Below are positions 1 to 64,000 of a stretch of DNA of 64,000 nt, in pieces (position 1 is the stretch's first letter; each line of letters begins with the position of its first letter). The translations under genes were made by a program, and so were the position numbers. The stretch comes from Gloeomargaritales cyanobacterium VI4D9 (GTDB taxonomy: Bacteria > Cyanobacteriota > Cyanobacteriia > Gloeomargaritales > Gloeomargaritaceae): contig OV696605.1 of the NCBI GenBank assembly GCA_927797885.1, positions 124,001-188,000 on the forward strand. The letters run 5' to 3'. The notes under the pieces were generated by a model, which was given only the letters and a program-made list of their open reading frames with translations, did no database searches and was not told where the DNA came from.

Positions 1-47
1 GTACCATCTAAGTCAAGCACCAGCAAACGCACATCAAAAATCGGCAT
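1..47 (-). CDS. HAD-family hydrolase, N-terminal fragment
   Basis: On the minus strand an ATG at 47 opens a frame that runs off the window edge. Its 15 visible codons read MPIFDVRLLVLDLDGT. The hydrophobic strand followed by DxDGT is motif I of the haloacid dehalogenase superfamily; its first Asp is the nucleophile in phosphatases and phosphoglucomutases of this class. The substrate cannot be told from so short a piece. It lies upstream of the DUF445 gene on the same strand with a gap of about 35 bp after its start, so it is read away from that gene toward the window edge. Confidence 0.6.
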   Translation of the reverse strand, partial: MPIFDVRLLVLDLDG

Positions 48-81
48 GGTGGCGAAAAATGCGGGTTCGCCTGTCACTATA

Positions 82-1323
82 TCAGGTTTGCCCCCAGAGC
101 CAGAGGGATTGCCCCAAACCCACCAACAGCCCCAGGATGCCCCCTAGGTTGACAATCGCCTGCAATTCACTGCGTACAATACCCTGAATCCCGGCTTCTA
201 AATCCGCTGGGGATGTGGCATTCACCCGGTCAATAATGGCTTGGTCAATATCTAATATGGGGATCACTTGGGCAATCACTTGTTCCAGGTCTTTTTCTAA
301 GTAACGCTCAATAATTAACGCCAATTCTTCGCTGATTAAACTCAGGGAGCTATTCATAACAGATGAACTGCGTAAACGGGTGAGAATTAAATGGGCAATT
401 TCATCCCAGTTGAGGGAGTCACTCAGGTTTTGAATCAGGGCTGGACCATCAGTTTGCAGGTATTCCCGCACCAGTTCCCGCAGTTGTTTTCTCAGTTTGT
501 GCATGGTGAGTACGGGCAAATTTTGTAGGGATAATTCCTTGATGAGTTCAGTAAGGCGGGATTTTAACCCCAGGGATTGCATCAATTCTGCCAGCCGTTG
601 ATTCGCCGTTTCCGGTTCTTCAATACAAAACCGCCGCAGACGCATCAAGCCATTCCGCACCCCAAAAAAGTTCGCCACGACCCAATAGGTACCGGTGGTT
701 TGTTCCCGTAAATCCTGGTCAATCACATCAATGGTTTCATCGGTTAGAAAATCCACCAAGGCTCGCCGTAGCAGATCAGGGGTTAACACCAATTCCAAGA
801 GCCAATCCGCCACCTGTTCCGCTTGGGTAGCCGAAAGGCGAAATTCCAGTAAAAAGCGGTCAAAAATTTGGTTGATTTGCTCAGCTAAAAAGTCTTCCTG
901 GCGGGCTAAAATTCGCAATAACCGGGGTAACGACTGCCCGAGGAAATCGTGTAAAATTCCCGCTAAAATTTTGGCGGTGCGGGCTTTGTATTCCTCCAGT
1001 TTGACTTGGTTTAAGGCAGTTTGGAGTAACCAATAAATTGCCGCTTGGGTGCGTTCCAATTGCAATAGCCTGCGGGCGATATTTTGTAACTCTTCCGGGG
1101 TGAGCAGGGAGCGGGTGATCGTATCGGCAATGCGGGCGGCGAGTCGTCCTTGGTTGCTGGGGATCAGACCGGGGGTAAAGGGCACCCGGTAGCGACCCAC
1201 GTAGAGGGGGCGGTAGGGACGAAAGAGCATCCGAATGGCAATATCATTGGTGAAATAACCAATCAGCGTGCCCAGAATGGGGGGTAAAACCAGGTTCAGG
1301 GGCAAGGACACAAGCAATTCCAC
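82..1323 (-). CDS. DUF445 family membrane protein
   Basis: This 413-residue protein has one hydrophobic segment at each end: residues about 11-35 (containing [17 protein letters not shown]) and about 392-410 ([18 protein letters not shown]). Between them is a long, mostly helical, charged middle. That layout, and the N-terminal GYxTNxxAIxMLFxP signature, is typical of the DUF445 (YheB-like) family. Members are membrane anchored with a large soluble or coiled-coil part and have no established reaction. The length is normal for cyanobacterial members. It is divergently arranged with pcyA, with about 110 bp between the starts. The family call is firm and the function is unknown. Confidence 0.85.
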
Positions 1324-1431
1324 CCAAAGTTAGCGATGATGGGACGGCACCCTCGGTCAGGGGATTCATTCCGATCATAAACTGTGGGCTGGGCTGGTTA
1401 TCCTAGAAGGTGGAGGTTTCCTGCGGTTGCC

Positions 1432-2142
1432 GTGATCCAACACCCGTTGATTGCCCAGTTGAGCGAGGTGATTCGCCAGATATGGCAGGGGAGTTTGTCC
1501 CTCCAGCCCTACTCCCTCCCGGCGGATTTGGGCTATGTGGAAGGGCACTTGGAAGGGGAACGGGTGCGTATCCACAATCTGTGTTACCAAACGCCCCATT
1601 TTCGCAAATTGCATCTGGAACTGGCGCAGGTGGGGGATAATCTGGACATTCTGCACTGTGTGATGTTCCCCCGCACTTGTTATGATTTGCCCGTGTTTGG
1701 CACGGATATTGTGGCGGGACGGGGACAGGTGAGTGCGGCGATTGTGGATTTGTCCCCCACCCGGGTGGATCATTCCCTGCCCCCTGCCTACGTGCGGGAC
1801 TTGACCGCCCTGACCCCTGCCCCGTTTCAACAACCCCGCCCCCTGCCGCCCTGGGGGGATATTTTCTCGGAGTTTTGTCTGTTTGTCCGCCCGGTGGATG
1901 AATTGGAACAGCAAAAATTTCTGGACTATGTGGGGCAGATATTAAAATTACATTGTCAACACGCTTTGACCAGTCAGCCCCTTTCCCCCGCCTTGGCGCA
2001 GCAACACCAATCCCAGCAGAGTTATTATTGCCGCCAGCAACAGCAGAATGACAAAACCCGGCGGGTATTGGAGCGAGCCTTTGGCAATACCTGGACGGAA
2101 CGCTATATGACGACGGTGTTGTTTGACCTCCCTCAGGCATGA
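1432..2142 (+). CDS. pcyA: Phycocyanobilin:ferredoxin oxidoreductase
   Basis: PcyA reduces biliverdin IXalpha by four electrons from ferredoxin to phycocyanobilin, the chromophore of phycobilisomes and cyanobacterial phytochromes. The family signatures are all present: DLGYVEGHLEGE, CYQTPHFRKLHLELA, DILHCVMFP with the catalytic-pocket His (residue 75 here), FGTDIVAG with the proton-donating Asp (residue 92), LPPWGDIFSEFCLF, and the C-terminal NDKTRRVLE and TERYMTTVLFDLP. A GTG at 1432 gives 236 residues and matches where homology begins. An in-frame ATG at 1384 would add 16 residues of poor quality. The stop overlaps the next start (ATGA at 2139-2142), so it is probably translationally coupled to the J-domain gene. 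Confidence 0.93.
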   Translation: MIQHPLIAQLSEVIRQIWQGSLSLQPYSLPADLGYVEGHLEGERVRIHNLCYQTPHFRKLHLELAQVGDNLDILHCVMFPRTCYDLPVFGTDIVAGRGQVSAAIVDLSPTRVDHSLPPAYVRDLTALTPAPFQQPRPLPPWGDIFSEFCLFVRPVDELEQQKFLDYVGQILKLHCQHALTSQPLSPALAQQHQSQQSYYCRQQQQNDKTRRVLERAFGNTWTERYMTTVLFDLPQA

Positions 2143-2765
2143 GTGACCATTACCAAACCCTGGGCTTGCGTCCCAATGCCACCCAGGCTCAGGTCAAAGC
2201 CGCCTACCGCCGCCTGGTCAAGCTCTGCCACCCCGATACCAATCCCCAGGGGCATGAGCGGATGATTGCCCTGAATCTCGCCTATGAGGTACTGGGGGAC
2301 CCGGTGCAACGGCGTGCCTACGACCAGCGACAGACAACGACCAGCCTTCCCTGTCCGCCCCCCCCGGCGCCCCAGCTTTGGTGGCGGGAGGTGTTTCAAC
2401 CGGTGGATCAACGGGTAAACCGGATTTTGGGCACCCGCCGTCAGCAGTTGGAACGGTTAGCCGCTGACCCCTTTGATGATCACTGTATGGCGGAATTTCG
2501 CCGCTATCTCCTCGCCTGTCGCCGCACCCTCCAGCAGGCGGAAGCCCTGTTTCGCAGTCAAGCCAATCCCCCTGCCCTCGCCGGGGTTGCCAGTGGGCTG
2601 TACCACTGTTTGAACCACCTGAACGATGCCCTGGAAGACCTGCATTGGTTCACCCAAAGCTACAGCGAGCAGTACCTCCAGACCAGCGAAGCCCTGTTTC
2701 GACGGGCGGGGGAGCAACGGCAACGGGCCTGGCAGTCGGCTCGCCAAGCGGGTTTCTCCCGATGA
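2139..2765 (+). CDS. J-domain (DnaJ-like) protein
   Basis: Residues 1-65 form a J domain with the HPD motif at residues 31-33 (LCHPDTNP), which stimulates Hsp70 ATPase. There is no Gly/Phe region, zinc finger or C-terminal peptide-binding domain, so this is a type III (J-only) co-chaperone. The remaining 140 residues are helical, rich in Gln, Arg and Ala, and specific to cyanobacteria as far as can be seen. The start overlaps the pcyA stop by four bases, giving a two-gene unit. The partner DnaK and client are unknown. Confidence 0.85.
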   Translation: MSDHYQTLGLRPNATQAQVKAAYRRLVKLCHPDTNPQGHERMIALNLAYEVLGDPVQRRAYDQRQTTTSLPCPPPPAPQLWWREVFQPVDQRVNRILGTRRQQLERLAADPFDDHCMAEFRRYLLACRRTLQQAEALFRSQANPPALAGVASGLYHCLNHLNDALEDLHWFTQSYSEQYLQTSEALFRRAGEQRQRAWQSARQAGFSR

Positions 2766-2778
2766 ATCTCCTCTATGG

Positions 2779-3078
2779 TTACGCTTCTTCGTCCGGTAGG
2801 GGGCCGTCAATGCGCTCCAACTGCCACAGGATTTGGTTCCCCTCCCGGCGTACCCGTGAAACGATCCAGTTGCGCCACGCCCAGGTTTCCCCCCGACTGG
2901 TCACCGCACTGGCATTCACATCCATCAAAGCGGCCAGTTCCGCACTGGTGATGAAGTACCCCTGGTTGGCGACCGCATCCGCCGTGTGCAGGGTTTCTAA
3001 CAGCAGACGCAGTTGACCCATGCGGCTTTCCCGGGAGAGGGCTTCGTCACTGTGGGTATTGAGTAAGGTTTCCGACAT
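2779..3078 (-). CDS. Small conserved hypothetical protein
   Basis: The ATG at 3078 (MSETLLNTHSDEAL) gives 99 residues. A longer frame to 3135 is open but adds unlikely sequence. Residues 40-80 (YFITSAELAALMDVNASAVTSRGETWAWRNWIVSRVRREGN) look like a helix-turn-helix-like segment followed by a basic strand, so nucleic-acid binding is possible. It is convergent with the J-domain gene, with only 13 bp between stops. I do not recognise a named family. Confidence 0.6.
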   Translation of the reverse strand: MSETLLNTHSDEALSRESRMGQLRLLLETLHTADAVANQGYFITSAELAALMDVNASAVTSRGETWAWRNWIVSRVRREGNQILWQLERIDGPLPDEEA

Positions 3079-3147
3079 AAAACCTGCCCGAATGGGGAAT
3101 AACGACAAACAAGCCGTAGGTATTTGCACCAACAAACACCTTATACC

Positions 3148-4107
3148 TTACACTAATTTTTGGCGATTGGGTACTGAGACGGAGGAAAATTGGGGCAAAA
3201 TCCAGTCAGAATGCAACCATTTGGGATAAATCGGCAATCGGGGTTGCAAGGTATAACCCTGGGAAGCCAACAGGGTGGTTAGCGCAGCGACCTGGGGGTA
3301 GGGATAATCCGGGTTCACCTCATCCTTGGGGCCAATCCCCCCCAAATCCCGGGCCCCGGCGGCCAAACAATCCAGGAGAATTTGGGGAGATTGCACCAAA
3401 TTGGGGGGAATTTGCAGGGTAATCTCCGCAGGCAAAATCCGGCGGGCCAGCCCCACCACTGCCGGTAATTGATTCAAGGCAAATTCGGGCAAGGGGTCAT
3501 CCTGCACTGTTCCCAGGCGGTAGGGTTGCAAAATAACTTCCTGGATGTGTCCCCAACGGCGATGGCAGGCGGCAATAGCTGTCAAGGTAGCTTCCCAGTC
3601 CTGGGGCGACTCCCCAATCCCCAGCAGTAAGCCGGTGGTAAAGGGAATCCCCAACCGTCCCGCCTGTTCCAGTTGCGCCAACCGCAGACCGGGGTCTTTA
3701 CTGGGGGCATGGCGATGCACGGCTAAATCCGGGCGCAGTTGCTCCAGCATCAGCCCCATCGAGGCATTCACCCTTCCCAATTGCCGCATCTCCGGTTCGG
3801 TCAGGGGGCCGCAGTTGGTGTGGGGCCAAAACCCCCAATCCCAAGCCAGTTGAGCCAGTTTTTCTAAATGCGTCACCCACTCCGAACGGCGGGGGCTGAG
3901 GGGATGGACTTCCCCGCTTAGGAGTAAAATTTCCGTCACCTGGGGGCTGTGGCGGCGGATGGTGGCCAACCGTTGACCCGCCTGCTCTAGGGTTAACCAG
4001 GGGCTGTGACCGGGAGCGACCCGAAAATTGCAGTAGGTACAGCGATTAAAACATTCGTAGGTCGGCACCAGGGTCACCGCCGGACTGTAGGTGATGACCT
4101 GGCTCAT
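3148..4107 (-). CDS. cofG: 7,8-didemethyl-8-hydroxy-5-deazariboflavin synthase subunit CofG
   Basis: This is a radical SAM enzyme of 319 residues. The iron-sulfur motif C-x3-C-x2-C is at residues 19, 23 and 26 (ECFNRCTYCNFR). CofG acts with CofH to make the F0 deazaflavin chromophore used by F420 enzymes and by class I photolyases and cryptochromes. Supporting stretches are LLLSGEVHP, NCGPLTEPEMRQL, MGLMLEQ, PGLRLAQLEQAGRLGIPFTTGLLLGIGE and the C-terminal GGIGPKDEVNPDYPYP. The partner cofH is not in the window. It lies 5 bp upstream of the psb27 stop region on the same strand, so the two may share a transcript. Confidence 0.9.
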   Translation of the reverse strand: MSQVITYSPAVTLVPTYECFNRCTYCNFRVAPGHSPWLTLEQAGQRLATIRRHSPQVTEILLLSGEVHPLSPRRSEWVTHLEKLAQLAWDWGFWPHTNCGPLTEPEMRQLGRVNASMGLMLEQLRPDLAVHRHAPSKDPGLRLAQLEQAGRLGIPFTTGLLLGIGESPQDWEATLTAIAACHRRWGHIQEVILQPYRLGTVQDDPLPEFALNQLPAVVGLARRILPAEITLQIPPNLVQSPQILLDCLAAGARDLGGIGPKDEVNPDYPYPQVAALTTLLASQGYTLQPRLPIYPKWLHSDWILPQFSSVSVPNRQKLV

Positions 4108-4112
4108 GGGGG

Positions 4113-4511
4113 CTAATTCCCCCGTTTGAGAGCCAGTTCCACCTGGTCTAACTGTTCCGTGATCCGGTTTTTCAGCTTTTCGGGAATCGGTCGCCCCGGA
4201 TAGGAACTGTAGTGCCCCGCCAACGCATTCAGAGCCGTCCGCATGGTGGTAAAGGACAACAGTCCGGCAATCCCCCCATCCCGCCGGTACCGGGCGGCAA
4301 AGTCGTTGATCTGCTCCCGGGCGGCGGTTTGAAATTCCGCCTTGTGGGGGTCATCCTCCGGGAGCGCCACCGCCTGGCGTAGGGTCTGTACCAAATTCAA
4401 GGTGTCCTGGGTGTAATTCCCGGAAAGGGTACCCATTGACCCGCTACAGCCCGTCAGCATCACCACCAGGGTGAGCATCAACCCGATCACCACCGCCCGC
4501 ACTTGTTTCAC
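4113..4511 (-). CDS. psb27: Photosystem II assembly lipoprotein Psb27
   Basis: Psb27 is a lumenal lipoprotein that binds CP43 in unassembled and repairing photosystem II and keeps the manganese site accessible. The lipobox is LTGC, with Cys at residue 22 of the GTG-4511 start. The family core follows: GNYTQDTLNLVQTLRQAV, AREQINDFAARYRRD and LLSFTTMRTALNALAGHYSSYP, then LKNRITEQLDQVELALKRG. The frame is open upstream to 4748, but the GTG at 4511 (VKQVRAVVIGLMLTLVV) gives a 132-residue precursor with a normal signal peptide, matching the family length. It precedes cofG on the same strand. Confidence 0.88.
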   Translation of the reverse strand: MKQVRAVVIGLMLTLVVMLTGCSGSMGTLSGNYTQDTLNLVQTLRQAVALPEDDPHKAEFQTAAREQINDFAARYRRDGGIAGLLSFTTMRTALNALAGHYSSYPGRPIPEKLKNRITEQLDQVELALKRGN

Positions 4512-4889
4512 GACCCCGCTTGCCTCAATCAAATTTTTTTTATTTTTGCACCAGAAGGGGACACAAGCCAACCCAGGGCGACCCTTATCCGGGGGTGAGT
4601 TGACCCCAGGTAGTAATTGCATTGGAATTGTGAGTAAAAATTTTAGGCTTTGAGCGTCAAGGGTTCCCTGGCATCCCCCTGTTCTAAGTGACCTGGTTAT
4701 TCCCATAACTCTTCTGGGATGGCCGTATGATTTTCGCCGCTGTAGCAAACCTATCGGAGATTGAAACAGTAATCACATGTGAAACGCACTGGAACTTGAT
4801 TTCTGTAAGTACAGCCTGTTCACAAATTAAAGGATGCAAAACATCGTGGTTCCAAGGCTTGACCTCAACAAAATTAAAACAAGTGTATC

Positions 4890-4990
4890 TATAGCAATCC
4901 TAAATGAGAATAGAACAGGGGTCGCAGGGGCACCGCCCCCGTCCTTGGTTCTGGGAAATTTTTGTTGGTTAATCAAATAGGATTGTTATA
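4890..4990. repeat. MITE-A copy between psb27 and purE
   Basis: This is a roughly 100-bp inverted-repeat element. Its ends are TATAGCAATCCTAAATGAGAAT and the near complement ending AGGATTGTTATA, with a GC-rich hairpin (GGGGTCGCAGGGGCACCGCCCCC) inside. The same unit occurs about ten times in the window. It carries no reading frame and starts and ends with TA, as expected for passive elements moved by an IS630/mariner-type transposase. A decayed second fragment lies at about 5090-5135. I see nothing else in the rest of the 4749-5233 gap apart from the purE promoter area. Confidence 0.75.
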
Positions 4991-5233
4991 CAATCGTATT
5001 CTACAACCTCTTAATAGGCTTGTGTCACTGTTCAGGATTGCCGTGTAGCAATCGCACCTCAATCGTGCAAGAAAATTTTAGTTTTAGAAACCTGAGGGGT
5101 CGCAGGGCATTACCCCGTCCTCGGTTCTCCATAATCTTGTTCTTCACATCAATTATCTAAGATTTCTCTAGCTTTGTTATTGACATCCATCATCTGAGAC
5201 TACGATAGGATCAAACACCAATTGGGGAATAGC

Positions 5234-5743
5234 ATGGCACTGGTGGGCATCATTATGGGGAGCGACTCGGATTTGCCGGTCATGTCCCAGGCGGCTCAGG
5301 TCTGTGAGGATTTTCACCTCGCCTATGACTTGGCAATTGTTTCCGCCCATCGCACCCCCCACCGGATGGTCTCCTACGCCGAAACCGCCCACCAACGGGG
5401 CTTACGGGTGATTATTGCCGGAGCCGGGGGAGCCGCCCATTTGCCGGGTATGGTCGCCGCGTTGACCCCCCTGCCGGTGATTGGGGTGCCCATTCCCACC
5501 GCCCAGATGCAGGGGTTGGATTCCCTGTACTCGATTGTACAAATGCCCAAGGGGATTCCCGTCGCCACCGTCGCCATCGGCAATGCCACCAATGCGGGGT
5601 TACTCGCCGTGCAGATGCTCGCCTGTGGGAACGAGGAACTCTGGAGCCGCCTGCACGCCTACCGCCAACAGCTTACCCAGCAGGTTTTGGACAAGCAGGA
5701 ACGATTGGCACAACAGGGCTGGCGCAGTTATCTCAACCCTTGA
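5234..5743 (+). CDS. purE: N5-carboxyaminoimidazole ribonucleotide mutase
   Basis: This is a class I PurE of 169 residues, catalysing rearrangement of N5-CAIR to CAIR in purine synthesis together with PurK. The signature elements are GSDSDLPVM near the start, SAHRTPHRM (with the active-site His), [16 protein letters not shown] and PVIGVPI. The ATG at 5234 is chosen because the homology starts directly there ([13 protein letters not shown]); the upstream TTG at 5222 is not needed. It is convergent with ispH, whose stop lies inside the last 11 bases of purE. No purK is nearby. Confidence 0.95.
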
Positions 5744-6938
5744 TGGCAAAAATTTTCTCAATTACATCCGCCACCACCTTATCCGGGGTAGAAGCCCCCG
5801 AGGTTACCCCCACCGTAATCGGTCCATCCGGGAGCCAGGGTTCCACCGTTTCCAGGTAATGCAAATCCGGGCTGAGGGGTTTGTGTTGCACCCGGTTCCC
5901 TGGTCCAATCCGGTCCGCGCTGTCAATGTGGTAGGAAGGAATCCCATGCTCAATGGCAATTTCCTGCAAATGGGTCGTATTGGAAGAATTAAATCCACCA
6001 ATCACCACCATCACATCCAAGGGCTGTTTCACCAGGTCAAACATGGCATCCTGGCGTTCCTGCGTGGCATCACAAATCGTATTAAAACTGAGAAAATGCT
6101 CATGCAAATTCACGGGTCCATATTTTTTCAGCATGGTGTGTTCAAATAATTTGCCAATCGCCTCCGTTTCCCCCTTGAGCATGGTGGTTTGATTGGCAAT
6201 TCCCACCCGTTCCAAATCCCGATCCGGGTCAAATCCTGCCGAACAGGCATGGCGAAATTTCCCTAAAAATTCCTGCCGGTCGCCCCCATGCAAAATGTAG
6301 TTGGCAACATAGCGAGCTTCCTCCAAATTCAATACCACCAAATACCGCTCCGCATGGGAACTGGTGGCAATGGTTTCCTCATGTTTGTATTTCCCATGAA
6401 TAATGGAAGTGTAGCCCCCCTTGCGGTGCTTGCCGACCCGATTCCAGACTTTGGAAACCCAAGGACAAGTCGTATCCACAATCACGCATTCCCGTTCATG
6501 GAGCAATTCCATCTCCTGCACACTGGCACCAAAGGCAGGTAAAATCACCACCGACCCCCGGTCCACCCCGCTAAAATCCTTGCGTCCGTCCGCTGTCACC
6601 GGGATAAATTCGATCTGCATTTGCCGCAGATTTTCATTCACCGAGGGGTTGTGAATAATCTCATTGGTAATCCAAATCCGCCCATCGGGAAACTGCCTGC
6701 GGGTCTCATAAGCCATAGCGATTGCCCGTTCCACCCCCCAACAAAACCCAAAGGCTTCCGCCAGCCGAATCGTCACCTCCCCCTGGGTGAGGGTGTAATG
6801 TTCATTCCGCAGGCGTTGCACCAGGGAACTTTGGTACTCCTTTTGTAATATGGGTTCCACCTCCGCCTCCCGCCCAAAACTCTTGCGGAAGTAGCGGTCA
6901 GAGTCCCGGAGGCTTTGACGCAGGACACGGGGGTTCAT
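5733..6938 (-). CDS. ispH: 4-hydroxy-3-methylbut-2-enyl diphosphate reductase
   Basis: IspH is the last enzyme of the MEP isoprenoid pathway, converting HMBPP to IPP and DMAPP with a 4Fe-4S cluster. At 401 residues it is the long cyanobacterial/plastid form. The three cluster cysteines are in [22 protein letters not shown] and [10 protein letters not shown]. Other conserved parts are [25 protein letters not shown] and [12 protein letters not shown]. It is the convergent neighbour of purE with an 11-bp overlap at the stops. The 90 bp upstream, before tRNA-Phe, is the likely promoter region. Confidence 0.95.
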
Positions 6939-7026
6939 GGGCAGGCACCATCACTACACTTCGCATGATAAAGGAGTTTTACCTATTCTGGTACAAATTA
7001 TTTTGGGCTATAATAATTAATTGCCC

Positions 7027-7099
<73 letters not shown>

Positions 7100-7214
7100 T
7101 AGCCCTACAACCAAATGGTTAGGCCAATTTCAGGAAAATCTGTACTGATTAAGTATGGCGATATGCCGCTGGTTTTCCGAAGGGGTTGGGGGCTAGAAGG
7201 CAATAGAATCCTCA

Positions 7215-7302
7215 GTGGGAACCTCTATTTATTGATTTTGGTACGTACACGGCAGGCTTAGAAGCCCCATTCCTGGGTTGGCAATTCTCAATAGTCACGG
7301 GT
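7215..7302. repeat. MITE-B partial copy (left half)
   Basis: The stretch starts GGGAACCTCTATTTATTGAT and continues GTACGTACACGGCAGGCTTAGAAGCCCC. This matches the left half of the approximately 125-bp MITE-B element seen intact at 31151-31272 and 48154-48278. The right terminal repeat is missing, so this is a truncated copy. Confidence 0.6.
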
Positions 7303-7349
7303 TATCCAGAGGTGGCCATCATGATTCACTTGAAACTCTCTCCAATTTT

Positions 7350-7760
7350 TTACCGTCCCACCGTTACCCCGTACTTAAAGGAAAAGGGTTTCAGGTCAGG
7401 GGTTTTGGGTTGGCAGGCCAAGCCCAGTTGGTAACGACCAGGTTGGGGAAATGTCACCGTCGCACTGGGGGTATCCCGATAGCGTTCCACATTGATCCCC
7501 TGTAAACGGGTGGTCAACAGCAGGGTTCCCTGAGGTTCCTGGCGTATCTCTAGGGTGCAGGCCACTTCCCGGTTAAAAATCGGTTGCCCACCCCGGCGAG
7601 TGAGTGCGACCCAAACCTGCGCTGGTTGTCCCGCCCGGGGGTTGTGGTTGGGTTCCACGTGCCAAAGCGCCGCCACATTTCCAGCCCGCTGTACCGTGTG
7701 GGCAACAACCGGAACGCCCAACCCCAGCGCCATATTAATACCCAGAATCAGCCGGTTCAT
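7350..7760 (-). CDS. Secreted hypothetical protein next to TauE-like gene
   Basis: The ATG at 7760 gives 136 residues starting MNRLILGINMALGLGVPVVAH, a plausible signal peptide. The mature part (VEPNHNPRAGQPAQVWVALTRRGGQ, LTTRLQGINVERYRDTPSATVTFPQPGRYQLGLACQP) looks like a small beta-sandwich domain. This is reminiscent of FixH- or copper-chaperone-like periplasmic domains, but no metal ligand set is clear. Its start lies 26 bp inside the 3' end of the preceding TauE-like gene on the same strand, so the two are coupled. Function unassigned. Confidence 0.6.
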   Translation of the reverse strand: MNRLILGINMALGLGVPVVAHTVQRAGNVAALWHVEPNHNPRAGQPAQVWVALTRRGGQPIFNREVACTLEIRQEPQGTLLLTTRLQGINVERYRDTPSATVTFPQPGRYQLGLACQPKTPDLKPFSFKYGVTVGR

Positions 7761-8877
7761 ACCAGGTCTCCTGCCGCCACCAACGCCACCACCAGGATTG
7801 TCGCAGAAGCACCACAAAAATTATCCCTGAAATAAATAGGAGATTACCGAGGATTCCCCATCGTTCACCCATTAATAAACTAATATGCGCCGCCACCAAA
7901 AACCATATCCCTATTGCCAAACGATGTAATTGGTGCCAACGCTTTCCCAACCGGCGCACCCAGCCATCCGTACTGGTCATGGCCAAGGGCACCATCAGTC
8001 CCAACGCCCCTGTGCCTAATATGACCCCCCAAAACCGGAGGGGCGGCAAAAATAAAATTCCTATCAAATCCCACTGAAAACTGTGTTCCACCATGTGCAG
8101 GGTATGAATCCCCGCTAGGACAAACGCCCCTACCCCCAATTGCCGCCGCACAGGACGCAATCCCCCCCACACCCGCTGCCAAGGCCGTGCTAACAATGCC
8201 AGCCCCAGCAGGAATAAACTCCCATAGCCCGTGATGTCCACCATGCTGTCCGTCCGCAGGAGCATCAACACCCCCATCAATACGGTTAATCGCCCTGCCC
8301 AACGGCTCAGTTGTTGCCCCCGATCCGTTCCCACCCGGCTCAACCACAGCCCTAACCCCAACAACACTGGCGTTGTCCCCAACCCAAACGCCCCCAGCAA
8401 GACCGCCCCCGCCAGGGGATCAAGGGTCGCCACCGCCTGCAATTGCGCCACATACAAAAAACCACAGGGAATTAGACCCCACAACAAACCCAAAAGCACC
8501 GGATTGTCAGGAAGACTCCCCTGGGGATGCCATCCCCATCGCAACCAGTTCGGCACCTGGGGATGCCAACCACTCCAGATCAACAGCAGACCCACCGTCA
8601 CCGTCACCCCTTGGCGCACGCCACTGCCCACCCCCGCCAGTTGCCCCCCGGCAACCAATAGGGAACCCGCCTGCCCCAAAACCGCACCCACCCCGGCGTA
8701 GGTCAACACCCGTCCGAGATGCAATCCCAACTGTTCTCTCAGCCGTTGCCCCCAGGTCTGGTGCTTTTGCCCCCAGGCCACCCCCAATACCAACGGCCCA
8801 CACATCCCGGCACAATGGCCAAAACTCCCCAAGAATCCCAGGGCAAAAATGAACCCAACTTCCGCCCCACTCGGCAC
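7735..8877 (-). CDS. TauE/SafE-like transporter fused to ferric-reductase-like membrane domain
   Basis: This is a 380-residue multi-spanning membrane protein. Residues 1-225 match the sulfite exporter TauE/SafE (UreH/CcdA-like) type, with EVGFIFALGFLGSFGHCAGMCGPLVLG (Cys pair in the first helix) and LWGLIPCGFLYVAQLQA (Cys in the second repeat). Residues about 235-370 are an added block with spaced histidines: GIHTLHMVEH, STDGWVRRLGKRWHQLHRLAIGIWFLVAAHISLL. This resembles the haem-binding ferric reductase-like / MsrQ transmembrane domain. Start GTG at 8877. A secreted small protein overlaps its end. A redox or metal role at the membrane is inferred; the substrate is unknown. Confidence 0.75.
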   Translation of the reverse strand: MPSGAEVGFIFALGFLGSFGHCAGMCGPLVLGVAWGQKHQTWGQRLREQLGLHLGRVLTYAGVGAVLGQAGSLLVAGGQLAGVGSGVRQGVTVTVGLLLIWSGWHPQVPNWLRWGWHPQGSLPDNPVLLGLLWGLIPCGFLYVAQLQAVATLDPLAGAVLLGAFGLGTTPVLLGLGLWLSRVGTDRGQQLSRWAGRLTVLMGVLMLLRTDSMVDITGYGSLFLLGLALLARPWQRVWGGLRPVRRQLGVGAFVLAGIHTLHMVEHSFQWDLIGILFLPPLRFWGVILGTGALGLMVPLAMTSTDGWVRRLGKRWHQLHRLAIGIWFLVAAHISLLMGERWGILGNLLFISGIIFVVLLRQSWWWRWWRQETWYEPADSGY

Positions 8878-8964
8878 CGGAAAACCTCAATTGGTCTGCT
8901 TATCCATACCATAGAACACTTGCCCTGGTGGCAACCAGCCCCAGAAGATGCCTGGGAATGACAG

Positions 8965-9058
8965 GATTCCTTAGAACCAAGACCAGGGCGGTGCCCTAGG
9001 ACTCTTGATTTTCTAAATATCAAATTTTTGCCCATAGTTTAAGTAGGATGGCGATAGC
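8965..9058. repeat. Decayed MITE-A copy upstream of leuD
   Basis: GATTCCTTAGAACCAAGACC, then GGCGGTGCCCTAGGACTC and a right end AAGTAGGATGGCGATAG, follow the MITE-A order (terminal repeat, AGAACCAAG, GC-rich hairpin, terminal repeat) with many changes. It is followed at 9055 by a copy of the short palindromic repeat (GCGGCGTAGCCAT). No gene is visible between 8878 and 9149. Confidence 0.45.
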
Positions 9059-9149
9059 AGGCGCGGCGTAGCCATGTAACCTTCTGATTCACATAAATCC
9101 TTTAAGATTGCTATAGTTAAAACCTGCTTTTCGCCAAATTTTTCGTTCG

Positions 9150-9731
9150 ATGACCATGACCGCCATTCAACGCATTACAGGCCGGGGTTTGCCCCTGCGG
9201 GGAAATGATATTGACACGGATCGGATCATTCCGGCACGGTTTCTGCGCTGTGTGACCTTTGAGGGTTTGGGTGCCCATGTATTTGCGGACGACCGGGCGC
9301 AGGGAACCCATCCCTTTAACCAACCTCAGTACCAGGGGGCAAAAATTTTGGTGGTGAATGCCAATTTTGGCTGTGGCTCCAGTCGGGAACACGCTCCCCA
9401 AGCCCTCTACCGTTGGGGCATCCGTGCCATCATTGGCGAAAGTTTTGCAGAAATTTTTGCTGGGAATTGCTTAGCCTTAGGATTGCCGGTGGTCACGACC
9501 TCAGCGGCGGTGGTGGCGCAGTTACAAGACCGGCTGACAGCAAACCCGACCGCGGAATTGACCCTGGATATTGCCCAGTTGACCCTCAGTGCCGCTGACC
9601 AAACTTGGCCGGTGCGGATGGAAACGGGGGTGCAACAATCCCTCTGCCAGGGCACCTGGGATGCCTGCGCCCAACTGCTGGCCAATCGGGAGGCAATCTT
9701 AGCGACGGCGGCTCGGCTGGCTCAAGGCTGA
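9150..9731 (+). CDS. leuD: 3-isopropylmalate dehydratase small subunit
   Basis: LeuD with LeuC isomerises 2- to 3-isopropylmalate in leucine synthesis. The protein has 193 residues. The family motifs are GNDIDTDRIIPARFL near residue 18 and NFGCGSSREHAPQALYRWGIRAIIGESFAEIF in the swivel domain. The large subunit leuC is not in the window. The ATG at 9150 fits the homology start (MTMTAIQRITGRGLPL). A small gene follows 58 bp downstream on the same strand. Confidence 0.93.
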   Translation: MTMTAIQRITGRGLPLRGNDIDTDRIIPARFLRCVTFEGLGAHVFADDRAQGTHPFNQPQYQGAKILVVNANFGCGSSREHAPQALYRWGIRAIIGESFAEIFAGNCLALGLPVVTTSAAVVAQLQDRLTANPTAELTLDIAQLTLSAADQTWPVRMETGVQQSLCQGTWDACAQLLANREAILATAARLAQG

Positions 9732-9788
9732 TCTGGACAATTGCCGAAAAATTGCCTAGAGTCAAAAAACGGCGGTTGCAGAGGAATT

Positions 9789-9968
9789 ATGGATAAGCAG
9801 GAATTACAACAGAAGGTCAAAGCCATTCAAAGCAAACGAGAGGTGCTGGTGCGGTTGCTTGCCCAGCCGGAGTTGGGCACCCTGCGGATTGATGTGACCC
9901 AAGCCCTGGAGGAGATGGACGATTTACTGGCGGAATTTGCCCAGGTGTTTCCCGGTACCGGGGCTTAA
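9789..9968 (+). CDS. Small conserved coiled-coil protein
   Basis: This is a 59-residue protein (MDKQELQQKVKAIQSKREVL, then LAQPELGTLRIDVTQALEEMDDLLAEFAQVF) made of two charged helices likely to form a short coiled coil or helical hairpin. A GAGG ribosome-binding site lies 5 bp before the ATG. It follows leuD closely on the same strand and is convergent with the SRPBCC gene, overlapping its stop by four bases. I do not recognise a function. Confidence 0.6.
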   Translation: MDKQELQQKVKAIQSKREVLVRLLAQPELGTLRIDVTQALEEMDDLLAEFAQVFPGTGA

Positions 9969-10498
9969 ATCACCGAGATACCATCCATGTTGACTAGACG
10001 GCCTTCTGCGGCCTGAGCCAATTGACGGGCAACCTGGGCGGCACGGGGACGAATCACCGACCACACCAGGGGGGATAGCCAGCCCTTAAGGGTGATGGAA
10101 TAGGAAATCTGGGTGCCGCAGACCGTAGATTGCACCTGGTAGGTCACCCGTTCCTCCAACCCCGGCAGGGCGAATACCCGTACGCTCAGCAGTTGTTGTT
10201 GTTGCACCCGCTCGACAAAAATCCGCACCCGCAAGGGAAATAACCGGGACACCGCATCGTACAGGAGTCCGGGTTTGGGAAGCAGTCCCCAGGGTACATG
10301 GGGGCGGGTCACCAAGGGATGCCAGGACAAATCCGCCAAATTGGCGAGCTTTTGCCAAATTTGCTCCACTGGAGCACTGCTCAGCGCATAGTAAGTGATC
10401 ATAATTTTGGCTTTTTTGGGTGCCTGTGGGCGTTGCCGCCGTTCCATCCCCGTTTCTCCCGGATTTTGCTTTACCATTGTAGAGCTTTCCCTGGGCAT
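9965..10498 (-). CDS. SRPBCC-family protein
   Basis: The core (MITYYALSSAPVEQIWQKLANLADLSWHPLV, ending ISYSITLKGWLSPLVWSVIRPRAAQVARQLAQAAEGRL) has the START/Bet v1-like layout. It has an N-terminal strand, a helix pair and a long C-terminal helix bounding a hydrophobic ligand pocket. Cyanobacterial members of this type are generally uncharacterised polyketide-cyclase/ligand-binding proteins. Several starts are possible: ATG 10498 is chosen (MPRESSTMVKQNP), 10402 would start right at the domain and 10534 is the longest. It is convergent with the small leuD-linked gene. Confidence 0.65.
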   Translation of the reverse strand: MPRESSTMVKQNPGETGMERRQRPQAPKKAKIMITYYALSSAPVEQIWQKLANLADLSWHPLVTRPHVPWGLLPKPGLLYDAVSRLFPLRVRIFVERVQQQQLLSVRVFALPGLEERVTYQVQSTVCGTQISYSITLKGWLSPLVWSVIRPRAAQVARQLAQAAEGRLVNMDGISVI

Positions 10499-10541
10499 TG
10501 ACCTACCTTTGCAAGAGATGTTGCAATATTGCAATAAATGT

Positions 10542-10639
10542 ATATGGCAATTCTACTTGATTAATGAACAGAAATTCCCCAGAACATGGGGGCAGTGCCC
10601 CTGCGACCCTCTGTTCCATTCTCATTTAGGATTGCTATA
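10542..10639. repeat. MITE-A copy
   Basis: The element reads GGCAATTCTACTTGATTAAT at the left, then CCCCAGAACATGGGGGCAGTGCCCCTGCGACC, and ends CATTTAGGATTGCTATA. It abuts a partial MITE-D and a complete MITE-C, so the whole 10542-10844 gap is a chain of three small elements. The MITE-A right end and MITE-D left end share the TATA junction. Confidence 0.75.
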
Positions 10640-10727
10640 TAGTAATTTCAAACAAGTTGGCGACATTAGCCTTTACCTGTAACCCCTGTCCTGGAAGGGG
10701 ATAGGGCGATTACAGGTGCCTCAAAGG
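10636..10727. repeat. MITE-D partial copy
   Basis: This begins TATAGTAATTTCAAACAAGTTGG and continues CGACATTAGCC...ACCTGTAACCCC, matching the left arm of the MITE-D family (compare 24147-24263 and 35744-35886). The right arm is replaced by MITE-C, which starts at 10728. Confidence 0.6.
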
Positions 10728-10844
10728 TACAGTCTATTTATCAATTAAAGGATACAAAAAGCCTCGATTATCCTAAAGGCTGGCCACGATTGATCTATGG
10801 CAAATGGGGTTCAACTGTATCCCATAACCACTCAAAAGACTGTA
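10728..10844. repeat. MITE-C complete copy
   Basis: This is a 117-bp element with terminal repeats TACAGTC (10728) and GACTGTA (10838-10844). It contains AAAAAGCCTCGATTATCC and CCCATAACCACTCAAAAGAC. Other copies lie at 12900-12994 (left end lost), 13248-13304 (right half) and 51256-51371 inside the CAST. It carries no reading frame. Confidence 0.7.
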
Positions 10845-10909
10845 TTGCTTTGGTTATGAAATGACTGTACTTGAGGCTCTCGGATTTTGCAGGCAGGGGT
10901 GAGGCAAAT

Positions 10910-11530
10910 TCACCGTTCTGGGGTGCGATAATTACTCGGTACCGCCACCGTGGATAACCCAGCCAACACCCGCAGATTTTGGCTCCGCACCAGTTCATTA
11001 AAGGTCAAACCCCGCCGTTCCAATTGGGCTTGTTGTTCAATGGCGGATAACAAAGCCCGTGCCGCTTCCGCTTCCGTATATCCCCGCCGCTGGGCGATGG
11101 TGACCGCATTCTCATCCGCCTGCAATTCGTAGGCCGGGGAGCGATAATTCCTGAGCAACTGGCGTAGAGCCACGCCTGCCAAAGCGCCGCCCACCAACAC
11201 GCCGACTCCGTCCCCCTGCACCCCTTGGAACGCCACCGCCACGCTACCCGCTAGGATCAACCCCTGGGACCAACCGGGGCGGAACCAGGCAATCCCCCGC
11301 AACCAACGGTCGGTACGCAGGAACAGTAAATCCCGTTGGGGTTCACTCAGGGTTTGCCAAAGCTGGAAGTTGATGGACACCGGCCATTCGGTGCGCCAAG
11401 GCCAAGGAAACGGTGCGGTCAAGACTTCCGTTTGCTGGGGCTGGGGAATCACCCGCAATTTCATCCGACTGCTGGCGGGGAGCAGGTCCAATAACCGGCC
11501 AATTTCCGCATCCCGGTCAAAGCCGTCCAT
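10910..11530 (-). CDS. DUF3318-like cyanobacterial protein
   Basis: This 206-residue protein has a central hydrophobic stretch (WSQGLILAGSVAVAFQGVQGDGVGVLVGGALAGVALRQLL, residues about 115-155). It is followed by LQADENAVTIAQRRGYTEAEAARALLSAIEQQ, which resembles the conserved helix after the membrane region in M48-like proteins but lacks a visible HExxH. The N-terminal part (MDGFDRDAEIGRLLDLLPAS) is typical of the cyanobacterial DUF3318 group, which I assign from memory. Its ATG overlaps the stop of the upstream substrate-binding lipoprotein gene, so the two form an operon. Confidence 0.6.
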   Translation of the reverse strand: MDGFDRDAEIGRLLDLLPASSRMKLRVIPQPQQTEVLTAPFPWPWRTEWPVSINFQLWQTLSEPQRDLLFLRTDRWLRGIAWFRPGWSQGLILAGSVAVAFQGVQGDGVGVLVGGALAGVALRQLLRNYRSPAYELQADENAVTIAQRRGYTEAEAARALLSAIEQQAQLERRGLTFNELVRSQNLRVLAGLSTVAVPSNYRTPER

Positions 11531-12750
11531 CAGGAACCCCCTACCGTGATGGTGTCAATCACTTTTATTGTGCCATCCGGGTTGACCATCCACACGGCGT
11601 ATTCCCCCGCCACATCCCCTTGCGGGTCAAAATCCACCGCACTGCTGGCGCCTTGGTAGTTGATTTCCTGCCCCTGTTGGAGCAACTTTAACCCTTCACA
11701 CACATCCGTAACGGGAGTGCCGGGGGGGTTGGCCACTGTGGTAATTTTTTCCCGCAGTTTGGCTCCTTGGTTCGACTGCGCCGCCTGCGCCGCCAAGACC
11801 AGTACTGCCGTTGCATCCCAGGTGTTGGGGGCAAAGACGTTGGGTTCCCGGTTAAATGCCTGCCGGTAGCGTTGCTGAAAATCCTTTAACCCCGGCCCTG
11901 CCGCCGCCGGGGCGGTGCCGATCACCCCGTTGATAATCCATTGCCCCTGGGGCGTTTTGCCGACCAACGGCGCCAACTGGTTATCCTTCAGCCCATCGGT
12001 CAACACCAGGGGAATGCGGGGGAAAAATCCCTGCTGAAACGCCGAACGCATCACTAACGTGCCAGTTTCCGGGTAGCCCACCAGCACCACCGCCTGGGGA
12101 TTGCGGCCAAACACCGACCGCACCTCCGAGTCAAAACTGGCACTTTGTCCTTCATAAAACTGGGTCGCCACCACCTGCCCCTTGGTTTTGGCTAAACCCT
12201 GCTGTAACGCCTGCGCCAATCCCCGCCCGTAGTCGTTGTTAATCGCCAGAATGCCCACCCGTTGCCAACCCCGTTTTTGGAGCAACTGCGCCAGGGCTTC
12301 CCCTTGAAAATTGTCTGGGGGGGCGGTGCGAAACCAAAACCCCTGCAATTCCCCTCTTTTCGCCCGCTCCGTAAACACGGGACTGGTACTGGCTGGAGAA
12401 ATCATCATCACCTGCCCCCGCACGGCAATGTCCACCGCTGCCCCGGATATGGCACTGCCAGCGGCTCCCACCACCCCCGCCACCCGGTCCACATCCACCA
12501 ATTTGGTCATGGCACTTACACCTGTGCTGGGCTGGGTCTGGTCATCTTCAGAAAGCAACTGCACCGGTTGGCCATTTACCCCGCCGCAGTCATTCACGGT
12601 TTTCACCAACAAACTGGCCGCATCCTGCATCCCCGGCCCAAACTGCGCCAAGTCCCCACTCAAGGGCAACAGCGTCCCCAGTTTTAGAGCATTTCCCCCC
12701 GCTTGACAACCGGTTAACCCCAAGACCAATAGCCAGCCCCACCGTTGCAC
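11530..12750 (-). CDS. Branched-chain amino acid type ABC transporter substrate-binding lipoprotein
   Basis: The lipobox is LTGC with Cys15, so the protein is anchored in the periplasm. The rest is a periplasmic binding protein type 1 (LivJ-like) fold: LKLGTLLPLSGDLAQFGPGMQDAASLLVKTVND, VAGVVGAAGSAISGAAVDIAVRGQVMMISPASTSP and VGILAINNDYGRGLA. Its length of 406 is normal. No permease or ATPase gene is next to it, so it is an orphan receptor whose ligand (amino acid, amide or urea) cannot be read from sequence. The DUF3318-like gene follows with an overlap. Confidence 0.85.
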   Translation of the reverse strand: MQRWGWLLVLGLTGCQAGGNALKLGTLLPLSGDLAQFGPGMQDAASLLVKTVNDCGGVNGQPVQLLSEDDQTQPSTGVSAMTKLVDVDRVAGVVGAAGSAISGAAVDIAVRGQVMMISPASTSPVFTERAKRGELQGFWFRTAPPDNFQGEALAQLLQKRGWQRVGILAINNDYGRGLAQALQQGLAKTKGQVVATQFYEGQSASFDSEVRSVFGRNPQAVVLVGYPETGTLVMRSAFQQGFFPRIPLVLTDGLKDNQLAPLVGKTPQGQWIINGVIGTAPAAAGPGLKDFQQRYRQAFNREPNVFAPNTWDATAVLVLAAQAAQSNQGAKLREKITTVANPPGTPVTDVCEGLKLLQQGQEINYQGASSAVDFDPQGDVAGEYAVWMVNPDGTIKVIDTITVGGS

Positions 12751-12799
12751 CTACATTCCTCCCAGCCTGTGCGAATTTTATAATAATAGATAGAGCAAC

Positions 12800-12900
12800 T
12801 ATAGCAACCTTCCCTGAATTCACAACAACCCTCGCAGGGGCACCGCCCCCGTCCCTGGTTCTGGGAGATTTGTGTTCGTTAATCAAATAGGATTGCTATA
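12800..12900. repeat. MITE-A copy
   Basis: The ends are TATAGCAACC and GGATTGCTATA. The hairpin CGCAGGGGCACCGCCCCCG is followed by TTGGTTCTGGGA-type sequence. It is joined at its right end directly to a left-truncated MITE-C. Together with the next two entries it fills the 750-bp gap between the substrate-binding protein gene and the 13504 gene. Confidence 0.7.
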
Positions 12901-12994
12901 GATACAAAAAGCCTCGATTATCCTAGAGGCTTAGCATGATTGACCTACAGCAACTAGGGTTCAATTGTATCCCATAACCACTCAAAAGACTGTA
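12900..12994. repeat. MITE-C copy lacking its left end
   Basis: The sequence matches MITE-C from GATACAAAAAGCCTCGATTA to the terminal GACTGTA. The TACAGTC left repeat is missing and replaced by the right end of MITE-A. Confidence 0.6.
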
Positions 12995-13203
12995 TCTTTG
13001 TGATGCTCAAGAAGTGGTAACAAGGACTCTGTAGCGGGTAGGTGGCTTTACTTCTCCAGGGAGAAGCGTCATGGGGTAGGGTTAGACATCGCTCAAATAT
13101 CCATGAGATAAGGCTTGGCGGGAATTTACTACCGAGAACTTAGAGAGCCTATCGTCTGGAATGGCATCCACTCCTTTGGGAAGACATGGTGCTGATTGTA
13201 ATA

Positions 13204-13240
13204 AAATTGTAATAATAAACAATTACTTGGATAGCACCAC
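13204..13240. mobile_element. IS1 end remnant
   Basis: AATAATAAACAATTACTTGGATAGCACCACC is close to the reverse complement of the IS1 left end at 18535 (GGTAGTGCTATCCAAG). It is therefore a leftover inverted repeat of the same IS1 type. The region 12995-13203 before it has no open frame I can support. A MITE-C right half follows at 13248-13304, and a decayed MITE-A at about 13309-13404. Confidence 0.5.
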
Positions 13241-13503
13241 CTAGGGTGAGTGACCTACGGCAAGTGGGGTTCAACTGTACCCCATAACCACTTAAAAGAC
13301 TGTATCTTTCTTTGGAAATAACCTCCTGGGGCGGGGCGATGCCCTACAAACCTCAGTTCTCTAAATATGAATTTTCGCTGACAATTCAGGTGGGATTGCT
13401 ATAGATGGTGCCCTCTAGAACCTCTGTTCACCAGTCCCTTGAACTTGCTATAATTGACAATATAGCCCTCAGTAATGTTAATAAATTAGGTTACTTCCTG
13501 CGA

Positions 13504-13845
13504 ATGTCCACCCAGGCAGTGCATCGGTTGAAGTTATTATTTTACCTTTTGCCGGTTGTGGGTCTGGCTCCGGCGGTCTGGAATTTATTCACCAATGCGT
13601 CCCGCTCTCGCCTGGAACGGGATTTGAGTCGGAGCGTCATTACCATCACGGGTTTATGGTTGGTGATGTATGTTTTGTTTGGCAGTTTGGCACAGCAGGA
13701 ATCCCTGGCACTACCGGCTTTGGCGGTGAATAGTGTGATGACTTCTGCCTATTTCGTCCTGCAATTGTGGTTAATGGTGCGGCTCTGGCGGGGGCAATCC
13801 CTGAAACTGCCGGGGGTGGCGCAGTTGGCTCGCCGTTTACCTTGA
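13504..13845 (+). CDS. Small membrane protein, hypothetical
   Basis: The ATG at 13504 gives 113 residues with three hydrophobic segments (LLFYLLPVVGLAPAVWNLF, VITITGLWLVMYVLFGSL, VNSVMTSAYFVLQLWLMVRLW). The basic tail GQSLKLPGVAQLARRLP would sit on the cytoplasmic side. The frame is open to 13405, but that part reads as MITE debris. It is 49 bp upstream of the LCP gene on the same strand, so joint expression is possible. No family recognised. Confidence 0.6.
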   Translation: MSTQAVHRLKLLFYLLPVVGLAPAVWNLFTNASRSRLERDLSRSVITITGLWLVMYVLFGSLAQQESLALPALAVNSVMTSAYFVLQLWLMVRLWRGQSLKLPGVAQLARRLP

Positions 13846-13894
13846 AGGCAATTTAAGCTAGGCTTAATTAGCGATTGTGAGGCTGTTTGTGTCC

Positions 13895-15238
13895 ATGACC
13901 CCTACCCCCACCCGTGTCGCCCCCCCGAAACTACGGCGCCGGGGTTCTGCTTGGCTGTGGTTGACCCTGTTTACGGTGTTGGGGCTGGGTTCGGCGGCGG
14001 TGGGGGCGGGTTTGGCGGTACTGCTCCAGGGTTCGCCGTTCCAACAACGGTGGCTCAGCCAGGAGGAGGCGAAAACCTTTTTTGGGGAACCGTTGGCGAA
14101 GGGGTTTTTTGGGGTGCCCCGGCTCAGTCGCCCGGTGAACATTTTGTTTATGGGCATCAAAGTGCTGAGCCTTGACCCGCAAGCGGGCTATCAAAAACGG
14201 GTGAATGATTTTGAGGGTTTGACGGATACGATGATTCTTGCCCGGTTTGACCCCACAACCGCTACGGTGACGGCGATTTCCCTGCCCCGGGATACGCAGG
14301 TGTTGATCAAAAATGACCCCTACAGCAAGTTGAATGAGGCGAATCAGAAGGGGGGGCCTGCTTTGGCGGCGGAAACGGTGAGTGCGCTGATGGGTGGGGT
14401 GCCCATTGACCGTTATGTGCGGGTGAATCCGATGGGGATCGAGGGGTTGGTGGATGCCCTGGGGGGGATTACGATCAATGTGCCCAAGGATTTGAAATAT
14501 CAGGACGATAGCCAGCATTTGTACATCAATCTCAAGGCGGGTTTGCAAAAACTCAACGGCAAACAAGCCCTGCATTTTCTCCTGTTTCGCCAGGATGGGT
14601 TGGGGGATATTGGGCGGATTCAACGGCAACAGATTTTTATGCGGGCGTTCCAGGAGCAGGCGTTGACTCCCCAAAATATTACCCGCTTGCCCCAGATTTT
14701 CGGGGTGATCCGGCAATATGTGGATACGAATTTGACCGGGGAGGAGTTGTTGGCGCTGGCGAGTTTTGCCCAGGAAACGTCCCGGGAAAAGTTTCAAATG
14801 ATCCTGTTGCCAGGGCAGTTTGGGACTTCCGGGCGATTGGCGAGCTATTGGATTCCTGACCCGACCCGCATTCAGAGGGTGGCGGTGCAGCATTTTGGCT
14901 TGACGGTTCCTGAGGCTACTGGGCGGGAGATGAATTTGGCGCAGATTGAGGTGGTGCTCCAAGACAGTACGGGGGAACGGGGGGCGGTGACGGCTTTGAC
15001 CGAGCAATTGCTAAAAGCGGGCTATCAGCGCCTCTATCGGGAGGTGCCCTGGCATGAGACGTTGAATCAAACGGTGATTATTGCCCAACAGGGGAATGTG
15101 GCGGCGGCGCAGGCGGTGCAAACGGCTCTGGGGTTTGGGGAAATCCGGGTAGACAGCACGGGGATTCTCAATTCCGATGTGACGGTGCGGATTGGGCGGG
15201 ATTGGCGGTTTCATCTCAATTCTGCCGCTCCTCAGTAA
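13895..15238 (+). CDS. LytR-CpsA-Psr (LCP) family protein
   Basis: LCP proteins transfer undecaprenyl-linked glycopolymers to cell-wall peptidoglycan. The N-terminal membrane anchor is residues about 22-45 (WLWLTLFTVLGLGSAAVGAGLAVLL). The LCP domain is at about 80-300, with DTMILARFDP, VTAISLPRDTQV, NEANQKGG, IDRYVRVNPMGIEGLVDALGGITINVPKDL and LLFRQDGLGDIGRIQRQQ, including the conserved Arg and Asp residues that bind the pyrophosphate. A LytR_C-type domain follows (GAVTALTEQLLKAGYQRLYRE to TGILNSDVTVRIGRDW). ATG 13895 is preferred over GTG 13877. Confidence 0.88.
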   Translation: MTPTPTRVAPPKLRRRGSAWLWLTLFTVLGLGSAAVGAGLAVLLQGSPFQQRWLSQEEAKTFFGEPLAKGFFGVPRLSRPVNILFMGIKVLSLDPQAGYQKRVNDFEGLTDTMILARFDPTTATVTAISLPRDTQVLIKNDPYSKLNEANQKGGPALAAETVSALMGGVPIDRYVRVNPMGIEGLVDALGGITINVPKDLKYQDDSQHLYINLKAGLQKLNGKQALHFLLFRQDGLGDIGRIQRQQIFMRAFQEQALTPQNITRLPQIFGVIRQYVDTNLTGEELLALASFAQETSREKFQMILLPGQFGTSGRLASYWIPDPTRIQRVAVQHFGLTVPEATGREMNLAQIEVVLQDSTGERGAVTALTEQLLKAGYQRLYREVPWHETLNQTVIIAQQGNVAAAQAVQTALGFGEIRVDSTGILNSDVTVRIGRDWRFHLNSAAPQ

Positions 15239-15300
15239 TTTCCCCGTCATTTCTGCGTAAACTCGGTAAACTCGAAAGGGTGACGTTACCCAAACCTGCG

Positions 15301-16023
15301 ATGAAGAATATGCCCCCGGTGGATGAAAAATTGGTTGTCAAAAATTATTTTAACGGCACGGGTTTTGAACGTTGGCGCAATATCTATGGCACCGGGGCGG
15401 TGAATCGGGTACAAACGGATATTCGCCTGGGGCATCAACGCACCATTACTACGGTTTTGGATTGGTTGCCTGCCGATTTAAGCGGGGTCACGATTGCCGA
15501 TGTGGGCTGTGGTACGGGCAGTTTAACGATTCCTTTGGCGCAACGGGGGGCACGGGTACGGGCGGGGGATATTTCGCCAAAAATGGTGCAGGAAGCCAAA
15601 AATCAAGCCCTGATCCAGCGCAATGTCCAGGGGCAATTTATTGACCAAAATATCGAATTTTGGGTGGGGGATTTGGAAGAATTGCAGGGTATTTATGACG
15701 TAGTCATCTGCCTGGATGTGCTGATTCACTATCCCACCCCGCAAGCCCAGGGGATGCTGAGCCATTTGGCTGGTTGTGCCCGCCAGCGGGTCATTTTCAG
15801 TTTTGCCCCCCAAACCTGGTTTTACAGTGCCCTGAAGCGGGTGGGGAGCATCTTCCCCGGTGCCAGCAAAGCCACCCGTGCCTATTTGCACCCGGAAGCG
15901 CGCATGACCCAAACCCTCACCAGCCTGGGCTGGCAGTTGCGCCGCCGTACCCAGATCAGTACCCGCTTTTATTTCGCCTGTCTGCTGGATTTTGAACGCC
16001 CTAGCGAGTCCCCTGGTAGTTGA
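15301..16023 (+). CDS. chlM: Magnesium-protoporphyrin IX methyltransferase
   Basis: ChlM methylates the C13 propionate of Mg-protoporphyrin IX using SAM, an early committed step of chlorophyll synthesis at the thylakoid and envelope membrane. It has 240 residues from ATG 15301. The N-terminal [21 protein letters not shown] and [15 protein letters not shown] are family hallmarks. The SAM site is [28 protein letters not shown]. Later parts are [11 protein letters not shown] and [22 protein letters not shown]. The longer open frame from 15202 overlaps the LCP gene and is rejected. Its stop lies 23 bp inside the tpiA stop region (convergent). Confidence 0.93.
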
Positions 16024-16750
16024 CAATCCGGGCAAATGCCTGGGGTTCGAGGCTGGCGGTCCCCACCAACACCCCATCCACTTCCGGCATCGCCATCAGG
16101 TCGTCAATATTATCCGGTTTCACGGAGCCGCCATACAAAATTCGGACATTATCAGTGGCTTGGCTGGTGGCCTGTTGCAGGAGCGTGATTTCCTTGCGAA
16201 TCACCCCAATCACCCGATTAGCCTCTTCCGGGGGGCAGGTGTTGCCCGAACCAATCGCCCAAATGGGTTCGTAGGCGATGATCACCTGGGGGACTTTTAC
16301 CCCCACCAAGCCCTGCGCCAGTTGCGCCAGGATATGGGCTTCGGTCAACCCCTGGTGCCGTTGTTCTTCCGTTTCCCCCACGCAGAGAATGGGGGTGAGG
16401 CCATGCCTTTGGGCGGCTTTGAGGCGCAAATTCACCCGTTCATCCGTCTCGCCAAAGTACTGCCGTCGCTCGCTGTGGCCGATGATCACATACCGCACCC
16501 CCAAATCCGTGAGCATGGGCGGGCTAATTTCCCCAGTGTAGGCACCGGCGGCTTCCCAGTGGACATTTTGCGCGCCGAGGGCAATGCCCGTGGTTGCCAA
16601 TGCCTCCGAGAGAACAGCCAAGGCGGTAAACGGGGCGCAGAGGACAATCTCCTGGTCACTCCCGGCCACCAACGGGGCAAATTCCTGGAGATAGGCCAAG
16701 GCCTCCCCCCGATTTTTGTGCATCTTCCAATTACCCGCAATGACTGCCAT
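16001..16750 (-). CDS. tpiA: Triosephosphate isomerase
   Basis: This interconverts dihydroxyacetone phosphate and glyceraldehyde 3-phosphate in glycolysis and the Calvin cycle. It has 249 residues with the full TIM signature: AGNWKMHK (catalytic Lys), IIGHSERR (His), [11 protein letters not shown] (catalytic Glu) and [10 protein letters not shown]. The start ATG 16750 is directly upstream of the homology. It is convergent with chlM and overlaps its 3' end by 23 bp. Confidence 0.96.
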
Positions 16751-16877
16751 GACCGTACCTTGCCCTCAAAATCCATGCTTAGCTAGTGTACGTCAATCTG
16801 GTGTCGGTTCAACCCCTGGCTGTGGGTATAATCAAAGCAGTGACCTGTCCCATTGCCATTCCCTGAACGAGGTATTC

Positions 16878-17336
16878 ATGAATCCCAGTCCCAACCATAC
16901 GGTGCCGCCCCTATCCGTCAGCCGGGGGACAGTACCGCCGATGCCAACGGGGTCAATGTCGGGAGCCGCCACCGAATTGCGCCCTTGGGGGAGTTTTACC
17001 GTACTGGAGGAAGGCCGGAATTACAAAATCAAGCGAATTGAGGTCAAGCCAGGGCATCGTTTGAGCTTACAATTGCATTACCATCGCAGTGAGCATTGGA
17101 TTGTGGTTTCCGGCACGGCGAAAGTCACCTGTGGCGACCGGGAAATGTTGTTAAATTCCAACGAATCCACCTATGTTCCCCCCTGTACGCCCCACCGTTT
17201 GGAGAATCCGGGGGTGATCAATTTGATCCTAATTGAAGTACAAAACGGCCAATACCTGGGGGAAGATGACATTGTGCGGTTTCAGGATGATTACGCCCGG
17301 GTACCCACCTCAGCACCGGCTAATTCTGAGGGATAA
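16878..17336 (+). CDS. Mannose-6-phosphate isomerase type II-like cupin
   Basis: A single cupin domain of the type found at the C-terminus of bifunctional mannose-1-P guanylyltransferase/phosphomannose isomerases. Motifs: RPWGSFTVLEEGRNYKIKRIEVKPGHRLSLQLHYHRSEHWIVVSGTAKV, with metal-binding His in HYHRSEHW, and STYVPPCTPHRLENPG with the third His. It has 152 residues from ATG 16878. The free-standing form is common in cyanobacteria, presumably in GDP-mannose or exopolysaccharide precursor supply (inference). It is divergent from tpiA. Confidence 0.8.
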   Translation: MNPSPNHTVPPLSVSRGTVPPMPTGSMSGAATELRPWGSFTVLEEGRNYKIKRIEVKPGHRLSLQLHYHRSEHWIVVSGTAKVTCGDREMLLNSNESTYVPPCTPHRLENPGVINLILIEVQNGQYLGEDDIVRFQDDYARVPTSAPANSEG

Positions 17337-17389
17337 CCCTGGGGGCAAGGGTTAATGTCAGGGTTAAAATTACTAAAAAATTCAACGTG

Positions 17390-17468
17390 GCAAACAAAAA
17401 GTTTCCAGAACCAAGGACGGGGGCGGTGCCCCTGCGACCCCTGTTCTATTCTCATTCAGGATTGCTAT
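17390..17468. repeat. MITE-A copy abutting IS630
   Basis: AGAACCAAGGACGGGGGCGG through CAGGATTGCTATA is the right two thirds of MITE-A. Its TATA end touches the left end of the IS630 element, an arrangement repeated at 24362 with the second IS630 copy. Confidence 0.6.
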
Positions 17469-18393
17469 AGTACAGTCAAGCAGGGTAAGGTCGTCCTATT
17501 ATAGAATAGATGTTTAGGAGAAAAGCGATGGCAAGACCATACAGTTACGATTTGCGTCAAAAAGCAGTCGAAGCAGTCTTAAATGGGGCAAAACTAGTTG
17601 AGGTTAGTGAGTGATTTGGTATTAGCATCAGAACCGTACAAAGATGGTTAAAAATGTGGTCAGAAACTGGTGATTATCGCCCGAAACAGAACTATCAAAA
17701 AGGTCATAGTGCTAAGATCACTGATTGGGAGGGATTTCGCCAATTTGTAGAAGCAAATCCAGGGTTGACGCAAAAAGAAATGGGAGTCATTCTCGGTGTA
17801 AGTCATACAACCGTTGGTCAAGCCCTTAAAAAAATCAACTTTACCCGTAAAAAAAAACATACTCTTATGAAGAACAAAACGAAGAAGAGCGACAGCAATT
17901 TATCAAGATGATGCAAGAGGAAAAGAATGAAGATTTAGTCTATATTGACCAGTCTGGGATGGATAATCGAGATATTTATGAATATGGTTGGGGGCTAAAA
18001 GGACAAAGAATATATGGTCAACGACCTGGCAAAAGGAGAGAGAGAATAAGCATGATGGGTGGTTATCATTTAGGGAAATTGGTTGCACCATTTACTGGGA
18101 TTGGTATTTGTAATTTGCAAGTATTGATTGCCTGGTTAACAGAGATGTTGTTGCCAACAATTGGAGCAGGGAAGAAAATTGTTTTAGATAAGGCAAGTTT
18201 TCATCGTTGCCAACTGGTTAGGAAGGTTGTGGAAGCCGCTGGGTGCGAATTGATATATCTACCGAAATACTCTCCCGAGCATCAATGGTATCAAGCAAAG
18301 AGTTAGAAAAACCATGACATCTACAACCCAAAATCTTCATGATCTTATAGATTCAGTCATCTGCTCTATATGCCAACCTTTGCCTGCTTAGCT
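17469..18393 (+). mobile_element. IS630-family insertion sequence, copy 1 (inactive)
   Basis: This element is about 925 bp. The left end is TACAGTCAAGCAGGGTAAGG after TATAG. The right end is CCTTTGCCTGCTTAGCTATA, so both sides share an imperfect inverted repeat around AAGCAGG and are bounded by TA, the IS630 target. It contains a single decayed transposase (next entry). Its right end cuts into the start of another IS630-type gene on the minus strand. Confidence 0.75.
17528..18391 (+). pseudogene. IS630-family transposase, broken
   Basis: The protein begins MARPYSYDLRQKAVEAVLNG and continues through a helix-turn-helix and the DDE parts VYIDQSGMDNR and IVLDKASFHR. There are three lesions. A TGA replaces a sense codon at 17612-17614. 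A -1 step is needed at the nine-A run 17849-17857, after which the frame reads TYSYEEQNEEERQQF. A second frame change lies near 18280, where LPKYSPEHQW should run on into the SPxLNxIE-type Glu motif and then RVRKTMTSTTQNLHD. The A9 step could be a programmed frameshift in the parent. The premature stop and the later shift mark it as dead. Confidence 0.8.
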
Positions 18394-18397
18394 ATAT

Positions 18398-18452
18398 TGC
18401 CGTTCTCAATGAAACTTATCACCTTTTTCCGTAAATCCAGGCTGTAACACAT
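18398..18452 (-). pseudogene. 5' fragment of a second IS630-type transposase
   Basis: On the minus strand ATG 18452 opens MCYSLDLRKKVISFIENGN, the typical N-terminus of IS630 orfA proteins. The frame is cut off at the right end of IS630 copy 1. Upstream (18453-18530) is a promoter-like AT-rich leader. Only 18 codons remain. Confidence 0.6.
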
Positions 18453-18541
18453 TCTGATTCCTCTCCCCAATTCCTACTTCTTCTCTATCTTACACCCTCC
18501 TCTCATAAAATGTTGCATTTTTATTAAAAATGACGGTAGTG

Positions 18542-19389
18542 CTATCCAAGTAATGCTTCATTATAGTGATGGATGAAATTAAAGATGATACCAATGTGAT
18601 TTTCTAAGTTTTTGGAAAACGATAAAGTTTTCCGGGCAAGGCGCCCAATTCGTTGCCTCAAGGTATTGTTAAACCGCTCAATATAAGAAGTTTTCCCACT
18701 ACCTTTGGAAACTCTTTCGTGTTGTTTTAGAGGAATCACCTCCCGATAGGCTTGCCAAAAGTCTGTGTAAAACTTAGCCTGATTACGCCAAACTCTAGGT
18801 AGCCGTCGCCACAGTTTTTTAGCTGTCTCAATGCTCCTATCTCCTATACAAGCTGCAACGATAAGACGCGTCGTTTTTTCCAGAGCCAACCATAGCCATT
18901 GGGGATTCTGCTTGGAACCCACAAACGACCACACCTCATCGCATTCCAGCTCTAGCTCTCCATCTTTATTAGGTTCAACATCTAGACTTTCTGCTGTGTA
19001 CGCCACCACATGTTTTATATGGGCACCTCTATTAATTCATGACTATTGAGAATGACCCCTGGGTTATTGATAATTGCCAACGAAAGAATGGGGCTTCTGA
19101 GCCTGTCATGTAAGTACAAAAATCAATAAATAGAGGTTCCCATATATCTATACAACCAGGATTTTGAAATACCTGTGACCCGGGATATTGCCGCAATTGA
19201 AATTCGTTCTAACAACATTTTGTCAACCATCTCCCTCTGCTCCTTAGAAATATACTTCTTCTGGGCAGATGGAGTAAATTGCCGATGACAATCATGACAC
19301 ATATATCGTTTTTTGCCATTGTGAATATGCCCAATCACATTTTTCGACTGGCAGTAACGACAAGTAATTGAGTTCATGGCTTCCTCCAA
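18542..19389 (-). pseudogene. IS1 transposase (InsAB-type), split by MITE-B
   Basis: The N-terminal piece (19389 down to the MITE) has the zinc ribbon CRYCQSKNVIGHIHNGKKRYMCHDC and a helix-turn-helix ending KSWLYRY. The C-terminal piece (19009-18542) is the DDE domain, with ELECDEVWSFVGSK, FYTDFWQAYRE and TSYIERFNNTLRQRIGRLARKTLSFSKN. Removing 125 bp (MITE plus one TA) joins them in frame as SWLYRYIKHVVAYTAESLD, giving a continuous 240-residue protein. Before the MITE landed this was a single-frame IS1 transposase needing no frameshift. Confidence 0.85.
19020..19142. repeat. MITE-B copy inside IS1 transposase
   Basis: A 123-bp element with ends TGGGCACCTCTATTAATTCATG and CAATAAATAGAGGTTCCCA, flanked by TA on both sides (19018-19019 and 19143-19144). 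The interrupted IS1 frame fixes its borders exactly. It demonstrates TA target duplication for this family. Confidence 0.85.
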
Positions 19390-19589
19390 TCTCTCTTGAT
19401 TCCCATGATAGCCATTACAAAGATAGCACTACCAAAATGACTATAATTCATAAATTTTTGTTACCGGGTTCAACACTTCTGCACTGAAATATGATTCAAT
19501 TCTCATAATAAAAGAACTCTGACTTGTTAATTATTGCACTTAAGATAGCGAGTCTGCAAGCACAACTAGCACTCCCGCTACTTTGTGAC

Positions 19590-19643
19590 CAATCCTCAAT
19601 AATTCAGGGTTATTCTCAATAGCCATGTCAGTAGAGGTGCCCT
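19590..19643. repeat. MITE-B right-half fragment
   Basis: AATAATTCAGGGTTATTCTC through CAATAGCCATGTCAGTAGAGGTGCCCTA matches the right half of MITE-B just upstream of the exoprotein gene. It may sit in or near that gene's promoter. Confidence 0.55.
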
Positions 19644-19674
19644 AAAATCAAACCTTAATCCGGGAGTTCCGAAA

Positions 19675-22600
19675 ATGCCACAGTCTGTTTTGCGTTTGCT
19701 GTTGTGGTTACTGTGTCTGGGTTTTGCCTTGCCGGTGCGGGCGCAGGTTGTCCCCAATGGTCTTGGCACGCAAGTAACGGTGAACGGTCAGCAGTTTGAC
19801 ATCACAGGCGGCACCAGAGCGGGTGCGAATCTTTTTCACAGTTTTGCCAAGTTTGGCTTGACTCAGGCGCAGATTGCTAACTTTTTATCTAATCCAGCGG
19901 TACGCAATATCCTGGCACGGGTGACGGGCGGGGATGTGTCGGTGATTAATGGGTTGATTAAAGTCACGGGCGGCAATAGCAATTTGTACCTGATGAACCC
20001 GGCGGGGATTGTCTTTGGCCCTAATGCTTCTCTCAATGTCCCGGCGGCGTTCCATGCCACCACTGCCAATGCGATAAAAATTGGGAATGGTTATTTTGGG
20101 ATGAATACCACGGCGGCGGAACTAGCTACCTTGACCGCTGAACCCAATGGTTACGCCTTTAGCAGTCTCAATCAAAACCTGAATCCGGGGACACCGGCGG
20201 GGGTGATTGTTAATCAAGCGAACCTCAGTGTGAATCCGGGGCAAACGATTGTCTTGGCGGGGAATCAGGTGATTAACACGGGCACGATTCAAAGCCCGAA
20301 TGGCACAATTATTATCACGGCAACGGCGGATGGGAAATATGTGAATGTGTCGCAGTCAGGAAATATATTGAGTTTGGATTTGCCGGTGGCGGTGAATCAG
20401 AATATTGCGGTGCAAAATTTGCGTCCCGTTTTGCCTAATGATATACCACAACTATTAACTGGGACGGCCTATGTAAGTGGCACAGTATCCACAGCTTCTG
20501 AGGTGAGAAACCCCGATTCGTTGATCAATATCACGGGGGAGCGGGTGGTATTGGATAGGGCGAATTTGGATAATTTGGGCACGGATGGGCTGATTCAAAT
20601 TCGGGTGGCACCAGGAATCGCCAATGAAGGATATGTGTTTTTGGATAGGGTGCGAAATTATGAACAATTGGTGAATGCGCTGGCACCGGGGAGTGAATTG
20701 TATTTAATCAACCGAACGGATTCGGGGGTGGAGAAAGTCAATCAGGTGGTCGCCAAAAATGGAGCGGTACAACGGATTGATATTGTGGGGGATGGGAATG
20801 CGGGGCAAATCTGGTTTGGCAAAGATTTTATTACGTTGGATACCTTGCCCCAGTATGAGGCACAAATCGCCCAATGGGGGCAGGGGTTGACGGGGAATCG
20901 GGAGATATTTTTGTATGCGTGTAATCTGGCCGCCAGTATAGCGGGGAAAGAATTGGTGGGCGAGATTGGCAGTTTAACGAATAGTTCGGTGTTGGCTTCA
21001 ACGGACATCACGGGCAGTAGTCAGTATGGGGGAAATTGGCAGTTTGAGTACAGCACGGGGAATATCTCTGGTCAAATCGCTTTTGATGCCCAAGCGGTGC
21101 AATCTGCGGATGTGAAGTTGGTTACTTTTACGGTGACGGATTTAGGGGATACGGGAGCAGGTGGTCAGTTAAGAGATGCTATCAATCAAGCAAATACTAC
21201 ATTAGGTGCAGATGAAATCAAGTTCACTCCTAACGGTACAATTACCCTGAATGGAACTGAACTTACTGTTACTGACACCGCCGGTTTGACCATCACGGGC
21301 AATGGGGCGACCAACACCATTATTGATGGCAACAATGCCAGTCGGGTGTTCAATGTAACGGCGGGGGATATCTCGTTTGATGGCGTAACTATCAGAAAGG
21401 GAAATGCTAATGTTGGCGGGGGGATTTTTTCTAATGGCACTGTCACCCTCACCAACTCTACCGTGTCCGGCAATACGGCTGGCATTGCTGGCGGGGGGAT
21501 TAAGGCTGGGACAGTCACCCTCACCAACTCCACCGTGTCAGACAATACGGCTACTAGTAACAATGGCGGGGGGATTTTCGCTGAGGGCAATGTCACCCTC
21601 ACCAACTCCACCGTGTCAGGCAATACGGCTGGCATCTTTGGCGGGGGGATTAGGGCTAGTGGCAATGTCACCCTCACCAACTCCACAATGTCAAATAATA
21701 CGGCTGGTAGCTTTGGCGGGGGGATTTTCGCTCTTAACACTGTCACCCTCACCAACTCCACTGTGTCAAATAATATGGCTGGCTTCTCTGGCGGGGGGAT
21801 TTTAGCTGATACAGTCACCCTCACCAACTCCACCGTGTCGGGCAATACGGCTAGTAATTTAAGTGGCGGGGGGATTAGTGCTAGTACAGTCTCCCTCACT
21901 AACTCCACCGTGTCGGATAATAAGGCTGGTACCGATGGCGGGGGGATTAAGGCTGGCACAGTCACCCTCAACAACTCCACCGTGTTAGACAATACGGCTA
22001 CTAGTAACGATGGCGGGGGGATTTTTGCTACCACTGTCACCCTCACCGACTCTACTGTGTCCGGCAATACAGCTAATTTCTTTGGCGGGGGGATTAAGGC
22101 TGGCACAGTCACCCTCACCAACTCCACCGTGTCGGATAATAAGGCTATTAATGGCAGTGGCGGGGGGATTTGGACTAATGGCAATGTAACCCTCACCGAC
22201 TCCACTGTGTCAGGCAATACGGCTAATCTCTTTGGCGGGGGGATTTTGTCTTTTGGCACTGTCACCCTCACCGACAACTCCATCGTGTCGGATAATGAGG
22301 CTATTAATGATGCTGGCGGGGGGATTGTGGCTATGAATGTCACCCTCACCAACTCCACCGTGTCGGACAATACGGCTGGTACCGATGGCGGGGGGATTAG
22401 GGCTAACAACAATGTAACCCTCACTAACTCCACCGTGTCGGGTAATTCGGCTGGTAGTTTTGGCGGGGGGATTAGGGCTAACAACGATGTAACCCTCACT
22501 AACTCCACCGTGTCGGGCAATACGGCAGGTGATGATGGCGGGGGGATTTTGTCTTTTGGCACTGTCTCCCTCACCAACTCCACTATGTCAAATAATACGG

Positions 22601-24135
22601 CTGGTAGTTTTGGCGGGGGGATTAGGGCTAGTAGCACTGTCACCCTCACCAACTCCACTGTGTCAGGCAATACGGCTAATACCTTTGGCGGGGGGATTTT
22701 GTCTTTTGGCACTGTCTCCCTCACCGACTCCATCGTGTCGGATAATGAGGCTATTAATGATGCTGGCGGGGGGATTTTTGCTGGTAACACTGTCACCCTT
22801 TTCAACGCCACCATATCCAATAATCGGGCTGATCAAAGTGGCGGGGGAATTTTTGCTGGTAACACTGTCACCCTCACCAACTCCACCGTGTCGGACAATA
22901 CGGCTGGTACCGATGGCGGGGGGATTAGGGCTAACAATGATGTAACCCTCACTAACTCCACCGTGTCGGGCAATACGGCTGGACAAAATGGCGGGGGGAT
23001 TAATGCTAATAATGCAGTTAACCTCACCAACGCCACCGTATCAAATAATACGGCTACTATTAATGGCGGGGGGATTAATGCTAATAATGCAGTTAACCTC
23101 ACCAACGCCACCGTGTCGGACAATACGGCAGGTGACAATGGCGGGGGCATTTTCGCCATTAATGGCGGTACGATCCGTAATAGCACCATCGCTTTTAATA
23201 CTGCTGTCAATGGTGGGGGGATATTTAGATTTGATGGCACTATTGACATTGGCAATAGCATCGTCGCCAAAAATACTGCTGGTACTTCCCCGGATATTGG
23301 TAGTAGTACAGTCGGCACAGGCTACACCAACGCTGGCAATAATTTGATTGGTATCAATACGGGTTTTGAGGTTACTTTCCCCACGAGTGCTCTAGTTGGC
23401 ACTGCTGGTAGTCCTGTTGATCCTTTGCTTGCGCCGTTAGCTAACAATGGTGGTGCAACCCAGACCCATGCGCTTTTGCCCGGTAGTCCTGCTATCAATG
23501 CGGGAAATAATGCAATTACTACCGTTACTACCGACCAACGGGGTACGGGTTTTAATAGGATTGTCGGCGGTACGGTGGACATTGGGGCGTTTGAATCCGG
23601 GGGGTTCACTATCACTATTAATGGTGGCGATATGCAATCCACCACTGTCAATACCAACTTTCTTACACCCTTGAGTGTTTTGATTACTGCTCTAACGATG
23701 GGTGAGCCAGTGACAGGCGGGGTTGTTACTTTTAATGTACCTACAAGTGGAGCGAGTGGGCTATTCACTTCCACCACCACAACAACAGCAACCATCGACT
23801 CTAGTGGTATTGCCACTGCTCCTACTCTCAAAGCAAATACCATAGCAGGCACATACACCGCTGAGGGAAGCATTACTGGAGTTACACCCATCTTCTTCAG
23901 GTTGACCAACAATCCCGCTCCAGTTACGTCGCTACCTGCATCCGTAACCTTTGTTCCCGTCGAAGTTTTATCTTTTTCCAACCAACTCAATATCATCTTG
24001 CGTGGCACTGAGGATTTGATTTTTAGCCAGTTTCTCCCCTGCGCTCCCAAGCAAAACGAAAACAAGAAAAACTTTGAGCAATGTTTGGATGATGTCATCT
24101 TCACCCGTGGGGAAACCATATTACAAATTGAGTAA
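19675..24135 (+). CDS. Giant FHA-type exoprotein with DUF4347 and beta-helix repeats
   Basis: This is a 1486-residue protein. Residues 1-23 are a signal peptide ending VRAQ. Residues about 25-145 are the filamentous haemagglutinin TPS secretion domain (GTRAGANLFHSFAKFGL, LYLMNPAGIVFGPNA, FHATTANAIKIGNGYFG), used to cross the outer membrane through a TpsB pore. Residues about 365-475 resemble DUF4347 (IFLYACNLAASIAGKELVGEIGSLT). A right-handed beta-helix of roughly thirty near-identical 18-21 residue units (GGGI, then TVTLTNSTVSGNTAG) spans about 555-1195, followed by a polymorphic-repeat end (GSPAINAGNN, TDQRGTGFNRIVGGTVDIGAFE) and a C-terminal Ig-like stretch. It is probably a surface adhesin. 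No tpsB partner is adjacent. Confidence 0.88.
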   Translation: MPQSVLRLLLWLLCLGFALPVRAQVVPNGLGTQVTVNGQQFDITGGTRAGANLFHSFAKFGLTQAQIANFLSNPAVRNILARVTGGDVSVINGLIKVTGGNSNLYLMNPAGIVFGPNASLNVPAAFHATTANAIKIGNGYFGMNTTAAELATLTAEPNGYAFSSLNQNLNPGTPAGVIVNQANLSVNPGQTIVLAGNQVINTGTIQSPNGTIIITATADGKYVNVSQSGNILSLDLPVAVNQNIAVQNLRPVLPNDIPQLLTGTAYVSGTVSTASEVRNPDSLINITGERVVLDRANLDNLGTDGLIQIRVAPGIANEGYVFLDRVRNYEQLVNALAPGSELYLINRTDSGVEKVNQVVAKNGAVQRIDIVGDGNAGQIWFGKDFITLDTLPQYEAQIAQWGQGLTGNREIFLYACNLAASIAGKELVGEIGSLTNSSVLASTDITGSSQYGGNWQFEYSTGNISGQIAFDAQAVQSADVKLVTFTVTDLGDTGAGGQLRDAINQANTTLGADEIKFTPNGTITLNGTELTVTDTAGLTITGNGATNTIIDGNNASRVFNVTAGDISFDGVTIRKGNANVGGGIFSNGTVTLTNSTVSGNTAGIAGGGIKAGTVTLTNSTVSDNTATSNNGGGIFAEGNVTLTNSTVSGNTAGIFGGGIRASGNVTLTNSTMSNNTAGSFGGGIFALNTVTLTNSTVSNNMAGFSGGGILADTVTLTNSTVSGNTASNLSGGGISASTVSLTNSTVSDNKAGTDGGGIKAGTVTLNNSTVLDNTATSNDGGGIFATTVTLTDSTVSGNTANFFGGGIKAGTVTLTNSTVSDNKAINGSGGGIWTNGNVTLTDSTVSGNTANLFGGGILSFGTVTLTDNSIVSDNEAINDAGGGIVAMNVTLTNSTVSDNTAGTDGGGIRANNNVTLTNSTVSGNSAGSFGGGIRANNDVTLTNSTVSGNTAGDDGGGILSFGTVSLTNSTMSNNTAGSFGGGIRASSTVTLTNSTVSGNTANTFGGGILSFGTVSLTDSIVSDNEAINDAGGGIFAGNTVTLFNATISNNRADQSGGGIFAGNTVTLTNSTVSDNTAGTDGGGIRANNDVTLTNSTVSGNTAGQNGGGINANNAVNLTNATVSNNTATINGGGINANNAVNLTNATVSDNTAGDNGGGIFAINGGTIRNSTIAFNTAVNGGGIFRFDGTIDIGNSIVAKNTAGTSPDIGSSTVGTGYTNAGNNLIGINTGFEVTFPTSALVGTAGSPVDPLLAPLANNGGATQTHALLPGSPAINAGNNAITTVTTDQRGTGFNRIVGGTVDIGAFESGGFTITINGGDMQSTTVNTNFLTPLSVLITALTMGEPVTGGVVTFNVPTSGASGLFTSTTTTTATIDSSGIATAPTLKANTIAGTYTAEGSITGVTPIFFRLTNNPAPVTSLPASVTFVPVEVLSFSNQLNIILRGTEDLIFSQFLPCAPKQNENKKNFEQCLDDVIFTRGETILQIE
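21400..23170 (+). repeat. Tandem coding repeats of the beta-helix
   Basis: The DNA repeats a unit around GGCGGGGGGATT...GTCACCCTCACCAACTCCACCGTGTC, with period about 54-66 bases and high nucleotide identity between units. Near-identical arrays of this kind recombine readily, so repeat number is likely to vary between strains. The repeat also produces long open frames on the other strand that are not genes. Confidence 0.8.
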
Positions 24136-24146
24136 ACCCCTATGTT

Positions 24147-24263
24147 ATAGTCGTTTCACAAGAAAATGCAACACTCTGAGGCACTGGTAATCACTGTATC
24201 CCCTTCTAGGACAGGGTTTGCAGGTAAAGGCAAATGTCGCAAACTTGTTTGAAATGACTATAT
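24147..24263. repeat. MITE-D complete copy
   Basis: The inverted ends are TATAGTCGTTTCACAAG and AACTTGTTTGAAATGACTATA. The interior reads GATTACCAGTGCC-like sequence around a CCCCTTCTAGGACAGGG hairpin. It runs straight into MITE-A at 24261. Confidence 0.65.
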
Positions 24264-24362
24264 AGCAATCCTAAATGAGAATGAAACAAGGGGTCGCAGG
24301 GGCACCGCCCCCGCATTTGGTTCTAAAAAATTTTTGTTTGAAAATCAAGTAGGATTGCTATA
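24261..24362. repeat. MITE-A copy abutting IS630 fragment
   Basis: Ends TATAGCAATCCTAAATGAGAAT and CAAGTAGGATTGCTATA, with hairpin CAGGGGCACCGCCCCCG. Its right end joins the middle of an IS630 transposase copy. Confidence 0.8.
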
Positions 24363-24745
24363 TATGGTCAACGACCTGGCAAAAGGAGAGAGAGAATAAG
24401 CATGATGAGTGGTTATCATTTAGGGAAATTGGTTGCACCATTTACTGGGATTGGTAGTTGTAATTTGCAAGTATTGATTGCCTGGTTAACAGAGATGTTG
24501 TTGCCAACAATTGGAGCAGGGAAGAAAATTGTTTTAGATAAGGCAAGTTTTCATCGTTGCAAACTCGTTAGGAAGGTTGTGGAAACGGCTGGGTGCGAAT
24601 TGATATATTTACCGAAATACTCTCCCGATCATCAATGGCATCAAGCAAAGAGTTAGAAAACCCATGACATCTACAACCCAAAATCTTCATGATCTTATAG
24701 ATTCAGCCATCTGTTTTATATGCCAACCTTTACCTGCTTAGCTAT
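24363..24745 (+). pseudogene. IS630-family transposase, copy 2, 3' half only
   Basis: From TATGGTCAACGACCTGGC onward this is almost identical to IS630 copy 1 (18010-18393), including the right end CTTTACCTGCTTAGCTATA. It shares the frame break of copy 1: LPKYSPDHQWHQAKS then stop, in place of the SPxLNxIE Glu motif. The 5' half is missing and replaced by MITE-A. The shared lesion means both copies come from an already defective parent. Confidence 0.75.
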
Positions 24746-24762
24746 ACCGATTTTTGTACTTA

Positions 24763-24882
24763 TATAGCAATCCTAAATGAGAATAGAATAGGGTTCGCCG
24801 GGGCACCGCCCCCGTAAAAGAAGCACCTGCGGTGTATGGTTCTGGGGAATCTCTGTTCACTAATCAAGTAGGATTGCTATAT
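24763..24882. repeat. MITE-A, long subtype
   Basis: MITE-A ends and hairpin with an extra internal stretch AAGAAGCACCTGCGGTGTAT. The same extra stretch occurs in the opposite orientation in the copy at 31293-31412, defining a subfamily. Confidence 0.75.
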
Positions 24883-24993
24883 CTTAGAAAGCATGACCGC
24901 CATAGTGCCTATCCGGGTAGGATTCATGTTTTGGCGGTTTTGCGAGAGGAGCAAGATGAATCGGTTCCCGATGATGATCTGCTCAGCGAATAG
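24883..24993 (+). other. Possible 3' remnant of a lost gene
   Basis: Directly after the MITE-A end a frame runs LRKHDRHSAYPGRIHVLAVL then REEQDESVPDDDLLSE and stops at 24993. It has no start and looks like the C-terminus of a protein whose 5' part was removed by mobile-element activity. I cannot name the family. Confidence 0.25.
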
Positions 24994-25055
24994 CAAAATC
25001 CTTGCACAGTGATCAACCCCAATGCCGTTCCCCGGAACCAACCATCACAATTAGC

Positions 25056-25865
25056 ATGAAACGTGCTTTAGCAGGCAATTTGGGAATAGTACTATCGCTT
25101 CTACTTACCGCTTGCCAGGGGAGTGGACTAGAACGTTCCCTCGCCCCCGACCCGAAACTCACTTCCCCCAGCCCCACCCCTACGCCGGAGGAGGTCACTT
25201 CCCCAGAACCCAGCCCGACGCCGGTGGTAGTTGCCAATCTCACTGCTGTGCCAACCGCTTTGCAACCCCTGGTACAGGAGGTGTTGAATTTGGGGGTGAT
25301 TCCCGCCAGTGAGGTGCAGTTGGAACAACCCGTGACCCGCCGCCAGTTTGCCCGGTGGTTGATGGCGGTGCAACAACGGCTTTACCAGGACCAGATCGAA
25401 CGGCAGGTGCGACCCGCTACCCCCGGCAGTCCCCCCGTATTTACGGATGTGCCCCGTTCTGACCCGGATTTCCCCGCCATCCAGGGTTTGGCAGAAGCGG
25501 GCATTATCCCCAGCCGGTTGACCAGCCCCACCGCCCCCACCCGGTTTCAGCCCGACCAACCCCTCACCCGTGCCACCTTGGTCGCCTGGAAAGTCAACCT
25601 GGATGTCCCCGGCACCCTACCCACAGCCACCACAGCGGACGTGGCGAAAACCTGGGGGTTTCAGGATGCGGCGACCCTTGACCCCCTGGCGTTGGCGGCA
25701 TTGAGCGCCGATTACAGTCATGAACCCAGCACCGTCCGGCGGGTGTGGGGACGCACCCGTTTGTTTTTGCCCCAGATGATGGTCAGTCAAGCCCAAGCCC
25801 TTGCCGCCCTCTGGTCCCTGGGAAACGGGGATACCCTGGTCACTGCCCGGGAAGCCCTTAAATAA
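25056..25865 (+). CDS. SLH-domain-like lipoprotein
   Basis: The ATG at 25056 gives 269 residues with lipobox LLTAC (MKRALAGNLGIVLSLLLTAC), then a Pro/Ser/Thr-rich linker of about 35 residues (SPSPTPTPEEVTSPEPSPTP). The remainder has S-layer-homology-like features: VTRRQFARWLMAVQQRLYQD, VFTDVPRSDPDFPAIQGLAEAGIIPSRL, and FQPDQPLTRATLVAWKVNLD. Such proteins are thought to bind cell-wall polymers at the envelope. It is convergent with the YlqD-like gene, overlapping by 8 bp. Confidence 0.75.
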   Translation: MKRALAGNLGIVLSLLLTACQGSGLERSLAPDPKLTSPSPTPTPEEVTSPEPSPTPVVVANLTAVPTALQPLVQEVLNLGVIPASEVQLEQPVTRRQFARWLMAVQQRLYQDQIERQVRPATPGSPPVFTDVPRSDPDFPAIQGLAEAGIIPSRLTSPTAPTRFQPDQPLTRATLVAWKVNLDVPGTLPTATTADVAKTWGFQDAATLDPLALAALSADYSHEPSTVRRVWGRTRLFLPQMMVSQAQALAALWSLGNGDTLVTAREALK

Positions 25866-26295
25866 CCCCCCGCAGTTCCTGCACCACCCCGTCCCGGATC
25901 ACCACCTCCACCTGCATTTTTTCGATCAAATTTTCCCCCACCTTAACCGTGAAATAGCCGTCCAATTGCCCCTGATTCACCTCCTGTTCCATCTCCAGGG
26001 TTTGCACCTGGGTGAGTTGGGTGAGAATTTGATTTTTTTGATCCAAGAGTTTGCTTTTTTCATCATTGGCTTGAAATTGGATCGAGCTAATCTGCTCCGT
26101 CACCTGGGGGCTAGGCGGTTGTTTTTTGAGTTCCGTCATTGCCCGTTGTACCTGCACATCAATCTGTTGGGTGCGGGCATCAATTTGATTGATTTGGGAC
26201 TGCAAAATTTGCAGGGTTTCTTCCTTCCAACGGGGGGTCACGATGACCTTGATATTCACCGACCGTTTGAGCATCAATTCTGTCATGCCTGCCAT
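25858..26295 (-). CDS. YlqD-like protein
   Basis: This 145-residue protein opens with a beta segment (SVNIKVIVTPRWKEE) and has a long central coiled coil (LQILQSQINQIDARTQQIDVQVQRAMTELKKQ, EKSKLLDQKNQILTQLTQVQTLEMEQEV). It ends in a strand-rich part, GYFTVKVGENLIEKMQVEVVIRDGVVQELRG. This layout fits the YlqD family, which has no known biochemical role. It is a single gene downstream of the ABC exporter start region and convergent with the SLH lipoprotein. Confidence 0.7.
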   Translation of the reverse strand: MAGMTELMLKRSVNIKVIVTPRWKEETLQILQSQINQIDARTQQIDVQVQRAMTELKKQPPSPQVTEQISSIQFQANDEKSKLLDQKNQILTQLTQVQTLEMEQEVNQGQLDGYFTVKVGENLIEKMQVEVVIRDGVVQELRGVI

Positions 26296-26346
26296 GTTTC
26301 AACCCGGTGTGAAATGAACATCTGCTATCATACCCCGGATGGGGAA

Positions 26347-28164
26347 TTAACTCACCCCCAACCCGGCAAATTGCAGGCGATGCAAATGGGCATAAAGCCC
26401 CCCCTGGTTCAGCAATTCCTGATGGGAACCCATTTCAATCACCTGACCCGATTTCAACACCAAAATCCGATCCACCTGGCGAATGGTGGCTAAACGATGG
26501 GCAATCATCACCACCGTGCGATTCTGCCATAGCCGTTGCAAAGCCGTTTGGATCACCGCTTCCGTCCCCACATCCAAGCTGGCAGTCGCCTCATCCAAAA
26601 CCAAAATCCGGGGTTGCCGAATTGCCACCCGGGCGAAGGCAATCAACTGTTTCTGCCCTGTGGATAAATTGCTTCCCCGTTGCCGCACCGGCGTATGGTA
26701 TCCCTGGGGTAAATGGGTAATGAATTCATGTAAATTTAACTGGCGAGCAATGGCTTCCACCTCATCAAAGGTATAGGATTCTCCCAGGACAATATTGCTG
26801 TAAATATCCCCGCTAAACAAAAACGGGTCCTGCAAAATTACCCCCACATACCGACGCAGATCCGCCTGTGCCAAATGTCGAATATCCACGCCATCAATCA
26901 AAATTCGCCCCTGGTTTGGTTCATACAAACGACAGAGCAGACGAATCACCGAACTTTTCCCCGCTCCGGTGGATCCCACCAGTGCCACTTTTTCCCCCGG
27001 CGGAATCACAAAATCCAAATTTTTGACCGCCCATTCCCCCGGTTGATACGCAAAAGAAACCTGCTCAAACCGAATTTCCCCGCCCCCTTTTGCCGGTAAC
27101 ATTAACGGTGTCTGTGGGTCACGAATGGTCACCGGTTGGGCGAGAATTTCCTGAATCCGTTCCACCGCCGTCAAACCCGATTGAATCAGGGTAAATTTCT
27201 CCGCCAATTCCCGCAGGGGGTCAAACAATCGCTGGGCAAAAAGCATAAAACTCGCCAACACCCCAAACGTCAAATTATCTCCCAATACCAACCATCCCCC
27301 GACCATCAATACCGCCGCCGTCGCTACCAAAGCAATCCACTCCAAAGTCGCGGAAATTGCCGAGTCATGAAAAATGGTTTTATCCACCTCCCGGTTGTAC
27401 CGTTGATTCACCTTGCGAAACTGATAGGCGTTGTACCGCTCCCGCCCAAAAATTTGCACAATGTTTACCCCCTGGATATTCTCTTGGATCAGGGTATTGA
27501 GGCGAGATAATTCCTCCCGGGATTGGTAATTTGCCTTGCGAAATTGGGCTTGAAAATAGGTAATTAATCCCGTCACTGGAATCAGCAAAGCCAACAACAC
27601 CAAAGCCAATAACCACTGCTCCATAAACATAATCACGGCGATAGCAATAATGGTAAACATATCAATCAAAATCCCCACCGCCCCGGTCGCAAAGACATCC
27701 CCCAGGGCTTCCACATCGCTAGTTAAACGGGTGATCAATTTCCCCACCGGCGTGCGGTCAAAATAGGTCATGGGCAGTGCCAACACATGGTCAAACAAAT
27801 TCTGACGAATGTCTGCCGTAATATTTTGTCCCACCTTTTGGATCAGGTAACTTTGTATCCCCTGCAAACTCAGGCGCAATACCACCGTGACTAATAACAA
27901 CATAGCGATTAATCGTAACCCCTGGGAAAGGGAAAGCCGCTGTAAAAATTCAGGCACCGGTTCTTGGCGCACTAGGGAAATCGCCTGTCCAATCAAAACC
28001 GGTTGAATGGCACTGGCAAAGGCTAAGGGCAAGAGTAAAATAAAAGACAGCAACAGCAATTGGCGGTAACGAAACGCATAACGTCCCAAATGTTTGAGTA
28101 ATTGCCAATCTCCCCCAGGATGACCGAACTTCTGCGAGTATTGCACCACAAAAAACCCCATCAT
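26347..28164 (-). CDS. ABC exporter, fused permease and ATPase
   Basis: This is a 605-residue half-transporter. Six membrane helices lie in residues about 30-335. The nucleotide-binding domain carries Walker A GSTGAGKSS, Q-loop GVILQDPFLFSGD, signature LSTGQKQ, Walker B ILVLDEATASLD and switch His IAHRLATI. This is the MsbA/BmrA/LmrA-type architecture, exporting lipids, peptides or drugs as a dimer; the substrate cannot be inferred. The gene is single and divergent from the tonB operon. Confidence 0.9.
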   Translation of the reverse strand: MMGFFVVQYSQKFGHPGGDWQLLKHLGRYAFRYRQLLLLSFILLLPLAFASAIQPVLIGQAISLVRQEPVPEFLQRLSLSQGLRLIAMLLLVTVVLRLSLQGIQSYLIQKVGQNITADIRQNLFDHVLALPMTYFDRTPVGKLITRLTSDVEALGDVFATGAVGILIDMFTIIAIAVIMFMEQWLLALVLLALLIPVTGLITYFQAQFRKANYQSREELSRLNTLIQENIQGVNIVQIFGRERYNAYQFRKVNQRYNREVDKTIFHDSAISATLEWIALVATAAVLMVGGWLVLGDNLTFGVLASFMLFAQRLFDPLRELAEKFTLIQSGLTAVERIQEILAQPVTIRDPQTPLMLPAKGGGEIRFEQVSFAYQPGEWAVKNLDFVIPPGEKVALVGSTGAGKSSVIRLLCRLYEPNQGRILIDGVDIRHLAQADLRRYVGVILQDPFLFSGDIYSNIVLGESYTFDEVEAIARQLNLHEFITHLPQGYHTPVRQRGSNLSTGQKQLIAFARVAIRQPRILVLDEATASLDVGTEAVIQTALQRLWQNRTVVMIAHRLATIRQVDRILVLKSGQVIEMGSHQELLNQGGLYAHLHRLQFAGLGVS

Positions 28165-28266
28165 TGACCTTTTCTAGTATGGGACAAACAGCCAAGCAAC
28201 GGCTCTCATCACAATTTGCTAAACTATAGGGCGAATCAGTCAGTAAAACCAACAGGGTGTGGGGTC

Positions 28267-29439
28267 ATGGTTTCCATGTGGCGATGGCGGCGGCGACAAG
28301 CGGCTAATTTGTGGCTCTACCTCGCATTTTCTCTCCTATTTCACGGGGCGGCAGTTCTTGCCCTCCACTGGGCTGACCCACCCTTAGAACTCACCAAAAC
28401 CGAGGAGCCACCCCCGATTGAAATTGTGGATGCGCCCAAGGTGGAACTAGATGAAACCCCACCCCCGGACACCCCCAACCGTGCCGCCCGCAATACGGTA
28501 GCCCAGGGCACGGTGCGCCCCGACAGCCCCCGCAATCTGGAAACCACCCAACGGGCACCGGCGAGTTCTGATTCCCAAACGGCGGCAGCATCCCCACCCG
28601 CACCCGTAAGGCCAACGGAACCTCAACCCGCACCTAGCCCGGTAGCCCAAGCGGAACCCCAACCCTCCCCAGAACCCATCGCTCAACCGTCTCCAGAACC
28701 GGTTCCCAGCCCCGTCGCCCAGGCGGAACCCCAGCCCCAACCCAGTCCCGTTGCCTCCCCGGAGCCGCAACCTAAGCCCCAGCCCCAACCTAGCCCTGTT
28801 GTGCGGGCGACTCCCGAACCCCTGCCCAGCCCGATTGTGCCACCGAAACCCCAGCCCCAACCCCTAGCACGGTTGATCCCGCCGGTTCCCCAACCCAACC
28901 CCAGTCCAGCGGTGAATCCCCCTGCCGTCAGCCATCCCAATCCCCAACCCCCAGCCAACCCCACCCCCCCCAAGGTGGCCGCCGCCCCCACCCCACCCAA
29001 GGGCAATGCGTCTCTTTTGGGGGGAACCCTCAGCAAAGATGCCCGTCAAGCCCAGCTAGACCAGGAAGCCAATACCACCCGCAACGCCCCTGGTCCGACC
29101 CAATTGGCGGCTCGGCAGGAGGTGGATTTAGGTCCCTATCTTGCCAACCTGCGGCGGCGGGTGCAGGAACGCTGGAACCCCCACACCCCGGATCAACAGC
29201 GGCAAGCGGTGATTGGCTTTACCATCCACCGGGACGGGCAGATTTCCAACATGCGGGTCTTGCGAACCTCCGGGAATGCCCAAACCGATACGGAAACCAT
29301 CCTGGCGATTCAACGGGCGGCTCCCTTTGGTGCCCTACCGGAGCAATATCCCCACAACAAACTGGACATCGAATTTACCTTTAACATTTACGTCAATAAT
29401 TCTGTGATTCAAACCCCCCGCAGTTGGTATGGTTTTTAA
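28267..29439 (+). CDS. TonB-family energy transducer
   Basis: The 390-residue protein has a short basic N-terminus (MWRWRRRQ) and one membrane helix (LWLYLAFSLLFHGAAVLAL). A periplasm-spanning Pro-rich region of about 200 residues follows (PQPAPSPVAQAEPQPSPEP-type repeats). The C-terminal TonB/TolA-like domain contains YLANLRRRVQERWNPHTPDQ, VIGFTIHRDGQISNMRVLRTSG and AIQRAAPFGALP. It is followed by ExbB and ExbD homologues, forming a complete proton-motive-force transduction module for outer-membrane receptors. No receptor gene is present nearby. Confidence 0.85.
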   Translation: MVSMWRWRRRQAANLWLYLAFSLLFHGAAVLALHWADPPLELTKTEEPPPIEIVDAPKVELDETPPPDTPNRAARNTVAQGTVRPDSPRNLETTQRAPASSDSQTAAASPPAPVRPTEPQPAPSPVAQAEPQPSPEPIAQPSPEPVPSPVAQAEPQPQPSPVASPEPQPKPQPQPSPVVRATPEPLPSPIVPPKPQPQPLARLIPPVPQPNPSPAVNPPAVSHPNPQPPANPTPPKVAAAPTPPKGNASLLGGTLSKDARQAQLDQEANTTRNAPGPTQLAARQEVDLGPYLANLRRRVQERWNPHTPDQQRQAVIGFTIHRDGQISNMRVLRTSGNAQTDTETILAIQRAAPFGALPEQYPHNKLDIEFTFNIYVNNSVIQTPRSWYGF

Positions 29440-29499
29440 GGAGCCTGCGAACGCCACCGCCTACCGAGGTTCCCTTGCATACATCCCTGGGAGGTGAGG

Positions 29500-30156
29500 A
29501 TGGAAGTTGCCAGTCGTTTATTTGCCGCCGGGGGGGTCGTCATGTGGCCCTTGCTGGGGTTTTCGATCCTCGCCTTGGCGCTGGTCTTAGAACGGTTGGT
29601 CTTTTGGGTACGGGTCAACACCCGCCAGCCCGAAATCGTCCAGGAAACCTTGAGTTTATATCAACGCAGTCCCCGTTCAGCGATTATTCTCCTCAAGCAA
29701 AATAGCCATTTGCCCCTAGCCCGCATCTTTTTATCCGCCCTGGAACTGGACAACCCCAACCCGGAGGAATTTCGTCTTGCCCTGGAAACGGCAGCCCAGG
29801 CGGAACTCCCCTTGATCAAACGGTTTAATACGGTCTTTGAAACCATTATCAGCCTGTCCCCCCTGCTGGGGCTGTTGGGCACGGTGCTGGGTCTGATTAC
29901 CAGTTTGGCGAACCTGCGCCTGGGGGATTTGGGGAGCACCCAGTCGGCGGCGGTGACCGCGGGGATCGGGGAAGCCCTGATTTCCACAGCGGCGGGGCTG
30001 GTGGTGGCAATGGCGACGCTCCTGTTTGCCAATACCTTCCGGGGGTTGTACCAACGGCAAATTGCCCTGATCCAGGAATACGGCGGTCAGTTGGAATTAA
30101 TTTATCGCCATATGTACGAAAAAGGAGGCAGTCATGCGGCTCAACGAGGAGAATGA
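29500..30156 (+). CDS. exbB: MotA/TolQ/ExbB proton channel protein
   Basis: 218 residues with three membrane helices: VVMWPLLGFSILALALVLERLVFW near the N-terminus, and FETIISLSPLLGLLGTVLGLITS and ALISTAAGLVVAMATLLFAN in the channel domain. The latter two motifs are the most conserved part of ExbB/TolQ. ATG 29500 follows a GGGAGGTGAGG ribosome-binding site. It overlaps exbD by 23 bp and follows tonB, giving a tonB-exbB-exbD operon. Confidence 0.9.
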   Translation: MEVASRLFAAGGVVMWPLLGFSILALALVLERLVFWVRVNTRQPEIVQETLSLYQRSPRSAIILLKQNSHLPLARIFLSALELDNPNPEEFRLALETAAQAELPLIKRFNTVFETIISLSPLLGLLGTVLGLITSLANLRLGDLGSTQSAAVTAGIGEALISTAAGLVVAMATLLFANTFRGLYQRQIALIQEYGGQLELIYRHMYEKGGSHAAQRGE

Positions 30157-30535
30157 ATCCCAAACTCAGATCAACATTGTCCCGATGATTGATGTAATTT
30201 TTGCGATTCTGGTGTATTTTATTGTCAGTACCCTCTCCCTCACCCGCCTAGAAAGTTTGCCCGTGAATTTGCCGGGAGCCAGTACCGCCCAGGTGCAAAA
30301 TGCCCCTCCAGTCACGGTCAGTTTAACCAAAGCAGGAACGGTAGCGGTCAACGAGCAAACGGTTCCTCTCAGTGAAGTACAAAACCGGGTGCGGGTCTTG
30401 GTGCCGACGGGTCAGAATGCGGTGGTGGTGATTAATGCGGACCGGGAAGCCAATTATGGGCAAGTGGTGGCAATCATGGATCAACTGCGGCAGATTCCGG
30501 GGGTGCGGATTGCGGTGGCCACTCAGCGTCCTTAG
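30134..30535 (+). CDS. exbD: ExbD/TolR biopolymer transport protein
   Basis: 133 residues. The single helix INIVPMIDVIFAILVYFIVSTLSL contains the membrane Asp (MIDVI) that carries protons in ExbD. The periplasmic part is the usual compact domain (VTVSLTKAGTVAVNEQTVPLSEV, VVINADREANYGQVVAIMDQLRQIPGVRIAVATQ). The gene starts inside the end of exbB. Confidence 0.9.
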   Translation: MRLNEENESQTQINIVPMIDVIFAILVYFIVSTLSLTRLESLPVNLPGASTAQVQNAPPVTVSLTKAGTVAVNEQTVPLSEVQNRVRVLVPTGQNAVVVINADREANYGQVVAIMDQLRQIPGVRIAVATQRP

Positions 30536-30815
30536 TTTTGCTGTACTTTATCTGGTCATGGCTCCGGCGGGGATTGCCCAAGAACCGAAGGGACGGGCGG
30601 TGGACTTACCCACCCGTGCCCGCACGACCGGGAATGTAACTTATGGTCAAGGGGGGGGAGCCAGAATTGAATTACGCCAGGAACGACCGGGGGGCTGGCC
30701 TCTGCCCTTTGGGGTGCAATTTAGTCCGGGCTTAACCGGCGGTGATCCGGGTTCGGGGCCAGCGGGTTACGGAGCCGATTCGATTTTGCTGGAAATCGTC
30801 GTACCCGTGAATTAG
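30510..30815 (+). CDS. Small secreted hypothetical protein of the tonB operon
   Basis: A frame overlapping the end of exbD encodes a signal-peptide-like start (LRWPLSVLSFAVLYLVMAPAGIAQ, from TTG 30510; an ATG at 30456 is also in frame). A short mature part follows, VDLPTRARTTGNVTYGQGGGARIELRQERPGGW and ILLEIVVPVN. It could be a periplasmic accessory of the TonB complex. No family is recognised and the start is uncertain. Confidence 0.5.
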   Translation: MRWPLSVLSFAVLYLVMAPAGIAQEPKGRAVDLPTRARTTGNVTYGQGGGARIELRQERPGGWPLPFGVQFSPGLTGGDPGSGPAGYGADSILLEIVVPVN

Positions 30816-30856
30816 CTTGATTTTGGCTTTGATTTATTGGTTTTGGAAAATTTAGT

Positions 30857-30956
30857 GATAGCAATTACACTTGATTAACCAACGGAAATTTTGCAGAACC
30901 AAGCACGGGGGTGGTACCCCTGCGACCCCTGTTCCATTCTCATTTAGGATTGCTAT
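30857..30956. repeat. MITE-A copy
   Basis: Inverted orientation: GATAGCAATTACACTTGATTAAC at the left, GGGGGTGGTACCCCTGCGACC in the middle, and CATTTAGGATTGCTAT at the right. It starts a cluster of small elements that fills 30857-31412. Confidence 0.7.
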
Positions 30957-31079
30957 TTTTCATTGAGCCACTGCAGCGTGGGCTTTTTTTGATTGAGTTT
31001 TCCCGCCGCTCTTGCTCATTCCAAAATCCTTTTTGACCCGTTTTTATCTCCATGTCGTTAGTACTAATTAACTCACAAA

Positions 31080-31108
31080 TCCATCCGATAGCGTAGCGTG
31101 GCGTTAGC
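31080..31108. repeat. Short palindromic repeat (GCGTAGCGTGGCGTTAGCC type)
   Basis: CCGATAGCGTAGCGTGGCGTTAGCCAT is a short dispersed palindromic-type repeat. Other copies lie at about 54204-54250 (two, diverged), 54380-54406 (inside the tracrRNA gene) and, decayed, at 9055, 35826 and 55731. Confidence 0.6.
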
Positions 31109-31150
31109 CATAAGTCAATTAATAGAGGTGCCCTATTGATGCACGATAAA

Positions 31151-31272
31151 GGGCACATCTATTTATGGATTTTTGTACTTACATGTCAGGCTTGGAAGCC
31201 CCATTCTCTCCTTGGCAATTATCAATAACGAGGGGGTCGTTCTCAATAGCCATGAATTAATAGAGGTGCCCT
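31151..31272. repeat. MITE-B complete copy
   Basis: Ends GGGCACATCTATTTATGGAT and AATTAATAGAGGTGCCCT, with TTGGAAGCCCCATTCTCTCC inside. A further isolated right end lies at 31115-31133. The copy is 122 bp and carries no gene. Confidence 0.8.
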
Positions 31273-31292
31273 AAAATTTGTTCTATTATTTC

Positions 31293-31412
31293 TATAGCAA
31301 TCCTACTTGATTTTCAAACAAAAATTTTTCAGAACCATACACCGCAGGTGCTTCTTTGACGGGGGCGCTGCCCCTGCGACCCTCTGTTCCATTCTCATTT
31401 AGGATTGCTATA
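31293..31412. repeat. MITE-A, long subtype, inverted
   Basis: TATAGCAATCCTACTTGATT to CATTTAGGATTGCTATA, carrying the ATACACCGCAGGTGCTTCTT insert also seen at 24763-24882. Confidence 0.8.
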
Positions 31413-31499
31413 GCAATCATCTGGGATTATCCGGGCAAATCCTGTAATTTCCTATAATTTCATCCGTGGTAACATATTTGGCAATGACCACAATTCATA

Positions 31500-31769
31500 T
31501 CATAAATCTTCCCGTTCCGGGTCAATTTTAATTTTACTTAACTGGACGATACAGGACTGTGCCGCCCCCAGAGCGAATCCCAATCCAGCACCAATTACCA
31601 CAAAATACCGCCGGTGTAAGCGTTGGTAAAATTCACTCTCAAATCGGAGCCGGTTGAAATCCTTTTGACCAACGTGGGAGACCGCTAGGGCGAATACCCC
31701 CCCCAATATCCCCGTCAAAACTCCAGCGGCAATTACGGTTTGAATTTTTACCCCTTTCATCGCTGTCAC
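31500..31769 (-). CDS. Small membrane protein, hypothetical
   Basis: 89 residues with two hydrophobic segments (VIAAGVLTGILGGVFALAVSHVG and YFVVIGAGLGFALGAAQSCIVQL) separated by a basic and acidic loop (QKDFNRLRFESEFYQRLHRR). Both helices are rich in Gly, with GxxxG-like packing. No family recognised. It is the last host gene before the CAST. A decayed MITE-A piece lies at 31845-31905 between the two. Confidence 0.5.
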   Translation of the reverse strand: MTAMKGVKIQTVIAAGVLTGILGGVFALAVSHVGQKDFNRLRFESEFYQRLHRRYFVVIGAGLGFALGAAQSCIVQLSKIKIDPEREDL

Positions 31770-31977
31770 TACCCGATATTTTTATAGGATACCTCTAGGC
31801 ATTGGGATCAACCGAGAATTTCATCGCTGCCATGGAGAGATTCTGGAGAACCAAAGACGGAGAATGCCCCTTGCGACCCCCTATTCTGAATTGATACAGG
31901 TACCCTCTACTTGTTATTTTCTCTACTTTTTGTCCTGAATAGCTGAAAAGTTACAATATGTCTCGGTGATCGAGAGC

Positions 31978-31987
31978 ATTTCAGTTA
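31978..31987. repeat. CAST flanking direct repeat, left copy
   Basis: ATTTCAGTTA abuts the TGTACA end and is repeated perfectly at 55873-55882 on the other side. It is the apparent target-site duplication, but at 10 bp it is twice the 5 bp expected for Tn7-like elements. Confidence 0.75.
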
Positions 31988-32200
31988 TGTACAGTGCCAA
32001 ATTATCTGTCATTGAGTCAAATTAATGTCGTCAGCCTGAACCCCTTTATTTTTAGGCATCTCCGAGTATTTTATCAGGCAGTTTATTGCTTATGGTAATT
32101 ATACAGAAATGACAAATAAACTGTCGTGTTCTGAAACAATGACACATAAATTGTCGTTTTTTTTGAAAGCCAAAACTGGGTGAATGACAGAATGGGTGTC
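31988..32200. promoter_or_regulatory. CAST end, tnsB-proximal, with TnsB-site-like repeats
   Basis: After TGTACA the motif ACAAATTANTGTCG-like repeats: GTGCCAAATTATCTGTC (31994), GAGTCAAATTAATGTCG (32014), AATGACAAATAAACTGTCG (32108) and AATGACACATAAATTGTCG (32139). These match the spaced TnsB-binding repeats of known V-K ends. The area 32040-32100 between them and 32200-32313 before tnsB has no gene. Confidence 0.85.
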
Positions 32201-32554
32201 GCTTTGTGAACAAATGGCTTATAATGTGTACAAATTATTCAGTCTGCCTACTTGCTGTAGGGATTGAAATTTGCTGAAGAGCGGTTGGCTTTTTTAGAGA
32301 GAGGGCTAGCTCAGTGGTTTTAGAGAGATTCCAGAAGGAACTGGATCAGCCTCGAAAAAGGGTGCTTTCTGGTGAGAGAGACACTGACCAACCGAAAAGA
32401 ATGAGGATTGTTGAGCAGTTAGACGAAGAAGCTCAGCGCAAGTTGGAGGTGATTCAGTCGTTGCTAGAGCCATGTGACCGTACCACCTATGGGCAAAAGC
32501 TACGGGAAGCTACTCTTAAACTAGGGTGTTCTGTCCGAACTGTACAGCGGTTAG

Positions 32555-32735
32555 TTATGTTGCCAGTGCCAGAGCTGTGCTTAGTCAGGGTTATTGGTGA
32601 AGGGGCACTGGAGTCAGTGGGTAGTAGAGGCGATCAGTGGAAAATTTATACAACAACATAACAAATCACTGCACCCGACTTGGAGCTACACTTTAAGCAT
32701 TATCCAAAACTACTGGTAGCGGGTGAGTTCAGCCG
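32555..32735 (+). mobile_element. Putative integron gene cassette inside tnsB
   Basis: The insert is bounded by G/TTA on both sides (GTTA at 32554-32557 and 32735-32738), the cleavage point used by integron integrases. Its 3' part is an attC-like site. A 34-codon frame (ATG 32557, MLPVPELCLVRVIGEGALES, ending QWKIYTTT) stops inside the attC, as cassette genes do. Length 181 bp. No integrase gene is in the window, so it would have come from an integron elsewhere. The alternative, an unrelated short insertion, would not explain the paired boxes and G/TT borders. Confidence 0.72.
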
Positions 32736-32741
32736 TTAAAC
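32656..32741 (+). other. attC-like recombination site
   Basis: The left arm TAAC-N9-CACCCG (TAAC 32659-32662, CACCCG 32672-32677) is mirrored by CGGGTG-N9-GTTA (CGGGTG 32720-32725, GTTA 32735-32738). The spacers are equal in length but unlike in sequence, and the terminal loop is about 42 nt. This is the R''/L''-L'/R' architecture of an attC site, with R' reading GTTAAAC (consensus GTTRRRY). Confidence 0.75.
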
Positions 32742-34203
32742 GCTGGGAAGTAGAGGGAGTTTCTGCCTTGATGACCTCTGGTCGGGCTGACCAGGGTAAG
32801 CATCGAATCTCCGAGTTCTGGCAAAACTTTATCATCAAAACTTACGAGGCGGGCAATAAGGGTAGTCGGCGTATGAACTCCAAGCAAGTTGCCCTTAGAG
32901 TACAGGCGAAAGCAGGTGAGATAGGGGATGCTAACCCTCCCAGTTACAGAACCGTGTTGCGGGTATTGGAGCCAATCGTTGAGCGAAAGGAAAAAGCCAA
33001 GAGCATTCGTAGTCCAGGTTGGAGGGGGACAACCCTAATGCTCAAGACGTGTGAGGGGCAAGCTCTCTCGGTCGAATACAGCAATCAGGTCTGGCAGTGC
33101 GACCATACCCGTGTAGATGTAATGCTTGTTGATCAGTACGGAGAGGTACTGGGGCGACCTTGGCTGACGACCGTTATTGATACCTATTCACGTTGCATTA
33201 TGGGCATCAATCTCGGGTTTGATGAGCCAAGCTCTCTGGTGGTGGCTCTTGCCTTGCGTCATGCTATTTTGCCAAAAAAATATGAGCCAGAATACAAGCT
33301 CAACTGTGAGTGGGGTACGTTTGGTAAGCCCGTCCATTTCTACACCGACGGGGGCAAAGACTTTCGCTCCAATCATCTTCAACGAATTGCGGCGGATCTA
33401 GGGATTTCCTGCCACTTGCGCAATCGTCCCTCAGAGGGTGGCGTTGTGGAGCGACCCTTCCGAACCCTAAATAATCAGTTGTTTTCAACCTTGCCCGGAT
33501 ACACCGGGTCGAATGTTCAGCAACGCCCCGAAAACACCGAGAAAGATGCCAGTCTTACTCTAAGGGATTTGGAACACCTGATTGTGCGGTTTATTTGTGA
33601 CCAATACAATCAGACTGTTGATGCCCGCATGGGTGACCAAACTCGACTCCAGCGATGGGAAGCAGGATTACGAAAGGTGCCAGAATTGATTGACGAGAAG
33701 CACTTGGATGTGTGCCTCATGAAGGAAAGTCGGCGTACCGTGCAACGGGGTGGTTACCTACAATTTGAGAATTTGCTTTACCGGGGAGAAAACCTAGCTG
33801 GTTATGCTGGGGAAGTGGTTTCCATCCGGTTTGACCCCAAGGACATCACCATGATCCGAGTTTATCGTAAGGAAAGGAAAGAAGAAGTTTTTCTGACCTG
33901 TGCCTATGCTCAGGGTCTTCAGACTGAGCAACTCTCCTATCAAGAGGTCAAGGCAAGTAGTAAATACCTACGAGCCAAGGGCAGGGGGATCAGTAATGAA
34001 TCGATTCTTCAGGCAGTGCTGGAACGAGATGCCCTGGTTGTTAAGAAAAGCTGGAAGCAACGGCAGAGGGAGGAGCAGATGCTAGCTAAGTCCACAAAAG
34101 TGTCTGAGCCAGAGCCTATTGAAACCGGTCAGGAACCGGTTGAGGAGGTTAGTATAGATATGGATGCCTTTGAGCCGATTGATTTTGATGATATTCGCAG
34201 AGC

Positions 34204-35049
34204 TTGGTGAGTATGGAACAAGCTAGGGCATGGGCTGAGGCATTGGGAGAATCTCAGCCTGATTCAGTGCATCTGGAAGCAGAAATCGACCGTTTACGTA
34301 AAAAAACGGTTTTGCCGCTGGAGCATGTCATTAAACTCCATACCTGGCTGGATGGGAAGCGCAGAGCACGGCAATCATGTCGCATTGTTGGGGCATCCAG
34401 AACAGGTAAATCAAGTGCTTGTGAGGCGTATTTTTACCGAAATAAGCCGACCCAGGAAACGGGCAAAAAGCCGATTGTCCCGGTGGTGTACATTCAGCCG
34501 CCGAAAAAGTGTAGCTCTAAGGATTTATTCAAGGAGTTAATTGAATTTCTAAAGTATCGGCTCGACAAGGGAACAGTCTCAGATTTCCGGGGGCGAGCCT
34601 TTGAGGTACTCAAGGGCTGTAAGGTGGAGATGATTATCATTGACGAAGCGGATCGCCTTAAGCCAGAAACCTTTGCTGATGTCCGTGATTTTTACGACAA
34701 GTTGGCGATTTCGGTGGTCTTGGTGGGCACTGACAGGCTGAATAGGCTAATCAAGCGGGATGAGCAGGTTTATAACCGTTTTCGAGCCTCCTATCGCTTT
34801 AGTCAGCTTTTGGAGGAGGATTTCGTCAAAACGGTCAAGATTTGGGAAGAGAAGGTATTGGCATTGCCGGTGGCTTCCAACTTGATTAGCAAACCAATGC
34901 AGAAAATTCTGTTGGAGGCGACGGAAGGGTACATTGGCTTCATAGATGAGATTTTACGGGAGGCGGCGATTTGCTCCTTGAGCAGAGGGTACAAAAAGAT
35001 TGAAATGTCAGTGCTAAAAGAGGTAGCCAGGGAGTACCATGACAAGTGA
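34204..35049 (+). CDS. tnsC: TnsC AAA+ regulator of the V-K CAST
   Basis: 281 residues, the short V-K form. TnsC polymerises on DNA with ATP and links Cas12k/TniQ target binding to TnsB. Walker A is GASRTGKSS, Walker B is MIIIDEADRL, and sensor-like VVLVGTDRLNRL follows. The start overlaps the end of tnsB, and the stop overlaps tniQ by four bases, as in other V-K operons. No lesion is seen. Confidence 0.95.
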   Translation: MVSMEQARAWAEALGESQPDSVHLEAEIDRLRKKTVLPLEHVIKLHTWLDGKRRARQSCRIVGASRTGKSSACEAYFYRNKPTQETGKKPIVPVVYIQPPKKCSSKDLFKELIEFLKYRLDKGTVSDFRGRAFEVLKGCKVEMIIIDEADRLKPETFADVRDFYDKLAISVVLVGTDRLNRLIKRDEQVYNRFRASYRFSQLLEEDFVKTVKIWEEKVLALPVASNLISKPMQKILLEATEGYIGFIDEILREAAICSLSRGYKKIEMSVLKEVAREYHDK

Positions 35050-35552
35050 TGGTAAATGCCGGAATTCAACCGTGGCTGTTTGAGGTAGAACCCTATTCGG
35101 GCGAGAGTTTGAGTCATTACTTGGGACGGTTTCGGCATGCAAATCATCTAACCGTCTCTGCTTTGGGAGTGGCAACTGGTTTGGGGGGCATTTTCATCAA
35201 GCGATTAGAACATTTTCATCTCAATCCCTTTCCCACAGCAAAACAAATCGCAGATTTAGCCAGCTATATCGGGATTGATCCACAGAAGGTGCAGGGTATG
35301 TTGCCCGCTCAGGGAGTTGCCATTAAGTTGGAGCCATCCCGTCTGTGTGCGGCGTGTTACGCTGAGGTTCCATATCACCGATTGGCATGGCAATACAAGC
35401 AAACGTCAGGGTGTGAAAAACACCGTTTACGTCTCTTATCGGAGTGCCCGAAATGTAAGAAACGGTTTGGAATTCCAGCCCTTTGGCATGGAGCCTGTAA
35501 CCGATGTGGTATGACTTTTGAGGCTATGCAAATAATGCAAAAAAGCTTTTAG
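35046..35552 (+). CDS. tniQ: TniQ of the V-K CAST
   Basis: 168 residues, the compact V-K type. The N-terminal TniQ domain has LFEVEPYSGESLSHYLGRFRHANHLTV. Then comes LCAACYAEVPYHRLAWQ with a C-x2-C, GCEKHRLRLLSECPKC, and a final zinc ribbon CPKCKKRFGIPALWHGACNRC. It caps the TnsC filament next to Cas12k. It overlaps tnsC by four bases. The sequence appears complete. Confidence 0.95.
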   Translation: MMVNAGIQPWLFEVEPYSGESLSHYLGRFRHANHLTVSALGVATGLGGIFIKRLEHFHLNPFPTAKQIADLASYIGIDPQKVQGMLPAQGVAIKLEPSRLCAACYAEVPYHRLAWQYKQTSGCEKHRLRLLSECPKCKKRFGIPALWHGACNRCGMTFEAMQIMQKSF

Positions 35553-35743
35553 TTATTCATAATTAATAGAACTGATTCTTTCGTTAACAATCATGGCTCA
35601 TTTTTGGTGGGTTATAGCGCATTTTATTTAATTATCATAGCCTGATAAAAGTCAAACAGGGCAAATGTAAATATCACCTCAAAGATCACACGAATATTGC
35701 CGGGAGTGAAGCTATGTTGAGAGTACATTTCAAACTGTATCCT

Positions 35744-35886
35744 GTAGAGTAATTTCAAACAAATTTATGTGACATTCACACTTACTTGTAGCCCCCTGTT
35801 CTAGAGGGGGATAGAGCAATCACAAGTGCCTATAGCCTAGCGTGGTGAAGCCATAAAAGTGTTCCACTCTCTTTTGAATGACTATA
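35744..35886. repeat. MITE-D copy inside CAST
   Basis: GTAGAGTAATTTCAAACAAA to TTTTGAATGACTATA with the hairpin CCCCCTGTTCTAGAGGGGG. A short palindromic repeat (CTAGCGTGGTGAAGCC) is embedded at about 35826. It shows host MITEs entered the CAST after it settled. The rest of 35553-35969 holds nothing I recognise. Confidence 0.65.
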
Positions 35887-35969
35887 AAACTCAAAGCTAG
35901 GCTTATGCCCTCTGACTTTTTTGCTGAATATGTTTCCTAATTTTTAGATCAATTGGTACTAACTCTATT

Positions 35970-38921
35970 TCAGGCAGCATTTCGCTGATAAGTCAAACGA
36001 AATATGGTGTCACCCAGCCATTTTTTAAACGATGGGTTGTCACTGTATTGTCTGAACAATTCTGTATTGTCAGCCAGCAATTCGATCACCACCCGTTGTA
36101 GAGCCGCATCGTGTTCGATCCGGGCTGTTTTCTCGTCGTTATTTTTCATAGCATTTTGATACGCAGTATCGGCTCCGACCTTGGTGGGGATTTCCTCCAA
36201 GATAACACGGCATATCCTGTCCGCATCCTTCCATTCAATGTTGCCAAATAGGTCGTTAAATGACTTGATAATGTTGCTCAGTTGATCCATCTCGGGTTCA
36301 GGCTTGCGACCTCCACCACTCGTTGGCACGGGAGCAATTTCGACATCTTCATCGGTGAAATTGATGCTTAGGCTGGCTTTCACCTCCACCCGATAGCTTT
36401 CCATATCAATCGCTTCCAAAATACCCCTGGAATGATCCTCCTCAATGGGGGCGGGGAGCTTTGGAATTAAGAAGTTTAGGAAAACCGAAAGTTTTTCCCA
36501 TTCGGCATTGGAATAGGGCAAGATGCAAGCTAAAAATCCATAGGTTCGCACAAAAGCCTTGGCCTTGCCTTTGAAGTCCACCTGACCATCCTCATCGAGG
36601 TCGGTGTTATAGATGCCCACACAGGTATCTAGGATGGGGTCGAGTTTGTCCCGGTCTGCGCCACTTAAGTAAAGTTCCACCAGGGTATTGACTTGCCCCC
36701 GTTCATAGACCTGATAACCGTCCAAATCAGCCTTGAGGTCGTGTAACTTGTTTGGGTCGGTTTCATCGCTGAGAATAGTGGTACGGTAGTAGGGTTCAAA
36801 AGCCCTTTGGATGGTCTCCGAATCGTTGTAAAAATCGAGCACAAAGGTATCATGCTTCAGGGGATGGGCACGGTTGAGGCGAGAGAGGGTCTGCACTGCC
36901 TTGATCCCGGACAGGGCTTTATCAACGTACATGGTGTGGAGCAGGGGTTCGTCGTAACCGGTCTGATACTTGTCGGCAACAATCAAAAATCGGTAAGGGT
37001 CTTGCCGGATTTTTTCGGGTATCAAATTGCTGGGGAAGCCGTTTAGGGAGGCTTCGGATACCTTGGTTTCCCCATATTGATATTCCCCCGAAAAGGCTAC
37101 GATGGGCGCATAGGGGCTTTTACATACGGCGAGATAGTCTCGGAAGGCGTGGAAATACTGGATGGCTCGCTCAATACCATTAGTGATGACCATTGCCCTA
37201 GCTTGTCCGCCGATCTTCCGGTAACCAATGACTTGCTCGTGGAAGTGGTCAATCATGATTTCAGCCTTCTCACGGATGGCATATTCATGGGATTCAACAA
37301 AACGGCGCAGTCTTTTGTGTGCTTTCTTCACATCGAATAGGGGGTCGCCTTCGACGGTTTTGGCGAGACGGTAATAGCTTTCGACAGGGGTGTAGTGTTT
37401 CAGCACATCGAGGATAAAACCCTCCTGAATCGCCTGCTTCATGGTGTAGCTGTCGAATGGGTAGTGCTTAACCGTGCCGTCGGATTGGGGGTCGGCTTCT
37501 CCGAATATCTCAAGGGTCTTGTTTTTGGGAGTAGCGGTGAAGGCAAAATAACTGGCATTGGCTAACATTTTGCGGCTCTGCATCAATTCGTTGATTTTAT
37601 CTTCGATATTTTCTTCTTCTTCAGATTCCGAGACCTCAGAAGCGAGTGCCATATTCATTTTTGAGGCAGTGCGTCCGCCTTGGCTGGAGTGTGCTTCGTC
37701 AATGATGATCGCAAATGTACTCCTGCGGTGCTCATCACCAATTTCATCCAGGATGAAGGGGAACTTTTGCACGGTGGTGATAATAATCTTTTTGCCGTCC
37801 CTGAGAAATTGGCGCAGGTCGCCGGAACGCTCGGCGTGTCCAATGGTGGCAGAAACTTGAGCAAACTGCTTGATAGTATCCCGAATTTGCCGATCCAGAA
37901 CTTTTCGGTCGGTAACAACGATAATCGAGTCAAAAATCGCTTTTTTATCCCGTTCTAACCCCACCAACTGATGCGCCAGCCACGCAATGGAATTGCTCTT
38001 GCCACTGCCCGCTGAATGTTGGATCAGATAGCGTTTCCCTACACCGTTTTGCTTGGCATCTGCAAGGAGCTTTCGCACCACAGATAGTTGGTGATAACGA
38101 GGGAATATCTGCCTGTATTTCTTCTTACCTGTTTGTTCATCTTTTTCCTCCACCACCTGAGCGTAGTTTTCTAAAATGTCGGTGAGACGCTCCTTGGTCA
38201 AAATCTCTTTCCAAAGATAGTCAGTTGCCAACCCTGACGGGTTCGGAGGGTTGCCAGCACCATTGTTATACCCCTTGTTGAAGGGCAGGAACCATGACTT
38301 TTCCCCCCTGAGATGGGTGCAGAACCGCACTTCATGATCGTCAACGGCAAAGTGAACCAGACAACGGGCAAACTGGCACAGGAGTTCCCTGGGGTCACGG
38401 TCACGTTGGTATTGCTGTACGGCATCGAGGACGGTCTGCTTGGTTAGTTTATTTTTTAATTCAAAAGTGGCAATGGGAAGCCCATTAATGAAAATAACCA
38501 TGTCCAGGCTGAGGGCGGATTCATTACGGCTGTACCTGAGTTGGCGGGTGACGCTAAAGATATTGGTGGCGAATCGTTCGGCGGCTTTGACGTTCCCCGG
38601 GGTTGGAGAGCCGAAAAATAGTTCGATACTAGCCGGACCATGTTTGATGCCGTGACGCAGACAATCCACCACGCCCCGTTTGGTAATTTCACCCTGGAGC
38701 CGGTGCAAAAATTGGGTGCGTTTGGAGCCTTCTTGCTCAATGCTGAGAAGTTTATAGGTTTCCGGCTGGCTGGTTGCCAAGAATTGGAACAACTTTGCCA
38801 GATCGACGGCGTGTTCCTTGTCGTAGTCCTGGGAATTTCCCTGCACGTAGCCGGACTCGTTGACCAAGGAAGCGACGATGAGGGATTCCAAGCCCTTTTC
38901 ACTGATGTCGGTGGGTTTCAT
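35970..38921 (-). CDS. hsdR: Type I restriction endonuclease subunit R
   Basis: HsdR (983 residues) is the ATP-dependent translocase and nuclease of a type I system. The N-terminal nuclease domain has LDMVIFINGLPIATFELKNKLTKQTVLDAVQQY, where ELK is the ExK of the PD-(D/E)xK site. Helicase motifs are HSAGSGKSNSIAW (I), IIIDEAHSSQGG (II) and FTATPKNKT (III). It is the last gene of a five-gene minus-strand operon hsdM-hsdS-mntA-hepT-hsdR. Its start overlaps the hepT stop by four bases. CAST cargo; probably defence against phage. Confidence 0.95.
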   Translation of the reverse strand: MKPTDISEKGLESLIVASLVNESGYVQGNSQDYDKEHAVDLAKLFQFLATSQPETYKLLSIEQEGSKRTQFLHRLQGEITKRGVVDCLRHGIKHGPASIELFFGSPTPGNVKAAERFATNIFSVTRQLRYSRNESALSLDMVIFINGLPIATFELKNKLTKQTVLDAVQQYQRDRDPRELLCQFARCLVHFAVDDHEVRFCTHLRGEKSWFLPFNKGYNNGAGNPPNPSGLATDYLWKEILTKERLTDILENYAQVVEEKDEQTGKKKYRQIFPRYHQLSVVRKLLADAKQNGVGKRYLIQHSAGSGKSNSIAWLAHQLVGLERDKKAIFDSIIVVTDRKVLDRQIRDTIKQFAQVSATIGHAERSGDLRQFLRDGKKIIITTVQKFPFILDEIGDEHRRSTFAIIIDEAHSSQGGRTASKMNMALASEVSESEEEENIEDKINELMQSRKMLANASYFAFTATPKNKTLEIFGEADPQSDGTVKHYPFDSYTMKQAIQEGFILDVLKHYTPVESYYRLAKTVEGDPLFDVKKAHKRLRRFVESHEYAIREKAEIMIDHFHEQVIGYRKIGGQARAMVITNGIERAIQYFHAFRDYLAVCKSPYAPIVAFSGEYQYGETKVSEASLNGFPSNLIPEKIRQDPYRFLIVADKYQTGYDEPLLHTMYVDKALSGIKAVQTLSRLNRAHPLKHDTFVLDFYNDSETIQRAFEPYYRTTILSDETDPNKLHDLKADLDGYQVYERGQVNTLVELYLSGADRDKLDPILDTCVGIYNTDLDEDGQVDFKGKAKAFVRTYGFLACILPYSNAEWEKLSVFLNFLIPKLPAPIEEDHSRGILEAIDMESYRVEVKASLSINFTDEDVEIAPVPTSGGGRKPEPEMDQLSNIIKSFNDLFGNIEWKDADRICRVILEEIPTKVGADTAYQNAMKNNDEKTARIEHDAALQRVVIELLADNTELFRQYSDNPSFKKWLGDTIFRLTYQRNAA

Positions 38922-39277
38922 TGGCTATGGGCTTTTTGAATGGCCTCAAGATGGGGCAGTAACGCCGGGAGATCGTTTTGAAGGATGCTCCACACGGTAT
39001 CGTTGTCAATACCAAGATAGCCATGAATGAGACGGTTGCGGGTGGCAATGATCTGTCGCCAGGGAATGTCTGGGTAAGTTGCTCGGATTTCATCGGGAAT
39101 GTGGGTAGCCGCTTCGCCGATCAATTCGAGGTTGCGTAGAGTGGCATCGTAGTTCATTTCGCTGGCAATAAACGCTTCTTGATCCAGATTGATGCTGTAG
39201 CGCAGGGCTTTTTGGGCAAAGAGAATCATGTCATTGATGTAAAAACGCCATTCCCGACTTGGTAATTCAGACATCAA
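38918..39277 (-). CDS. hepT: HepT-like ribonuclease toxin (HEPN, DUF86)
   Basis: 119 residues, all helical. The HEPN active motif R-x4-H-x-Y is present in TRNRLIHGYLG. HepT toxins cleave RNA and are silenced by the paired nucleotidyltransferase, which adds AMP to the motif Tyr. The gene overlaps mntA upstream by 11 bp and hsdR downstream by 4 bp, so it is translationally tied to the restriction operon. No damage visible. Confidence 0.9.
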   Translation of the reverse strand: MMSELPSREWRFYINDMILFAQKALRYSINLDQEAFIASEMNYDATLRNLELIGEAATHIPDEIRATYPDIPWRQIIATRNRLIHGYLGIDNDTVWSILQNDLPALLPHLEAIQKAHSQ

Positions 39278-39557
39278 TTTTTTCGGATTCGATGTAGGGG
39301 CGCAGTTCTGGCCTGATGGCTTTTTCTGTCACAAGGTCCACGGCACAACCCAGCAGGTCTTCCAAATAAAATTGTACTCCGAAATACCTTTGGGAGGTGG
39401 CAGGTCCATCGAAGCTGACGAGAATATCCACATCGCTGGTGGGGGTTGCTTCATCCCTTGCTGTGGAACCAAATAATGCTAACCGGGTAACTCCAAAGCG
39501 AGATTGTAAGTCTGGCTTACTTTGGGTTAGCAGTTGCAGGGCAGATTGCCGGTTCAT
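39267..39557 (-). CDS. mntA: MntA-like nucleotidyltransferase antitoxin
   Basis: 96 residues of the minimal nucleotidyltransferase type. The catalytic signature GS-x10-D-x-D is intact (Gly30-Ser31, Asp42, Asp44 in FGSTARDEATPTSDVDILV). It is expected to AMPylate HepT. It lies between hsdS (245-bp gap) and hepT, in the same direction. Confidence 0.9.
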   Translation of the reverse strand: MNRQSALQLLTQSKPDLQSRFGVTRLALFGSTARDEATPTSDVDILVSFDGPATSQRYFGVQFYLEDLLGCAVDLVTEKAIRPELRPYIESEKIDV

Positions 39558-39801
39558 TTATCCTCCCTGGCTTCCTTCGTGTCTTTTACTCATGTTTGTG
39601 ATCCATCCATGTTCGACCAACACATCCACAGCCAATCCTCTCTGTAACTAGGGTAGCTTAGGATTCGTAGATGATGACTGGTTAAACGTAACTAAGATCG
39701 TCGTGTAACTTCCGCATCACACCAGAGAAACCCATCGGCAATGATGGAGGGAACCCAATCCATGAGCAAAATGTGGTAAATCTTGATTTCAACAGGAACG
39801 G

Positions 39802-41211
39802 TCATTCCTCCTCATCTATCTCTTCATCTTCCATGATGTCATCTACCTCGGTTAAATCCTCATCATCCATCAGCAGTTCTTCTTCTGCCACCTCTGGCAC
39901 CTCAATGCCTCGCACATCCAATTTGCCCGTAACCACATCGGAAACAAGGCGGGTGCGGTATTCCTGAATCAGTTCTATTTCCCGTTCAGTACGGGCGATC
40001 GCTTTGTCAATGAGGGCAGTTTCTTTTTTGATAAATTCGACTATCTTATCTTGTTCTTGAAGTGCAGGAACAACTAAAAGTAACTGCGAATACTTATCAG
40101 CGCCGATATTTTCTATCGTTGCTTTACTAAAAATCGATATTTTCCATCTATCAAAAACTAGTGACTGTGTATATAGGTACAAAAAATCGCTGGTTATAAC
40201 ATTCTGATTTGGTTTTGCTTTTATCAAATATCCCGCAAAGCAGGAAGGCTCGTCCAGTTTCTTACACTGAAATACCTTGCCAACAGTTGCACCGCTTCTA
40301 GCAAATAGCAAGTCACCTTCTTCAAGAAGATACTCCTCGAATCTATCAATATCTAGTGAAAGTTTGTTTTTATCATCTAAATATCCGTCGGAATTAAAAT
40401 CTGTGATTCTAATATAGCGTGGATATTCTGAAGAGTAATCAGTTCCAGAAGCATTTGCTCCATACTTTAGTTTTCCACAGATGCAATGCTTCAGTTTCCT
40501 CACCGCCCAATGCGCTGGTATCTGCCCAAGCCATTCCACGCCGCTGTCTTTCATTTCCACATTGGGGTTAATGCCTTTGGTTACCGCTTGGTTGATGATG
40601 TTCTGCTTCTGTTCCTTTAGCAGTTGGATGAGCCGCCGTTTATTGCGGATGAATTTATTGATCTGGGCGGTTTTCCAGTCAAGGTAACGGACAATATGAT
40701 TTTGCTCTTCTACTGGAGGGAACAAGGCATATATCGCACCGAAAGAAGGAGTGTATAAACGGTTGAAACCATCACCAACACCTCTTGAGGCATTCGCAAA
40801 TAAATCAACCCAAGTTCGAGTTTTAAAGAGCAAAGAATAATAACTGACAGAAGTTGAGTTTTTGTCTATTACATCAAAAACACTGTAGTCAGGCGAAACA
40901 ACTCCCTCTAAACGAACATCGGTAAACATTCCACTCCAAGCCTGCATTCTATTCATTAGGAGATTACCTAAACGACATACTTTATACTTAGATAAATCCG
41001 AAGAACTTGGAGGGCGGTTATTTAGAGAAGAGTATAAAATTAAGCCTTTCTTGCGACTAAATGATAACAATTTTAGATTAGATGTTTGACTTCTTTCTTC
41101 TCGCTCTCTAAAAAGAAATTTTATCTTACGCAATTCCCAATGTTCTGGCACTTCCCCCAACCAAGGCACGCCAGAATCCTTGTATTTTGGGTAAGGTTTC
41201 AGCTTCATCAC
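39802..41211 (-). CDS. hsdS: Type I restriction specificity subunit S
   Basis: 469 residues with the two target-recognition domains and spacer helices of HsdS. The repeat landmarks are PKYKDSGVPWLGEVPEHWELRKIK at the start and MKDSGVEWLGQIPAHWAVRKLKHC near residue 220. Each is followed by a conserved helix region (EEQNHIVRYLDWKTAQINKFI and ALQEQDKIVEFIKKETALIDKAI). The acidic tail (EEELLMDDEDLTEVDDIMED) is unusual. Its start overlaps the hsdM stop. The downstream 245-bp gap before mntA is the only break in the operon and may hold an internal promoter. Confidence 0.93.
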   Translation of the reverse strand: MMKLKPYPKYKDSGVPWLGEVPEHWELRKIKFLFREREERSQTSNLKLLSFSRKKGLILYSSLNNRPPSSSDLSKYKVCRLGNLLMNRMQAWSGMFTDVRLEGVVSPDYSVFDVIDKNSTSVSYYSLLFKTRTWVDLFANASRGVGDGFNRLYTPSFGAIYALFPPVEEQNHIVRYLDWKTAQINKFIRNKRRLIQLLKEQKQNIINQAVTKGINPNVEMKDSGVEWLGQIPAHWAVRKLKHCICGKLKYGANASGTDYSSEYPRYIRITDFNSDGYLDDKNKLSLDIDRFEEYLLEEGDLLFARSGATVGKVFQCKKLDEPSCFAGYLIKAKPNQNVITSDFLYLYTQSLVFDRWKISIFSKATIENIGADKYSQLLLVVPALQEQDKIVEFIKKETALIDKAIARTEREIELIQEYRTRLVSDVVTGKLDVRGIEVPEVAEEELLMDDEDLTEVDDIMEDEEIDEEE

Positions 41212-43340
41212 TCAGCCTCCCCCACAATTTCTTCTAACAAACCTTCCGTTTCCCGTTCCAAAGCGTAGATGTCTGCCTTAATCTCTTCCAGTGTTCGCAT
41301 GGGCGTAGGTTTGTAAAAATGCTTAGTAAACGAAATCTCATAGCCAATTTGCGTCTTTTCCCGGTCGATCCAGGCATCCGGGGTGTAGGGCAAAACCTCC
41401 CGCTGAAAGAACGCCTCGATGCCCCCCGGTTCCAACAACGGAATCTGCTCGCTATCCCGTAGTGCCGTATCTGGCTCGTACTCGACCACATGGGGTTTCC
41501 CATCAATCTCCATTGCAAACAGCCCGTAAAGGGGGTTGGGCATGACCTTACCCGGCTTGTAAACCTTACTCACTACGGGTGCCGCATCCTCACTGGTGTC
41601 ACAGAGTTCACTTTGGAGTAACTTTTTGCGCTTGGCAGTGAGCTTAATGCTGTGTCTGCCTGCCAACCAGTCACAGGTTTTCATAAAAACGTTGAAGTCC
41701 CGCTGAGGTGCGGCTCCCATCGCTTCCAACAGGATTTTGACCAAGCTGACCAACGGCTCCTCTCCGGCTTGCTTGCAGGTTTTTTGAAAGCGTTCCAACC
41801 GGGTCGGGCTGAGGTCAACCGCCAACCGCAACGGGCGTTCCACCGTCACCTTCCAATACCCGAAAGCCTCATTGGGAAAAATCTTAGATTTCTCGGTTTC
41901 TACTGGATTCACCACCAGGTCACAGATGCGGGCGATCAATTCCTCTGAAAACTCGCAGTTTTTTTTGCCCAGGTTACGGCGCAGTGGTACATACCATTCA
42001 CTGGCATCAATCAATTGCACCTTGCCCCGACGCTCTGGGGATTTTCGATTGGACAATAACCAAATATAAGTGGCAATACCAGTGTTGTAAAACATATTCT
42101 CCGGCAGGGCAATGATCGCCTCCAGCCAGTCATTTTCGATGATCCAGCGGCGGATATTACTCTCTCCCTGTCCCGCATCACCAGTGAACAAAGAAGAACC
42201 ATTGTGAACTTCTGCAATCCGGCTACCCAGGGCGGTGTTGTGCTTCATTTTGGAGAGCTTATTCACCAAGAACATCAACTGTCCATCATTGGAGCGAGTG
42301 ATCATTTTGTATTCCCCGTCGCCGCCATGCTGGGTGACAAAGCGTGGGTCTTTGATGTCCCCCTTACCACCCAATCGGTCTAAGTCAGTTTTCCAGCTTT
42401 TGCCGTAGGGTGGATTCGAGAGCATAAAGTCAAACTCCATACTGGGGAAGGCATCGGCGGACAGGGTAGAGCCAAATTTGATGTTGTCTGCTTCGCTCCC
42501 TTCACCCTTGAGCAACAGGTCAGCCTTGGCAATGGCGTAGGTTTCTGCCTGTGACTCCTGCCCATAAAGATGGATGGTGACTTCCTTGCCGTGTGCGGTC
42601 GCCAAATTTTTCAAGCGCTCCTCTGCCACAGTCAGCATCCCCCCGGTGCCGCAAGCCCCGTCATAGACAAGGTAGGTTCCCGACGTGATCTGGTGGGTCA
42701 CGGGCAAAAAAATCAAATCCGCCATCAGCCTCACCACATCCCTTGGCGTGAAGTGCTCCCCCGCCTCCTCGTTATTATCTTCATTGAAGCGGCGGATCAA
42801 TTCCTCAAAAATCGTACCCATAGCGTGGTTGTCCAGGGCTGGCAGAACCTCAGTTCCAAAAGCATCCACCACGGGTTTGTGGCTGAGGTTGTAGCGATTG
42901 TCAAGAAACTTCTCAATGAGGTGTCCGAGAATATCTGCCTCAACTAAGGTGGGAATTTGATAGCGGAATTTGAATTTATCCAGAATTTCTTGAACATTGG
43001 GAGAGAACCCATCGAGGTACAACTCGAAATCAGATTTAAGCTGTTGTTGTTTGGCACGGTTCCTCAGGTCACGAAGCGTGAACGGTGAGATATTGTAAAA
43101 AGCTTCCCCAGCCGCATGACACAGAGCCGCGTGTTGGTTGGCGATTTTAGCCTCATCGAGTTGCTTCTTCATGCTGAGGACAGCTTCTTTGGTCGGTTCC
43201 AACAGGGCATCCAGGCGGCGGATCACCGTCATCGGTAGGATCACATCTCGGTACTTGCCACGCACATACACATCCCGGAGGACATCATCTGCAATGCCCC
43301 ATATAAAATTCACGATGCCGTTATAAAACGAGTGGTTCAT
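41208..43340 (-). CDS. hsdM: Type I restriction methyltransferase subunit M
   Basis: 710 residues, longer than the usual 500. The N6-adenine methyltransferase core has YDGACGTGGMLTVAEERL (SAM site) and FDFMLSNPPYGKSW (catalytic NPPY). It is preceded by the HsdM N-terminal domain and EEAGEHFTPRDVVRLM. The extra C-terminal 200 residues (DWLAGRHSIKLTAKRKKLLQ onward) are a domain seen in long HsdM proteins. It is first in the operon; the 245 bp upstream probably hold its promoter. Confidence 0.94.
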   Translation of the reverse strand: MNHSFYNGIVNFIWGIADDVLRDVYVRGKYRDVILPMTVIRRLDALLEPTKEAVLSMKKQLDEAKIANQHAALCHAAGEAFYNISPFTLRDLRNRAKQQQLKSDFELYLDGFSPNVQEILDKFKFRYQIPTLVEADILGHLIEKFLDNRYNLSHKPVVDAFGTEVLPALDNHAMGTIFEELIRRFNEDNNEEAGEHFTPRDVVRLMADLIFLPVTHQITSGTYLVYDGACGTGGMLTVAEERLKNLATAHGKEVTIHLYGQESQAETYAIAKADLLLKGEGSEADNIKFGSTLSADAFPSMEFDFMLSNPPYGKSWKTDLDRLGGKGDIKDPRFVTQHGGDGEYKMITRSNDGQLMFLVNKLSKMKHNTALGSRIAEVHNGSSLFTGDAGQGESNIRRWIIENDWLEAIIALPENMFYNTGIATYIWLLSNRKSPERRGKVQLIDASEWYVPLRRNLGKKNCEFSEELIARICDLVVNPVETEKSKIFPNEAFGYWKVTVERPLRLAVDLSPTRLERFQKTCKQAGEEPLVSLVKILLEAMGAAPQRDFNVFMKTCDWLAGRHSIKLTAKRKKLLQSELCDTSEDAAPVVSKVYKPGKVMPNPLYGLFAMEIDGKPHVVEYEPDTALRDSEQIPLLEPGGIEAFFQREVLPYTPDAWIDREKTQIGYEISFTKHFYKPTPMRTLEEIKADIYALERETEGLLEEIVGEAE

Positions 43341-43584
43341 AACCGACGGAAACTCCTAGATCAAATCCATTTTGAATGATCAAGCCAGCAGGGTATACCT
43401 CGCACAGGCGGAAACCTTCTGGGGGTCAATGGCTGAAACATAACATAACAGAAGAACGATTTCTACAATGGACTCAACCGGCTACGCTGGGGGTTAAGTT
43501 CGTTAAATTACTATTAACTTCCCTGGTCTCGCTCAGGTCTGGGTAGGATAATACCTCTTAAGTGTAAATTCCGTCCTTGAGTAT

Positions 43585-44028
43585 ATGTGCAAACGCTTCC
43601 AACTCCATCCTGTCCTCGTTGTTTCAATGATTTTTATCTGTTCATATTTTGGGTTCCATCCGGCACTTGGACTTCCCGATATTTCTGATACTGACGGAAT
43701 TGATATGGATGGTATAAAGTTATTATCTTCAAGATGCAGGGAAAATGTTTTAAAAGTACACTATGAAATCAAGACTAATCTTAGAGAAACATTCAAGAAG
43801 AATCCAAGATTCTTTGGAGATGGTTCAAATTATGATTTTGTAACGAAAGCAGATTTAAGCATCGGTCGGGATTATAAAGGGAATTTTAGTGTACACTTCT
43901 ACAACGCACAGGCTCAATTTGGTTCAGGTTATGAAGATGGAGAAAAGCAAGATAAAAACATCATCTATATTTCTAATCGCTTGGCACCCACAAGTGTTGA
44001 ATCCTGCAATAAAACTTTACATATTTAG
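43585..44028 (+). pseudogene. Secreted protein truncated by IS4-like element
   Basis: A signal peptide (VLVVSMIFICSYFGFHPALG) is followed by about 110 residues, FDGDGS-type sequence with KADLSIGRDYKGNFSVHFYNAQAQFGSG. The last residues after NRLAPT are encoded by the IS end (AGTGTTGAATCC), so the original C-terminus is lost. No family recognised. The loss of the end makes a working product doubtful. Confidence 0.5.
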
Positions 44029-45092
44029 GCGTGGGACGACCCGATTGAGCCAATGGACAAAATTCCACTCCTGCCGTATTAAGATTTGTATATATCGGAA
44101 CTTATCTGCCAATTTACTTCCGTACATCCGTGGAACTTTTAACAGTTGCAATATCAAGTAAACTATTAAAATTACATAAATTTGAATGGTAATTCCATTC
44201 AAATTTTTACTCATCATTTTATCGAGCTTTAAGTTCATCTTTAGAAATTTCCATAGTACCTCTATCGCCCAGCGTTGTCTATAGGCTTCCCCTATCTCTT
44301 CATTACTCATTACATCCTCAGGAATATTGGTAGCTAAATAATAGTCTACTTTCTGTTGAACATTGCCAAAACAAACTACTCTCGCCTTACCTCGTTCTGT
44401 GGTGATATGATAGTTTTCATCCCATTTCCAATTCGACTTAATACGGATAATAAAAAGGGCATCATTTTCGATAAATTGTTCAAATACTTTGTGACTGCAA
44501 AACCCTCTATCCCCGACTGCGACTCCATTTTCCGGTAGCATTTTCACAATATCTTCACCAAAATTAATCTCATGTGCCTGTCCAGGACTAACAATTAAAT
44601 GACCAGTAGATTTCGTATCTTGATTCAAAGTGGTTATTAACTTTACTTGGCGATAGCCTTGGAGCCAAAATAACTTACTCATCAGCGGTATTACGGTAGC
44701 ATCAAAAGGACATAAAACCAACCTCTTTTCAGGATGAGCTTCCTCAATATAATGCAATAATTTATGATAAAGATGCATAAAAATTTGTGGGTCTCTTGTC
44801 TTGTTCGCCTTAGAAAACGTGGATAAGTCAACCTTAATGCCCGCATGATTTAATTGGTAAAATAAGTCCCGTAAACTGTTGATTCCTTTGTCTAAAATGC
44901 CAGCAAACCAGATTGAACAAAATAAGCGAGAATTTAGAACTGGATAATCATTAGTTGGCAGGTCTTTGAGTAAAAATTTGACAATCCCGGGAAAAGAATT
45001 GAATTTCATAGTTGTTTCATGTTTTGGTTTATATGAATTAGAATACCATATTTTGACCCCTCTTTTTCTGCCTTTACCTACCTTTCAACACT
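43993..45092 (-). mobile_element. IS4-family-like insertion sequence
   Basis: About 1.1 kb. Short inverted ends AGTGTTGAATCC (43993) and GGTTTCAACACT-like (CTTTCAACACT ending 45092) flank one transposase gene. I could not find a clear target duplication. It sits between two convergent genes and has replaced the 3' end of both. Confidence 0.55.
44017..45009 (-). CDS. IS4-family transposase
   Basis: 330 residues with the DDE fold of the IS4 class: LVLCPFDATVIPL (first Asp), GVAVGDRGFCSHKVF (second Asp), and the Y-x2-R-W-x-IE-x6-K motif YRQRWAIEVLWKFLKMNLKL (Glu and Lys). The gene is intact, so this IS could still be active. Confidence 0.85.
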   Translation of the reverse strand: MKFNSFPGIVKFLLKDLPTNDYPVLNSRLFCSIWFAGILDKGINSLRDLFYQLNHAGIKVDLSTFSKANKTRDPQIFMHLYHKLLHYIEEAHPEKRLVLCPFDATVIPLMSKLFWLQGYRQVKLITTLNQDTKSTGHLIVSPGQAHEINFGEDIVKMLPENGVAVGDRGFCSHKVFEQFIENDALFIIRIKSNWKWDENYHITTERGKARVVCFGNVQQKVDYYLATNIPEDVMSNEEIGEAYRQRWAIEVLWKFLKMNLKLDKMMSKNLNGITIQIYVILIVYLILQLLKVPRMYGSKLADKFRYIQILIRQEWNFVHWLNRVVPRLNM

Positions 45093-46016
45093 TCTGCGTT
45101 TTCCCATATAATTAATGCAATATTCCAAAACAATACTAGCTAATTCATAATTTTTTATAGATACCAAAGCCTCCATACCATATTCGTAGCCGTAATGGTC
45201 ACAATAATCATTATATATTGGGTCATCATTATCGTACTCACGTACGTGATAAGATGCTCTTAAAAATTCTGTGTTTATTTCAAGAATCATTGCGTACTGT
45301 TTTAAGATTGCAAACCCTTTATTTCTAGCTCTAAAATAGTCTGTCATTCGAGATGAATTACTAATAATAAATAAACGATTGTCCTCTGACATTGATGCTA
45401 GATAATCAGAATTCACTTCAGCTAATTGGACAATTTCAGAAATTTCATCGTGCCGATTATTCAAACTAAATATATCTATGACAAATTCTATTACGGGCAT
45501 ACTTATTACAGCGTCTAAGCCATTTTTCCTGACATATTGATTGAAATAACTTTGGCATATATGTAAAGCATTTTTAATTCCATAGTTATATTTAGAAGCT
45601 AAGTTTGAATGAATGATACATAGCCACTCATCAGCTAATTGCGTCATGTACTGGTCATTTGATTTGCTTGATTTGTCCTTCAAGCCATGAAGAAACCTTG
45701 ATACATCTAGCCAAGCCTTTAAGTTTTTTTCATTTGCTGGCTTAGATATACTTATTTCTTCAAGTGCTATGTCTTCTAAAATTGCACCTGTAGCGAAGGC
45801 AAGCAGATTTTGACGATCACTTTCCATTAGGTGTGTTTCAATAATTTCTATAACCCTATGTTTTTCATTTGCCTGACTTGGTAACGCATAGATACAACCA
45901 AATGCGATACTTACAGTTAAGAGAAATTTGATCCCTTTTGAGAATATATTACCTGCCATAACCAACTGCGATGTAGGTATAAAAGCCAGTAACTTGGTAG
46001 TCCCAATATTGAGCAT
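45078..46016 (-). CDS. Secreted helical-repeat protein, C-terminus altered by IS
   Basis: 312 residues. A signal peptide lies near residues 28-50 (IKFLLTVSIAFGCIYALPSQAN). The rest is a mostly helical protein with pairs of charged helices (LMESDRQNLLAFATGAILEDIALEEI, LKAWLDVSRFLHGLKDKSSKS). This resembles the repeat-rich N-terminal half of the CHAT protein at 48394 (same signal-peptide plus helix layout). The last residues RRSVER come from the IS4 end, so a few native residues may be lost. Unknown function. Confidence 0.5.
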   Translation of the reverse strand: MLNIGTTKLLAFIPTSQLVMAGNIFSKGIKFLLTVSIAFGCIYALPSQANEKHRVIEIIETHLMESDRQNLLAFATGAILEDIALEEISISKPANEKNLKAWLDVSRFLHGLKDKSSKSNDQYMTQLADEWLCIIHSNLASKYNYGIKNALHICQSYFNQYVRKNGLDAVISMPVIEFVIDIFSLNNRHDEISEIVQLAEVNSDYLASMSEDNRLFIISNSSRMTDYFRARNKGFAILKQYAMILEINTEFLRASYHVREYDNDDPIYNDYCDHYGYEYGMEALVSIKNYELASIVLEYCINYMGKRRSVER

Positions 46017-46185
46017 ACAGTCCCCTAAAACTTACCTCACGTCACCTTTAGGATGTCTTTATACGATTGTTGCGCTTTCGTCACGCTTGTTAAATAAAGC
46101 CTAAACTTCTCTCTCTGCCCTGTAAGCCAATGATATAAAGTTAATTGGTGAAAACATCGGAATTTCATCATAAGGAGTTGGCACA

Positions 46186-46779
46186 ATGAACAGAAAGTTG
46201 ATTTTCCCGCTTGCTATCTCCTTGTGTAGCTTAATCTCATCCTGCACATTTCTATCCGTTGCCACTGAGAAGAAAAAGGCTGATGTGGTCTTTGAGTGTG
46301 GGTCTGACCAGATGAACGGAGAAGTCGTGCCCGCCACCATTGCTACCACGCAAAACAAATCCGTGGTCATTATCCGGTGGAACCCCAGAAACTTTTACTT
46401 TGGCAAGGACTGGTCGCCTTTGAAACGTTGCCAGGAGGTTGCCGCCCGTTTTCAAAAACTTCACGACCGGGATGACCTGCGCTTCATAACGGCGGATCAA
46501 GCGAGTTGGTTACCAGATCAGCGGGTGAACGTAGTCTGTGGTGTTACCCAGGAAGGTGCCCGTTGTACTGAAGCAGACCTCCTATTCACTTTGGAATCCA
46601 AGGATGACCCCAACGAGGTATTGTCAGAACTCATTGCCCTGCGGGAGCGACCGAGAGAGAATCAACCCCTGACCCGTGGCTCGAATTTTGATGGCGGTCG
46701 GCGTGTCTATTACGATTTATCCAAGGAGTTAGAGATTCTTAGTAGTTCGTCCTCTGGACAAGATAAGAAAGCCTTTTAG
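46186..46779 (+). CDS. COP23-domain lipoprotein
   Basis: 197 residues with lipobox LISSC (MNRKLIFPLAISLCSLISSC), then a COP23 (circadian oscillating protein) domain: VVFECGSDQMNGEVVPATIATTQNKSVVIIRW, SPLKRCQEVAARFQKLHD, and VNVVCGVTQEGARCTEADLLFTL with four Cys likely forming disulfides. The gene precedes the kinase by 4 bp and is translated in the same direction, so the pair forms an operon. COP23 function is unknown; it is often found beside CHAT and kinase genes in cyanobacteria (recalled, not checked). Confidence 0.8.
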   Translation: MNRKLIFPLAISLCSLISSCTFLSVATEKKKADVVFECGSDQMNGEVVPATIATTQNKSVVIIRWNPRNFYFGKDWSPLKRCQEVAARFQKLHDRDDLRFITADQASWLPDQRVNVVCGVTQEGARCTEADLLFTLESKDDPNEVLSELIALRERPRENQPLTRGSNFDGGRRVYYDLSKELEILSSSSSGQDKKAF

Positions 46780-46783
46780 TGTC

Positions 46784-47812
46784 GTGATGATGTTGGGTAA
46801 AACACTCCGCAATCGCTACAAAATTATTAGACAGCTAGGGTCGGGGGGATTTGGCGAAACTTATCTAGCAGAGGATTTGGGGATTCCTGTTCCCGTTAAA
46901 CCTCATCGAGTGGTCAAATATTTGAAACCATACATTCAAGATGCCAGAACTATTCAGTTGTTTAAGAGGGAAGCGGAGGCACTCTACAAACTAGGGAAAA
47001 GCCATCCACAAATTCCCGATTTGCTGGAATACTTTGAAGAGGGTGGAAACTTCTTTGTTATTCAAGATTATATTGATGGTCGAGATTTGAGCTACGAAAT
47101 TATTGACGCTAATCCTTGGACAGAGGAAAAAGTTATTCATTTGCTCCGAGATATTCTGGAAATTTTAGCTTATGTTCACAGCAATCATATCATTCATCGA
47201 GATATAAAACCGAGCAATATTATCCGTCATTATCAGACGAAAAAACTTTTCTTAATAGATTTTGGTGCAGTGAAAGAGGTTACTACCATACACGCAGTTA
47301 AACAGAGTGCAACCGTAGTTGGTACCTTGGGATATATGCCAGAAGAACAGCAGGCAGGGCAACCAGTCTATGCTAGTGATATTTATGCCGTTGGTATGAT
47401 TGGCGTTCAAGCTTTAACGGGGATTAACCCAAATGCTTTGCCCTTCAATGCTGCTACGGGGGAAAAAGACTGGTATCAATTCGCTCAGATTTCTACTGAT
47501 TTTTTAGAAGTTCTCAAGAAAATGACTTATCGTGATTATACCCGGCGTTATCAAAATGCTCAAGAAGCTCTGGAAGCAATAAATAGTCTCGAAATCTTCA
47601 GTGCAACCGATACACAACCACAAGCTCTACCGACGGTTATGCTTCCTTTATTATCAAGAACCAAGATTGCCATTCGCTCAGATTATCCCAAAATACGCTT
47701 TTTTTGGATGTTAGTAATTGCCTCAGTAATAATCACTTTTATTGTAGCGAGTCCATTTTTATATCGCCGTGATGAACCCACGCCACGACCCAACTCAGAG
47801 CGAGCTTTTTAG
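46784..47812 (+). CDS. Serine/threonine protein kinase with C-terminal membrane anchor
   Basis: 342 residues. The kinase landmarks are GSGGFGETYLAED (P-loop), VVKYLKP (the Lys in VVKY), IIHRDIKPSNII (catalytic loop), FLIDFGAVKE (DFG) and MPEEQQAG (where APE is changed). A single helix near residue 310 (IRFFWMLVIASVIITFIVASPFLY) anchors it, with a short tail outside. It is typical of cyanobacterial SpkB/SpkC-like short kinases. It directly follows the COP23 gene and precedes the CHAT gene by about 580 bp. Confidence 0.9.
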   Translation: MMMLGKTLRNRYKIIRQLGSGGFGETYLAEDLGIPVPVKPHRVVKYLKPYIQDARTIQLFKREAEALYKLGKSHPQIPDLLEYFEEGGNFFVIQDYIDGRDLSYEIIDANPWTEEKVIHLLRDILEILAYVHSNHIIHRDIKPSNIIRHYQTKKLFLIDFGAVKEVTTIHAVKQSATVVGTLGYMPEEQQAGQPVYASDIYAVGMIGVQALTGINPNALPFNAATGEKDWYQFAQISTDFLEVLKKMTYRDYTRRYQNAQEALEAINSLEIFSATDTQPQALPTVMLPLLSRTKIAIRSDYPKIRFFWMLVIASVIITFIVASPFLYRRDEPTPRPNSERAF

Positions 47813-48153
47813 AATGGCGAACACTAAATAGATCACCCTAGTAAAGACCTGTTACTCAATCTCTAGAAGCATCCTAAAGGTAACCCAATTTTCCCAATTT
47901 TTTCAATGTTTTCACTACTGAAGATTTAGTTTGAGCCATTGATAGCTGCGGGTCAGTTCGCAAGCCCGTTAGAGAATTTAGCCACAGAGTCAGGACTAAG
48001 CCAACATGAACGAGAGATTTCATGCGATATTTCGTGAAAAAAGCGACACAGCCTAGCAGGAATCAAATACAACCCATCTGGGCTAGTGTGGCACGTATTC
48101 GATCTAAGCATAGGATAATTGGATGCATGTTGCCCTTGCAAGAATTAGGCTTA

Positions 48154-48278
48154 TGGGTGCCTCTATTTATTGATTTTTGTACTTATACAGCAGGCTCGGA
48201 AGCCCCATTCTCTCGTTGGCAATTGTCAATAAAGTAGGGGTTCAGTCTCAATAGCCATGAATGAATAGAGGTGCCCTA
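48154..48278. repeat. MITE-B copy inside CAST
   Basis: TGGGTGCCTCTATTTATTGA to ATGAATAGAGGTGCCCTA, a full-length copy of about 125 bp. It lies in the gap 47813-48393 between the kinase and CHAT genes. The rest of that gap has no supported gene. Confidence 0.75.
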
Positions 48279-48393
48279 TAGTGCATTTCATTTGTAATTA
48301 ATCATAGTGAATTGGTATTTGGACGGTTGACAGACAAGATAACACTTGCTATAATTGGGCTTCCTATACTGTCTAAGTTAGTTCTATTCAGGC

Positions 48394-50931
48394 ATGGACT
48401 TCTTTCCATTCTGCAAATGGGTCATTGGGATTAACTCCATCAAGTGGTTTCTCATCCAATGTGTAAGCTTGGTCAGTATTTTTACACCACTCCCTGTGAA
48501 TGCACAAGCAATCAGTAATCCTCTAGAAAAAGCTTCTGAATATATTCACAGAGATATGGACAATCATCGATTAGAAGGTGATACGAAGGCTCGTCTTGAG
48601 GAAGGTAAATTCCACCTGTTTGCTTTGGAGAACCTTCCAAACCGGGACTGGCTGGTTACTGAAGATATTTGTAAACTTAGGTTCTACCTAGCTGCCGCTT
48701 ATGAATTTGATGTCCTAAACACTAGGAAAATTTGTAGAGATTACTACGAATCGGCTATGAACTACTTCGATACGCTCTTGGTTGGCAATCTAGAAGAATT
48801 TGATATTGTCACAGCATATGCCAATGAAAGCAAGGTTGCTGACTGGGAGCGACGTATTAGATGGATTGAGAGAATGGTCAAAGAACTAGCATCCACTGGT
48901 GACCCTATGCACAAACAACAAGCCCGTTTTGTTCTCTGTCGCATAAGAGCTTATCTCTCTATAAAATACGAGTACGAGAGAGATAAAGCCACTCAAATAT
49001 GTAAAGAATTCTTTGACGAACTAGATTATAGTTCCTTGATGGATAGTGATTTACTTGGGTTAACTTTTCCCCTAGGAACCCAGAGCCATGGTGAAAGACC
49101 AAAAATCCTTCGTAAGCTTGAATATAATAGACATTATAATAGACATTCTACAGATGAAGAAACAATTAAGTTTCTTCTGATTTCCAACTATTTTGAACTT
49201 AAAAATTTCGACAAAATACTCCAAATATTTTCTCAATCTCCCGCAGAAGATATTGAGTACTCCTACCTTGGTTATGCCCAACTTGCCACAGGTGACCTCA
49301 ATACTGCAAAACAGTCATTTGAATATGCGGTAAACATATTAAAACGACGTATTTTAGTGCATGAGCCTGCAATTTCCAGGAACTCTACAGTGTTCGTTGG
49401 TCTCGATTTTAGTGGACACGATATGAGTTCTGGAGAATTTACGGGTCTTGCCATGATTCAGCTCCGGCAGAATCGGTTTGCGGAGGCATTAGAGTATGTT
49501 GAGCAGTCACGAGCAATGGGGTTAAGATATATTCTGGGGTCAAAAAATTTTGAATCTCTGAAATTTAATGAAATGCAATCGGTTGCTAAGAGCCAGAACG
49601 TCACTTTTGTGGTGTACTCGAGTATGCCCAATCTGGGGACTGATCCGGAACACCAAAGTGACTTGGGAATCTACGTACTCCAACCCGATGGTGATCTCCA
49701 CTTTGAGTTAGTTCCCCTCAATCAACTTTCTACCGTTGTTGCTTCCGTTTCACAGAGCCTTGCTCGGGGTGGTTTTCGTCAGCCTGTAACCATTTTAGTT
49801 CTCACCCTCTCTGGGGGAGTAGCTTTACTCCTGTTGTTAAGTGCAATCGTTCTGTTTCTGTATTTTAAAAAACCAATTATTGCTACCAGTGTAGTACTAC
49901 TCAGTTTCCTGAGCAGTTTACCCTTAGTTGCATTGACCTCAGGTCATGTAGCAAGTGAGCAGCCATCCACATTGGCTGTTGCCCAGAGGGTGAGTTTTAA
50001 GCAATTAATCAATACTGCCTTCGTTTTTGCTCGTTCCGGTACCAGGAGTTCGTTACCGGGAGGTTTGCGCACCGATCCAGCCTGTACCAGCCAAGATAGT
50101 TGCTTAGCAAGTTTGTATGAAATACTTATCAAGCCGATTGAGCAATATTTACCTCAAGATAGCAACGCTCAAGTTGTGTTTTTGCCCGAGGGTGAACTGT
50201 ATAAAGTACCTTTTTATGCACTCAAAGATCGCAATGGCAAGCAAGTGATCGACAAACACACTATCAGTGTTACTCCATCGATTCAGATTTTTAAAAAGTT
50301 GGTCGAGAAGCCAGCTGCAAAAACGAAGGGTGCTTTGGTTGTGGGTAACCCTACGATGCCAACAATGAGTTTGAATACCGAAGTACAAGATGATGTCCCA
50401 GAACTTAGTCCATTGCCAGGTTCGGAACGAGAGGCAAAAAAAATCGGTCAAATCTTTGGGACTAGTGCATTAATTGGGAGTCAAGCCACAAAGAGAAATG
50501 TAGTTTCGCGGATGAAATCTGCAAATATCATTCATCTTGCCACACATGGATTACCTCATGACTGGGGAGTAATTGTGTTAGCACCGGAGTCTGGTGACTC
50601 TGGACTGCTTGATGCTACCTCAATTAGTGGGTTAGAACTAGACAGTGACCTGATTGTTCTGAGTGCCTGCGATACGGGTACCGGAATTTTGTCCGGTGAG
50701 GGTGCAATTGGACTAGCACGACCATTCATTATTGCCGGTGCTCGTACTGTGATTGCCTCCCTTTGGCCGATACCTGATGAATCAACATCGGAAATGATGG
50801 TAGATTTCTACAAAAATTTGCAGTCTTCTCCAAATAAAGCCCAGGCTTTACGTAAAGCCATGCTCAAAACTCGGGAAAAATACCCCGACTCTCAATTTTG
50901 GGCAGGATTTAATTTAGTTGGCAAACCCTAA
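48394..50931 (+). CDS. CHAT-domain protease with helical repeats
   Basis: 845 residues. A signal-like hydrophobic start (KWFLIQCVSLVSIFTPLPVNAQ) precedes about 380 residues of TPR-like helices (YLGYAQLATGDLNTAKQSFEYAVNIL, EALEYVEQSRAMGLRYIL). A membrane segment follows at about 465-515 (VTILVLTLSGGVALLLLLSAIVLFLYF and TSVVLLSFLSSLPLVAL), and then a CHAT caspase-like domain. Its dyad is complete: His718 in IIHLATHG and Cys759 in VLSACDTGTG. CHAT proteases act in bacterial defence and signalling. As the last gene after COP23 and a kinase, it may be a kinase-controlled effector (inference). Confidence 0.88.
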   Translation: MDFFPFCKWVIGINSIKWFLIQCVSLVSIFTPLPVNAQAISNPLEKASEYIHRDMDNHRLEGDTKARLEEGKFHLFALENLPNRDWLVTEDICKLRFYLAAAYEFDVLNTRKICRDYYESAMNYFDTLLVGNLEEFDIVTAYANESKVADWERRIRWIERMVKELASTGDPMHKQQARFVLCRIRAYLSIKYEYERDKATQICKEFFDELDYSSLMDSDLLGLTFPLGTQSHGERPKILRKLEYNRHYNRHSTDEETIKFLLISNYFELKNFDKILQIFSQSPAEDIEYSYLGYAQLATGDLNTAKQSFEYAVNILKRRILVHEPAISRNSTVFVGLDFSGHDMSSGEFTGLAMIQLRQNRFAEALEYVEQSRAMGLRYILGSKNFESLKFNEMQSVAKSQNVTFVVYSSMPNLGTDPEHQSDLGIYVLQPDGDLHFELVPLNQLSTVVASVSQSLARGGFRQPVTILVLTLSGGVALLLLLSAIVLFLYFKKPIIATSVVLLSFLSSLPLVALTSGHVASEQPSTLAVAQRVSFKQLINTAFVFARSGTRSSLPGGLRTDPACTSQDSCLASLYEILIKPIEQYLPQDSNAQVVFLPEGELYKVPFYALKDRNGKQVIDKHTISVTPSIQIFKKLVEKPAAKTKGALVVGNPTMPTMSLNTEVQDDVPELSPLPGSEREAKKIGQIFGTSALIGSQATKRNVVSRMKSANIIHLATHGLPHDWGVIVLAPESGDSGLLDATSISGLELDSDLIVLSACDTGTGILSGEGAIGLARPFIIAGARTVIASLWPIPDESTSEMMVDFYKNLQSSPNKAQALRKAMLKTREKYPDSQFWAGFNLVGKP

Positions 50932-50976
50932 CTCAAAACGCCCTCAAGATGCTCGCTCTAGGCTTTTTGTTTTGAG
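50932..50976 (+). terminator. Inverted repeat after the CHAT gene
   Basis: CTCAAAAC (50932-50939) pairs with GTTTTGAG (50969-50976), and the second arm is preceded by TTTTT. It may act as a terminator for the CHAT gene. The loop is long (29 nt), so this is tentative. Confidence 0.3.
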
Positions 50977-51255
50977 CTCATCAGTTCCTACAACCTGGCA
51001 ACATGACAACCCAGGCCAACATAATACGTAAATAATTTACTATTTTTGGGCTTTAGCTGGGGTCTAATAGCGGAATCAACAGAAACAGGCATTACGATCC
51101 TATAATGCACTATATAGGATCTCACTGTGAGGGATAGGGGGAATGAACAAAAGTTTAATTCAATCTCTTGGGTAAATTCACCGCCGCTTGCAGCGGCTTT
51201 GAAAGCGGTGTAAATTAGTGAGTGCATCCACAAGAACCATAATGTAAGGATTGCC

Positions 51256-51371
51256 ACAGTCTATTTATCAATTAAAGGATAAAAAAAGCCTCGATTATCC
51301 TGAAGGTTTAGCATGATTGACCTACAGCAAATGGGGTTCAACTGTATCCCATAACCACTCAAAAGACTGTA
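51256..51371. repeat. MITE-C copy inside CAST
   Basis: ACAGTCTATTTATCAATTAA to CACTCAAAAGACTGTA, 116 bp. The other sequence between 50977 and 51455 has no gene I can support. Confidence 0.7.
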
Positions 51372-51454
51372 TCTACGGAAATCATTCTCTAGCGGGCTTC
51401 CTATATGATTGGCATTTCAATTTTCGATAGGTTTGCTATACATGTAGAACTATC

Positions 51455-52285
51455 CTAGGTTTTATCTGGGCTTTCCCGCAGTCTCTCCCAAAGTTCGTCA
51501 GGCGTAGGAAAATTATCCCTCTCTCTTGTGATGTGATTACTAAAATCGTATTCAACAATGCCAATGCCGTTAGTTGAATAAGCAAACTGTAGCTCTAACA
51601 TCTCGGCACAATTTTTCGCTTGCTTCAGCCCGTCACCCGCATCCATATAAACAGATTTCGCTTCCACCACAGCAATCGCCCCATGATGACCATAGTTCAG
51701 AATATAATCAGCTTTTGCTCTATTCTTGCGCCCTGACCGAGTGGATGAACTTTTATTTTTAGCCACAATTTCCCCATGAACAGTAATGGAATGTGGACTT
51801 TTATCCCAACCTGCCTCTATCAGTTTTGCCATGACCAGTTCCTCAACCGATTGCGGATGTTCAATCGTTGTTTGAATTTGTCGTTGTAAATCATCTATCG
51901 GTATGACCGTCATACTAAAAACCCCTTGCTTCACCAGAGCCGCTACTTTCTGAGGGTCAAATTCCTCCACAACGAGCTTTTGTTGGGCATCCTCCCACCG
52001 CAACAGAAACCGCCGGGCTTGCTCCGGCTGGGCATACCCCCCATCCAGCTTTTGCAACACTGCCAACGACATCGCTATCGCCGCCAAGTCATACCCCCGC
52101 TGTAACAGGTAATGCACGATGGACAGGTTCACCAAGTTTTCCCGGTCGTAATACGCACTGTACCCCGTACCCGTCGGATTCACCACCGGCACGACTAACC
52201 CCTTACTCCGCCAGTATTGCAGTTGCCGGATGGTACAGCCCGTGATGCGCGCCGCCTCCTTGGTACTGAAAAACATCGTGCCCAA
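51455..52285 (-). CDS. CvkR-like MerR regulator fused to HsdR-N-type domain
   Basis: 276 residues. The N-terminal MerR-type helix-turn-helix is STKEAARITGCTIRQLQYWRSKGL and the wing GYSAYYDRENLVNLSIVHYLL. The C-terminal part (about 146-262) resembles the N-terminal nuclease domain of type I restriction R subunits: KLIEAGWD, KADYILNY (Asp193), IAVVEAKS (Glu208, Lys210), GLKQAKNCAEML and YSTNGIGIVEYDF. It is divergent from cas12k, the place of the known repressor CvkR, which controls cas12k and crRNA expression. The added PD-(D/E)xK-like domain is unusual; whether it cuts DNA is unknown. Confidence 0.85.
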   Translation of the reverse strand: MGTMFFSTKEAARITGCTIRQLQYWRSKGLVVPVVNPTGTGYSAYYDRENLVNLSIVHYLLQRGYDLAAIAMSLAVLQKLDGGYAQPEQARRFLLRWEDAQQKLVVEEFDPQKVAALVKQGVFSMTVIPIDDLQRQIQTTIEHPQSVEELVMAKLIEAGWDKSPHSITVHGEIVAKNKSSSTRSGRKNRAKADYILNYGHHGAIAVVEAKSVYMDAGDGLKQAKNCAEMLELQFAYSTNGIGIVEYDFSNHITRERDNFPTPDELWERLRESPDKT

Positions 52286-52329
52286 GTCTCAACTGGCTTC
52301 ATAGTACCCCGAAGTGCTTTCAATGGCTA

Positions 52330-52383
52330 GACAACTTTTAATACAGATATGCTATTATTAAATAGATCAACTGCTGTGAATGT
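52330..52383. promoter_or_regulatory. Divergent promoter and candidate operator of regulator and cas12k
   Basis: The 98-bp gap between the two divergent starts has AT-rich promoter-like sequence (TTTTAATACAGATATGCTATTATT). It also has an inverted repeat CTATT-ATTA-AATAG at 52352-52365, overlapping a likely -10 region of cas12k. This is a plausible binding site for the MerR-type regulator. The cas12k ATG follows GTGAATGT with no strong Shine-Dalgarno sequence. Confidence 0.5.
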
Positions 52384-54189
52384 ATGAGCCAGTTAACGAT
52401 TCAGTGCCGTTTGGTTGCTTCAGAGGAAACCCGCCGCTGGGTGTGGGAGATGATGGCGGGTCGGTATGCGCCGCTGATTGCCACCACCTTGGAACAAGTT
52501 TCCCAACACAAGGATTTTCCGCAATGGGTAGCTACCGGGGAACTGCCTACCCAGGTGGTCAAAAATTTAGTGAACCAAGCGAAAAGCGGTCTGCCTGCTC
52601 GCTGGTGTGCCTCCGCCCAACGACAGGTGCAGGAAACCTACAAGGCTTGGTTGAAAAGACGGCGGAAACTGCAGCAAAAGTTACAGGGTCAGCAAACCTG
52701 GTTGAGTGTCCTCAGACCGGATGCAGAATTGGCTCAAGATGCGGGTTTATCCCTAGAGGAGATGAAAATTCGGGCACAAGCACTTCTCCATAGGGAGATC
52801 AATAATTGGTTTCAGGCGTACCTACAATGTCAGGATGTCGTTGAGCGGTCTATCTTTGCCTACTTGCTGAAACACCGCTTGACTGTGCCCACGGAGCCGG
52901 AAGATACGGACAAACTCAGGCGGAAACGGCGGCAAGTTGAAATCAAAATTGAGCGGCTGGAAACCCAGCTTGCGGGTCGCAGTCCCCAAGGGCGGGATTT
53001 GACCGGCAGTCGGTATGCAACCGCATTAAACGAAGGGGAGCAGTGCTATTGGGAAAATGACGCTGATTTTCTAGCATGGCAAACGGAAATTTTGTCTCGT
53101 CCTGATTCCCTGCCGCCTCCGGTGGAATATGCCACCAACACGGATATGACCTGGCACAAGGATGAACAGGGGCGTTTGGCGGTCACCTTCAACGGACTGG
53201 GCAAGCTGAAATTCAAAATTGCCTGCGACCAACGGCAACTGCATTGGTTTCAGCGGTTTTACCAAGACCAAGAGCAGTTCAAATCGCAAAAAGGGGCACG
53301 CAGTCAGGCGTTGTTTACGTTGCGCTCTTGTGAGTTGTTGTGGAAGCCGGGGAACCGCTCAGGAGAGCCTTGGCAGGCTAATTTTTTGTACCTTCACTGC
53401 ACAGTTGATTCCCGCCTTTGGACACAGGAAGGAACAGCTATAGTTCAACAAGAAAAAGCAAAGAAATCGCAAGCCATCGTCAAGAAATTATCAGAGCGGA
53501 GTGATTTAACCGCCCAACAACAAAAGTGTTTGGAGCGTCATCAGTCCACCTTAGCTCGGTTGCACATGGGGTATGACCGCCCCCAGCGGCGAATGTATCA
53601 GGGCAAGAGTCACCTTGCTGTGGGCATCAGTCTGGACATGGAGAACCTGGTTACTGTGGCACTGGTGGATGTCGTGAAACAAAAAGTGATTACAGGTTGC
53701 ACAATTAAAAGCCTGCTCGGTCAAGATTATGCCTTGGTTCAGCGTCTCAGATATGAAAAAAGGCAAAATTCCCACCTGCGAAAAGTCGCCCAGGAACGAG
53801 GCAGTAAAATCGTTAATTATGAAGGGAGTTTAGCCATTCATGTCGAGCGTTTGCTTGTGAAGGCGATTATCCATTTTGCCCAGCAACATCTGGCGGGGAG
53901 CCTATGTGTGCCGACCCTAAAAGATATACGGGAAACCATCCAATCTCATCTCCAATGCCGGGCAGAGGAGCGTCATCCCAATAGCAAAGAACTCCAACAC
54001 AGATACGCCAAAGAATATCGTATCAATGCCCATCGTTGGAGTTATAATAGGTTATTGAAATTACTTAATCAGCAAGCCAAGATTGCTGGTTTAGTAGTAG
54101 AGCAGGGGGTGCAAAGTGCGGGTGAAACTGCTTTAGAAAGAGCGTTAGGGGTCGCCTTAAGTGCTTATTATCAACGCAGTGCCGCTTGA
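52384..54189 (+). CDS. cas12k: Cas12k, nuclease-dead effector of V-K CAST
   Basis: 601 residues, on the short side for Cas12k (about 630-650). Homology runs throughout: MSQLTIQCRLVASEETRRWVW, NDKQ-type helices, DMTWHKDEQGRLAVTFNGLGKLKFKI, and RuvC-like strands VGISLDMENLVTVALVD, GSKIVNYEGSLA and TALERALGVALSAYY. The catalytic acids expected in an active RuvC (GID, IVxED, ADxNGA) are absent here: GIS and CVPTLKD. This fits a guide-only effector. It is the only cas gene, followed by tracrRNA and the array, as in V-K. No frame lesion. Confidence 0.95.
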   Translation: MSQLTIQCRLVASEETRRWVWEMMAGRYAPLIATTLEQVSQHKDFPQWVATGELPTQVVKNLVNQAKSGLPARWCASAQRQVQETYKAWLKRRRKLQQKLQGQQTWLSVLRPDAELAQDAGLSLEEMKIRAQALLHREINNWFQAYLQCQDVVERSIFAYLLKHRLTVPTEPEDTDKLRRKRRQVEIKIERLETQLAGRSPQGRDLTGSRYATALNEGEQCYWENDADFLAWQTEILSRPDSLPPPVEYATNTDMTWHKDEQGRLAVTFNGLGKLKFKIACDQRQLHWFQRFYQDQEQFKSQKGARSQALFTLRSCELLWKPGNRSGEPWQANFLYLHCTVDSRLWTQEGTAIVQQEKAKKSQAIVKKLSERSDLTAQQQKCLERHQSTLARLHMGYDRPQRRMYQGKSHLAVGISLDMENLVTVALVDVVKQKVITGCTIKSLLGQDYALVQRLRYEKRQNSHLRKVAQERGSKIVNYEGSLAIHVERLLVKAIIHFAQQHLAGSLCVPTLKDIRETIQSHLQCRAEERHPNSKELQHRYAKEYRINAHRWSYNRLLKLLNQQAKIAGLVVEQGVQSAGETALERALGVALSAYYQRSAA

Positions 54190-54255
54190 GATTTACACCC
54201 GTCCCGATAGCAAAGCGTGGCGTAGCCATTAGCGGAGTGTGGCGTTAGCTGTACC

Positions 54256-54277
54256 TTGACAACTTAATAGTGAAAAT
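54256..54277 (+). promoter_or_regulatory. Likely tracrRNA promoter
   Basis: TTGACA at 54256-54261 followed by an AT-rich TAATAGTGAAAAT before ATAGCGCCGCAGTT, which matches the known 5' start of V-K tracrRNAs. The -35 to start spacing is short but plausible. Two copies of the short palindromic repeat lie just upstream at 54204-54250. Confidence 0.45.
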
Positions 54278-54535
54278 AGCGCCGCAGTTTAAGCTCAGTA
54301 AGCCTCTGGACTGCGAAAAGTATGGGGTAGTTTGACCGTCGGTAAACGGTTGTGCTTTCTGCCCCTGGCGACTGTCCACCCCGATAGCGTAGCGTGGCGT
54401 TAGCCATTGCTGTCGATTTCTTAACTGGGAATCGAGATGAGGTGCGCCCCCAGCAAAAGGGAACGGGTTTACTGGAGTGGTGGTCGCCAAATCACCCCCG
54501 AGCAAGGGGGACTCGTCCTTTGCAGTTTGGCAAAC
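54276..54535 (+). ncRNA. tracrRNA of the V-K CAST
   Basis: The order of conserved blocks matches V-K tracrRNA: ATAGCGCCGCAGTT, GCCTCTGGACTG, TTTGACCGTCGGTAAACGGTTGTGCTTTCTG, GAGATGAGGTGCGCCCCCAGCAA, GGAGTGGTGGTCGCC, AATCACCCCCGAGCAAGGGGGA and CTCGTCCTTTGC. It lies 87 bp after cas12k and 180 bp before the array, transcribed the same way. A copy of the short palindromic repeat (about 54380-54406) sits where the reference RNA has a small stem-loop, making this RNA longer there. Confidence 0.85.
54380..54406. repeat. Short palindromic repeat inside tracrRNA gene
   Basis: CCGATAGCGTAGCGTGGCGTTAGCCATT is the same unit as at 31080-31108. It replaces a variable hairpin of the tracrRNA between CTGTCCACCC and GATGAGGTGCGC. 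Confidence 0.65.
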
Positions 54536-54716
54536 CTCTAGTGTGGTTCTATCGCCTGGGGGTTTGCCAAATCCTGCAAACTGAATAGGGGCGGTACTTT
54601 TGAGCCGGAGGTCTTTTGACCAAAGGGCTAAAACCGTCCCTCACAGGGGAAGGCTACATGACCTTTGCCAAAACTGGAACTGGAGCAACGTGATGACCAG
54701 AGTTTTAGGGGGTAGA

Positions 54717-55709
54717 GTTGCATCCGCCTTCCAGCAACTAGGGCGGGTGAAAGGGCGAACCTGACCTTTGCAAACTTGAACGGGGCAGGTTGCATCCGCC
54801 TTCCAGCAACTAGGGCGGGTGAAAGATTAAGTCGGGATCGGGGGTTGCCTTAGCGAGCATGGTTGCATCCGCCTTCCAGCAACTAGGGCGGGTGAAAGAT
54901 TAAGTCGGGATCGGGGGTTGCCTTAGCGAGCATGGTTGCATCCGCCTTCCAGCAACTAGGGCGGGTGAAAGACCTCACACAAACCTTGAAAGTCACGATT
55001 CCAAAGGGTTGCATCCGCCTTCCAGCAACTAGGGCGGGTGAAAGCCTCTGGCATCACCGTAGCCGCCAACCCCTACGTCTAGGAGTTGCATCCGCCTTCC
55101 AGCAACTAGGGCGGGTGAAAGGGAAACCAAGGTGCTAAGGCATTGTTTAACATTGTGTTGCATCCGCCTTCCAGCAACTAGGGCGGGTGAAAGTCCACGA
55201 CGCCATGTGCCAGCACGACCGATCACAGTTGCATCCGCCTTCCAGCAACTAGGGCGGGTGAAAGCCTCTGGCATCACCGTAGCCGCCAACCCCTACGTCT
55301 AGGAGTTGCATCCGCCTTCCAGCAACTAGGGCGGGTGAAAGGGGGATTTTCCCTTCATCTCCCGGCTGGGTCTCAAACGTTGCATCCGCCTTCCAGCAAC
55401 TAGGGCGGGTGAAAGCCTAATGTCATTCTTTGATCCCATTTTGCGATTACGTTGCATCCGCCTTCCAGCAACTAGGGCGGGTGAAAGATATGCTTCCCAT
55501 CTCTCTGACCTACTCGGTGCCTGTTGGTTGCATCCGCCTTCCAGCAACTAGGGCGGGTGAAAGTTTACAACTGGAGTCGGAACATCTGGGAACCCCAGGA
55601 GTTGCATCCGCCTTCCAGTAACTAGGGCGGGTGAAAGTTTCTATTATGAATCTGTTATGAATCGAATATGAAGTTGCATCCGCTTTTCAGCAACTAGAGC
55701 AGGAGAGGC
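54717..55709 (+). CRISPR. Type V-K CRISPR array, 13 spacers
   Basis: Thirteen 37-nt repeats start GTTGCATCCGCCTTCCAGCA and end CTAGGGCGGGTGAAAG. They are at 54717, 54789, 54862, 54935, 55008, 55085, 55157, 55228, 55305, 55379, 55451, 55527 and 55601. A fourteenth degenerate repeat lies at 55673-55709. Spacers are 34-40 nt. Repeats 1-12 are identical; repeat 13 has one C to T change at 55619. Spacers 2 and 3 are identical, as are 5 and 8. The GAAAG end points the crRNA to the plus strand, as for the tracrRNA. No acquisition genes are present, which is normal for V-K. Confidence 0.97.
55638..55672 (+). other. Homing spacer (spacer 13)
   Basis: The first 17 nt, TTTCTATTATGAATCTG, match the minus strand at 55936-55920 exactly, next to GGTA. 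The next bases (TTATG) differ from the target, after which AATCG matches again if a 5-nt gap is allowed. It is preceded by repeat 13 (one substitution) and followed by the decayed repeat 14. This is the guide that most likely directed the present insertion. Confidence 0.88.
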
Positions 55710-55761
55710 AACATGCTATCTTTTAGGATTGCGTGGCGTAGTAATGCCATGACCAATTCCG

Positions 55762-55794
55762 GTATGTCTGCCTTCCCACAACTAAGTCAGGAAT
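55762..55794 (+). repeat. Delocalised, decayed CRISPR repeat
   Basis: GTATGTCTGCCTTCCCACAA then CTAAGTCAGGAATG follows the CRISPR repeat order (CTGCCTTCC, CAACTA, GGGCGGG-like) with about a third of bases changed. It lies about 50 bp beyond the array. The following TTTCTTGTTGATGAGGACA could be the guide of an older delocalised crRNA. Confidence 0.5.
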
Positions 55795-55824
55795 GTTTCT
55801 TGTTGATGAGGACAAAGGGGGTGT

Positions 55825-55872
55825 ATGACGACATTAATTTGGCACTGGCGACAAATAATTTGGCACTGTACA
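55825..55872. promoter_or_regulatory. CAST end, array-proximal, with TnsB-site-like repeats
   Basis: Read on the minus strand from 55872: TGTACAGTGCCAAATTATTTGTCG, then CCAGTGCCAAATTAATGTCG. These two repeats match the motif of the other end base for base in most positions, and the terminal TGTACA is perfect. Confidence 0.88.
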
Positions 55873-55882
55873 ATTTCAGTTA
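55873..55882. repeat. CAST flanking direct repeat, right copy
   Basis: ATTTCAGTTA, identical to 31978-31987 and touching the TGTACA end. See the left copy for comment on its length. Confidence 0.75.
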
Positions 55883-55919
55883 CCTTCATTAAAGTGCGTG
55901 GGCAAAGGGTCTGCCGATT

Positions 55920-55940
55920 CAGATTCATAATAGAAATACC
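55920..55940 (-). other. CAST target: protospacer with GGTA PAM
   Basis: On the minus strand GGTA (PAM, 55940-55937) is followed by TTTCTATTATGAATCTG (55936-55920), identical to the first 17 nt of spacer 13. There are 64 bp (55873-55936) between the transposon end and the PAM, within the 60-66 bp known for V-K insertions. It lies 23-43 bp upstream of the CheW-like start and remains intact next to the inserted element. Confidence 0.9.
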
Positions 55941-55962
55941 CGTTACAATTTCGCACCGCACG

Positions 55963-56394
55963 ATGAAAGTTCTCCATTTTCCGTTGGGGTCACTCCAGGT
56001 GGGACTGCCCTTGACCCAGGTGCAAAAGGTGATGCCGTATCCCACCGTGTTCAGCAGTGGGCAGAAACCGGTTGGTTTGGCGCATTTTGAAGAACAGGAA
56101 GTGGTGGTGATCGACCTTCACCACTATTTATTTGGTCAAGTAAACCCGATTCCAGCTACTCATTTGATTGTGGTCAAAGGCAACACTGAATTTTACGGTG
56201 TCCCCTGCACGGGTATGCCCGCACTGGTCGATATTCTCCCGGAGCAGATACGCCAAATTCCTACCACCTATCGCCAGGGGGATACCCTCGGACTCGCCAG
56301 CCATGTCGCCCGGTTAAACAATGATACAATGACCTTATTTTTGCTGGACAGTCAACGGTTTGGTGGCATCATTGCCCCATCCTCTGGGTTATGA
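55963..56394 (+). CDS. CheW-like protein
   Basis: The ATG at 55963 gives 143 residues of a single CheW domain (LHFPLGSLQVGLPLTQVQKVMPYPTVF, GLAHFEEQEVVVIDLHHYLFGQ, THLIVVKGNTEFYGVPCTGMPALVDI). CheW domains couple receptors to CheA-type kinases in phototaxis or pilus motility; no che partner is nearby. The ORF extends upstream to 55825 only through CAST-end sequence. The CAST insertion cut its leader 90 bp upstream, so its native promoter was probably displaced. thrS follows 8 bp downstream. Confidence 0.85.
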   Translation: MKVLHFPLGSLQVGLPLTQVQKVMPYPTVFSSGQKPVGLAHFEEQEVVVIDLHHYLFGQVNPIPATHLIVVKGNTEFYGVPCTGMPALVDILPEQIRQIPTTYRQGDTLGLASHVARLNNDTMTLFLLDSQRFGGIIAPSSGL

Positions 56395-56401
56395 TTGATC
56401 T

Positions 56402-58180
56402 ATGATGTCTATCACGCCCCCCCCGGTGCATTTACCCCGCACCAGTGAATCCGAAAAGCTAAAGCGCATCCGGCACACCGCTTCCCATGTGATGGCGATG
56501 GCGGTACAAAAACTATTTCCCCGGGCGAAAGTCACCTTGGGTCCGTGGATAGAAGACGGGTTTTACTATGACTTTGACCACCCGGAACCCTTTACGGAAG
56601 CGGATTTGAAAGCCATCAAAAAAGAGATGGTAAAAATTATCAAGAAAAAACTGCCGGTCATTCGGGAAGAGGTGACGAGAGAGGAAGCGTTGCGGCGGAT
56701 TCAAGCCCTGAATGAACCCTACAAATTAGAAATTCTAGCGGGGATTCAAGAGCCAATTACCCTCTATCATTTGGGGGATCAGTGGTGGGATTTGTGTGCA
56801 GGTCCCCATCTGGACAATGTGGGGGAACTCAACCCCGATGCCATTGAATTGGAAAGTGTGGCGGGAGCGTACTGGCGGGGGGATGAACGCAATCCCATGT
56901 TACAGCGGATTTATGGTACCGCCTGGGAAACCCCGGAGCAGCTGCAAGCCTATCTGCACCAAAAACGGGAAGCCCTGCGGCGGGATCATCGGCGGTTGGG
57001 GCAGGAATTGGATTTATTTAGCATCCAAGAGCAAGCCGGAGGCGGGCTGGTGTTTTGGCATCCCAAGGGTGCCCGGATGCGTTTGTTAATTGAAAACTAT
57101 TGGCGGGAAGCCCATTTACGCTCTGGTTATGAACTTTTGTACACCCCTCATTTAGCCCATTTAGACCTGTGGAAAACTTCGGGGCATTTTGATTTTTACC
57201 GGGAGAGTATGTTTGAGGCGATTGCGGTGGAATCCCAGGAATATCAACTCAAACCGATGAATTGTCCGTTCCATGTTTTGACCTATCAAAATCACCTGCA
57301 TTCCTATCGGGAATTACCGATTCGTTATGCGGAATTGGGCACGGTTTATCGTTACGAACGCTCCGGGACTTTGCACGGTTTGATGCGGGTGCGGGGGTTT
57401 ACCCAGGATGATGCACATATTTTTTGTCTGCCGGAACAGGTGGCAGAGGAAATTTTGGGTGTCTTGAATCTCACGGAACAAATTCTGTCGGATTTTGGGT
57501 TTCGAGATTATGAAGTGAATCTATCCACCCGTCCTGATAAATACGTGGGGGATGACCAGGTGTGGGAATTGGCAACCCATGCGTTGAAAGATGCCCTCCA
57601 AACCAAGGATTGGGCATACAAGGAAGATATAGGCGGTGGGGCATTTTATGGTCCCAAAATTGATATAAAAATTCGGGATGCGATTGGACGTCTATGGCAA
57701 TGTTCGACGATTCAGGTGGATTTTAACTTACCCCATCGGTTCGGTTTGGAATATGTAGCCGCCGATGGTTCTCGTCAGGTACCGATTATGATTCACCGGG
57801 CGGTCTTTGGCTCCCTAGAGCGGTTTTTTGGGATTTTAATTGAGAACTATGCGGGGGATTTTCCTCTGTGGTTGGCACCCGTGCAACTGCGCTTTTTACC
57901 CGTCGGGGAACAGTATGTTAATTATGCCCAGGAAATTGCTCAAAATTGGCAGAAAATGGGTCTGCGGGTAGAGGTGGATACTTCCGGGGAACGCTTGGGT
58001 AGGCTGATCCGCAATGGGGAGACGGCGAAAATTCCGGTGATGGCGATTGTGGGTGCTAAAGAAACGGAAACTCAAACCCTCAGTGTACGGACTCGGCAGA
58101 AGGGGGATTTGGGGGCATTATCTGTGCGAGAAGTTCAAGAACGGTTACAGCAAGCGGTGAACCAGCGGCAGGATTTTTAG
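56402..58180 (+). CDS. thrS: Threonine-tRNA ligase
   Basis: 592 residues, lacking the N-terminal TGS domain, as in several cyanobacteria. The editing domain has RHTASHVMAMAVQKLFP and DLCAGPHLDNVGEL, with metal or catalytic His/Cys in HxxxH and CxxxH. The class II core has MNCPFHVLTYQNH, YRYERSGTLHGLMRVRGFTQDDAHIFC, and IQVDFNLPHRFGLEYVAADG, PIMIHRAVFGSLERFFGILIE. The C-terminal anticodon-binding domain ends EVQERLQQAVNQR. It follows the CheW-like gene by 8 bp and may share its promoter, so the CAST insertion could affect an essential gene. Confidence 0.95.
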   Translation: MMSITPPPVHLPRTSESEKLKRIRHTASHVMAMAVQKLFPRAKVTLGPWIEDGFYYDFDHPEPFTEADLKAIKKEMVKIIKKKLPVIREEVTREEALRRIQALNEPYKLEILAGIQEPITLYHLGDQWWDLCAGPHLDNVGELNPDAIELESVAGAYWRGDERNPMLQRIYGTAWETPEQLQAYLHQKREALRRDHRRLGQELDLFSIQEQAGGGLVFWHPKGARMRLLIENYWREAHLRSGYELLYTPHLAHLDLWKTSGHFDFYRESMFEAIAVESQEYQLKPMNCPFHVLTYQNHLHSYRELPIRYAELGTVYRYERSGTLHGLMRVRGFTQDDAHIFCLPEQVAEEILGVLNLTEQILSDFGFRDYEVNLSTRPDKYVGDDQVWELATHALKDALQTKDWAYKEDIGGGAFYGPKIDIKIRDAIGRLWQCSTIQVDFNLPHRFGLEYVAADGSRQVPIMIHRAVFGSLERFFGILIENYAGDFPLWLAPVQLRFLPVGEQYVNYAQEIAQNWQKMGLRVEVDTSGERLGRLIRNGETAKIPVMAIVGAKETETQTLSVRTRQKGDLGALSVREVQERLQQAVNQRQDF

Positions 58181-58212
58181 GGTGATTAACTAAAGGGCAC
58201 TCCTAAAAAGTA

Positions 58213-58331
58213 GGGGCGTTGCTGAATCTGTGTATGATTCCTGAAAATCTTAGTTCGGAAAAGCCCATGGACATAAGAGGTTGCGGTTGCCCGCAAGGTG
58301 AATTTCATCCCATTAATCAGCAATGCCCCTA
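58213..58331. repeat. MITE-E element
   Basis: The inverted ends GGGGCGTTGCTGAATCTG (58213) and TTAATCAGCAATGCCCC (58315-58331) enclose about 85 bp without a gene. This is the only copy I saw in the window. A MITE-B right end follows at 58401-58418. The rest of the 58181-58465 gap has no gene. Confidence 0.55.
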
Positions 58332-58465
58332 AAAAGTATAGCCCCCGTCTTGGTTCTGGATGATATGGGCATTTTAGCGAAATAATCTTCCAGTGGTGGC
58401 AATAAATAGAGGTGCCCTAAAAAGATTTGGGATTTAAACTTCCGGCATTCTAAAATCAACCACCC

Positions 58466-59125
58466 CTAATCCCCTAACCGAGACAGGCTGTAATTCGCCG
58501 CTGTCCGCACCTGGGGATGGTTATCCTTGGCGAGATATTGCAAAGCCGCCCGGGTTTTGGGGCTGGGTAAGTTTCCCAGAGCTTCCGCCAATCGCTGGCG
58601 CACCAGCCAGTCCTCCGACTGCACAAAAGTTAACAATCGCTCCACCGCCGCCACCGCCCCAATTTCCCCCAAAGCGGCAATCACCGCCTGCTGAATCACC
58701 GGCTCCGGGGCATCCAAGGCTTGCATTAGCACATCGTAAGCACGGACATCCCCCAAATTCCCCAGGGAAACGGCGGCACTAAACCGCACTAGCCATTCCG
58801 TATCCTCGTACAGAGCATGGATCAACGGTTCCACCGCCCGCTCATCCTGTAAATAGCCCAATGCCCCCGCCGCATCCGCCCGAATCCCATAATCCGGGTC
58901 GCTCTCCAACAAATTCACCAACAACGGGAAACACTCCGGCGTAGGTTTCACCCCCAGCCCGAAGACCGCCATCGAACGGATTTGCAGACTCTCATCCCCC
59001 AGGGCTTTTTTCAACAGGGGAAACGCCTCCGCTGGAGCCACCTCCCGCAACGCCACCAACGCCAACAACCGATCCTTCAGTTGCGGACTCTCCAACTGCT
59101 CGGACAACTGCGCTAGGTTCACCAT
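58466..59125 (-). CDS. HEAT-repeat protein
   Basis: 219 residues made of six PBS-lyase/HEAT-like repeats, each a helix pair with the pattern LKDRLLALVALREV, FPLLKKALGDESLQIRSMAVFGLG, ADAAGALGYLQDERAVEPLIHALYED, RFSAAVSLGNLGD, IQQAVIAALGEIGAV and RQRLAEALGNL. It is like phycobilisome-associated HEAT proteins (NblB/CpcE-like), but it lacks features that would name it. It is divergent from ndhI. Confidence 0.8.
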   Translation of the reverse strand: MVNLAQLSEQLESPQLKDRLLALVALREVAPAEAFPLLKKALGDESLQIRSMAVFGLGVKPTPECFPLLVNLLESDPDYGIRADAAGALGYLQDERAVEPLIHALYEDTEWLVRFSAAVSLGNLGDVRAYDVLMQALDAPEPVIQQAVIAALGEIGAVAAVERLLTFVQSEDWLVRQRLAEALGNLPSPKTRAALQYLAKDNHPQVRTAANYSLSRLGD

Positions 59126-59274
59126 GAGGGGTATGACTCCAAGAATGTAACATTTCTTAATATAAGTATATCATAACCCAAGTCAAAAAAAATTTGCTAG
59201 GGGGCATCCCTTGCGGAAACGGGCGGGGGCATTCATCATAGGGATTAGTAATACCCCATCGAGAGAGAGCCATC

Positions 59275-59859
59275 ATGTTCAAATTTCTCACCAAAGTGGC
59301 GGAATACGGACGGGATGCGGTACAGGCGGCGCGTTATATCGGTCAGGGTTTATCGGTTACCTTTGACCACATGCACCGGCGACCGGTGACCGTGCAATAT
59401 CCCTACGAGAAGTTAATCCCCTCGGAGCGGTTTCGGGGGCGGATTCACTTTGAATTTGACAAATGTATTTCCTGTGAAGTGTGTGTGCGGGTTTGCCCCA
59501 TCAACCTGCCGGTGGTGGATTGGGAATACAACAAAGAAATGAAGAAAAAAGAACTCAAACACTACAGCATTGATTTTGGGGTCTGTATCTTCTGTGGGAA
59601 TTGTGTGGAATATTGCCCCACCAATTGCCTTTCCATGACCGAGGAGTATGAATTGTCCACCTACGACCGGCACGAACTCAACTACGACAGCCAAGCCCTG
59701 GGTCGTTTGCCGGTGAATGTGACTCAAGACCCGATGGTGCAACCGATCCGGGGTTTAGCCTACCTGCCCAAGGGGGTGATGGAAGGGCATGAGGTGCCCC
59801 CCACCGAGCGCCGGGCGGGTCTGCGTCCTGAGGAAATCCTCGAACAGATGGAAAAATAG
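59275..59859 (+). CDS. ndhI: NAD(P)H-quinone oxidoreductase subunit I
   Basis: 194 residues with the two 4Fe-4S motifs C-x2-C-x2-C-x3-[16 protein letters not shown] and [14 protein letters not shown]. NdhI is a peripheral-arm subunit of cyanobacterial NDH-1 in the thylakoid, carrying electrons in cyclic flow and respiration. The usual neighbours are ndhA before and ndhG, ndhE after. Here ndhA is absent and a HEAT gene lies upstream on the other strand. ndhG follows after 38 bp. Confidence 0.95.
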
Positions 59860-59897
59860 GGCGTACAATACGGACAGGTAATTTGGGAGGGAAAGAC

Positions 59898-60500
59898 GTG
59901 ACCTTGGCAGATGGGGTACAGATTGTCAGTTTTGCTATTTTGGGCGTAATGATGGTGTCGGCGGCGCTAGGGGTGGTTCTGCTGAACAACATCGTCTATT
60001 CAGCCTTCCTGTTGGGTGGGGTATTTATCAGCCTATCCGGGTTGTATGTTTTGCTGAATGCGGATTTTGTGGCCGCCGCTCAGATTTTGATCTATGTGGG
60101 GGCGGTGAATGTATTGATTTTATTTGCCATCATGCTGGTCAATAAGCGGGAGGTGTTTGTCCCCTTGCCCCGCACCGGCTTGCGGAATTTGTTGACCACT
60201 TTTGTTTGTTTTGGCCTGCTAGGACTCCTGGGAACCATGATCCTGACCACCCCCTGGGCGGTGAACCTGGGTGCTCACCCGGATAGTTCCATCGTCCGGA
60301 TCGGTCAGCATTTCTTCAACGGTTTCCTGTTGCCCTTTGAATTAGCCTCGGTGTTGCTGCTGATGGCGTTGATTGGGGCGGTGGTGATTGCCCGCCGGGA
60401 GTTGGTGCCCGAACCGGAATTTCCTCAGGGGCCGTCCTTGAGCTTGCCCGAACGCCCCCGCACAGAGGTGCCTACCCTGGCCGGTCGCAACGAGCAGTAG
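59898..60500 (+). CDS. ndhG: NAD(P)H-quinone oxidoreductase subunit 6 (NdhG)
   Basis: GTG 59898 after GGGAGGGAAAGAC gives 200 residues with five membrane helices, e.g. VQIVSFAILGVMMVSAALGVVLLNNIVYSAFLLGGVFI, GLYVLLNADFVAAAQILIYVGAVNVLILFAIMLVN and LLPFELASVLLLMALIGAVVIARRE. It is a proton-module subunit of NDH-1. An ndhE gene is expected next but a convergent hypothetical gene follows instead. Confidence 0.92.
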   Translation: MTLADGVQIVSFAILGVMMVSAALGVVLLNNIVYSAFLLGGVFISLSGLYVLLNADFVAAAQILIYVGAVNVLILFAIMLVNKREVFVPLPRTGLRNLLTTFVCFGLLGLLGTMILTTPWAVNLGAHPDSSIVRIGQHFFNGFLLPFELASVLLLMALIGAVVIARRELVPEPEFPQGPSLSLPERPRTEVPTLAGRNEQ

Positions 60501-60503
60501 CGC

Positions 60504-61307
60504 TTAACGCCGTAGAAGCCGATACTCCACCATTGTCCAGGTTTCCCCCTGGGGTTCCCCATAGGTCACGGGTTGATCCTCCCCCGGTACCGCCAGGGTT
60601 AAGCCGTCCAAATTCACCTGCCAAAGCGAAGGTCGCTCCAGACCGAGGATGCGGGTTTCAAACAAAATGCTGGTTGGCGTTTCCCGGCTCCAGCCTAACA
60701 GCAGGGAATGGGTATGAGCCACTGCCTGGGGGGTCACCGCCCGCACCCCTGTGCCATCCCTCTGCCAGACTAGGGCACTGTCGGAAATTTCCGAAGACCC
60801 AAACCAGCCCGCCACCTGCCGCACCAGTAACTGACTGCTATCCGCCGACCAAGACACAGGCACCAGCACCCAGATTTGTCCCGGTTGGATGACCCGGGGT
60901 TGTCCCGAGGGGCGTAGGACAATGGGTAAGGCTCCCCCGGGGCGGCGAATGTGCAACGTACTGCTCACCTGGGTGCGGGTATAATCCCGATGCGCCAAAA
61001 TCTGCACCCGGCTGAAGACGCTGTACCGTCCATCGGGGGAAACTAGGGTAGGACTCTGAGTGGTGCCCCGAACCGTCCGCCGGGTACGTTGCGCCTGGGT
61101 TTGCAGACCCCATACCCACCGCCAAGGCATGGGATAAGCACTGGCTAACGGGTCTTCCGGCACCCAAGCTGGGACTGGCAAAACGGGCTGACGGGGCACC
61201 GCCACCGCAGGTAAAATCAGATTTGTCAAAGCTGTTACCGCCAGGGCAGTAGAAACGAACCCACCGATGTACGCCAACCGGACTCGGTTAGCACCTGCAC
61301 CCTTCAT
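60504..61307 (-). CDS. Membrane-anchored hypothetical protein
   Basis: 267 residues. One N-terminal helix (LAYIGGFVSTALAVTALTNLILPAVAV) is followed by a beta-rich domain (SPTLVSPDGRYSVFSRVQILAHRDYTRT, VLVPVSWSADSSQLLVRQVAGW, LWQVNLDGLTLAVPGED). The SPDG/W-SADS motifs resemble TolB-like beta-propeller blades, but too few are present for a whole propeller. It is convergent with ndhG (gap 3 bp). Unnamed. Confidence 0.65.
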   Translation of the reverse strand: MKGAGANRVRLAYIGGFVSTALAVTALTNLILPAVAVPRQPVLPVPAWVPEDPLASAYPMPWRWVWGLQTQAQRTRRTVRGTTQSPTLVSPDGRYSVFSRVQILAHRDYTRTQVSSTLHIRRPGGALPIVLRPSGQPRVIQPGQIWVLVPVSWSADSSQLLVRQVAGWFGSSEISDSALVWQRDGTGVRAVTPQAVAHTHSLLLGWSRETPTSILFETRILGLERPSLWQVNLDGLTLAVPGEDQPVTYGEPQGETWTMVEYRLLRR

Positions 61308-61398
61308 GATGATGGCACAACTGATTATTTCTTAATGTAACAGATGCCCAGGGGGTAGCCATGCCAACTTAACATATGGCAATATTATTTGAATTGTG

Positions 61399-61617
61399 AG
61401 AAGAAAATTCATTTAAGTTTGCGACATTCGCCTGTAGCTGGAACCCCTTTCATATAAAGACATATAGCAATCCTAAATGAGAATGGAACAGGGGGTCGCA
61501 GGGGCACCGCCCCCGTCCTTGGTTCTGGGAAATTCTTGTTTGTAAATCAAGTAGGATTGCTATAGAGAGATTACAAATACCTAAAAATGTCGCATTCTAG
61601 ATCAAAACGACTATAAA
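61399..61617. repeat. MITE-D copy with MITE-A nested inside
   Basis: The outer element starts CATTTAAGTTTGCGACATTC and ends ATGTCGCATTCTAGATCAAA-ACGACTATA. The inner MITE-A (61464-61564) runs TATAGCAATCCTAAATGAGA to AAGTAGGATTGCTATA and is inserted at a TA of the MITE-D middle. The remaining gap 61618-61966 holds no gene I can support. Confidence 0.7.
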
Positions 61618-61966
61618 GAATTAAAGGTTTTAGGACATTCTCCCATTTTAGGGCTGATTCCCTCCGGTCACTGTGGTCATTGCCAATAAATCCTCTCCTG
61701 GGGGCAGGGTTTTCCAAAGACAGGCTGTCTCTCGCCAGTCATTTCCCCCTTGGACAGGATGACCTTATGCGCCTAGTGGTCAGGAACCTTGTTGCGTCAG
61801 CGGGCAAGTAAAAATACTTAACCATCACTTCAAGATGAGGATTCATCCCGGCAGAATGGGCATTAATCTTATGAGAAACATGGGAACTTCCGGGGCTGGG
61901 GGGTTTGCTTTCTAGGGGTTAATGCTATAGTAAAGATCAAAAATGGTGTGAGGTTGCAGAACTCCT

Positions 61967-62860
61967 ATGATGCGAACCAAATCTTGCCTAACTTGGACGG
62001 GGTTGGTGGCGCTGGTACTTGGGGGATGTACCGTGACCGTTGACCAAACCGCTAACAATGCACCCACGCCCTCACCAAAACTGCCTACGCCTGGTACGCC
62101 TGTTGCTACCCCTTCCCCCAGCCCCGCTCCGGCGGCTACTCCCGTAGCGACAGCACCTGTAACCCAGGATGGTTTGATCCCTTCAGAAGACCCCAATCAA
62201 CGGCGGGATCAGTTGATGCCCGGTCGGAATGACCCCTTTGCGCCCCCAGGTACGACGGGTGCCCGTCCGGGGCAAGAGGTGGTCGAAATTCCGCCGCCGC
62301 CGTTTGATATTGCCCCACCGCCGGGACCCTTACCCCAGGTGCAGAATGCGCCCTTGCCTCCCTATGACCCCAGTGCTTCCACCTTGGCGGATTTTCCGGG
62401 CCGGGGGGCTGATGTGGCAAATATGATCATGGTGCATGGGGTGGTGCAGGTGGGCAACCAGGTACAAGCGATTATCAAAACCCCCAATGAAGCCTCGGCT
62501 CGCTATGTGCGCCCGGGTCAGCGGTTGGAAGGGGGGTTGGTGCTGGTGAAACGCATCGAAAGCCGGGGGTTGCAACCGGTGGTGGTGTTTGAACAGGATG
62601 GCACCCAAGTGGCACGGGCGGTGGGGCAGGAACCGGATTTCCCGGTGAATCCCTACACCATTGGGGCACGGGTACCGACGTTGCAAAGCCAAAGTCCCCC
62701 AGCCACTTCCGGGGTGACAGCGGCTCCGATACCGATGCAACCGACCCAGCCTGGGGTAGCCCCAACGCCACAACCCGGGGCGCGGCAAAGTCAGATACCG
62801 TCCGTGCCATCTCCAGCCACCCCTGCCGTGGTGGTTCCCCCTGCTCCTCCCGTCCGTTAA
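61967..62860 (+). CDS. Envelope lipoprotein, hypothetical
   Basis: 297 residues. Lipobox VLGGC (MMRTKSCLTWTGLVALVLGGC) is followed by a Pro/Thr/Ser-rich linker. The domain at about 140-215 (VANMIMVHGVVQVGNQVQAIIKTPNEASARYVRPGQRLEGGLVLVKRIESRGLQPVVVFEQDG) resembles PilP/SH3-like folds that bind pilus or secretion parts. The tail is Pro-rich. It is followed by the pseudoprotease gene after 21 bp, so the two probably form an operon at the envelope. Function unassigned. Confidence 0.65.
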   Translation: MMRTKSCLTWTGLVALVLGGCTVTVDQTANNAPTPSPKLPTPGTPVATPSPSPAPAATPVATAPVTQDGLIPSEDPNQRRDQLMPGRNDPFAPPGTTGARPGQEVVEIPPPPFDIAPPPGPLPQVQNAPLPPYDPSASTLADFPGRGADVANMIMVHGVVQVGNQVQAIIKTPNEASARYVRPGQRLEGGLVLVKRIESRGLQPVVVFEQDGTQVARAVGQEPDFPVNPYTIGARVPTLQSQSPPATSGVTAAPIPMQPTQPGVAPTPQPGARQSQIPSVPSPATPAVVVPPAPPVR

Positions 62861-62881
62861 CCATAGCCAAGGGAGTTTCCT

Positions 62882-63892
62882 ATGCGATCCATACCATTGA
62901 CCTTGGGGTTGCTGTTGAGCTTGGCGGTGCCTGCTTTGGCGCAACGGCTGACCCCCAACAATGTGCAAGACGTTCATGCCTTTGTCTCCGAAAATATCTG
63001 CCCTTTCCCCCGCAACCAGATTGACCTGCGTTCGGTGCGGGAATTGACCGGGCGGGAGGACTTGACCCTGACTGATATTCAACTCATCTGCGGGCGGGCG
63101 ACCGGACGGCGGGTGGCGGTGGCGCAGACGGCGGGGGGGCGGGCACCTTTGCCGAATTTTGAACTGATTGAGCGGGCACGGCGGGCTACCGTGGCGGTGA
63201 TTTTGTCCGTGTACGACAATATTGGTCAGCCCCAACCTTCCCCAGGGAATATTCCGAGTAATCCCACATTCGGCACGTTTTCCCGACAACGGCTCTATGA
63301 TGTGCGCCAGGCGACGGGGTTTCATCTGGGGAATGGCCTGATTGTCACCAACCTGACCTCTTTGGGAGGCATTCCCACGGCAATTGACAGTGTTGGGACG
63401 GAGGTTCAGGTTTTGGGGAGCAATGCTAACTATACCCGTCTGCGGGTGGAGTTGGGGGATGGGTCGGTGCGGCAGGCGCGGGTGGTGTATTTTGACCCGA
63501 CCACGGATACGGCACTCTTGGCGGTAAAAGGGGATACCCGGAATCTGGCGGCTCTGCCGGTGGCGACCGGATTGCCCAGTATTGGCCAGCGGGTGTTGAC
63601 CATGAGCTATCCGATTGGGGTGTTGCCGGTGACGGCGACGGAGGGGATGGTGATGGGGATTCGTCCCTACGGTCGGCTGACGCTTTTGCAGATCAATGCG
63701 GCTACCAGTGCTGGTTCCCAGGGAGCGCCGGTGTTGGACGAGCGGGGTGCCGTGGTGGGGGTGGTGGCGGTGAAAAACCCCACCCTCTTCCAGTTGGCGG
63801 GTTCCATTTTGGGGTCGGAAAATGTGGGCTTTGCGGTGCCGATTGGCACGGTTTTGCAACGGTTGAATTTGGCAACCCGGGGAGGACACTAA
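62882..63892 (+). CDS. Trypsin-like fold protein, probable pseudoprotease
   Basis: 336 residues with signal peptide (LGLLLSLAVPALAQ). An N-terminal region of about 70 residues (VQDVHAFVSENICPFPRNQID) carries two Cys, and a chymotrypsin/HtrA-like domain follows. The fold landmarks are FHLGNGLIVTNLTSLG, DPTTDTALLAVKG and TSAGSQGAPVLDERGAVVGVVAVK. In active members these read TNxHVV and GNSGGP. Here the His position is not His, and the Ser position in GSQGAP is Gln by the best alignment. Only the Asp (TDTALL) is kept, so proteolysis is unlikely; a binding role is inferred. No PDZ domain. Confidence 0.7.
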   Translation: MRSIPLTLGLLLSLAVPALAQRLTPNNVQDVHAFVSENICPFPRNQIDLRSVRELTGREDLTLTDIQLICGRATGRRVAVAQTAGGRAPLPNFELIERARRATVAVILSVYDNIGQPQPSPGNIPSNPTFGTFSRQRLYDVRQATGFHLGNGLIVTNLTSLGGIPTAIDSVGTEVQVLGSNANYTRLRVELGDGSVRQARVVYFDPTTDTALLAVKGDTRNLAALPVATGLPSIGQRVLTMSYPIGVLPVTATEGMVMGIRPYGRLTLLQINAATSAGSQGAPVLDERGAVVGVVAVKNPTLFQLAGSILGSENVGFAVPIGTVLQRLNLATRGGH

Positions 63893-63893
63893 C

Positions 63894-64000
63894 ATGGCGT
63901 TGAATGGACAGTTGCGGCGGTGGTACTGGCTGGTGGCTCCGGTGGGGGCAACGGCGGTTTTGGCTGGGGTAGTGGTTTACGGCGGGCGGGGGGTGCATTC
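63894..64000 (+). CDS. Membrane protein, N-terminal fragment
   Basis: An ATG at 63894, two bases after the stop of the pseudoprotease gene, opens MALNGQLRRWYWLVAPVGAT then AVLAGVVVYGGRG. It is a basic start and one hydrophobic helix, cut by the window end. It probably belongs to the same operon. Family not readable. Confidence 0.5.
   Translation, partial: MALNGQLRRWYWLVAPVGATAVLAGVVVYGGRGVH

What the first reader, a model, noticed from the sequence alone, without database searches (positions are those of the whole stretch)
51455..52285. CAST repressor position occupied by a MerR-HsdR-N fusion with PD-(D/E)xK-like residues
The protein joins a MerR-type DNA-binding head to a domain like the nuclease N-terminus of type I R subunits, keeping Asp193, Glu208, Lys210 and a QxxxY/Q-type helix. 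The known V-K repressor (CvkR) is a MerR-type protein in this divergent position. A nuclease-like sensor domain on a CAST repressor could link CAST release to DNA damage, modification state or foreign DNA. It sits in the same transposon as a whole type I system.
Basis: partly seen in the sequence, partly recalled or inferred. Interest (0 to 1): 0.7.

Follow-up and report, generated by a model that had tools for sequence, protein, structure and literature searches.

The report
Transposon repressor fused to restriction-enzyme domain
In a cyanobacterial CRISPR-guided transposon, the gene in the repressor's position is fused to the nuclease-like front end of a DNA-restriction enzyme; relatives elsewhere carry the whole restriction subunit in a complete restriction operon, which suggests a physical link between transposon control and foreign-DNA defence that can now be tested.

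Summary
The 276-codon ORF (start more likely ATG at 52276) is a CvkR homologue (residues 4-137; Alr3614/7xn2, E 1.6e-18) joined to the N-terminal domain of an EcoAI-family type I R subunit (149-269; 3h1t, E 6.7e-21). D193, E208 and K210 are present, but the QxxxY tyrosine is Cys here. The architecture was already reported in one sentence (Ziemann 2023: four CvkR-HsdR fusions). What appears new is the context. In other cyanobacterial type V-K CASTs CvkR is fused to a complete HsdR (940-1069 aa) followed by hsdM and, in most, hsdS, with intact catalytic motifs and CvkR operators at cas12k (and tnsB). HsdRs of at least four lineages lie fused to, or directly behind, cvkR. The short form in the window is a motor-less derivative. 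Truncation at the same domain boundary occurred in three lineages, the retained domain is under purifying selection (dN/dS 0.15-0.19), and two of these genomes lack any cognate HsdM. So the HsdR-N domain is probably a working part of the regulator; what it senses, if anything, is unproven. In the window the head has lost R42 and the canonical operator is absent, so repression itself is inferred. The transposon's own type I system is of another HsdR subfamily.

The parts
51455..52276 (-). CvkR-HSDR_N fusion gene, 273 aa from the likely ATG start (276 aa from TTG 52285)
   Evidence: relatives start at the same Met
51875..52276 (-). CvkR-like head (residues 4-137): MerR winged HTH plus CvkR dimerisation region; R20, Q23, Y24 kept, R19->I, K40->T, R42->Y, N66->D
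   Evidence: phmmer to 7xn2 E 1.6e-18; alignment A1; residue roles from PMC9938897
51479..51850 (-). HSDR_N domain (residues 146-269) of EcoAI/FtnUII-family HsdR; D193 (51707-51709), E208 (51662-51664), K210 (51656-51658), QxxxY reads Q222...C226
   Evidence: dN/dS 0.15-0.19
51475..51482 (.). cargo junction: DNA homology among window, second genomic copy and sister-species copy stops here, at the end of HSDR_N
52277..52383 (.). divergent intergenic region; conserved block with AATACAGATATGCTATT at 52340-52356, identical in the second genomic copy and with one mismatch in G085; canonical CvkR motif absent within 2 mismatches
52384..54189 (+). cas12k, 601 aa
   Evidence: ORF; 41.8% identical to the cas12k beside L038 and 95.5% to copy 2
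32404..34210 (+). tnsB; N-terminal coding part 32404-32556 and remainder from 32723 lie in different frames, separated by about 166 bp
34204..35049 (+). tnsC (TniB family)
35046..35552 (+). tniQ
35970..38921 (-). hsdR of the separate type I system, TIGR00348 type, not related in subfamily to the fused domain
39802..41211 (-). hsdS
41208..43340 (-). hsdM

Best explanation
The gene is a CAST regulator of CvkR descent whose C-terminal part is the N-terminal (nuclease) domain of a type I restriction subunit. It belongs to a lineage in which CvkR was fused to an HsdR so that one protein was both the divergent cas12k/tnsB repressor and the R subunit of a linked R-M operon (cvkR::hsdR-hsdM-hsdS). In the window lineage the motor, HsdM and HsdS were lost and cargo was swapped in at the domain boundary, but HSDR_N was kept. 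Shown: homology of both parts, divergent position, full-length relatives with R-M operons and operators, truncation at the same boundary in three lineages, purifying selection on the tail, absence of cognate HsdM in two such genomes. Inferred: the protein still binds the cas12k promoter region and represses it (through a changed operator, since R42 and the canonical motif are both gone in this group); HSDR_N is needed for the regulator's function, most likely as a DNA-binding or assembly module without processive restriction. In the full-length relatives the likeliest use is that free R subunit represses cas12k/tnsB and its own operon, so that recruitment of R to HsdMS complexes, or its proteolysis, lowers repressor and releases the CAST.
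For: Domain hits. Complete fusions: L040, L041, L042, L097, L039 (EcoKI-like HsdR, 1018-1069 aa) and L098 (EcoAI-like, 940 aa), with hsdM and, except for a fragmentary hsdS in L098, hsdS downstream, and with D...ExK, GTGKT, DECH, TATP, QxxGRxxR intact. CvkR operator with 0-1 mismatch in the cas12k promoter of L040, L041, L042, L043, L097, L098, L099, and with 0 mismatches 16 bp before tnsB in L041 and at the tnsB remnant of L039. Head tree: window, L098 and all EcoKI-type fusions form one all-fused group (94/70; not starred), with L038 a separate fusion. Truncated forms end at equivalent residues: window/copy2/G085, G093 (299 aa), G424 (292 aa). HSDR_N dN/dS 0.15-0.19, nuclease core 0.07-0.17. 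G085 and G424 have no HsdM match at E 1e-20.
Against: The window head has Y at the position of R42 (R42E abolished binding in CvkR, PMC9938897) and its cas12k promoter lacks the canonical motif, so repression is not shown. tnsB is interrupted in the window and looks broken in copy 2 and G085, and cas12k is truncated in G085, so these elements may be decaying. dN/dS rests on three sequences. Support of the all-fused head clade is moderate. Type I R-M genes of other kinds also often follow unfused cvkR, so the neighbourhood itself is a cargo hot spot.
Confidence: 0.58

Rival explanations
1. Passenger: the HsdR domain is a leftover of an R-M cargo operon that lay directly behind cvkR; a lost stop codon fused the genes and later deletions stopped at the first position where the protein still folds. 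It has no regulatory role.
For: cvkR is followed within a few bases by an unfused hsdR in L131/L151, L153 (4 bp overlap), L164, L069, and by hsdM in others, so accidental fusion is easy. Elements in the window's genus look decayed.
Against: dN/dS 0.15-0.19 for HSDR_N; three lineages stop at the same boundary and none in the all-fused head group has gone back to bare CvkR; the L038 fusion has a degenerate ATPase (Walker A, motifs II and III lost) but an open 642-codon frame.
Confidence: 0.22
2. Sensor: HSDR_N senses DNA ends, modification state or foreign DNA and releases the repressor.
For: Complete CvkR-HsdR with HsdMS and operators gives a ready route: R bound to HsdMS on unmodified DNA, or degraded in restriction alleviation, is no longer available as repressor.
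Against: No signal or conformational link can be seen in sequence; in the window form the motor, HsdM and HsdS are gone, so the R-M route cannot work there.
Confidence: 0.25
3. Targeted nuclease: a MerR-type dimer carrying two PD-(D/E)xK domains cuts DNA at or near the CvkR operator, for instance in competing CAST copies.
For: D, E and K are retained in every fused form, including those without a motor.
Against: Type I nuclease domains are not known to cut without the translocating complex (general knowledge); the window copy lost the QxxxY tyrosine; a cutter of its own operator would be self-destructive.
Confidence: 0.06
4. Anti-restriction decoy: the HSDR_N tail competes with host R subunits.
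For: It is an isolated R-subunit domain carried by a mobile element; some hosts carry type I systems (G000 has an EcoKI-like R and M at 1.11 Mb).
Against: No full-length EcoAI-family R subunit in G000 or G085 at the thresholds used, and no HsdM in G085 and G424.
Confidence: 0.06

Closest known systems
CvkR (Alr3614, Anabaena sp. PCC 7120; PDB 7xn2), type V-K CAST repressor
   Same: Homologous head (E 1.6e-18), reverse orientation directly upstream of cas12k
   Different: CvkR is 139-185 aa without the tail; the window head lacks R42 and the promoter lacks the canonical motif
CvkR-HsdR fusions noted by Ziemann et al. 2023 (PMC9938897, four proteins, Supplementary Fig. 3)
   Same: Same architecture in outline; the window protein may be one of them (supplement could not be read)
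   Different: The main text gives no operon, full-length R subunit, operator or truncation analysis of the fusions and states there is no evidence that R-M and CAST work together
Type I R subunits of the EcoAI/FtnUII family (NF046051; PDB 3h1t) and EcoKI-like family (NF008521)
   Same: The tail is the N-terminal domain of the former; full-length relatives carry either kind entire
   Different: The window protein has no motor, no EcoEI_R_C domain and no cognate hsdM/hsdS
Control (C) proteins of type II R-M systems and CAST regulators RtaC/RtbC of I-F3
   Same: A regulator carried with the element that limits its expression after entry (general knowledge; PMC11406308 for RtaC/RtbC)
   Different: Xre-type and not fused to a restriction subunit

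Membership tests
CvkR family of V-K CAST repressors | MerR-type wHTH plus CvkR dimerisation region homologous to Alr3614 | tested here: met
   (7xn2, E 1.6e-18), A1 alignment, head tree
CvkR family of V-K CAST repressors | encoded in reverse orientation directly upstream of cas12k | tested here: met
   cas12k by homology
CvkR family of V-K CAST repressors | operator AnnACATnATGTnnT in the cas12k promoter | tested here: not met
   no site within 2 mismatches in the intergenic region; met in fused relatives
CvkR family of V-K CAST repressors | DNA-contact residues R20, Q23, K40, R42, N66 | tested here: inconclusive
   R20 and Q23 kept; T40, Y42, D66 (sequence read)
CvkR family of V-K CAST repressors | represses cas12k and tnsB | not testable with these tools
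   needs gel shift and reporter
Type I R subunit (HsdR, EcoAI/FtnUII family) | HSDR_N domain | tested here: met
Type I R subunit (HsdR, EcoAI/FtnUII family) | SF2 motor and C-terminal domain | tested here: not met
   profile match ends at 134 of 768; homology ends at the domain boundary
Type I R subunit (HsdR, EcoAI/FtnUII family) | adjacent cognate hsdM and hsdS | tested here: not met
   the only hsdMS in the element belongs to a TIGR00348-type system
PD-(D/E)xK nuclease | D...E-x-K residues on the fold | tested here: met
   D193, E208, K210; alpha-beta core matching 3h1t, model confidence modest
PD-(D/E)xK nuclease | QxxxY motif of HsdR-type nucleases | tested here: not met
   QAKNC in the window copy, QAKNY in the other two copies
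PD-(D/E)xK nuclease | DNA cleavage | not testable with these tools
   needs purified protein

The most novel reading that the evidence does not exclude
In the full-length relatives the CAST repressor is the restriction subunit itself: free CvkR-HsdR silences cas12k, tnsB and its own operon, and when HsdMS on unmodified incoming DNA recruits it, or it is degraded during restriction alleviation, the CAST is released, so that arrival of plasmid or phage DNA triggers RNA-guided transposition. The short form in the window would be a descendant that kept the nuclease domain as its input or DNA-binding module.
Probability: 0.25. Interest if true: 0.88.

Novelty: new variant of a known kind. Interest (0 to 1): 0.58.

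Why it matters
What controls CAST activity in nature is largely unknown, and the paper that defined CvkR states there is no evidence that restriction systems and CASTs work together. A repressor that is physically the R subunit of a complete restriction operon, with its operator at cas12k and tnsB, makes that link concrete and testable. It would also mean that the moment of transposition could be set by foreign-DNA detection. For the window itself the value is narrower: it shows that the nuclease domain alone is kept when the rest of the restriction enzyme is lost.

Tried and rejected
Canonical CvkR motif in the window: 21 sites with up to 2 mismatches against 26 expected, none in the intergenic region. 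The conserved block AATACAGATATGCTATT occurs once in the window and not before tnsB. Standard sigma-70 promoter scan of 52200-52450: nothing, though TAGACA-N19-TATTAT can be read by eye. Origin of the tail from the transposon's own HsdR: rejected, different subfamily. Genome-contig scan with the whole protein found only free HsdRs in other phyla, because the patterns were strict. The plasmid collection held one weak CvkR-like hit, and viral contigs gave two CvkR-like loci (one weak, neither examined further). A fold of the whole fusion was not attempted: only window and the search for related loci sequences may be used, so the head would have had no alignment; sequence homology to 7xn2 is already clear. 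The supplement of PMC9938897 could not be read, so whether the window protein is among the four reported fusions is unknown.

Full report
What is there. The ORF at 51455-52285 on the minus strand encodes 276 codons from a TTG, or 273 from the in-frame ATG at 52276 that matches the start of relatives. Residues 4-137 match CvkR/Alr3614 (PDB 7xn2, E 1.6e-18) and residues 149-269 match the HsdR fragment 3h1t (E 6.7e-21). NCBIfam places the tail in the EcoAI/FtnUII R family, profile positions 8-134 of 768. AlphaFold of the tail with four free HsdRs gave a modest model (pLDDT 62) whose only significant Foldseek match is 3h1t. D193, E208 and K210 are present; the QxxxY helix reads QAKNC here but QAKNY in the two nearest copies.

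Setting. The gene is divergent from cas12k (52384-54189). The element also holds tnsB, tnsC, tniQ and a complete hsdR-hsdS-hsdM set. That hsdR matches only the TIGR00348 model, whereas the fused domain matches EcoAI-type R, so the two are not parts of one system. The genome has a second copy of the fusion, 82% identical, beside a second cas12k; a sister species (G085) has a third copy at 91%, and window DNA flanking the CAST (55671-58189) matches the flank in G085, so the insertion site is the same.

Prior report. Ziemann et al. 2023 (PMC9938897) state that four CvkR proteins are fusions with an hsdR restriction domain and that there is no evidence for R-M and CAST working together. Searches of the paper library found no other description. 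The architecture is therefore known in outline.

What the survey adds. With a head profile (A1) and single-sequence searches, about 90 CvkR heads covering over 100 profile positions were seen in the genomes searched, 12 of them in open frames that run on into HsdR sequence (my count from the tables). Six are complete R subunits: L040, L041, L042, L039, L097 (EcoKI-like, NF008521) and L098 (EcoAI-like). L041 shows MerR_1, HSDR_N, ResIII, Helicase_C and EcoEI_R_C in one chain, followed by HsdM and HsdS by Pfam. All six keep the nuclease triad and motor motifs. hsdM follows in all six, and hsdS in all but L098, which has only a weak HsdS-like fragment. In L040, L041, L042, L097 and L098 the gene is divergent from cas12k; L039 has lost cas12k but keeps a tnsB remnant. 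In L040, L097 and L098 the cas12k itself is split between frames or shows breaks in some of these copies, so not every element is intact.

Operators. The CvkR motif AnnACATnATGTnnT occurs with 0-1 mismatches in the cas12k promoter of L040, L041, L042, L043, L097, L098 and L099, and with 0 mismatches 16 bp before tnsB in L041 and at the tnsB remnant of L039. A shuffle control gave about 1.5 such sites per 19.5 kb, so about 0.01 per 100-bp promoter. In the window group the motif is absent and replaced by a conserved block around CAGATATGCTATTAT, and the head carries Y instead of R42, the residue whose change to E abolished binding in CvkR. The two losses go together and suggest changed specificity, but repression in the window is inference.

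Repeated recruitment. In the head tree the window group, L098 and the seven EcoKI-type fusions form one group without any unfused member (94/70), while L038 is a separate fusion whose sister is an unfused CvkR (100/99). HsdR trees place the R partners in at least four lineages: the EcoKI-like fused clade; an EcoAI-like lineage with L098, L038, L164 and L152; the L151/L153 pair; and L162. In L151, L153, L164 and L069 hsdR is a separate gene starting within a few bases of the cvkR stop or overlapping it. So the place behind cvkR is a recurrent site for type I R-M operons and fusion is an easy step; this is also the best argument for the passenger rival.

Loss of the motor, retention of the domain. 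In three lineages the protein stops at the same boundary: window/copy2/G085, G093 (299 aa, 71% identical to the full-length L042 up to residue 295) and G424 (292 aa, aligned to residue 287 of L041). Among window, copy 2 and G085 the DNA homology ends within a few bases of codon 269 and three unrelated cargos follow. HSDR_N in these three has pairwise dN/dS 0.15-0.19, the nuclease core 0.07-0.17, and the head 0.13-0.27. G085 and G424 contain no HsdM match at E 1e-20 with either query, and G085 has no R subunit of either family at the thresholds used. L038 is another route: its ATPase motifs are gone yet 642 codons stay open. Together these say that the HsdR part is kept for something other than restriction.

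Mechanism. Best reading: in full-length relatives one protein is repressor and restriction subunit; free R represses cas12k, tnsB and, from the shared intergenic region, probably its own operon. Engagement with HsdMS or proteolysis would reduce it. Restriction alleviation by ClpXP is established for EcoKI (abstract of PMC11109961); that it would act on CvkR-HsdR is inference. In the window only the head and HSDR_N remain; I expect HSDR_N to stabilise DNA binding or assembly. The missing Tyr argues that catalysis is not needed in this copy, and nothing computed identifies a signal.

Limits. The window tnsB is interrupted (32404-32556 and 32723 onward in different frames), and tnsB of copy 2 and of G085 is also split between frames; cas12k of G085 is truncated, so these elements may no longer move.

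Noticed in passing
window 32404-34210: tnsB reading frame is interrupted: residues 14-64 and 60-550 of a relative lie in different frames about 166 bp apart; tnsB of copy 2 (L045) and of G085 (L105) is also split between frames.
   Followed up: partly
L038 8472-10400 (G368): CvkR fused to an EcoAI-like HsdR whose Walker A, motif II and motif III are gone although 642 codons stay open; a separate HsdM-HsdS-HsdR system follows.
   Followed up: partly
L039 9559-16541 and 18872-19198 (G368): Complete CvkR-HsdR, HsdM, HsdS set without cas12k, but with a tnsB remnant and a perfect CvkR operator beside it.
   Followed up: partly
L045 11544-13969 (second copy in the window's genome): An N6-adenine methyltransferase frame runs out of frame from inside the end of the fusion gene, a second cargo joined at the same domain boundary.
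   Followed up: partly
window 46784-50931: Cargo between hsdM and the fusion includes a Ser/Thr kinase and a CHAT-domain protein (845 aa), a possible further defence module.
   Followed up: no
L044 (G085) 9110-9724: cas12k is cut to about 200 codons and the DNA then jumps to the chromosomal flank, yet the CvkR-HSDR_N gene is intact.
   Followed up: partly
L176 8001-8369 (viral contig IMGVR_UViG_2909415753_000001): A CvkR-like head (37% identity) near one end of the fetched stretch of a contig classed as viral.
   Followed up: no
L162 and L025 (G382), L069 (G408): Other unfused cvkR genes directly followed by type I hsdR of different subfamilies; the place behind cvkR looks like a hot spot for type I R-M cargo.
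   Followed up: partly

Follow-up and report, generated by a model that had tools for sequence, protein, structure and literature searches.

This locus raises the question of what brought a type V-K CAST to the leader of a cheW-like gene. All coordinates are those of the window, the whole 64-kb stretch of DNA that was analysed, which covers positions 124,001-188,000 of the single-contig 3.16-Mb VI4D9 genome. We placed the element (CAST1) at 31988-55872 on the plus strand. TGTACA was read at each end, with the right-hand copy at 55867-55872, and inner TnsB-type sites GTGCCAAATTA / TAATTTGGCAC are present at each end. The element is enclosed by a 10-bp direct repeat, ATTTCAGTTA, read from the sequence at 31978-31987 (left copy) and 55873-55882 (right copy), both on the plus strand. 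At this length it is not the usual 5-bp target-site duplication of Tn7-like transposition. For a single insertion, where a 5-bp duplication is expected, the 10-bp repeat is anomalous, a point that the sequence-only reading had overlooked, along with the break in tnsB, the second CAST of the VI4D9 genome and the CAST of the sister species at this leader.

On its left, CAST1 carries tnsB, tnsC and a short tniQ. Cargo comes next, and behind it lie a MerR regulator and cas12k, which are divergently oriented, and an array of 13 spacers. The order TnsB, TnsC, short TniQ is of the V-K type, with tnsB interrupted. Specifically, a three-frame reading recovered an N-terminal tnsB fragment at 32314-32554 (plus strand), whose frame is broken by an insert directly behind it. 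The main part is a 495-aa open frame at 32723-34210 (plus strand), corresponding to ShTnsB residues 82-556 (E 3e-228) and carrying rve and Mu-transpos_C domains. It is followed on the plus strand by tnsC at 34204-35049 (ShTnsC, E 2e-114; TniB) and by the 168-aa tniQ at 35046-35552 (Pfam TniQ), which is of the short V-K type. On the other side of the cargo, a CvkR-like MerR regulator lies at 51455-52285 on the minus strand (Pfam MerR_1), in the position described in PMC9938897, and the 601-aa cas12k lies at 52384-54189 on the plus strand (PDB Cas12k chains, E about 2e-146). In our reading of the open reading frames, no tnsA-like ORF was noticed next to tnsB. The space between cas12k and the array is about 530 nt, and Rfam gave no RNA family match near the array.

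The insert in tnsB is a 184-bp dispersed repeat (32555-32738, plus strand) with an 80-bp end that resembles attC by eye. It has 18 matches across the VI4D9 genome, with concentrations of copies around 9-21 kb and 941-947 kb, and an integron-integrase-like fragment is found at 953 kb of the same genome (E 4.6e-59, below the family cut-off). The insert resembles an integron cassette that integrated elsewhere than in a cassette array. Because tnsB is interrupted, CAST1 is probably immobile now, and its present activity is unlikely.

Other repeats and genes were observed along the window. Judged from translations, the cargo (35970-50931) encodes type I restriction-modification-like subunits, a HEPN/MNT pair, a protein kinase and a large CHAT-like protein. 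It also contains an IS-like transposase gene (43989-45096) that is 99.8-100% identical to two further copies in the VI4D9 genome, and which was therefore probably recently active. A dispersed repeat of about 100 bp has copies at 4889-4990, 10541-10640, 24261-24365, 30858-30956, 31292-31413 and 61462-61564, and is found in the sister species too.

The CRISPR array occupies 54717-55709 on the plus strand and consists of 13 repeats of 37 nt, ending in GAAAG as in V-K CASTs, plus a degenerate terminal repeat (55673-55709). Array units are duplicated at 54789-54934 and 55008-55343, where spacer 2 equals spacer 3 and spacer 5 equals spacer 8. The last spacer, spacer 13, is 35 nt long (55638-55672, plus strand), and its first 17 nt (55638-55654) form the homing guide. 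These 17 nt match the minus strand at 55936-55920 exactly (17/17), the target is directly preceded by a GTA PAM (55937-55939, minus strand), and 64 nt separate this PAM from the array-side end of CAST1. The sequence-only reading had reported this match, and had cited the V-K assignment, GTN PAM, 17-nt guide and spacing; both the measured values and their agreement with PMC9938897 and with our own survey bear it out. The last 18 nt of spacer 13 do not match the present flank of CAST1. For the other spacers, no GTN-PAM-anchored match of at least 11 nt was detected in the 120 kb of the VI4D9 genome searched.

Could the match have arisen by chance? PAM-anchored matches to the array spacers reached at most 9 nt in a set of 20,000 first-order Markov flanks. 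Furthermore, the guide 17-mer occurs exactly twice in the VI4D9 genome (3,162,419 bp), once in the spacer and once in the target; many copies elsewhere would have spoken against homing, and none was found. The sequence-only reading had called coincidence very unlikely. With the genome-wide count and the random flanks in hand, we regard it as ruled out, its probability being practically nil.

The target lies in front of a cheW-like gene (55963-56394, plus strand; Pfam CheW, E 1.4e-10), and thrS starts 7 nt past the end of this gene (56402-58180, plus strand). The cheW-thrS order is common to all seven congeners. A CATAAT motif at 55926-55931 (plus strand) is invariant in 7/7 congeners, 27-39 nt upstream of the cheW ATG, and is covered by the PAM-proximal part of the guide. 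This motif may be a -10 element of a promoter. A sigma-70 consensus scan of the cheW leader brought no full promoter to threshold, and the promoter reading therefore draws on the conservation of CATAAT only. Among the leaders aligned, the full 17 nt with the GTA PAM are found in VI4D9 and its sister species only. A tRNA gene as the target of CAST1 was rejected, since there is none in that part of the window.

We surveyed 80 V-K loci from public genomes for comparison, and accepted a guide-target pair where a repeat-like 3' end preceded a 13-21 nt match with a GTN PAM. Pairs were obtained in 49 of the 80 loci, mostly of 17 nt, and the distance from PAM to TGTACA was 43-66 nt where the end was seen. 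A tRNA gene is the target in 43 of these 49 other pairs, which upholds the earlier view that a non-tRNA target is unusual. The remaining six, with target genes named from their translations, comprise the 3' end of mutL in Nostoc (two loci with one guide; L112, L147), the 3' end of mutS in Anabaena subtropica (L096), the leader of a HIT-family gene in Chlorogloea (L094), an intergenic site in Nostoc carneum (L072), and a weak 13-nt match (L103) that may be spurious and was left out of the statistics. CAST1 is thus standard in its geometry, which recurs in the 49 other loci, and rare in its class of target.

The guide unit itself sets CAST1 apart. Its 37-nt repeat (55601-55637, plus strand) is 36/37 identical to the array repeat, and spacer 13 is in register as the terminal unit of the array behind a full-length repeat. 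The sequence-only reading had already recognised the guide as the last unit of the array, and this proved the most informative point. In the V-K systems described in PMC9938897 and PMC11406308, the anchor unit is usually separated from the array and preceded by a truncated repeat, R*; no such truncated, separated R* is present at the CAST1 guide. Because the source says "usually", the CAST1 guide is a variant and is not excluded from the class. In our survey, the repeat in front of tRNA-directed guides has kept little beyond its final 12 nt (12-25/37 identical to the best array repeat). With CAST1 excluded and duplicate guides collapsed to one, the four non-tRNA guides (25, 25, 26 and 30) all exceeded the 28 tRNA guides (12-24; Mann-Whitney p = 0.0007). 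Because the sample is small (four unique non-tRNA guides plus CAST1) and the pattern emerged post hoc, we put forward the link between repeat erosion and target class as a hypothesis.

To trace the history of the site, we turned to the sister species (G003), whose thrS is 98% identical. The sequence-only reading had suggested a search of related genomes for an empty site, and the left flank in G003 does align without interruption across the CAST1 junction at moderate identity, giving the expected contiguous junction. At the same cheW leader, G003 carries a decayed V-K CAST (L033) with a 5-bp TSD, ATGGC. Its cas12k is cut to 197 residues and joined there to a CRISPR repeat, a fusion that apparently arose by deletion. 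The ends of this element are of another sequence type than those of CAST1, one end is located 53 nt from the GTA PAM, against 60-66 nt, and no spacer matching the leader is kept. Since the two elements did not insert at the same base, the cheW leader seems to have been used twice. The insertion history in G003 is nevertheless uncertain owing to rearrangement, with a dispersed repeat and tandem repeats nearby.

Spacer 13 matches the leader of G003 more closely than the site it now targets: 26 of 27 alignment columns agree, and there is one 1-nt gap. For the tail of the spacer alone, the match has a p of about 0.001-0.003. The alignment includes a tandem repeat that is lacking in the leader of VI4D9 itself. 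Since spacer 13 is of normal length, the tandem repeat was probably already in its source DNA; the argument from the tail depends on this repeat, which could have arisen twice. As judged from these alignments, spacer 13 looks as if it had been taken whole from an older leader. A viral origin was considered and rejected, the first 27 nt of the spacer having no exact match in IMG/VR.

VI4D9 carries a second cas12k (96% identical) at 1,557,770 of the genome, within an element we call CAST2 (L067 and L068, G000:C1 1550045-1560526). Its end lies 64 nt from a GTA within a tRNA-Met gene, which is the common type of V-K target. None of its three spacers provides a matching tRNA-Met guide, and a search of the VI4D9 genome for the expected 17-mer, tolerating up to 2 mismatches, gave no site other than the tRNA gene. 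Thus, a surviving guide for this site was rejected, and the guide of CAST2 appears to be lost. Neither tnsC nor tniQ of CAST2 was found by tblastn. The element is a mosaic, with tnsB and the left end of the G003 type and cas12k and the right end of the CAST1 type, and it has no target duplication. On account of its mixed end and TnsB types and the missing duplication, CAST2 is probably a recombinant.

Taken together, we consider it very probable that CAST1 was inserted by RNA-guided homing through its terminal spacer, and that this guide is an ordinary array spacer recruited as an att guide. We infer the causal role of the spacer 13 guide in the insertion, and likewise the route by which the spacer was acquired. 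In the proposed sequence of events, a crRNA from the terminal repeat-spacer unit would be loaded onto Cas12k, and the first 17 nt of the guide would pair with the cheW leader beside the GTA PAM. TnsC, TniQ and TnsB would then insert CAST1 at a distance of 64 nt from the PAM, the array-side end facing the target, so that the insertion falls upstream of the leader motif and would leave cheW-thrS intact. The full-length array spacer, most likely derived from a cheW leader of the same lineage, would have become the att guide, and it would still be neither shortened nor detached from the array, unlike that of most V-K CASTs. Weighing against this account are the broken tnsB, the 10-bp length of the flanking repeat, and, in the sister species, the 53-nt distance from PAM to CAST end and the missing guide.

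The order of events might also be the reverse, with spacer 13 acquired after insertion from the flanking DNA and the match being a consequence of the insertion and not its cause. In its favour, the host has cas1, and spacer 13 is a normal full-length array unit. But this account leaves the GTN PAM, the correct strand and the spacing of 64 nt without a reason, and the spacer tail has no match to the present flank. Moreover, spacer 13 occupies the array end distal to cas12k, normally the oldest position. We consider acquisition after insertion very improbable.

Arrival by recombination is also to be weighed: CAST1 would have entered an older CAST at the leader without homing of its own, and the guide would have been maintained or acquired because the locus already had a CAST. 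Elements of the genus are mosaic, as CAST2 illustrates, and this leader is occupied by a CAST in the sister species too. The length of the 10-bp flanking repeat fits as well, since it would result from recombination between separate chromosome copies carrying insertions offset by 5 bp. Against this stand the ends of CAST1, which match on both sides, and its junction, which does not coincide with the base at which the sister's element is inserted. We therefore judge this origin to be improbable, and retain RNA-guided homing through spacer 13 as the explanation of the insertion.

How the guide itself was obtained is a further matter. Its array-like form and the longer match to the G003 leader point to an ordinary spacer of chromosomal origin as the source from which the att site was recruited. 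Genes for cas1 are present in the genomes of VI4D9 and three congeners, so adaptation in trans is possible. A broader scheme, which we advance tentatively and to which we give somewhat less than an even chance, is that V-K CASTs gain att sites when adaptation in trans adds a chromosomal spacer and the terminal unit becomes the guide, later eroding to an R*-spacer. CAST1 would represent an early stage of this process, having landed at a conserved promoter-region motif. According to a review (PMC11406308), att sites of V-K CASTs change more often than those of type I-F3 CASTs, "for unknown reasons". CAST1 offers a concrete candidate route for such a change, based on a guide that is a normal array unit and has more extended homology to the leader of a relative, on a target adjoining a synthetase gene, and on a sister CAST at the same locus.

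Both the mechanism and its components, a 17-nt anchor spacer and a GTN PAM, are already established (PMC9938897; PMC11406308). In PMC9938897, V-K homing is described with a 17-nt anchor spacer, a GTN PAM and 46-82 nt to the end, and PMC11406308 gives V-K att sites as mostly, but not only, tRNA genes. As far as could be checked, what is new is the cheW-thrS leader as an att site, the CAST at the same leader in the sister species, the un-eroded array unit as a guide, and the link between erosion of the guide repeat and target class.

Compared with known systems, CAST1 is closest to the ShCAST/AcCAST/AnCAST type, with which it shares Cas12k, TnsB, TnsC, short TniQ, a MerR regulator (CvkR), TGTACA ends, a GTN PAM and a 17-nt match outside the array-side end at a spacing within 46-82 nt. 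It differs from that type in its target, the cheW-thrS leader and not a tRNA gene, and in its guide, an in-register unit whose repeat is complete and whose spacer is 35 nt long, in place of a separated, truncated R*-spacer. The surveyed mutL, mutS, HIT and intergenic loci resemble CAST1 in having a non-tRNA target, a 14-21 nt match, a GTN PAM and a repeat more array-like than that of tRNA-directed guides, whereas their target genes are others and their repeats are 24-30/37 identical, compared with 36/37 in CAST1. Type I-F3 CASTs, as portrayed in PMC11406308, likewise use a dedicated guide for a chromosomal att site, but their effector is Cascade, and the family as a whole typically uses four att sites.
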